From the IMG/VR virus record IMGVR_UViG_3300025133_000452, positions 1-29,605 of that record: DNA of 29,605 bases; one strand, given 5' to 3'. Source of the stretch: a virus. Below the pieces are notes generated by a model. It ran no database searches, had not been told where the DNA came from, and saw only the letters and a program-made list of their open reading frames with translations. A program made the position numbers and the translations under genes. Of this stretch, positions 1-29,605 are shown in pieces (the stretch's first letter is position 1; the number at the start of each line of letters is the position of its first letter).

Positions 1-1
1 C

Positions 2-1312
2 CCTTATTTCCGCCTTGGAAAGTGGTCGATGGGCATCACGAAGGTAGACGGCGGAATAAGAGAGTATCGTTACTCTATATCTCACCGATCATCTGATATT
101 GCCACTGGAGGGATTAGAACACCGCAGAACTACGGGGTCACGATTCAACAGCCCATACACGGAGCCGTCTTGCCCCAAGACGCAGGACCAGAATATAAAT
201 CAAATGTCAATAAAGCCCTCAACGCCACAATAATAGACCGAGATGGAGATCCCCAGCTTTTTACAAACAAAGTTATAAAAACTAAACAAGATCTCCAGGG
301 AGATATTCTTTCTTATTATCGGGAAGGTGATACAAGTTTGAGGAGGAAAAGGATTGCTTACCGAGATGGGATTAACAGTGCAATCGATGTGCTTTATGAA
401 GCAATAAGTTCCCATAATGACAAGGGACCCCTAAGAGATGCTTCAAAGCTAATAAACCTAAAATATAGAAATATGGGTGCCTTAGCAGTCGTTCTTCGTT
501 GTATATTACCATTTGTAATTTCCGGGTTTAGAACACTAAACCGGGGGGATGATGGTATGACACCAATTTGGTTTCCAAGAGATGTGATCACAAATAAGCT
601 TGTGACCGAATTTGTTTATGCCCATATGTTTGGCAGTAACGATGACTGGTTCTTTATAAACCAATCCAGCCGTGCCTATGGAGACACTGACGGGGGACCA
701 CTTGAAAGAACCCGCCGTGGCAATTTATTAGAGTGTAGAGTTCCGACAAAAACACGGATATGGATCTCGCCGGACAACTACCACACTCCCAGTGAAATAG
801 GGAGTAAGATGCGCCCCCGGCTAGAAGAAAGTATGCCAGACTTGTATTCAGCCATATCAGGAGTTAAAACTATATCAAGTGGTGAAACTGATATAAGAGC
901 CGCAGTTATAACTCCAGGGATAGAGGATATTTTTGATTCAGAATATACTGAAAATGAAGCCGCCGCCAAAAAAGTAATATCCCTATTACTCAACTTATTT
1001 TTGCCGTATAAAGACACCCCGCTTGGGCTACACAATAGATTAAATGGGACACAAGCCAACTGGATGTCCTCAGCTATAGAAGAGGGCTTCGAACTTAATA
1101 CACAAGATTATGATGTTAGGTTTCCTCTTCAAGCCCTTGTTGCACTGATCGTAATTTCAGGATTCCATGACAATAATGGCTGGAGGCAGTCCACATATTA
1201 TGAATACGATTACGATTCCGCAACAATTAATTTTAGGAACTTCTTAGATCCTGCTGAGAAATTATTTGAGAAATCATTCGAAGATGATGACACCGAACTA
1301 CCTAAATTATAA
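2..1312 (+). CDS. Virion-associated protein of unknown function, 5' partial
   Basis: I do not recognise this protein. The frame stays open to the left edge: codons before the first in-window ATG (position 29) read PYFRLGKWS with no stop, so the gene probably begins outside the window. A GGAAAG six bases before ATG 29 is a possible but weak ribosome site, so a 427-residue protein starting there cannot be excluded. The sequence is soluble-looking with one hydrophobic stretch (VVLRCILPFVISGF, about residues 154-167 counted from ATG 29) and no signal peptide. It ends 12 bases before the gp25-like gene, whose AAGGA ribosome site overlaps the end of this gene. Position directly upstream of gp25 and gp6 homologues suggests a baseplate or tail role. 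That is inferred from context only. Confidence 0.7.
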   Translation, partial: PYFRLGKWSMGITKVDGGIREYRYSISHRSSDIATGGIRTPQNYGVTIQQPIHGAVLPQDAGPEYKSNVNKALNATIIDRDGDPQLFTNKVIKTKQDLQGDILSYYREGDTSLRRKRIAYRDGINSAIDVLYEAISSHNDKGPLRDASKLINLKYRNMGALAVVLRCILPFVISGFRTLNRGDDGMTPIWFPRDVITNKLVTEFVYAHMFGSNDDWFFINQSSRAYGDTDGGPLERTRRGNLLECRVPTKTRIWISPDNYHTPSEIGSKMRPRLEESMPDLYSAISGVKTISSGETDIRAAVITPGIEDIFDSEYTENEAAAKKVISLLLNLFLPYKDTPLGLHNRLNGTQANWMSSAIEEGFELNTQDYDVRFPLQALVALIVISGFHDNNGWRQSTYYEYDYDSATINFRNFLDPAEKLFEKSFEDDDTELPKL

Positions 1313-1324
1313 AGGAATATAGCA

Positions 1325-1726
1325 ATGGCATCAATACATGGAATATCAGTCAAAATACCACTGACTTATGATGCAGAAGATGGCCCATACAGGCTGAACA
1401 AAAAAACAAAAGAGGCTGTTAGGCAGAATTTGAAAAATCTTATTTTAACAGCACCGGGAGAAAGAATAATGGACCCTTCGTTTGGAGTTGGGTTAAGGAA
1501 TTTTCTATTTGAACAGATAACAGACCGTCTTTATACCAGGGTTGCAGAGAGAATCAGGAAACAGGTCAGATCATATTTACCGTTTGTTTATATAGAACAT
1601 ATAAGTTTTGATTCTATGGATACGAGGTCAGAACTTGGACCAAATGATCTACAAGTAAATATCCAATACAATATTCTTCCTCTAGATACGGAGGATACTC
1701 TTTCAATAACTGCGGAAACAAACTAA
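1325..1726 (+). CDS. 25: gp25-like baseplate wedge protein
   Basis: A 133-residue protein of the GPW/gp25 family. The family signature is visible at residues 39-63: LILTAPGERIMDPSFGVGL followed by RNFLFE. In T4, gp25 joins the baseplate wedge to the first sheath ring and helps start sheath assembly; relatives occur in P2 (gpW) and in type VI secretion (TssE). The length is typical (T4 gp25 is 132 residues). The family is often labelled 'lysozyme', but it is structural in T4 and I see no separate catalytic domain here. The ATG has AAGGA about 9 bases upstream. The next gene encodes the gp6-like wedge partner, matching T4 order 25-6. Confidence 0.93.
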   Translation: MASIHGISVKIPLTYDAEDGPYRLNKKTKEAVRQNLKNLILTAPGERIMDPSFGVGLRNFLFEQITDRLYTRVAERIRKQVRSYLPFVYIEHISFDSMDTRSELGPNDLQVNIQYNILPLDTEDTLSITAETN

Positions 1727-1753
1727 ATATTGTAATAAAGAGGAAAACAGGAT

Positions 1754-3547
1754 ATGGCAAAAAGACCCATAAATTACACCAGTAGGGATTTTGATTCGAT
1801 TAAGTCGTCTTTGGTAGACTACGCTAAACGATATTACCCAGATAGTTATAAAGACTTCAATGATGCTTCTTTCGGGTCTATGATGCTCGACACAGTGGCT
1901 TATGTTGGTGATGTTTTATCTTTCTATCTAGATTACCAGTCTAATGAGAACTTCCTAGATTCTGCTATTGAAACAAAAAACATTGCCCGTGTGGGCAGGC
2001 AACTGGGATATAGAGAGATGGGCTCCCCATCTTCAACGGGTATTTTATCTTTGTATGCGGTTGTCCCGATAGATGCGACTGGCGAAGGACCAAACCCAGA
2101 CGATATTCCTATATTGAGAAAAGACTCTTTATTTGGATCGTCTGATGGATCTAGTTTTTTACTAACAGAAAATGTAGATTTTTCTAACCCCGATAATGAA
2201 GTTGTTGTTGCTAGGGTCGATAACACAACAGGACAGCCAACACATTACGCCATTAAAGGGTTTGGAAAAATTGTGTCTGGAGAGTTAAAGCAAGAAGTTA
2301 TTGAGGTGCCCACTCACGAAAGGTTCCTGAGAGTAGCCCTGTCCGGAGCGAACATATCGGAGCTTATTTCAGTAACAGACTCGGAAGGCAGAGAGTATTT
2401 AGAAGTTCCGTTCCTGTCTCAGAATGTTATCTACTCACAGGTTCCCAACTATGATCCTGATTCATCAAACCGAGCAAAAGCACCATATAAACTTGTAGCT
2501 ACCCCCGCCCCCCGAAGGTTCACTTTAGATTTTGTAGAGGGCAATGCTTATCTTCAATTTGGGTACGGGTCTAATAGTAATTTAACTTCAGATGTTGTAG
2601 CCGACCCGGCTGAAGTCACTCTGGATACTTTTGGGCGCAGCCATATAACAGATGATTCCTTTGATCCATCCAAATTGATACAAACAGACAAATTTGGAAT
2701 ACAGCCCGCATCGGGCACAAACCTGACAATTGTATACAGATCGAACACAGCAGATAATGTCAATGTTTCTGTCGGCTCTATCGATACTGTCATCGATGCG
2801 AGTGTTGTTTTCAAAGACCGAAACTTGGTTACAGAACTTGATGATATTCTATCTTCAATAGAGTGTCACAATGATGATCCAATTTTGGGGGATGTTACAA
2901 GCGTAAGTGCAGAAGAGATGAGAATTAGAGCATATGATCATTTTGCCGCTCAAAACAGGGCAGTAACAAAACAAGATTATGCTGCCCTGTGTTATAGGAT
3001 GCCGGCAGAATTCGGCTCGATAAAAAGAATGAATATATTGAGGGATGAAGATTCTTTCAAGAGAAATTTAAACTTATATGTTTTGTCCGAAGATGTCAAT
3101 GGAAACTTTGTAAAATCTTCGTCTACCATTAAAAATAACTTAAGAAATTGGATTGCAAGGTATAAAATGATGAATGATACTGTTGATATATTTGACGGCG
3201 AATTCGTAAACCTGCAAATATCCTATGAAGTATCATCGGGTTTTGATATCAATAAGTACGATTTATTAACCCGTTGTAACGCAGTTATAAAAGACAAGCT
3301 TAGGATAAAGTATAATTTGGGCGAATCTTTTTATATATCAGACCTTTATATTGCTCTCAATGCTGTTCCTGGGGTTATAGATACAACAAACGTGGAAGTA
3401 AGCACAAAAACGGGAGCAGGGTACAGTCAATTTCCATTCAGTGTTGGCGAACACCTATCCAATGACGGCAGAGTTCTCCACGCTCCGGACAAGATTGCCT
3501 TTGAAATCAAAGATTTTGATGCCGATATAACAGGAGTAATTAAATAA
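1754..3547 (+). CDS. 6: gp6-like baseplate wedge protein (baseplate J-like)
   Basis: A 597-residue protein resembling T4 gp6 (660 residues), the wedge subunit whose dimers form the inner iris of the baseplate and which belongs with the P2 gpJ/TssF group. The N-terminus carries the characteristic segment DFNDASFGSMMLDTVAYVGD (residues 34-53), then a helix and 'ARVGRQLGY'. A second conserved region around residues 380-430 contains AQNRAVTKQDYAALCYRMP, typical of J-like wedge proteins. The start is supported by AAGAGGA about 10 bases upstream. The stop overlaps the next start as TAATG at 3545-3549, implying translational coupling. With the upstream gp25-like gene this is the firmest evidence for a contractile tail. 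Confidence 0.9.
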   Translation: MAKRPINYTSRDFDSIKSSLVDYAKRYYPDSYKDFNDASFGSMMLDTVAYVGDVLSFYLDYQSNENFLDSAIETKNIARVGRQLGYREMGSPSSTGILSLYAVVPIDATGEGPNPDDIPILRKDSLFGSSDGSSFLLTENVDFSNPDNEVVVARVDNTTGQPTHYAIKGFGKIVSGELKQEVIEVPTHERFLRVALSGANISELISVTDSEGREYLEVPFLSQNVIYSQVPNYDPDSSNRAKAPYKLVATPAPRRFTLDFVEGNAYLQFGYGSNSNLTSDVVADPAEVTLDTFGRSHITDDSFDPSKLIQTDKFGIQPASGTNLTIVYRSNTADNVNVSVGSIDTVIDASVVFKDRNLVTELDDILSSIECHNDDPILGDVTSVSAEEMRIRAYDHFAAQNRAVTKQDYAALCYRMPAEFGSIKRMNILRDEDSFKRNLNLYVLSEDVNGNFVKSSSTIKNNLRNWIARYKMMNDTVDIFDGEFVNLQISYEVSSGFDINKYDLLTRCNAVIKDKLRIKYNLGESFYISDLYIALNAVPGVIDTTNVEVSTKTGAGYSQFPFSVGEHLSNDGRVLHAPDKIAFEIKDFDADITGVIK

Positions 3548-5043
3548 TGGGTATTAGGAGATATGTGGCAGATGCTGATACCACAATAACTAACGCATTT
3601 GAAGCAAACTTATCAACAAGAGGCACGGGCTCAAATATGGGAGCTTCGGACGTATTGGAAGTATTCACAATTCACGGACAAACGTCCGCCAGTGTTAGTG
3701 CTGCTAATGCAGAACAATCCCGTGTACTCATTAAATTCCCAGTTTCAGGTTCAGACACATCCATCGAAACCCTTCACCGGGATAGGGCGAATGGAACAAT
3801 CCCCACAGCAGGAAATGTTAGTTTTTATCTTAGGGTATTTAACGCCCCACACGCAGATACACTGCCAGAGGATTTTGGCGTAGATATAAAGAAGATGACA
3901 TCGGCTTGGGAAGAAGGTCGTGGGCTTGATATGGAAGAATATCAAGATATAGGATATGCCAATTGGACTAACCGGAACAGCACAACAGCTTGGTCAGCCG
4001 GAGGAGCAGAGGGAAATTATTCAAACATAACTTCAGCAACCTTTACAAAGGGAACAGAAGATTTGGAAATAGATATTACATCTACAGTTGAGGCTTGGCT
4101 CACTACTCCCGCAGATAATCACGGGCTTATGTTGAGGAATACAAATGCTGCGATATCTGGAACCCTTGGAACATTCTATACAAAAAGATTTTTTGGTAGA
4201 GGTACAGAATTTCATTTCAAAAAGCCTGTAATAGAAGCCAGGTGGGATTCTGGCAGAAAAGACCAGAGATCAAATTTTATACTTAGCAGTAGCCTTGTGT
4301 CAGCAGCCAACAATGTCAACACCTTGTGGTTATATAATAAACTCCGTGGCGTTCTCACAGATGTACCCGCACTCACAAGCAACAATATGACTGTAACCAT
4401 TTATTCCGCTTCTCTGGACGGCGCACCGGTAGGAGACGCCGTTACAATTATTAAATCAGATGCCTCAGAAGTTCTTTCTATGACTGCCGGACGAGCGGTG
4501 GAAAATGGAGTTAATATAACCGGGGCTTATACTGCGTCTTTCACTACAGCTAACACAGCATCTGTATTTTATGATGTTTGGTCAACCGGCAGTGGAGACA
4601 GCAAGAGGACATTCCATACAGGATCTTTTGAGCCGATAAGCCAAGAGGCTGAAGTATCCGATATTTCGACGACATATGTAACAGAAATAACAAATCTCAA
4701 AGCCTCTTATTCTACGAAAGAAGAACCAAGAGTGAGAGTGTTTATTAGACCAAAAAATTGGAGTCCAAATATATACACTGTCACAAAGGCTGGTATAACA
4801 CCGGAAATAATTGATTCTTCTTATTATGAGATCTATAGATTGACCGATGACACTATCGCTATTCCCTACGGAACTGGCAGTGATGATCATACAAAGATGG
4901 CTTACGATAAGGACGGGAATTATTTTGATCTAGATATGACACTATTAGAATCTGGATACGCATATGGAATCCGATTTATATATTATCTACAGGGACAATA
5001 CAGAGAACAACCAGAGGTATTCAAATTTAGGGTTCAAGACTAA
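3547..5043 (+). CDS. DNRLRE-domain-like virion structural protein
   Basis: A 498-residue, Thr/Ser-rich, beta-type protein. The first ~235 residues look like a DNRLRE module: 'DADTTITNAF', then a 'MGASDVLEVF' stretch, a hydrophobic strand 'SRVLIKFPV', a 'VSFYLRVFNA' strand and a Trp-containing 'TSAWEEGRGLDM' loop, then 'LEIDITSTVEAWL'. Such beta-sandwich modules occur in secreted and surface proteins and may bind carbohydrate. The C-terminal half has two further beta-rich segments. No signal peptide is seen, as expected for a virion part. It overlaps the gp6-like gene by one base, with AGGAG at 3532-3536, and is followed without a gap (TAAATG) by the giant gene. A peripheral baseplate or fibre-attachment role is likely, but the exact role is unknown. 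Confidence 0.75.
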   Translation: MGIRRYVADADTTITNAFEANLSTRGTGSNMGASDVLEVFTIHGQTSASVSAANAEQSRVLIKFPVSGSDTSIETLHRDRANGTIPTAGNVSFYLRVFNAPHADTLPEDFGVDIKKMTSAWEEGRGLDMEEYQDIGYANWTNRNSTTAWSAGGAEGNYSNITSATFTKGTEDLEIDITSTVEAWLTTPADNHGLMLRNTNAAISGTLGTFYTKRFFGRGTEFHFKKPVIEARWDSGRKDQRSNFILSSSLVSAANNVNTLWLYNKLRGVLTDVPALTSNNMTVTIYSASLDGAPVGDAVTIIKSDASEVLSMTAGRAVENGVNITGAYTASFTTANTASVFYDVWSTGSGDSKRTFHTGSFEPISQEAEVSDISTTYVTEITNLKASYSTKEEPRVRVFIRPKNWSPNIYTVTKAGITPEIIDSSYYEIYRLTDDTIAIPYGTGSDDHTKMAYDKDGNYFDLDMTLLESGYAYGIRFIYYLQGQYREQPEVFKFRVQD

Positions 5044-8000
5044 ATGAGTATTAAAAAGTTATTTGATAGCCGACAAACAAGAAAAACCGGCAAGATCCTG
5101 GCTCCAGGCAAAGATAGTAACTTTGCTGGACAAGTGGAATCATCTGATCAGGTAAAAGCCGCTCTTGCGGACAAGTATGAATTTATCCCAGGGATTGATT
5201 ACTCAGATCCTGAAAACTTTGTGAAGTTCGGCTCGGCTTATAAATACTATGTTGATGCTTTGGGGTATATTGCTGACTATTATCCTTACGACGGCACATC
5301 TAAAGAAAAGATAGAGTTCAAGACAGGGCTCAATCCTCTGGAGAAATACCTCCTAGACCAAGAATATCCGACATCTACTGGATATGCAAATATGGGTTCA
5401 CCTTATGGAGCCCGTGGATCTCAGAGTTCAACAACGGGTTATTATGCAGCTTCAGCCGAATTTATACACATAAAGGGCGGACCTAATGCCAGTTCTAAAC
5501 TGAAAGCTGATGGTACTCCTGACTTCAAAGATGAGACTGCAAATGTATTCTATACCGGGTCTGCCTATGGTCGCCGGTCAAATAATCTAGAGTTTGGTGG
5601 AGCAAGCGGCAGTACAGTAGAATTTTTCTTTAAGAAGTCAACATTTAGTACAGCTACATCAACAAGAGAAGTGGTTTATGATGCCTGGAATGGCATAGCT
5701 AGCGGAACAAATGGTCATGGTCGCTTCACTATAGAAGTAAAATCTGGCTCTTTAGGCGGCGATCCTGATGTCGTTAATTCTTTCTTTATAACATATCAGC
5801 ACAATCTTAGTGGCACAATGAAGGGTGTTTTTCGGGCAGCAGTTCCAGTAACTTCAAGTGGCGCTTCTTTGGCAGATGGTAACTGGCACCATTACGCTTT
5901 TGTCCTGGGCACATCTGGAAGCACAACATCGATTGACGTTTATAAGGATGGAACTTGTTATGGCAGCCAGATTACAACCGGGTCAAATATTGTCCACGAG
6001 GTTACTGGCGCAATAGAGGCAAGGGTTGGCGCTCTAATCACCGCCCCTTCTGGCACCAGCGTCCCAGCCGGCTATGGTAAATTATCTGCTTCATTGGACG
6101 AATTCCGTGTATGGAAGGATAAAAGAAATTCAGAAGAAATTGGTAGAAATTGGTTCACCAATATCTATGGTGGAAGTAACACTACCACTGATAAACTTGG
6201 ACAATCACTTGGAGATACTAATCTAGGATTATATTATAAATTCAATGAGGGAATAACAGGTGTTGATTCAACGGATTCCGTTGTTTTAGATTATTCCGGA
6301 AGAATTTCAAATGGTGACTGGACGGGGTTCACTTCTGGTAGCAGCAGAAATACTGGATCGGCTCTGGTATCATCTTCTGCTTCTTCTTTTGAGACAGAAG
6401 ACCCAGTTGTTCGAAAAAACCACCCAGATTATACATCTAAAAAATCCTCCCTAACAGAAAAAGGTAGATCACACGACTATCAGAACAATGCAAGCTTGTT
6501 TTACTCTATGCCGGATTGGATCATTAACGAAGATTCTGAAACGAACAACGAGCTTTATAAACTAACTCAAATTATGGGTAGCTATCTTGATACCTTGTAT
6601 TCCCAAACGAGTCACCTGTTAAAGGTTGGAGATATATCATATACTAGCGGTAGTGATAAGCCTTTCCCCTATAATGAGAGATTATTGCAGTCGATGGGCT
6701 TTGAAACACCAGAGTTGTTTAGCAACGCTAGCCTTTTATCTCACTTTTTACAAAAAGATGACAAGAGGCAAATGGAGCTAAAGCTTCATAACATAAAAAA
6801 TGAAATATACAAGAACATTTATAACAACTTGGCATATCTTTACAAATCGAAAGGTACAGCCAAATCGTTTAGAAATTTAGTTCGCTGCTACGGCGTCGGG
6901 GAAGAATTATTTAAGATAAACACCTACGTCAACAACGAAACATATAAATTAGATCAAGATGAGAACAACTCTGTTGGGTGGTATCTCCCAGGCACTAGTG
7001 TCAAAAAGTATGTTGATATGACTGGTTTGGCAAATGAGGCAGATATTTCAGGCTCCATTTTCCAATATCCGGATTCATCTAACGGTGATTCCTATGGCTT
7101 TATTTCTGGCAATGTAAATTTGGATAGCTATGCTTTTACTTTAGAGGCAGAGGTATTTTTCCCAAGAAAACCCGAACCCGGCGACCAAAACTATCCATCT
7201 TTCCCAAATGTTAGTTCCTCTTTGTTTGGGTTCCACACACCCTCTGTCACAGACCCAACATCTGCCGTAACTACTTGGCACGCTAGCAATTATGGGCTAC
7301 AAGTTTATGCCGTCCACACAACGGGAACATTTTCGGAAGTACCCAACCCCATAGAAGCATCTAGGGATGCTTATTTTGTGGTCAAGAACTCGGCTGGAAC
7401 TACATTACTAACAAGTAGTGTTTTCACAAACGTATATGATAATAAGGCTTGGAAATTCGCTCTATCCCTCCGTCCAACAAAATATCCGCTCGCAGAGGAC
7501 ACAACTGGGACAACTCTGGCTGGTGCAGAAAAATATACTCTTGAATTATATGCTGTTAATTCAATTGTTGGCGAAAAACAAGAATCACTATCTGGGTCTG
7601 CTGAGGCAATTGCAGCCGGAAACCCTGGTCTTACTGCTTCATTGTCATATACTGATGGTTCAAATATTCTTACATCCGCAAAGAGAATCTACGTCGGAGC
7701 CCAAAGAACCAATTTCACAGGCTCTCTTATAGCAGCTTATGGCGCAACAGATATTAGAGCATCTGGCATAAGATATTGGAATACTTATTTGCCATCTGGG
7801 ACAGTTGATTTACACGCTTACGATTTAGACAGCTATGGGCTAAAACACCCATATAGAAATTCCTACCTCTTTGAGTCAAATGACCCAGGCGTGTTTATCC
7901 CTGAAATTCAAACCCTTGCTTTGAACTGGGATTTTATCACTGTGTCGGGAAGTAATGCAAGCGGCGAGTTTACTGTTTCAGACTTTTCCTCTGGTTCGGA

Positions 8001-11000
8001 TGGCACAACCTATGAAGGAAATTACCAGGGTGCAACATTTAGTAAACAAAACCTGAAACACCACACAGGAAAAGGGATAGGGTTTCAAAGTGGCAGTACC
8101 CCGGCGAAAAAAGAATATGTTTATTCTGGGAAACAGAGATTGCCGGAACAAATATATCCGGAAGATATGGTGGAGGTCAAGAATTCAGACGAAGAGACTT
8201 TCACCAGAGACAGCAGACCTTATAGGTTCTTTTTCGCTGTAGAAAAAAGCATGTATGACGCCATTTCAAGAGAGATGCTTGAAATGTTTGCTTCGATTGA
8301 GGACTTCAATAACCTTATAGGTGAGCCAATCAATAAATATAGGCTTAGATACAAAGATATGGAAAAACTTCGGGAGATATTCTTCCGAAGAATAGGAAAT
8401 ACACCAGACTTAGACAAGTATCTTGATTATTATAAGTGGCTAGACTCCTCAATGGGGGTTATGATTGAACAGCTATTCCCAGCTTCTGCTCAAGTGGCTG
8501 AGAATGTTCGTGTTATGGTGGAAAATCACGTTCTTGAGCGTAATAAAATTCGCCACCAATATCCTGTTTTAGAACCCCGCCCCGCTGATCCTGAAGCCGG
8601 ACTCAGGGGATCGGGTTGTGACAATTTATATGGGTGGAAGTTTAATCATGCCCCAATCACTGCAAATCAAAACACAAATTGTGGATGGTGGCACAACAGG
8701 GCAGAGAGAACACACTCAACTTTGGCTGTTGGTGTTCCTGCTGCTGTCCAAACAGCCAGAAACACTCTTCTTGGCAACACTCACCTTTTGCCCAGCCCTT
8801 ACCGGAACACAGGAGAGCGTACACCTTTCGGATCAACGAAATTTGTATGTCTTGAGGCGGCATATATCGGTGATTATATAGGTGGCGTCAATCAAGAAAT
8901 TAACAAGATAAGAAACGTCAGTCCATTTATATTTGATAATTTTGAATTAGTAGATAAATGTGATGCGCCAGACCTTTTAGCAATGACATCAGTAGCACAG
9001 TCAAGGATAGAAGATGGACAGCAAAAAACTATTGCTTTAGAAATTAAAGCTACAATCTATGCGGAAAACGTCGGCGATGATATTGAGGTAACATTTTCCC
9101 AGGCAGGGTCCACAAACTTCAACTGGAATGCTACTGGGGGGACTGCCGGCGTAGGATTGTTAACAATAAGTGCAGATTTCGCTAGCGGTATAAAACCATC
9201 TTCTCTTGCGGCAGCTTTTTCTGGTGACGCAGTGCAACTTCTTACATTATCTGATGCGGGAGACGATACACATTTTGATGATGTTCCATTGGTAGGAAAG
9301 ACTTTTACGCTTTCCGCTATAAGAAGAAAAAGAAAAGTAAATTTTAGAACAACTAAGGACGGCAAAACCTACCCTGGCGACCTAATGTCTCCATTTAGTC
9401 TGTATAGTTCTAGTGTTAACACGGGTTATCGAGCAACTTTGGTTGCTGGCGGACTAGCTTACCAAGATTTAAGCAACATACACGAAGATTCCTACCATTC
9501 GACTCAATATGAAGTCCCGATGCAAGGTCCGTTCGCCAAACAGCACGTTGGTGGGCTAATTTACAGAAATAACAAAGCTCTTTTAGAACAAAACCCTAAA
9601 CTTCGTGGCGAAGGGTTCACACTTGCTGTTGCCGGAGCGGTGGGAACGGTGGGAGACATAACTCTTCAGTCAACAGTTCCGAAGGGACAGTATTATCGAG
9701 GACTTGTAGCCAAGAGCCCACTAAATATTGCTAATATTTTGACGACAACTGCCTCTGCTGGTGAACAATCGTCTTCTTCCTATGCTGAAACAGGCCCGCC
9801 TGGTAGTTTTACTACAACTGTGCGAGTTTTGGGTAATTATACAAAAAATTATGAAGTGGTACACACCCAGGATAGAAGTATAAACAATCTGAACCTAAGA
9901 GATAATACTTCTGATTATGATGTTACAGGTATAGCTTCCCCGTATCTTGGTGGGTTGGTTGATTATGAGGTGCCTCACCAAAAATCAACATACATCCCAA
10001 ATAAGACTGTCTTTGTAGAGAGGTTTGCTGCCCCAGGTGGCATAGATACCAATACTCCTGCCTTTATGGATGTAACGTCACAACAATTTTCAGCCAATAA
10101 TGCACTTCCGTTTAGAAATTTAGGCGTCAGAAACCCACTAAAGGAATTACTCAAAACACAACAGACCTGGGGTGGCTTTACAAAGGGGGTTTATCCAGAT
10201 GTTATTACCGCCGGGCACGCCACACTAGAAGAACTCAATACTGGGAGCTATACAGTCCCGGTCGCCTCCTTTCATAAAACACAGCGGAATATGCTTACTC
10301 GCATAAAAATGGCGGTTACTCCTTTTGTTAAAACTGCCAGCATAGCAGACAATGAATTTGTGACTCACCCCATTCCCCAAGCAGACAGATATCACTGGTT
10401 TCAGTCTATCAACAAAAACGATTTGAACTATAAACCATATGATACACAGTCTCCTGCTAGAACTACCTATGCGATTTTTGTTGATCATGAATCAAAATAT
10501 CCTGAAACATTTGGTCGCCATGGTGTTTATCTCCCAGCAACAAGTTCTCTGAGTGTGGGCGAGCACGCAAAATTAGATTCAAAAGATTATAGAGAGTCTG
10601 ATGACACCGCTGGGATGTTGATGGTTACAAATACCAAGGGCGAAAAAGTTTTCCGTTGGTCTGGCGATAGCGTATTCCCAATCTGGAAAGTACTAAGAAC
10701 GGGGGAAACAGAACTTGGCAGGGTTCCGAGGGAGAGTAATACATATACAAGATATGAAGTCACGGCGGGAGAGCCAGCCCTGGGTAATTTTACGTCATCT
10801 GCCAGGTCGGTCAATGATTATTCTGCCTCTTATAGAGCAGCCCCAGTTACCTCTAAGCACAGACCCATGCTCCACTTTACTAATGCGTATGTCGGTTCCG
10901 CAGCAGAAGATATTTCGGGATCATTTACAAATGTATCCTTTAAATACACATATGGAAATGAATTCCAGGGTTTTGCCCACAGCGGGATGAACGAATATCT

Positions 11001-14000
11001 TGATTTCACTCCGTCTTTTGGACGTCGCCCATATGACGTCTTTAGAAAAATATCTCTAGAACATATTTCGGGGAACCGCCACGCTTTCCGCATCGCCGGG
11101 ATCAAAGAGATAAGAGAGTTCGTATATGAAGAAATAATATATCCAAAAGATATCTACACCTATTTGTCGGGCACAAGAGAAAGGCTATCATTCCAGAATA
11201 ACTTCTGGAGGGATGACGACACAGATACTGCTTCGGCTTCGACCATTGCCGCAATGTCAACCATGAGCGACGTTTTAACAAATTCTTCATCATATAATCC
11301 AGAATCCCCCAGGATTATTCTTGAACATGCCAACTCGCAAGGATATGTTTATCTAAGAAAAGAACAGGAGCCCCATACTCCAACTACAATTCCAGGTGGT
11401 AATGGATCTGGATCAATTTGGCCAATGGATTCATTTATTTACGCCAGATATATGGCATCCCTTGATGGTGATAGCACGATGGCATATGCTTCGGTTTTGC
11501 CGGCTGGAGAATTAATGTCTACCCTATATGGCGGGATGCAGTGGAATGGTTCAGCTTCAGCTACTCCAGCCCTCACTAGCTCTGGGGACATAAGGTCGGC
11601 GCAATATGTTTATAATATTCCTACTGTAACGTCTGCGAACAAACTTGAAGCTCGCTCTCCGGGCGGTGCCACAACCCGCCCTGCCTGGACAGCCGGACAA
11701 AACAGGAAGACTGTTGCAGGAACAAGTAGAGGCGATAGTCTAACCTCCCGGTATCCGTTTTACAATACATATGATGAATTTGCGAGCGATATAAGGGCAG
11801 CAGGGCAAGATTATACGATAATCCCAGAATACAGGGCTAGTGAACATGTTGTCTCTAGAATTTCTGCTGATGAGGGTCTTGATAGTTTCAATCTTGCACT
11901 GTTCGGCATCACCGGCTCAAGTCATTTGAGCAGTTCTACCCAAACAGGGTCTTACGAAAGACCAACTCAGAGCGCCGGACCAAATACAGCTTGGATCACT
12001 GATCCTTCTTTTATTGAGCGGTTTGGCTCAACAGAACTTTTTACCTATCTTGATGATGTTATGAGAAGAGACTCAAGTGCAAATGGATCACCAGCCAATT
12101 TGAGACTAACGGCAAAAACAGTTCAAAAATTGCTTCCATATGATGGGTTTTACCCAATGCACAGAGCTACACAGATAGCCACATTATTTTCACAGTCAAT
12201 GAGCCCGGCAACAACCTTTACTGGAGCATTTACCGGCAAGCGACAGTGGCAAAATGTTTTGAAACCATTTTTTGCACCGGGCATATTATTCAATTCGATA
12301 AAATCAGGAATTGCAGTCGATCACCCTGTTCGGGGTAAACACCCCGGTTGGACAGCAGGAACAAATAGCTGGGATGATCAATATAACTCAACGGGTGCTG
12401 ATACTTTGGCCGGCTGCCTAAGTGGAGCGATAGCTTCCGCTTCTCCTTCTTTACCACTATATATTCTCAGGAGCCAAGAAACCCCTAATGACTCTTCGAA
12501 CATGTACTGGTATAGACGCCAACGCTTTGAGTCGATTTTAGACCCAATTGGGCATATATACGCTCCTTCCTATACATATCTCAATGATGATATCAATCCA
12601 GATTTGCGTATGGACGCCACAGGATCGATAAATAGGGATGGAGCCTTAGAAAAGAAATATGTAGAATATAAGAGTGGTATCGGTAACTTTATGGGTGCCG
12701 TTCCGGAGTTCTTCTTAGAGGGACAACAAATGTCCAAACTCGTCAGCAACGTCCCTGACCCAAATCACATTACGGTGGAAGATGGTAAAACATATGTAAT
12801 GGAAGTTGTTCTTCGGAAAACCGCAAATTTCAATATGTATAGCAATCCTTATGCTTTCGGTGTTCCAACTTCAACAGGATCAGTTGATTGGGATTCCCCA
12901 GCCCTGGCTGGGCGAGTACCTGCGGGTGCAGATTGGCCGTTACATCGTGGTGAATTTGCTCCCTTTACCCCTCCTTATTTTTACGGCGATTCTGTCGCAC
13001 AAATAATATATAAGCCCGATAGCACAACTTTTGAATCTGGACATTTGCCGGCACCAGGAGTGGTAAGCCTAAAAGAAATTGTGTCACACATAAAAGGACC
13101 AGACTTTTCGGATTCTAAAATAAATTATTATAATTCTAATGATCACTTGTATGACCAATTTATAGATCCAGATACAGCCCCCACCCGTCGTCCAGATTAT
13201 GAATGGAACCGAGCCTGGCTGAATAAGATGAATATTTCTGCTAGCGTGGTATTAACAAACGAATATGATGCTATTATAGATGAATCATTCAATCTGAACC
13301 AGTGGGTTATTATGCCCAAGTGGGAATCCCCAATCTTAGATTTCCCCAGAGAGGACACAACTACGACTAGCGACTTATATAACTTCTCTTCTTCAGTCGG
13401 GAACGGAACATACAATTCAGGCTCAGGCACCGTGGATAAAACCTATGGGATGTGGCACCAATATGGGATTGAACCACAAATTGGAGAGGGCGTTAAATTA
13501 ATGGTCCGAGGGCTTCCCTCTGATTCAGTATTAAGGACAAGAACAAACCTTGTCTCCTCTGCTGCCGCCGCCACAGCCGAAGCCTCACTAATAGCGTTTG
13601 CGGATAATGGAAAATCTACATACGCTGTTGGTGATTGGGCATATGATCCAAGTTTGGACAACTATATATTATTTACAGTGAAGCGGTCAGCCTCGGTAAC
13701 ATATGCAATTGTCTTGAACAACGGCTCCAGTCCTTCGAGCTTATCCATAACGGGCGTGACAAATATAGATGTAGATATTTCCTCAGCCTCGAATGGTGCA
13801 GATGTTATAACTTCAATAGTGTCTGCTTTAGGAAGTATTGCTAATACAACTATCGAAACGACAGCACCACCCGGATCTCCATCAATTGATGGAGGCACCA
13901 TAACAATCACTAACACTAATGATGGTCCCGTCACTGATGTTTCGGTTGGCGCAGTGTATACTGTAAACTCAACTCAAGCGGTAACAGTTTCAACTCCAAT

Positions 14001-15342
14001 CCAAGGAACTGATGCCGGAACGGCATTAACTGCAACAGATCAGACATTGTTTAGTAGTGTTTCTGACGATAGCCTGGGGGATTTAGCTGCCCTGCTTGGG
14101 TTTACTTCCTCTCAAACAGAAAGAGAAGAACCAACATATAATACTGCCGACGAAAAAGTCCAGGAAACAATTAGGATCGAAACAGGTGGAAAGTCAGTTC
14201 GATTAGGAAAGCTAGCTAGCAAAAAAACGGTATATGAAGCAATCGCCGCCATTCCATATTATCTTAGCGGAGATGAACCAAATCAGAAACCTAACTTTAT
14301 CAGAATACCTCCTGTCTCTGGTAATCACACATTTGGTCCCGAAGTATTAAAGCTTATAAGCAAAATGGAAAGATATAATTTGCCACCGGCTTTACAGTAT
14401 AATTTAGATCGACTTAAAACACACGGCACCGAATCTTTGAATAGGGAAGATGGACCAGTAGCTTGTTATCTGTTTGAGTTCAAAATAGACCTCTCTAAGC
14501 AGGACTTAGCAGATATTTGGCAAGGAGTAATGCCGGAACAAAGTGTCCGTATGCTGGGCAAAAAAGGAGAAAGAACAGTCTATGGGATAGACCACACTTT
14601 GGTATACGATCACCCCTACGACCAAGACAGTGCTCAGTTTGGGGAAAGGCTTGATAGTAGGTTAAAAGATTTGATGGATGTTCAAGAGGGTTTTGAAGAG
14701 ACCGCTAATTCTTTCAGACCAGAAATACAGTGGTTAGTTTTCAAGGTAAAACAAAAAGGAATAGGCTCTTATCAAGAAATGATTACAAGAGAATTGACAC
14801 CATATATGTCAGGAGAAGATTCTACATCAAGCATAGCATCAGCAACATCGCAGTCTGAAAATATTGCAGAGAGGGGCTATAACTGGCCTTATGATTACTT
14901 CTCTTTTGTTGAAATGGCGAAAATAGAAGGACAGGTACGTTTTAGACCTCACGCCGGCCATTTAAAGGGCTTCACGGCTGAGTATCATTCTCCAGGTATT
15001 GCTGGCGGGATTGGATCTGTCACTACAGCGGAATTTGCCCCCGACGATAACGCCGATACAGAACAGGAAACGGGGGAAATTCCTCCACAACAACAAGCAG
15101 AAGAACGATATAACGGCATCGCTAGGAGTCGTTATATTGGACAAACTAATACCGTGAGTGGTCATAGTCACAAATACATACTAGACAGGAACAAGGATGG
15201 TCGAGCCTTGCCCGCCGATGGTACAGATGGACATATACATCAGGTTCTTGACGGTCGTGTGCAACTCTTCGGGTGGACAAGTGATATGGAAGAGGGGGCG
15301 GAACCCGTTTACCTAGCTCATCGCCACCACATTCGGTTTTGA
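5044..15342 (+). CDS. Giant 3432-residue baseplate/tail structural protein with LamG-like domains
   Basis: An intact 10.3-kb reading frame. Visible parts are: residues 1-150 mixed; about 150-400 a LamG/concanavalin-like sandwich (WHHYAFVLG near 281, SLDEFRVWKDK near 350, LGLYYKFNEG near 394); about 560-625 a helical segment with LYKSKGTAKSFRNLVRCYGV (KGT at 603-605), reminiscent of the P2 gpI wedge-tail family; about 660-945 a second LamG-like region (RIYVGAQRTN near 881); about 1040-1170 helices; then long Ser/Thr/Tyr-rich beta regions; about 2840-3000 a low-complexity Ig-like insertion; and a C-terminal block with NWPYDYFSFVEMAKIEG. The last 60 residues contain HSH (3374-3376), HIH (3397-3399) and HRHH (3426-3429). 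No strong Shine-Dalgarno precedes it and it abuts the previous stop, so reinitiation is likely. By position it could replace T4 gp7/gp10-type wedge components; the LamG regions suggest sugar contact. The boundaries are read by eye. Confidence 0.85.
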   Translation: MSIKKLFDSRQTRKTGKILAPGKDSNFAGQVESSDQVKAALADKYEFIPGIDYSDPENFVKFGSAYKYYVDALGYIADYYPYDGTSKEKIEFKTGLNPLEKYLLDQEYPTSTGYANMGSPYGARGSQSSTTGYYAASAEFIHIKGGPNASSKLKADGTPDFKDETANVFYTGSAYGRRSNNLEFGGASGSTVEFFFKKSTFSTATSTREVVYDAWNGIASGTNGHGRFTIEVKSGSLGGDPDVVNSFFITYQHNLSGTMKGVFRAAVPVTSSGASLADGNWHHYAFVLGTSGSTTSIDVYKDGTCYGSQITTGSNIVHEVTGAIEARVGALITAPSGTSVPAGYGKLSASLDEFRVWKDKRNSEEIGRNWFTNIYGGSNTTTDKLGQSLGDTNLGLYYKFNEGITGVDSTDSVVLDYSGRISNGDWTGFTSGSSRNTGSALVSSSASSFETEDPVVRKNHPDYTSKKSSLTEKGRSHDYQNNASLFYSMPDWIINEDSETNNELYKLTQIMGSYLDTLYSQTSHLLKVGDISYTSGSDKPFPYNERLLQSMGFETPELFSNASLLSHFLQKDDKRQMELKLHNIKNEIYKNIYNNLAYLYKSKGTAKSFRNLVRCYGVGEELFKINTYVNNETYKLDQDENNSVGWYLPGTSVKKYVDMTGLANEADISGSIFQYPDSSNGDSYGFISGNVNLDSYAFTLEAEVFFPRKPEPGDQNYPSFPNVSSSLFGFHTPSVTDPTSAVTTWHASNYGLQVYAVHTTGTFSEVPNPIEASRDAYFVVKNSAGTTLLTSSVFTNVYDNKAWKFALSLRPTKYPLAEDTTGTTLAGAEKYTLELYAVNSIVGEKQESLSGSAEAIAAGNPGLTASLSYTDGSNILTSAKRIYVGAQRTNFTGSLIAAYGATDIRASGIRYWNTYLPSGTVDLHAYDLDSYGLKHPYRNSYLFESNDPGVFIPEIQTLALNWDFITVSGSNASGEFTVSDFSSGSDGTTYEGNYQGATFSKQNLKHHTGKGIGFQSGSTPAKKEYVYSGKQRLPEQIYPEDMVEVKNSDEETFTRDSRPYRFFFAVEKSMYDAISREMLEMFASIEDFNNLIGEPINKYRLRYKDMEKLREIFFRRIGNTPDLDKYLDYYKWLDSSMGVMIEQLFPASAQVAENVRVMVENHVLERNKIRHQYPVLEPRPADPEAGLRGSGCDNLYGWKFNHAPITANQNTNCGWWHNRAERTHSTLAVGVPAAVQTARNTLLGNTHLLPSPYRNTGERTPFGSTKFVCLEAAYIGDYIGGVNQEINKIRNVSPFIFDNFELVDKCDAPDLLAMTSVAQSRIEDGQQKTIALEIKATIYAENVGDDIEVTFSQAGSTNFNWNATGGTAGVGLLTISADFASGIKPSSLAAAFSGDAVQLLTLSDAGDDTHFDDVPLVGKTFTLSAIRRKRKVNFRTTKDGKTYPGDLMSPFSLYSSSVNTGYRATLVAGGLAYQDLSNIHEDSYHSTQYEVPMQGPFAKQHVGGLIYRNNKALLEQNPKLRGEGFTLAVAGAVGTVGDITLQSTVPKGQYYRGLVAKSPLNIANILTTTASAGEQSSSSYAETGPPGSFTTTVRVLGNYTKNYEVVHTQDRSINNLNLRDNTSDYDVTGIASPYLGGLVDYEVPHQKSTYIPNKTVFVERFAAPGGIDTNTPAFMDVTSQQFSANNALPFRNLGVRNPLKELLKTQQTWGGFTKGVYPDVITAGHATLEELNTGSYTVPVASFHKTQRNMLTRIKMAVTPFVKTASIADNEFVTHPIPQADRYHWFQSINKNDLNYKPYDTQSPARTTYAIFVDHESKYPETFGRHGVYLPATSSLSVGEHAKLDSKDYRESDDTAGMLMVTNTKGEKVFRWSGDSVFPIWKVLRTGETELGRVPRESNTYTRYEVTAGEPALGNFTSSARSVNDYSASYRAAPVTSKHRPMLHFTNAYVGSAAEDISGSFTNVSFKYTYGNEFQGFAHSGMNEYLDFTPSFGRRPYDVFRKISLEHISGNRHAFRIAGIKEIREFVYEEIIYPKDIYTYLSGTRERLSFQNNFWRDDDTDTASASTIAAMSTMSDVLTNSSSYNPESPRIILEHANSQGYVYLRKEQEPHTPTTIPGGNGSGSIWPMDSFIYARYMASLDGDSTMAYASVLPAGELMSTLYGGMQWNGSASATPALTSSGDIRSAQYVYNIPTVTSANKLEARSPGGATTRPAWTAGQNRKTVAGTSRGDSLTSRYPFYNTYDEFASDIRAAGQDYTIIPEYRASEHVVSRISADEGLDSFNLALFGITGSSHLSSSTQTGSYERPTQSAGPNTAWITDPSFIERFGSTELFTYLDDVMRRDSSANGSPANLRLTAKTVQKLLPYDGFYPMHRATQIATLFSQSMSPATTFTGAFTGKRQWQNVLKPFFAPGILFNSIKSGIAVDHPVRGKHPGWTAGTNSWDDQYNSTGADTLAGCLSGAIASASPSLPLYILRSQETPNDSSNMYWYRRQRFESILDPIGHIYAPSYTYLNDDINPDLRMDATGSINRDGALEKKYVEYKSGIGNFMGAVPEFFLEGQQMSKLVSNVPDPNHITVEDGKTYVMEVVLRKTANFNMYSNPYAFGVPTSTGSVDWDSPALAGRVPAGADWPLHRGEFAPFTPPYFYGDSVAQIIYKPDSTTFESGHLPAPGVVSLKEIVSHIKGPDFSDSKINYYNSNDHLYDQFIDPDTAPTRRPDYEWNRAWLNKMNISASVVLTNEYDAIIDESFNLNQWVIMPKWESPILDFPREDTTTTSDLYNFSSSVGNGTYNSGSGTVDKTYGMWHQYGIEPQIGEGVKLMVRGLPSDSVLRTRTNLVSSAAAATAEASLIAFADNGKSTYAVGDWAYDPSLDNYILFTVKRSASVTYAIVLNNGSSPSSLSITGVTNIDVDISSASNGADVITSIVSALGSIANTTIETTAPPGSPSIDGGTITITNTNDGPVTDVSVGAVYTVNSTQAVTVSTPIQGTDAGTALTATDQTLFSSVSDDSLGDLAALLGFTSSQTEREEPTYNTADEKVQETIRIETGGKSVRLGKLASKKTVYEAIAAIPYYLSGDEPNQKPNFIRIPPVSGNHTFGPEVLKLISKMERYNLPPALQYNLDRLKTHGTESLNREDGPVACYLFEFKIDLSKQDLADIWQGVMPEQSVRMLGKKGERTVYGIDHTLVYDHPYDQDSAQFGERLDSRLKDLMDVQEGFEETANSFRPEIQWLVFKVKQKGIGSYQEMITRELTPYMSGEDSTSSIASATSQSENIAERGYNWPYDYFSFVEMAKIEGQVRFRPHAGHLKGFTAEYHSPGIAGGIGSVTTAEFAPDDNADTEQETGEIPPQQQAEERYNGIARSRYIGQTNTVSGHSHKYILDRNKDGRALPADGTDGHIHQVLDGRVQLFGWTSDMEEGAEPVYLAHRHHIRF

Positions 15343-15386
15343 TAAGATTGACCGAAATAATATTGCGGACAAAGGATACTTAGTAT

Positions 15387-16274
15387 ATGGCTAACTTTTT
15401 CAATAAAAAACAGGATGTCTTGGAAATACAGCTAACCAGGCACGGAAAGGTAATGTATTCTAAGGGAGATTTTAATCCGGAATATTATTCTTTTTATGAT
15501 ACAGATATCATATATGATGGGAAATATGCTGGGATCACAGAGATACAGAACGATATCATAACTCGTATTAAAAATGCAACGAGCACAAAGGCAGGTTATA
15601 AATTCCAGACAATCGATACCAAGCAACGCCAAGCTGACCATATATATAAACGCCCACTTGGGAACAGTCAATTGACTAAAAATAAGGCTCCTGCTTGGAG
15701 AGTTAGTCCTATCGACAATTCTCAGCCAATTACAGGCTCGGTCGATAATTCTACGCCCAATATCAAGTATAAGGGTGCTGGATCTGAATATACTGGTAAC
15801 ACAATGAGTTCAAACATTTGGCACGACCAAAAGATTCCAGAAATGAATTTCGATGTGGAATTTACATATGAGTACGACGGCGACTCACTTGAGGGTTCTC
15901 AAATTGTAAGTATTAACGAAGAGGAAAGAGTTCTTTTGTTGGTTGAAGAAAAAAATGTTCTTGATAAAAGACTAGCAAATTTTGAGATAGAAGTTTTTAT
16001 GGAAATTGACGCAAATGCAACTAATTTTTCTGATCACTGGAAGCAATTACAATTTATCAATCGCTCACTTGTTTCTGAGGAGAATATAATTTCCCTATTG
16101 AATGAGGCAGATAGTGAAATATTAGAGAATATCCCTCCCTTGACAGAAGATATAGTGGAATATTGGATAGACCTTCGGGTCGATGATGAGATTATAGAGA
16201 GATCAACTCAGGATACATCAATTCAGGAGATATATCGTCGAAATATAAGTCCCACAGGGGAGGTATGTGACTGA
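15387..16274 (+). CDS. Conserved-type virion structural protein with 'LT-x-x-G' N-terminal module
   Basis: A 295-residue protein whose family I cannot name. The N-terminus (residues ~9-50) reads VLEIQLTRHGKVMYSKG followed by F-x(4)-YSFYDTDIIYD. This resembles the start of the 361-residue protein at 23168 (LTDTGRKLLARG ... F-x-F-x-D-D-E-I-x-Y), suggesting a shared module. The middle contains a Ser/Asn/Gly-rich stretch, and the C-terminal third is acidic and helical (NEEERVLLLVEEKNVLDKRL). AAAGGA lies about 10 bases before the ATG. The stop overlaps the next start as TGATG. It sits between two very large virion proteins, so a structural role in the baseplate or tail is the best inference. Confidence 0.75.
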   Translation: MANFFNKKQDVLEIQLTRHGKVMYSKGDFNPEYYSFYDTDIIYDGKYAGITEIQNDIITRIKNATSTKAGYKFQTIDTKQRQADHIYKRPLGNSQLTKNKAPAWRVSPIDNSQPITGSVDNSTPNIKYKGAGSEYTGNTMSSNIWHDQKIPEMNFDVEFTYEYDGDSLEGSQIVSINEEERVLLLVEEKNVLDKRLANFEIEVFMEIDANATNFSDHWKQLQFINRSLVSEENIISLLNEADSEILENIPPLTEDIVEYWIDLRVDDEIIERSTQDTSIQEIYRRNISPTGEVCD

Positions 16275-19200
16275 TGGACATTAGTTATGAAGAATCTTAC
16301 CTAGAAGACGCAGTAGAAAATTGTACAACATTTGATGACCTGACTCCGGATGCTAAATTTAAGCGTGTTGTTTTAGATTTAAATCAAGAAGGGAGTGCAA
16401 ACAGCAGAGTCTTTCTTTGTTTTAGCGAAGTAATATCCAAACCGGACGCTAAGGTTTGGTTTGATCTTATCGATGATCGTGGATATGCAGGATTGAGAAT
16501 TAGAATAATTCAAAGCACAAATAGACAACTAACCTCAACTTTATATAATTTGTCTCAATATATCAATGAAGATAAAACAACAGTCCCAGATATACAATTA
16601 CCGCTTGGATATTGGTCGCTGCTTGCACCAAAATTGGATCTTCGCCTGGCACCGGGCGTCAAAGTATTTGATAAATCAATCAAAGAAATGATCGCAGAAG
16701 AAGATCCAGGGGAAAGAACTTATATAACACAAGAAGAAGAAAATGCCTCAATCATAAAATCATTTGATTTCAGCGCACTTATGGGAACAGAGACTAGTTC
16801 TCAGTTTGTTTTAGCTAGAGATGACGAGCCTGAGCATCTTTCATATTTCGCTTTTGCATATTTGGATATGGAAGAAGTCGCCGCCGAATATGGGATTGAC
16901 ATAAACCAAGATCTCGATGTTTATAAATTTCCATATGGGCAAATAAGTTTCATAAATGTCCTTGGGGATTATAGTTTAAATCCGGAAGTAAAATCCGGAC
17001 CCGGAAGATCGCTTTTGTGCGATTTCCGAAATCTAAGAAGATTCAGAGACGAAGCATCTGTTGATGGAATTTTTAAGGATACCTATAGCGAAATAAGGAA
17101 TTCGGTCTCCGGATTGATTGGATTGTCAAAAGAAGAAACGAATAGACTCTTGGGAGAACGAGGGCACTTTACGGAATTATTTCACACAAAAGACCAGCAA
17201 GATAATATACGATTTTTGTTTGGTATGGACATGGGAACGTTTGCTAGTAAGAATTGTGTCTACCCTTTGCTTCTTGGAAGTAACAAATTGGTTGAAATAG
17301 CCACAGGAAACTCGGAGTCATCAGTATTTGAGTTAAAAGACATGAGGATGAGAAAAATAAGGCTAAAAGATTCTTCCTTGCTCAACACAGGGCTTGGGGG
17401 AGATACTAGTTTAGAGATTTTCTCTGAAGATTCTGATTATAGTTATGTCGGTGCCTGGGGAGACTTTGCAAATCCAATTCGTAAAGAGGGAAAACTAAGG
17501 GCGATAGAGGCGCAGATTCAGAGGGATACGGACACAAACAAAGTTAGCTTTTTTTGTGGCAAAGATAATTTAGAGAAAAATCCGACAGAACCAGGGAAAT
17601 ACCTTTATCGGATAGAAACCACTTTCCTAGATCACTCCCCAGAGATAATCAAGAAGTTAGTATTTAAACTGGACAGACAAGTTGAGATCATCAGACAAGC
17701 GCATATGCAGATTGCTGGACGCCATGTTTTTAATGATGACTTTGTAAGAGGGGAAGACAAGCCTGGAGCAATAGCCACCAGAACAACCGGCGGGTATTTT
17801 CTCAAGGAAGAGGGAAGTACATTAGTTAGTCAACAGGAAGCCTTTGGCAATCTGAGGGCTGTAATCGAAGCTCCGGCTACGACTATAGCGGAGATTGCGG
17901 AAGAAATAGCAATTTTTGCTGGGATTACTAGACAGGACACCAGGATCACTCTTAGGTCATTTATTCTGAGTTTGCTAGATACCCTAAGTCCAGATGCCTC
18001 AGGCGAGGTTATGTCTTCTCTAACAGAAATGGCAGACTTGGGTTCATATTTATCAAGACAATTGAGAAATTCAATCAAACGTGCTTTGGTAGAATTTACA
18101 AGCGACGATTACCAGGGTGATTTGGGTTCGGGCACATCCGCTAACGTTGTAGGTGGAAAACGATTCATCAAAGACACTCACGACTTTCGAAGTGTCGTAA
18201 AAAACCACAAAACACACCAAACAGGAATTGATTTACTTTCTTGGTGGGACACACGAGGCGAAGGGTATGGCATAAAGACGTATAGTTATGATTTTTATAC
18301 CCAACGATTAGAGGGCGAAATATCCAAATTCTATCGGAACGCAAGCAGAAACCAAGCTCATACATTCTCCAATTTGTGGTCATACTTGACACCCGCTAAA
18401 ATTAACATAGCAGGAAGAAAGCCTCTGAGCCCCTATGTCTTTGCTACCAACCCTAATCACGACACATATTCATATGAAAAATATGCAGATTTACAAGCAG
18501 ACCTCTATGATTATAAATTCAATTTGTCTTCTATTCCAAAATATGAAGTCCATCAGCCCTCCTACTCAGGGCACGACCCAAATGAAGATAGAAACCCCCC
18601 AGAACACTATACAAATAAAACGATCACACAACTTCTAAATCACCATTGTGAAATAGAAGTAGATGCAGTTGAAAAAACTTATATTATAGGAGAACAAGAA
18701 AATCTTCCAAAGTATGACCCTTCTTCTAGATCAGACGGGGGTCACGCTGGTGGTTTGGACCAAATTATGGGGGCAGCGGCTAATACAGCAGATGAATCCC
18801 TACAGAGCGCAGCCGAAGCATCGTTCGGAGACAATTCCAGTTCTGGATATTTTGATAATTATAAAGATACCCAGACAGGAATGTATGGAACAGTCGTACA
18901 AAAAGAGGTTGTCCCGATGGTAACAAGAATATTTTATACCCTAATGGGGGAAATGATATTGACGCCTCATACTGGTGAATATGCTAGTGCAAAGTTCAAT
19001 TCATTTGCTATGGTCGAAGACGAAGTTCTCCCTTACGAAGAAGAAGTCTCTCTTCCGATGCAATTGCGTGCATTGACGGGGATGGACAAATATCGTCCAA
19101 ATATAAACGGTGGGGAAAATCCCACCTACAAACAGCCAAGAATAAAATCAGAACCTTATACCGAAATATTACCCGAAAGATCCATTTCTGCAATTGTGAA

Positions 19201-19786
19201 ACAACAGGGAAATACAGTAGACTTTGCAGAAGTTTATGATATTATGAAAGATCATTCTAAATTTGCACCATTCTGGTACAATTTTAAGCATATTTACGAG
19301 GTGCAATTTTTATCCGGTTATAACGGAAATATTAAAGAGCCAATATGGACTACACTAACATCTCAGGGAATAGGGTACAATTCCGAATCCAAGCCAATCC
19401 TGTGTAGGGTTCAGAGGTATACCAATCAGAGGTATGGTGCTGAATCCCTATCCAGTACAGCCCTACCCATATATAATGAGTATTTCTTTTTAGAAAGTCA
19501 GGGATCAAAAGCCAAATATTCCGGAACAGGTGGCACCGCCGGGGTGGAAATAGAAAAAGGAACATCAAGATCTAGTGGACGCCCCAGCCACACCCATGAG
19601 TATCTTTTTGGAGCAGAAGTAACCGAAAATACTACGATAATCCCTACGCACCGATATTACGAGGCAACTCATAACCACTCAATCGGGAAGAGCGGGGGTC
19701 GAGATTTTGCCTATTGGGCACCGGTAGATCCAGTCAACAACCCACACCTCAAACATTATCATTATTTTCATGACGACGATGGATAA
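16274..19786 (+). CDS. Large virion structural protein with HxH-rich C-terminus
   Basis: A 1170-residue protein with no domain I can name confidently. About residues 530-605 are strongly helical and Ala/Glu-rich (TTIAEIAEEIAIFAGI and onward); the rest is mixed alpha/beta and rich in Tyr, Asn and Asp. The C-terminal 70 residues are histidine-rich: HTH (1106-1108), H1126, HNH (1133-1135), H1158 and HYHYFH (1161-1166), followed by DDDG. HxH pairs of this kind coordinate iron in the T4 gp37 fibre tip, so a metal-binding tip or trimerisation element is plausible. GGGGAGG lies about 10 bases upstream, inside the previous gene, and the TGATG overlap implies coupling. Context points to a baseplate, fibre or tail-tip component. 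Confidence 0.78.
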   Translation: MDISYEESYLEDAVENCTTFDDLTPDAKFKRVVLDLNQEGSANSRVFLCFSEVISKPDAKVWFDLIDDRGYAGLRIRIIQSTNRQLTSTLYNLSQYINEDKTTVPDIQLPLGYWSLLAPKLDLRLAPGVKVFDKSIKEMIAEEDPGERTYITQEEENASIIKSFDFSALMGTETSSQFVLARDDEPEHLSYFAFAYLDMEEVAAEYGIDINQDLDVYKFPYGQISFINVLGDYSLNPEVKSGPGRSLLCDFRNLRRFRDEASVDGIFKDTYSEIRNSVSGLIGLSKEETNRLLGERGHFTELFHTKDQQDNIRFLFGMDMGTFASKNCVYPLLLGSNKLVEIATGNSESSVFELKDMRMRKIRLKDSSLLNTGLGGDTSLEIFSEDSDYSYVGAWGDFANPIRKEGKLRAIEAQIQRDTDTNKVSFFCGKDNLEKNPTEPGKYLYRIETTFLDHSPEIIKKLVFKLDRQVEIIRQAHMQIAGRHVFNDDFVRGEDKPGAIATRTTGGYFLKEEGSTLVSQQEAFGNLRAVIEAPATTIAEIAEEIAIFAGITRQDTRITLRSFILSLLDTLSPDASGEVMSSLTEMADLGSYLSRQLRNSIKRALVEFTSDDYQGDLGSGTSANVVGGKRFIKDTHDFRSVVKNHKTHQTGIDLLSWWDTRGEGYGIKTYSYDFYTQRLEGEISKFYRNASRNQAHTFSNLWSYLTPAKINIAGRKPLSPYVFATNPNHDTYSYEKYADLQADLYDYKFNLSSIPKYEVHQPSYSGHDPNEDRNPPEHYTNKTITQLLNHHCEIEVDAVEKTYIIGEQENLPKYDPSSRSDGGHAGGLDQIMGAAANTADESLQSAAEASFGDNSSSGYFDNYKDTQTGMYGTVVQKEVVPMVTRIFYTLMGEMILTPHTGEYASAKFNSFAMVEDEVLPYEEEVSLPMQLRALTGMDKYRPNINGGENPTYKQPRIKSEPYTEILPERSISAIVKQQGNTVDFAEVYDIMKDHSKFAPFWYNFKHIYEVQFLSGYNGNIKEPIWTTLTSQGIGYNSESKPILCRVQRYTNQRYGAESLSSTALPIYNEYFFLESQGSKAKYSGTGGTAGVEIEKGTSRSSGRPSHTHEYLFGAEVTENTTIIPTHRYYEATHNHSIGKSGGRDFAYWAPVDPVNNPHLKHYHYFHDDDG

Positions 19787-19859
19787 TATAAAACAAGAGA
19801 TATTTAATACAGCAGGACTTATAAAGTAAAATTTATCAGAGTTAAGGGATTTACGAAAA

Positions 19860-22800
19860 ATGGCAGACAATAATTTATTTAAAAGAAGTCTCAAGGGGTT
19901 CTCGCTGGCTCCTGTAGATGAAGAAGGAAAAGTAAATCCAGAAGAAAACCAGTGGGATTCTTGGGCAAACAACAATATTGGAACAGAAAGATCAGAGATT
20001 CAAGAAGTCGAATTACCACGCAACTATAATAACATGTATCGCTTTGAACATAAATTAGTTGCCAAGGGAAATTTTCGAGGGTTTTTTCCTCCGACAATTG
20101 CGCTCCAAGGTATGCCTTTTTCAAGAGAAGAAATAGAAAGGATAATAAATGAGCTTGGAAACCCTTCAGAGGCAGACCAGCTTGCAGCAAAATTGTTTGT
20201 GAAGGACATGACCGAAGAACGCATCCCGTCAGGTGGATTCCCCGGAAAACACCCACTCACTGAAGATGTGACGTTCTGGGCTGCTGAACCTCCGTCCGGA
20301 ATTGGTATGACAAGGATGCCTTGCCCAAGTTTGCACCAAAGAATAAATCCATATTCAATTGAAAGCAGATCAATGTGGGATTATATCTCCAATAGCGCAG
20401 GTTTTGACTCATCTCTTATAGTTGAAGGTTATATGCCAACAGAGCTTGGCTTCTATAAAGAGAATTTTCTTGCAAATAATGGCGACGATGTTTCACGAGA
20501 AGTGCGCAGAGCTGCCGACGGAATTAGAGGAGGAATTGTTCCTTATTTTCCAGGCGCTGACCGGGAATGGCACCCAGTTCATTTTATCATGATAAATGAC
20601 GCATTGGGATTATCCTACGACGAATGGCACGACAAACTCAACCCCATTCATTTAGAACGCTTTGTTATCGGCGACTTAGAAGTATCCAGAAGAATGCTCG
20701 GTGTTATTACGGAACGAATAATGATTCAAGCGGAAGCAGATGCCGAAGCAATCGCCGCCAACCAAGCCGAGCACCGCCGCCTCGCCAGGCGAGGATTCTG
20801 GACAACTATTTGGCAGGAGTTCTGGGACCCAACGGTACATTTACAGAAGGTAGGCACACCAGGGCTGCAATCCGCTGTCGAACAAATTCTGGAAATAGGG
20901 AGTGTTTTAGAGGAGCACCCATTTCAAAATGCTCCCTTAAGATCGTTTTTATCATCTTTATTGGAGGACGACTGTACTCTAGAATTGGTAGTAAGTGATA
21001 GAAGAAGATCACTTGAAGGCGCACGTCATAGGCTATTTGTTGATGGAAAATATAAATTCACAAACTTTTCATTACAAGCACCACTAGTTGAAGATTCTTG
21101 TAAGGTTAAAGAGTTTGTAAACGAGTCAACTGCAATGTTTTCTACTGCAACTGCAAACGGAAATTATAATCTATATCTTGACCCTAGTATCAAATACCCA
21201 GCAAATTATCCAAACCCTCCAGAATTTTGGCCAACAGGTGCAGAATTTTGGAACTCAATTTTACAATATGAGCGCCTAGCTACACCAGATACTTATTATG
21301 GAGACCTCTCAAAGAAAAGTGTCGGAGCGTTCCCTCGCCACGTTGATTTAACAGTACCAACATATCAGGCTTCTAGAATTGTGGGTTTATTTGAAAGGTT
21401 AAACCCAGAAAATGTATTATATCCCACAATGTTTCAAACAATTAATGACACACGCCAAAGTGACCAACAAGCGTTTCACTTTTATTATAATTATTTGAAC
21501 GAGAGGAACAGCAATAACATACACATTAATTCTAGGTCTATTTTTCATACTGTCTCAAATTATGACTTAGGGCAGATATTAGAAAGACACGGGCAGGGCG
21601 GCGGCGAGCAGCCGCCTGATTTGTTTGGGAGTCGTGGAGAATCGGAAGAAAACGAAGAACAACAAGAAAACAACGATTGCCCTCCTTTCGTTGAAAGAAT
21701 CAGGATGGCTCTTGCTGAACAAGCGGTAGAAAATGTTGCCAATGACTTAAATAACACTCATACATCCCATCCTTATGGAATGTTTTTAGGGATGTATTCA
21801 CAAGAAATTCAACACATAGAACCATTGTTTTATAAAATAACAAGGAATCTAGTTTCAAGACCCGGACAAGAAAACAGCGTCGGACACCTGATGGTAAGAA
21901 ACCTTACGCCAATATTAGGAGCACAGCCAATTTTTCACTCAAATAAGAAAGGTTCGCAAGGTTTCCGTTTTGAAGATAGGTTTGTCGATTATTCAGACAC
22001 ATATCAGTACGACGTTGAGGCATTTGCTGCTGCTGCAAAAGTAACGTTCTCAACAAAAGAAATGCCCAATAACCTAGTTGCTGAACTTCTCAAGGTAAGA
22101 CACGGCAGGGGTTATGAAGGTCTTTCAATCGCTGAATTTATTTATCGAGCAATTAGGGAAGAATTTTCATTTACCGAAGAAGATGTGGCAGAACAAAACA
22201 GAAATCTTAGGTTTGACTGGGTTTGTTCTAAAATGGGGTTTGATTTATTAAGGTTGCCGTATATTGACTCCCAATTGCGTGAAGAAGATTGGATTTCTGG
22301 GGTCGCATATCCTCCTGTCTTAATAGCTGATCTGCCTCCAATCCCACCAGGGGTTTCTATCTTTCCTTACCGTGGAATTGAGGATAAGATGTTGTTTATG
22401 TTCTCTCTTCAGACGGATCGTTTGACCGAAAGATACATTTATTTAAATGAAGAAGAGAAAGATGAATTTGAAAAAATTAGAGAACAACAGAAAAAATGTT
22501 ATGACGAAGAGGATATGATAGATTTCCAAAGCGAAGGTGACGATGTTGATAAGTTCCAAATATTTAGAACAACAAATGTTCCCGAAGCAGTAGTCTCAGA
22601 AAATCAAAGCTTGATGTATCAACGGGCTTTTGGTGATGAACCGCATAAGGTGATTTCTAAAAATGTAGGCAGTTCTCTTATAGACGATATTGAACCAAAT
22701 ACAAAATATTTCTATATGTTCCGGACAACAGATGTAAACGGACATGTTTCAAACCCATCTCCGATTTACCGAGTAGAGATGGTATCTGAAGACGGGCTTA

Positions 22801-23099
22801 TATTCCCCATAATTGAACTATACACACCAAAAAAACCAAAAAAAGGCACAAAATACAGAAAATTTGCTAAATATTTAGAGTTGAAGCCCTCGCTTCTTAT
22901 GGCAGAACCAAACTGGTCAGCAAACGATGAAAACGAGATTGGCTGGAAAATAGGTTCGAGAGAAGAAGAGCTTTTTGGCAGAAGATTTCTTATTCGCTTA
23001 ACATCTATTGATACAGGGCGTAAAATGGATGTACAAGTGAAGTTTAAGAAAAAAGAAGAACAAGTAGAAAGAAACGAAGAGGGCGATCTTGGGGAATAG
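19860..23099 (+). CDS. Large virion structural protein with FN3-like C-terminal segment
   Basis: A 1079-residue protein of unrecognised family. The N-terminal ~850 residues are mixed, with an Ala/Glu helix near 288-310 and a short acidic Glu/Gln/Asn linker near 590-608. Residues about 895-975 look like a fibronectin type III fold: DKFQIFRTT at the start, IEPNTKYFYMFRTTDVNG in the E-F strand region and SNPSPIYRVEM at the end. The following segment 'FLIRLTSIDTGRKMDVQVKF' is a compact beta unit, and the protein ends in a charged Lys/Glu tail. FN3 and Ig-like modules are common on phage virion surfaces. AAGGGA precedes the ATG by about 10 bases. It follows one of the longest gaps in the structural block (73 bases). 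A tail or baseplate role is inferred. Confidence 0.78.
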   Translation: MADNNLFKRSLKGFSLAPVDEEGKVNPEENQWDSWANNNIGTERSEIQEVELPRNYNNMYRFEHKLVAKGNFRGFFPPTIALQGMPFSREEIERIINELGNPSEADQLAAKLFVKDMTEERIPSGGFPGKHPLTEDVTFWAAEPPSGIGMTRMPCPSLHQRINPYSIESRSMWDYISNSAGFDSSLIVEGYMPTELGFYKENFLANNGDDVSREVRRAADGIRGGIVPYFPGADREWHPVHFIMINDALGLSYDEWHDKLNPIHLERFVIGDLEVSRRMLGVITERIMIQAEADAEAIAANQAEHRRLARRGFWTTIWQEFWDPTVHLQKVGTPGLQSAVEQILEIGSVLEEHPFQNAPLRSFLSSLLEDDCTLELVVSDRRRSLEGARHRLFVDGKYKFTNFSLQAPLVEDSCKVKEFVNESTAMFSTATANGNYNLYLDPSIKYPANYPNPPEFWPTGAEFWNSILQYERLATPDTYYGDLSKKSVGAFPRHVDLTVPTYQASRIVGLFERLNPENVLYPTMFQTINDTRQSDQQAFHFYYNYLNERNSNNIHINSRSIFHTVSNYDLGQILERHGQGGGEQPPDLFGSRGESEENEEQQENNDCPPFVERIRMALAEQAVENVANDLNNTHTSHPYGMFLGMYSQEIQHIEPLFYKITRNLVSRPGQENSVGHLMVRNLTPILGAQPIFHSNKKGSQGFRFEDRFVDYSDTYQYDVEAFAAAAKVTFSTKEMPNNLVAELLKVRHGRGYEGLSIAEFIYRAIREEFSFTEEDVAEQNRNLRFDWVCSKMGFDLLRLPYIDSQLREEDWISGVAYPPVLIADLPPIPPGVSIFPYRGIEDKMLFMFSLQTDRLTERYIYLNEEEKDEFEKIREQQKKCYDEEDMIDFQSEGDDVDKFQIFRTTNVPEAVVSENQSLMYQRAFGDEPHKVISKNVGSSLIDDIEPNTKYFYMFRTTDVNGHVSNPSPIYRVEMVSEDGLIFPIIELYTPKKPKKGTKYRKFAKYLELKPSLLMAEPNWSANDENEIGWKIGSREEELFGRRFLIRLTSIDTGRKMDVQVKFKKKEEQVERNEEGDLGE

Positions 23100-23102
23100 G
23101 GT

Positions 23103-23165
23103 ATGAAACAACAAACATTTCATATTGAAGCACTATTTAGTAAAGCCCCTCAGAGGAGAAAATAA
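23103..23165 (+). CDS. Possible 20-residue leader-like mini-ORF
   Basis: ATG at 23103, three bases after the stop of the 1079-residue gene, opens a 20-codon frame (MKQQTFHIEALFSKAPQRRK) that stops with TAA two bases before the ATG of the next gene. Its final codons contain the GAGGAGA ribosome site of that gene. The mini-ORF could be translated by reinitiation and so tune access to that site, or it could be a chance frame. Its own ribosome site is poor (GGGG about 12 bases upstream, AGGG too close). There is no homology evidence. Confidence 0.2.
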   Translation: MKQQTFHIEALFSKAPQRRK

Positions 23166-23167
23166 AA

Positions 23168-24253
23168 ATGGCGTTTTTAGATAACAGTGGAGATATCATC
23201 CTTGATGCTGTATTAACAGACACAGGAAGAAAACTTTTAGCTCGTGGTGACGGGTCATTCCGAGTAACCAAATTTGCTTTCGGAGATGATGAAATTAATT
23301 ATGAACTTTATAATTCAGCCCACGCAAGCGGGTCTGCATATTATGATTTGAATGTTCTTCAGTCACCTATACTTGAGGCTTTTACAAATAACACCTCAAG
23401 TATGAAGTCCAAACTTCTAACTCTTTCGAACAATTCTTTGAGATACTTACCAGTAATCCAACTGAACACTAACCGGCAAGTAAAAGGTATTGGGCAAGGT
23501 AATGCTGGAATGGGTAATGATGTAGTCAATGCCGGCAACGCCACAGCCGGGTCAACTTATGTTGTGGTTGCCGACGAAAGCACTATGACTAGCTCTTTTC
23601 ACGAAACCGCCAACGCCTCTATCCTTGATGGCGATTATAATTACGGTGTTTTGGCAGCCTATCAAGGGACGGGTGGAGAGGATGACCGCAAATATCAAAT
23701 GGCTGGCAACCGCCCCTTTGTATTGGATCAGGGTATTGATAATAATGCCGAGGGCACGGTAGAGTTGCCAATCGGTAATTCTCTTTATGAGACACAATAT
23801 ATGATAGAGGTAGACAATCGGTTCTTTACTGTTATCTCCCCAGGGCACAATGACGCTGGTAACTCAGTATCTGCCCCAAGATCATTCGTTGATGATGACA
23901 ATGTTGCAAGCTATTTCTTCGCTCTACAGGATGTTAGCGCAGACAGAGGAGGCTTCGAAGCCGATGGCACGGAGTTTTTCTATAGAATCGCTGTCACCAA
24001 CGATGGACCCCAAAATACACCAATTTCGGGTCGCTGTGGTAGCAGATTTGCCTTCCGCCTTCGGGTTACGGAAGAAGTCGAAAGAAACACCGGAACAGAC
24101 AACTATCTGTTTACAACGTTCGGCACAGCCGACGATTACAACAATGGCGACGCAACTGTGAACAACTACGTTATCAACACAAATGTTAGAATAACCGGAA
24201 TGACGACGGGGTACAGGGTATCTATTCCGGTGCAAATAGTCAAAAAAGCATAA
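23168..24253 (+). CDS. Virion structural protein with 'LT-x-x-G' N-terminal module
   Basis: A 361-residue protein beginning MAFLDNSGDIILDAVLTDTG followed by RKLLARGDGSF and a 'FAFGDDEINYELY' strand. This N-terminal module of about 50 residues appears to correspond to that of the protein at 15387. The remainder is Gly/Asn/Asp/Thr-rich and beta-type, ending in 'GYRVSIPVQIVKKA'. There is no signal peptide or membrane segment. A strong GAGGAGA ribosome site lies 10 bases before the ATG. It heads a group of three medium-sized structural genes. A tail, baseplate or fibre-associated role is inferred from context; I cannot name a family. Confidence 0.75.
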   Translation: MAFLDNSGDIILDAVLTDTGRKLLARGDGSFRVTKFAFGDDEINYELYNSAHASGSAYYDLNVLQSPILEAFTNNTSSMKSKLLTLSNNSLRYLPVIQLNTNRQVKGIGQGNAGMGNDVVNAGNATAGSTYVVVADESTMTSSFHETANASILDGDYNYGVLAAYQGTGGEDDRKYQMAGNRPFVLDQGIDNNAEGTVELPIGNSLYETQYMIEVDNRFFTVISPGHNDAGNSVSAPRSFVDDDNVASYFFALQDVSADRGGFEADGTEFFYRIAVTNDGPQNTPISGRCGSRFAFRLRVTEEVERNTGTDNYLFTTFGTADDYNNGDATVNNYVINTNVRITGMTTGYRVSIPVQIVKKA

Positions 24254-24267
24254 TAAGGAAATAAAAA

Positions 24268-25491
24268 ATGGCATCAACATTTAAAACTCTCAAACCAGAA
24301 GACAAGGTATTAGCAAGGAACGTGCTTCACGAGGCAATCCCAATCACAGGGTCAATCCTCTCTGGCACATACGGTACGTTTGTAACGGCGGAAACAAGTG
24401 TTAAGAACTATTCCCACGGGATGTTCCAATCTGTTTACGATTATCCTTATTTGAGTTCATCTGCAAACCACATCTTTGATATTACGGCAGGAGTTTCTGC
24501 TCTTAGCAGTTCCGCTGTAAATGCCAGATCCCCTCTCTCCGGTGCCGCCGCTACTACAAGCGGACAAATGGCAACAAAACATAATATTTATGCTCAAATG
24601 GCACAGGTTCTTTGTGGACACTATAGTGACGGTGCCATCAGACCTTTTGATGTTAGTGGTTCTTTGGCTGATGGTGTAGCAGCTACTAAAATGGAAGATG
24701 TTTTCTTTCTTAACTTCGCAAGACTTTTAACGAAAGACGAGATCAAAAAGGGAACATTTGAGCTAGAAATTGGAACAACGACGGGCACTTGGACTGGCGC
24801 TACAAACGCCTTTACAACCACCGCAAAAATAACAGATACCGGGGCAGCCAGCAGCTATAAGGTAAATTCACCAGCCGGCGAATTTGGGGTTCTGTCAATT
24901 GCTGACGCAACCGGATCTTCTGTAAGAGCAACTGCAAATTGCGGGCTAATATTTTATCAAGCCGGCGTAGTTGTTATTACGGGATCAGTTCTGCAAGGGT
25001 ACGACGCAGCCGTCAACGCCGAGACATTTGCCTCTTTTGGTGCTAGTGATGAAGGTCTATTGACAAATACAGTTGATATGAATGGCACAGGTCCGGTAAT
25101 CCCTATGGGACCGGGCTCTGACCCTCGTGGTGACACCAACTTGCAAGTTAGAGAAATGTTTTATCAAGCATCTATCAGTTCAAGTGCGGACGCTCTTCGC
25201 CACAGGATTAAAAACATTTCATTCAACAACACCACAGAACTAAACTCAACTGTTTATTTCTGCCGGGCTAATGCCCATGAGTTCAATTACAGTAGTAACC
25301 CAACATATCTAACGGGTAGTGAAATTCGAGTTCGATCTGGCAGCGCCGCCGATCTTGAGCCTGTTTCGTATGTAACAACTGTTGGACTATATGGACCTAA
25401 CAATGAACTACTGGCAGTCGCAAAAACTAGCGAACCACTCAAAAAGTCACCTTCTAACGAGCTAACTCTTCGTGTACGACTAGATTACTAA
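24268..25491 (+). CDS. Virion structural protein, paralogue A
   Basis: A 407-residue, Ser/Thr/Ala-rich beta-type protein. Its C-terminal ~250 residues can be matched piece by piece with the next gene product: 'IKKGTFELEIGT', 'GLIFYQAGVVVITGS', 'HEFNYSSNPTYLTGS', and the closing motif YVTTVGLYGPNNELLAVAK ... LRVRLDY. The ending resembles the 'VGLYD-x-x-G-x-L-x-A-V-A' strand-turn-strand found in phage tail and fibre proteins. AAGGAA lies 8 bases before the ATG. The stop overlaps the next start (TAATG). It is probably a decoration, fibre or baseplate-periphery protein working beside its paralogue; the precise function is unknown. Confidence 0.77.
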   Translation: MASTFKTLKPEDKVLARNVLHEAIPITGSILSGTYGTFVTAETSVKNYSHGMFQSVYDYPYLSSSANHIFDITAGVSALSSSAVNARSPLSGAAATTSGQMATKHNIYAQMAQVLCGHYSDGAIRPFDVSGSLADGVAATKMEDVFFLNFARLLTKDEIKKGTFELEIGTTTGTWTGATNAFTTTAKITDTGAASSYKVNSPAGEFGVLSIADATGSSVRATANCGLIFYQAGVVVITGSVLQGYDAAVNAETFASFGASDEGLLTNTVDMNGTGPVIPMGPGSDPRGDTNLQVREMFYQASISSSADALRHRIKNISFNNTTELNSTVYFCRANAHEFNYSSNPTYLTGSEIRVRSGSAADLEPVSYVTTVGLYGPNNELLAVAKTSEPLKKSPSNELTLRVRLDY

Positions 25492-26708
25492 TGGGACACC
25501 TTCATAAGTTTGAACAAGAAGATACATTTATTAACGAAATACAGACGCACCCGCAATATTCGGTTGTTATGTATAACGGATCAATGTATCTCAATGACAG
25601 AGCCTTTGAGGGGCAGAATTTAACTAACGGAACAGTTAATCTTTACGAACTGAATGTAGACCGTGCCGGCGGTGTCGATAAAATATACCCCTGGGTATAT
25701 AAAGATGCCTCCTTGACGGGACTACGAACAACAAACAGAGAAGAATTTCATTCAGCCTCTTACGGTGATATAATCACTGGTTCCTACCCTATGACATCCT
25801 CGGTGGTTCGAGAATATTTTCCAGCTTATGGAGCCGGAGTTCCCGCAGCCGACGCTACAACCGCCATAAAAGATGCTTATTCTGCCGCCCGACAGCGGCT
25901 GCTGGCACTAACTAACACACTAAATCACTATAAGCACCTAAGCTTGAGTTATTCTTACGAGAATTATCAAATAAGCACTGTTACTTTATTGAGTATTCCA
26001 AGTATAATTTTTGGTTCGGCGATCAAAAAAGGCTCAGTCGATTTGAAATTTTACTATACCGGCTCCCTTATTGCCAGGGCACAAGATATAAGAAAGAATG
26101 GCGAACTAGTTTCAACAATGATAAGTGGCACTACAAGCGGAAGTGTTATTGGGACAGTTTTATACAATGAGGGCTTTATTCTGATATCCACTAGTGGCTC
26201 AAAAGGCGACCTCAACTCTACGGCGGCTGCAACTGCTTTGAACTCTGAGGTTGATACCTATGCCGGTACAGTGGCACAAGATAACCCTCGTTGGCAATAT
26301 TTCGGAGCATATAGTTCAGGCTCAACATATGCTAGTTCTTCTGTTTTTACGATTGACTTTAAGGGCACTCATAATGTGCCAACACTAACAATGTTTGCTA
26401 ATGCCAAAGAGGGCGAATTAAACAATTCCCTAAATCCAACTTTTATTTCTAGCTCACATACCGGGTCAAGAAATTATGAAACAATAACTAATCCTGCTAG
26501 GCTTGAAGAGGATGTTAACTATTCTCTTACAAACACAATCCAGTCCCCATTTTGTTCTCATTCTGCTGATTTCGCAAAACAAACATATATTTCGCAAGTC
26601 GGAATATACGATGATGAACGAAACCTTTTAGGGGTAGCAAAAGTAGCCAGACCTGTAAGAAAAGTAGAAGACAACGCTTATACATTTAAACTAAAGCTGG
26701 ATCTCTGA
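25491..26708 (+). CDS. Virion structural protein, paralogue B
   Basis: A 405-residue protein with an unusual histidine-containing start (MGHLHKFEQED). From about residue 170 it parallels the preceding gene: 'IKKGSVDLKFYYTG', 'VLYNEGFILISTSG', 'NNSLNPTFISSS' and the ending YISQVGIYDDERNLLGVAK ... KLKLDL. I infer an old tandem duplication. The start overlaps the previous stop by one base (TAATG) and has no evident Shine-Dalgarno, so expression probably depends on coupling. It is the last gene of the structural block; its stop codon lies inside the extended -10 element proposed for the next gene. Confidence 0.77.
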   Translation: MGHLHKFEQEDTFINEIQTHPQYSVVMYNGSMYLNDRAFEGQNLTNGTVNLYELNVDRAGGVDKIYPWVYKDASLTGLRTTNREEFHSASYGDIITGSYPMTSSVVREYFPAYGAGVPAADATTAIKDAYSAARQRLLALTNTLNHYKHLSLSYSYENYQISTVTLLSIPSIIFGSAIKKGSVDLKFYYTGSLIARAQDIRKNGELVSTMISGTTSGSVIGTVLYNEGFILISTSGSKGDLNSTAAATALNSEVDTYAGTVAQDNPRWQYFGAYSSGSTYASSSVFTIDFKGTHNVPTLTMFANAKEGELNNSLNPTFISSSHTGSRNYETITNPARLEEDVNYSLTNTIQSPFCSHSADFAKQTYISQVGIYDDERNLLGVAKVARPVRKVEDNAYTFKLKLDL

Positions 26709-26714
26709 TATAAT
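26685..26714 (+). promoter_or_regulatory. Extended -10 sigma70-type promoter abutting the resolvase gene
   Basis: TGaTATAAT is at 26706-26714, a perfect -10 hexamer (26709-26714) with the extended TG motif. A weak -35 (TTTAAA at 26685-26690) lies 18 bases upstream. The expected start of transcription is near 26721, which is the A of the resolvase ATG. The element overlaps the stop of the preceding gene. Confidence 0.5.
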
Positions 26715-26720
26715 ATACAT

Positions 26721-27299
26721 ATGATTTTAGGGTTAGACATCTCAACCTCAATGGTTGGGGCAGCAATAATAGACGAAAAAACATCTTCTCTTGTGGAGTC
26801 TGCGGGGTGGGATATTTCGAAAATAGATTCTACCTTCGACAAGGCAGAATTCATTGGCGCAGAACTTTACGCATTTCGCTCCGCATATAATATCGAACAC
26901 ATTTTTATAGAAACAGCCCTGAAGAGATTCATGCCAGGACGCTCCCGTGCTGACACAATTGTAAAGTTGGCTAAATTTAATGGCATTACTTCTTGGCTTT
27001 GTTACGAGTGCTACGGCATAACACCAACATATATTAATGTCAACACAGCACGGTCACTTTATGGTCTTTCGTTCCCCAGAGGAACAAAGGGACCAAAAAG
27101 AAAGAAGATGGTGATTGAAGCAGTGATCGAAAAAGAAAAAACAGCCTTTAGGTATGAAATGGCTCGTGGTGGCAAGAACTACAAAAAAGGAACCGATGAT
27201 CGAGCAGATGCTATTGTGATTGCAAGGGCTGGAGAATTTATTTTGCGGAACAAGGACAATAAAGGTTTTCTGACTGAAAAGATTATCTTAGTAGAATAG
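26721..27299 (+). CDS. ruvC-like: RuvC-like Holliday junction resolvase
   Basis: A 192-residue RNase H-fold nuclease of the RuvC group, expected to cut four-way DNA junctions so that branched replication or recombination intermediates can be packaged. The acidic residues fall in the usual places: D6 in MILGLDIST, E64 in HIFIETAL, and D159/D160 plus D163 in GTDDRADAIVIA. A basic patch (GPKRKKM, 124-130) could contact DNA. Residues 1-6 carry the first catalytic Asp, so ATG 26721 must be the start; an in-frame TGA lies just upstream at 26706-26708. No Shine-Dalgarno is present, and a TATAAT box ends six bases before the ATG, so the mRNA may be leaderless. T4 itself uses the unrelated endonuclease VII (gp49) for this job. 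Confidence 0.85.
   Translation: MILGLDISTSMVGAAIIDEKTSSLVESAGWDISKIDSTFDKAEFIGAELYAFRSAYNIEHIFIETALKRFMPGRSRADTIVKLAKFNGITSWLCYECYGITPTYINVNTARSLYGLSFPRGTKGPKRKKMVIEAVIEKEKTAFRYEMARGGKNYKKGTDDRADAIVIARAGEFILRNKDNKGFLTEKIILVE
27270..27297 (+). promoter_or_regulatory. Possible sigma70-type promoter upstream of the Lys-rich protein gene
   Basis: CTGACT (27270-27275) and TAGAAT (27292-27297) are separated by 16 bases, inside the end of the resolvase gene. Transcription would start near 27304, leaving a short leader with a TGGGAGA ribosome site before ATG 27330. The match is moderate (4/6 and 5/6). Confidence 0.3.
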
Positions 27300-27315
27300 T
27301 ACACTATTTATTCTA
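27292..27315 (+). repeat. Nested inverted repeat in the resolvase/Lys-rich gene junction
   Basis: The outer arms TAGAATA (27292-27298) and TATTCTA (27309-27315) are exact inverse complements. An inner pair ATAGT (27296-27300) and ACTAT (27303-27307) also pairs around a two-base centre. The repeat overlaps the resolvase stop codon and the proposed -10 box and start site, as an operator would. It is AT-rich and lacks a U-tract, so a terminator is unlikely. Confidence 0.4.
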
Positions 27316-27329
27316 ATGGGAGACCGTCA

Positions 27330-28268
27330 ATGAAAATCAACAAAAACCTTTTATCTAAAATTATATTGGAAGAAATCGAGAGCCTTGAAGAAAAGGGCTC
27401 AAAGCAAAAAAACAAGGAACGGCAGAAACGGCAGCAGAAAAAGCAAGCCCGACGAAAAGCCCGTAAAGCCAAAGCCGCTTCCCCCAAACAAGGCAAGCCA
27501 CAAAAAGAGAAGTCAGCGAAGCGCACACCGGAAGAAGTCAAAGCAAAAGCGGAAGCAGAACAGAAGAAGCGGGACGCACAAGAGGCTAAATTTCAACAAG
27601 CAGCTTTTGGCGATAAAGAAGAGGGCGGCGAAGCCAAGCAGGACAAAGCTGACCCACAAGCCGCAGCCAAAGAGGCTGCCCAACAGGACAAAAAGACAGA
27701 AAAGGCAACTACCAAAACAGGACTTCAGGCTGCAACTGGCGAAAAAGTTGATACTGATGAACAACCAGAAGAGATACAAAAAGTAAGTAACGAGATCCAA
27801 AAACTTCAGAAGAAATTACAATCCTGGGCTAATAAAGCAGTAGCCAAGGTACCAAAAACTGGAGACGCCGCAATCGACAAGGAAGCAAAATTAGCAATCC
27901 TAAAAATACCGATGGCACTAAAGGTAGCAAATCAAAACATAAATAAGATTTCCAAACAAGACAACGAAGCCTTACAAGCCGTCTTGAACAACAAAAAGCC
28001 GCAAGAAGCGTCCTCCGATGCTCCGACAGAAGACGAGGAGCTTGCCGCTGCCAACAGAAAAGAAGAGGATTTCATGGGGTATCTTAGAAACTTGGTCAGA
28101 GAAGAAGTGAACGAGTGCGGCGGGATGCCTTTGCCAGTCCACCCCTCAGATCCAGAAAAAATCCGCATCGTAGTCGGAAAGAGGGACGAAGAGGATGAGG
28201 AAGAAACTCTTGAGGTTGAACTAGGTGAACTTTTGGCTTCTGAACTAAATTCCAAAGACGACAAATAA
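27330..28268 (+). CDS. Lys/Ala/Glu-rich protein with possible capsid-targeting N-terminus
   Basis: A 312-residue protein of no recognised family. Residues 1-21 (MKINKNLLSKIILEEIESLE then E) form an amphipathic helix. Residues ~22-120 are extremely Lys/Arg/Gln/Ala-rich and probably disordered or coiled coil. About 145-215 are helical with hydrophobic spacing (NEIQKLQKKLQSWANKAVAK), 240-265 hold a second helix with NLVREEVNE, and the tail is very acidic (EEDEEETLEVELGE). The basic front and acidic end suggest a nucleic-acid- or scaffold-related protein. The N-terminus resembles T4 capsid-targeting sequences and has L/I-x-E sites (ILE, LEE, LEE) like those cut by gp21 protease. That is an inference. 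The neighbours are DNA-metabolism genes. TGGGAGA precedes the ATG. Confidence 0.72.
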   Translation: MKINKNLLSKIILEEIESLEEKGSKQKNKERQKRQQKKQARRKARKAKAASPKQGKPQKEKSAKRTPEEVKAKAEAEQKKRDAQEAKFQQAAFGDKEEGGEAKQDKADPQAAAKEAAQQDKKTEKATTKTGLQAATGEKVDTDEQPEEIQKVSNEIQKLQKKLQSWANKAVAKVPKTGDAAIDKEAKLAILKIPMALKVANQNINKISKQDNEALQAVLNNKKPQEASSDAPTEDEELAAANRKEEDFMGYLRNLVREEVNECGGMPLPVHPSDPEKIRIVVGKRDEEDEEETLEVELGELLASELNSKDDK

Positions 28269-28271
28269 AAT

Positions 28272-28300
28272 TTGACATTCTTCGAAAAGCCCGTTATAGT
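28272..28300 (+). promoter_or_regulatory. Strong sigma70 promoter for the primase gene, predicted leaderless
   Basis: A perfect -35 TTGACA (28272-28277), a 17-base spacer and -10 TATAGT (28295-28300, 5/6). It begins four bases after the stop of the preceding gene. The expected +1 is near 28306-28307, where the primase ATG begins. The -10 lies between short inverse complements (AGCCC and GGGTT, 28289-28293 and 28301-28305), which might form an operator. Confidence 0.72.
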
Positions 28301-28305
28301 GGGTT

Positions 28306-29235
28306 ATGGATGAAATTAGAAAAAGACGGATCATAACGGAAGTTCTTGGACGACCTTATAAGCAGGGTAAAGAATTTCTATACCCTTCTCGCTGTTGCGG
28401 GCACCACAAAAATAAACTTTCCATCAACTTTGAAAAAAGCGTGGCTAAATGCTGGGTTTGCGACTGGAAGGTAAAAAGCCTCAGAAACATTGTTTTTCGG
28501 TGGGGAAACAGGAAACAAAAAACAGAGTGGGTCGAGATAGATTCTTGTATTCCACAGGGAGAACTTGAAGATCTCTTCAAGGAAGAAGAAAAGCAAAAGC
28601 AAAGAATTGACCTCCCAGAAGAATTTAAAACTCTTTCTGGCAAAGCCTCTATTTTACAAAGGCGAGCAAGAACCTACCTCAAAAAGAGAGGCGTAACACC
28701 AGAGGATATTCTTAAATGGAGAATAGGTTATATCGGCTCAGGAGACTTCTCAGAAAGAATTGTATTCCCTTCCTTTAACACAGAAGGGTATTGCAACTTT
28801 TTTACGGCTAGGGCTTATGCCAAAAAATGGCCTAACTACCTAAACGGACCCGGTAATAAAGATATCATCTTCAATGATCTTTTTGTGGACTGGACACAGC
28901 CTGTAACTTTAGTTGAGGGAGTCTTTGACGCCATCATCGCTGGAGACAACGCAATACCAATCTTAGGTTCAACACTAAGGAAAAATAGCCTGCTTTTTCA
29001 AAAGATAGCGGATAAAAGTGTTCCTGTCTATTTGGCTCTTGATCCCGACGCTGACAAAAAGTCTTTACAGATCGCTAAAAACCTGTTACAATATGGGATA
29101 GAGGTTTATAAAATAGACGTTTCTCCTTATAAAGATGTTGGAGAAATGACAAAAGAACAATTTCAAGAACGAAAAGAAGCTGCCACCTTAATCGACAACA
29201 CTACACTTGTCTTACAGACTGCCCTGTCCATATAA
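28306..29235 (+). CDS. 61: DNA primase, DnaG/T4 gp61 type
   Basis: A 309-residue Toprim primase that should make RNA primers for lagging-strand synthesis together with the phage helicase. The N-terminal zinc-binding region has C30, C31, H33/H34 and the knuckle C49-W-V-C52, comparable to the CHC2 ribbon. The catalytic Toprim part shows VTLVEGVFDAI (E204, D208) and YLALDPDAD (D246, D248, D250), with D277 downstream. T4 gp61 is 342 residues, so the size fits. An in-frame TAG at 28297-28299 and the lack of alternative starts fix ATG 28306. There is no Shine-Dalgarno at usable spacing, and the promoter -10 ends five bases before the ATG, so translation is probably leaderless. The SbcD-like nuclease gene follows after 13 bases. 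Confidence 0.88.
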   Translation: MDEIRKRRIITEVLGRPYKQGKEFLYPSRCCGHHKNKLSINFEKSVAKCWVCDWKVKSLRNIVFRWGNRKQKTEWVEIDSCIPQGELEDLFKEEEKQKQRIDLPEEFKTLSGKASILQRRARTYLKKRGVTPEDILKWRIGYIGSGDFSERIVFPSFNTEGYCNFFTARAYAKKWPNYLNGPGNKDIIFNDLFVDWTQPVTLVEGVFDAIIAGDNAIPILGSTLRKNSLLFQKIADKSVPVYLALDPDADKKSLQIAKNLLQYGIEVYKIDVSPYKDVGEMTKEQFQERKEAATLIDNTTLVLQTALSI

Positions 29236-29248
29236 AAGAGAGAATAAT

Positions 29249-29605
29249 ATGAGAATAGCCCACTTCGGGGACACCCATATCAAAAATCTGAAATATCACT
29301 ATGAATACAAAAAAGCATTTGAGGAAATTTATAAGACCCTGCGGGCACAAAATGTAGACTACATCGTCCATTGTGGCGACCTGGCTCACACAAAAACACA
29401 ACTCTCTCCAGAGTATTTTGAACTAGCCACAGATTTCTTGAAGAACTTGGCTGACATCGCCGAGACCCATATCATCCTTGGGAATCACGACGGCAACCTA
29501 CGGAATAGCAGCCGCCAAGATGCCATCACCCCAATCGTGGAAGCCCTCGACCACGCAAGTCTAATCCTCCACAAGTATTCTGGCGAGGTTCAGTTAGAGG
29601 ACGAC
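29249..29605 (+). CDS. 47: SbcD/Mre11-type recombination endonuclease (gp47-like), 3' partial
   Basis: The first 119 residues of a calcineurin-like metallophosphoesterase; the frame is open to the right edge. The three metal-binding motifs are present: GDTHI (D8, H10), HCGDLAH (D44, H47) and GNHDGN (N79, H80, D81). In T4, gp47 partners the SMC-like ATPase gp46 to resect DNA ends for recombination-dependent replication and host DNA degradation. A gp46 homologue would be expected just beyond the window. The start is supported by AAGAGAG about 8 bases upstream of ATG. Its place after the primase makes this a replication/recombination operon. Confidence 0.9.
   Translation, partial: MRIAHFGDTHIKNLKYHYEYKKAFEEIYKTLRAQNVDYIVHCGDLAHTKTQLSPEYFELATDFLKNLADIAETHIILGNHDGNLRNSSRQDAITPIVEALDHASLILHKYSGEVQLEDD

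Follow-up and report, generated by a model that had tools for sequence, protein, structure and literature searches.

A candidate gp7/gpI-type baseplate wedge protein of giant size, with insertions and a C-terminal extension, in an uncultured phage of the T4 superfamily

The long open reading frame of the 29.6-kb window (the whole stretch of DNA that was analysed, from an IMG/VR virus record) has an ATG start and 3432 codons with no internal stops, and it encodes a Ser/Gly/Thr-rich protein. The protein probably represents a gp7/gpI-type wedge subunit of a T4-superfamily contractile-tailed phage that has been enlarged by insertion and extension; a probability of about 0.75 is given to this reading. 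Positions of the genes and of the segments of the giant protein are listed in Table 1.

Table 1. Positions of genes and protein segments in the window
Feature	Position	Strand	Basis
gp25-like sheath initiator / wedge protein	1325..1726	+	Pfam GPW_gp25, E 1.3e-13
gp6-like wedge protein	1754..3547	+	phrog_219, E 5e-19
DNRLRE-domain protein; a Mel-JY01 counterpart exists	3547..5043	+	NF033679, E 1.3e-5
Giant gp7/gpI-type baseplate wedge protein (candidate), 3432 aa	5044..15342	+	ORF, relatives, gene order
N-terminal core block, residues ~41-120	5164..5403	+	Residues 43-65 align with immuto ~286-310
LamG-like insertion 1, residues ~160-450 (with the Pfam match at 269-366)	5521..6393	+	Laminin_G_3, E 7.4e-8
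gpI/gp7-type wedge domain, residues 455-650	6406..6993	+	Profile matches, compact orthologues
KGT motif, residues 603-605	6850..6858	+	69-protein alignment
Insertion 2, possibly LamG-like, residues ~660-1060	7021..8223	+	Weak likeness to LamG region 1
Second half of wedge core, residues ~1060-1215	8221..8688	+	960-1215 profile matches orthologues
Poorly conserved linker, residues ~1216-1440	8689..9363	+	Gene split in L035, L037 and L053
Middle module, residues ~1441-1880	9364..10683	+	Gene split close to the end of the module in L058, L063 and L076
C-terminal module, residues ~1881-3320, ending in YNWPYDYFSFVE	10684..15003	+	
Poorly conserved His-containing tail, residues 3321-3432	15004..15339	+	
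p295, conserved gene of structural region, downstream of giant	15387..16274	+	Recurring gene order

The giant gene is in the slot that follows the gp25-like and gp6-like genes, with a DNRLRE gene intervening between gp6 and the giant. The DNRLRE gene product is below the curated cut-off of NF033679 (25.4 vs. 34 bits). The order gp25, gp6, DNRLRE, giant and p295 is repeated at approximately 79 fetched loci. An earlier reading made from the sequence alone, here the sequence-only reading, had described a single 3432-residue gene behind gp25-like, gp6-like and DNRLRE genes, and this description is borne out by the intact open reading frame and the recurring order. Immediately upstream of gp25 in the genome of a relative, L018, is a gene that encodes 2462 aa (L219:17156–20000 and L220:1–4544; G001 57156–64544). 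The N-terminal part of its product matches endolysin PHROGs, and a role in the hub or as a tail lysozyme is likely. The gene occupies the position of the first open reading frame of the window, which is truncated at its 5' end.

An IMG/VR scan with the giant protein shows that relatives are encoded on 216 stretches, and the open reading frame is therefore a real coding sequence. Most of the 79 retained loci match across residues 1–3300, with best-segment identities of 28–54%. Complete copies in a single open reading frame (n = 67) are 2783–4019 aa in length, with a median of 3234. A tblastn comparison of the giant with 50,697 cultured-phage records gave zero matches, and annotated relatives were then found by way of the gp6-like protein. 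The 184,913-base record of L018 encodes T4-type terminase gp17, sheath gp18 and portal gp20, together with protease gp21, capsid gp23 and neck gp13 of the same type. On the basis of this gene set, the giant-bearing group is taken as contractile-tailed and as part of the T4 superfamily. Loci L201–L205 look like pieces of phage DNA that ended up in bacterial and archaeal MAGs through binning or joining, and for this reason no host is proposed from them. L202 (a WOR-3 MAG chromosome, ORF 8669–13348) has a wedge-core relative with a stretch of unknown bases behind it, after which the sequence is unrelated; it is probably a phage fragment joined into the bacterial chromosome.

Alignment of 69 proteins shows that residues 1–1200 are well conserved, except for portions of the LamG regions. 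The peak of conservation is at residues 601–640 and contains the KGT motif, where the invariance of K603 and G604 exceeds 95%; the motif pointed out in the sequence-only reading is real and lies within the most conserved block of the protein. For the slice of residues 455–660, 29 of 61 members match TIGR02242, and just three match the next family. These matches are below the curated cut-off, i.e., the window slice scores 12.2 vs. 51.85 bits (E 0.14), and the best member has an E value of 0.0012. Pfam Tail_P2_I (PF09684) is matched by four members (best 0.07), also below its curated cut-off. The wedge domain reaches no curated family cut-off in slice scans with Pfam, PHROGs and NCBIfam, and the giant is not filed as a member of TIGR02242 or PF09684. 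There is no match to TIGR02242 at E 0.01 in the genomes of 10 complete or partial relatives, and hmmsearch with the family profile against T4, P2 and Mu open reading frames shows nothing significant.

Profile comparisons with T4 gp7 and P2 gpI land on the KG motifs of these proteins. The profile-profile score is 28.1 with gp7 of T4-like phages and cyanophages, 25.1 with gpI/TIGR02242 and 33.4 with gp7 and gpI/TIGR02242 combined; the maxima of 40 column shuffles are 20.1, 17.2 and 15.4, respectively. Because the gp7 and gpI/TIGR02242 templates were trimmed to the surroundings of the KG motif, a match at this place is favoured; the scores above the shuffles thus support homology of the KGT block and are no test of the whole domain. 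With single-sequence templates of T4, P2 and Mu proteins, including T4 gp7 and P2 gpI, hhalign is no better than reversed controls. When the whole protein, profile A1 and profile A5 are searched by sequence against solved structures, no wedge protein is found. AlphaFold2 produces poor models, both for residues 455–660 (pLDDT 61, no Foldseek match with E <= 0.001) and for the immuto core with 38 sequences (pLDDT 44). The proposed wedge assignment is based on sequence profiles and not on structure.

The gp6-like protein has its nearest annotated relatives in Flavobacterium phage immuto, Microcystis phage Mel-JY01 and the uncultured phage LR756508, which likewise top the list for the terminase of L018. 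Downstream of gp25 and gp6, these phages encode orthologues of 1265 aa (immuto gp109, YP_010114574.1), 1336 aa (Mel-JY01 WWT39511) and 1400 aa (LR756508). The orthologues are unannotated or, as with gp109 and WWT39511, annotated as hypothetical proteins. Both halves of the wedge core are homologous. The KGT-domain profile matches immuto, Mel-JY01 and LR756508 with E values of 1e-18, 2.5e-15 and 6e-16, and the profile of residues 960–1215 with E values of 3e-4, 3e-9 and 7e-14. The N-terminal block is present in immuto as well, with a score of 30.1 that none of 40 shuffles attains (maximum 20.2). The KGT domain of immuto extends to residue 582, and the second half of the core starts at 664. The alignment thus places approximately 80 residues where the window protein holds insertion 2, of approximately 400 residues. 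The Mel-JY01 orthologue has a part of this insertion (695–836). The C-terminal ~2200 residues of the giant are absent from all three orthologues, and the modules after residue 1440 have no match in them. The compact orthologues keep the core but not these C-terminal residues, and both LamG regions are missing from immuto as well; the giant is therefore an ordinary wedge core to which insertions and an extension have been added. The wedge part of the original proposal thus finds support in the slot, the KGT block, the matches to the gp7 and gpI/TIGR02242 profiles relative to shuffles, and the compact orthologues.

LamG region 1 is the sole segment of the giant that is above a family cut-off in the Pfam, PHROGs and NCBIfam slice scans. 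As a slice it scores 33.1 bits with Laminin_G_3 (PF13385; cut-off 27.6), but 24.6 bits when scored with the whole protein. As the N-terminal block is aligned with immuto, this region is positioned between two core blocks. The sequence-only reading had proposed two LamG-like regions. The first holds as a slice; the second (residues 660–1060) has no Pfam LamG match in 10 members, and its likeness to region 1 in a profile comparison is weak (24.4 vs. a shuffled maximum of 21.3). The LamG region 1 profile has no confident match in the wedge proteins of immuto, Mel-JY01 and LR756508, and the profile of region 2 matches only Mel-JY01 of the three (2.6e-5). Other members have LamG copies near residues 1520–1930 (L027, L029 and L039) or an additional or shifted copy at 520–690 (L026 and L033).

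Some relatives have two adjacent genes instead of one chain. In L035, L037 and L053, similarity of the first gene stops at window residue 1174–1243, which is the end of the conserved N-terminal core, and this position of the break shows that the core is separable from the remainder of the chain. Other gene breaks are at ~1786–1879 (L058, L063 and L076), ~2061–2238 (L021) and ~932–956 (L060). These natural splits, along with the insertions relative to immuto, favour the earlier suggestion that a wedge scaffold is fused with extra parts. In L053, approximately 3.2 kb (13436–16598) separate the wedge-core gene from that of the remainder.

The C-terminal two thirds of the giant match no known family in the Pfam, PHROGs and NCBIfam slices. 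Conservation is low at residues 1240–1440, 2841–3040 and 3321–3432 in the 69-protein alignment. The sequence NWPYD (3280–3284) is present in 69 of 69 giants; where the gene is split, the downstream half carries it as well. It is unlikely that the giant is gp7 fused in one chain to further baseplate proteins, for example gp8, gp9 or gp10. The division of the chain at several places in relatives is in agreement with such a fusion, as are the absence of T4 gp8–gp12 relatives from the L018 genome by phmmer and a faint likeness of segment c2 (residues 2620–2850) to gp8, with a score of 19.9 vs. a shuffled maximum of 17.1. However, this likeness is a single short match of 23 columns among ten tests, and for the middle module and the remaining C-terminal modules, scores with gp8 and gp9/gp10 do not exceed those of shuffles.

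It is improbable that the giant is a tail fibre, spike or adhesin beside the wedge genes with a coincidental KGT likeness. A LamG-like region, the Ser/Gly/Thr-rich sequence, the poor conservation of much of the C-terminal part and the lack of a curated wedge match would all suit such a protein. A fibre gene is expected to preserve the adhesin part and not the core, yet conservation is highest in the KGT domain and not in the lectin part. The orthologues retain the KGT domain, with both LamG regions missing from immuto, and the gp7/gpI profile match is above all shuffles. A precursor that is cut during assembly into separate wedge and attachment proteins is very improbable. The splits in L035, L037, L053, L058, L063 and L076 show that the pieces can be separate chains, and the linker at 1216–1440 is poorly conserved, but the uninterrupted open reading frame is retained in 67 aligned copies. 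An assembly artefact or chimera as the source of the length, which a few related contigs that appear broken (L040) might suggest, is refuted by the same full-length architecture on dozens of independent contigs.

As a candidate wedge subunit with additions, the giant is comparable to proteins of cultured marine cyanophages. The same slot is filled by proteins of 5195 aa in Prochlorococcus phage P-SSM2 (gp7, AAX44489, annotated 'baseplate wedge initiator'), 7022 aa in S-MbCM6 (T4-GC_108) and 8573 aa in P-RSM6 (CPXG_00128). The sequence-only reading had expected an unusually large baseplate; these lengths show that the size of the window giant is not new. The P-RSM6 protein (L324:8908–34629), from a genome of 192 kb, carries no annotation beyond 'hypothetical protein'. 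Like the window giant, the cyanophage proteins are encoded directly after gp25 and gp6 and have the gp7 KG block, which the T4 gp7 profile matches in all three. A weaker second match, to the second half of the core, is present in P-SSM2 (iE 0.23) and P-RSM6 (iE 0.0011), where this half is apparently ~2300–2850 residues beyond the KG block. Giant gp7-slot proteins have thus been deposited already, apparently with insertions inside the gp7 core. The cyanophage proteins differ in being much larger, and beyond the KGT block they share only weak LamG-like matches with the window protein. Full-length homology to P-SSM2 gp7 (the T4-GC 107 type) was not found; the KGT block alone (iE 0.36) is in place. 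No paper that discusses the giant cyanophage gp7-slot proteins was found, and literature on immuto and cyanophage gp7 yielded no virion proteomics of these proteins.

T4 gp7 (1032 aa, the length given in the sequence-only reading), P2 gpI (176 aa) and TssG are similar to the giant in the slot after gp6/gpJ, the KG(T/I) block and the profile match. The giant is 3.3 times the length of T4 gp7 and its insertions differ. TssF/TssG correspond to gp6/gp7 and gpJ/gpI, and build a scaffold of 2:1 composition that contains a three-helix bundle and a trifurcation (PMC6300606). In AlgoCIS, the spike is enclosed in a cage of carbohydrate-binding modules that belong to a wedge protein, and the gp7-like part has been called an evolutionary hotspot (PMC8894135). 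The enlargement of a wedge component, in AlgoCIS (Alg11/Alg12) by carbohydrate-binding modules, is a feature shared with the giant (PMC8894135). AlgoCIS differs in that the modules are in Alg11 and not in the gp7-like part, and in that it is a bacterial injection system and not a phage. XM1 gp17, with a length of just 242 aa, holds the tail spikes by means of its flexible parts (PMC10457771).

By analogy with T4, a wedge core in three pieces (residues ~41–120, 455–650 with the KGT block, and 1060–1215) would join two molecules of the gp6-like neighbour in the wedge scaffold. Large domains are inserted between the core pieces, the first with a LamG/ConA-like fold, and ~2200 further residues are added at the C-terminus. 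The added parts may project from the wedge periphery, where they would most likely contact cell-surface glycans or anchor fibres, on the model of what is proposed for the Alg11 carbohydrate-binding insertions and of the flexible parts of XM1 gp17. It is a speculative and rather doubtful possibility that a large, uncultured clade of T4-superfamily phages carries carbohydrate-binding domains in its wedge scaffold protein, such that, under the baseplate, six wedges together make a skirt or cage that bears lectins. The skirt might then sense the host and pass the signal straight to the gp6/gp7 core. Glycan binding and the lectin skirt are both speculation of this tentative kind.

The assignment would give a name, gp7/gpI wedge subunit, to a widespread unannotated protein of uncultured and cultured phages that includes immuto gp109 and Mel-JY01 WWT39511. 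It also shows how this subunit grows from 1265 aa to more than 4000, through domains placed between the core pieces and residues added at the C-terminus; cyanophages offer a parallel, with lengths of up to 8573 aa. Should the LamG parts bind glycans of the host, host recognition by these phages would be partly within the wedge and not in fibres alone.

His-rich tails with HSH/HTH-x-Y end both the giant (15004–15339) and p1170 (16274–19783): HSHKYILDRNKDGR; HTHEYLFGAEVTEN. These tails are possibly metal-binding. Two HxH within the last 120 residues are present in none of the complete giant relatives tested. Further downstream, p407 and p405 (window positions 24268–26708) match several tandem genes of immuto, Mel-JY01 and LR756508, mainly through the C-terminal parts of p407 and p405, which suggests that a fibre-type family is repeated downstream of the wedge genes.
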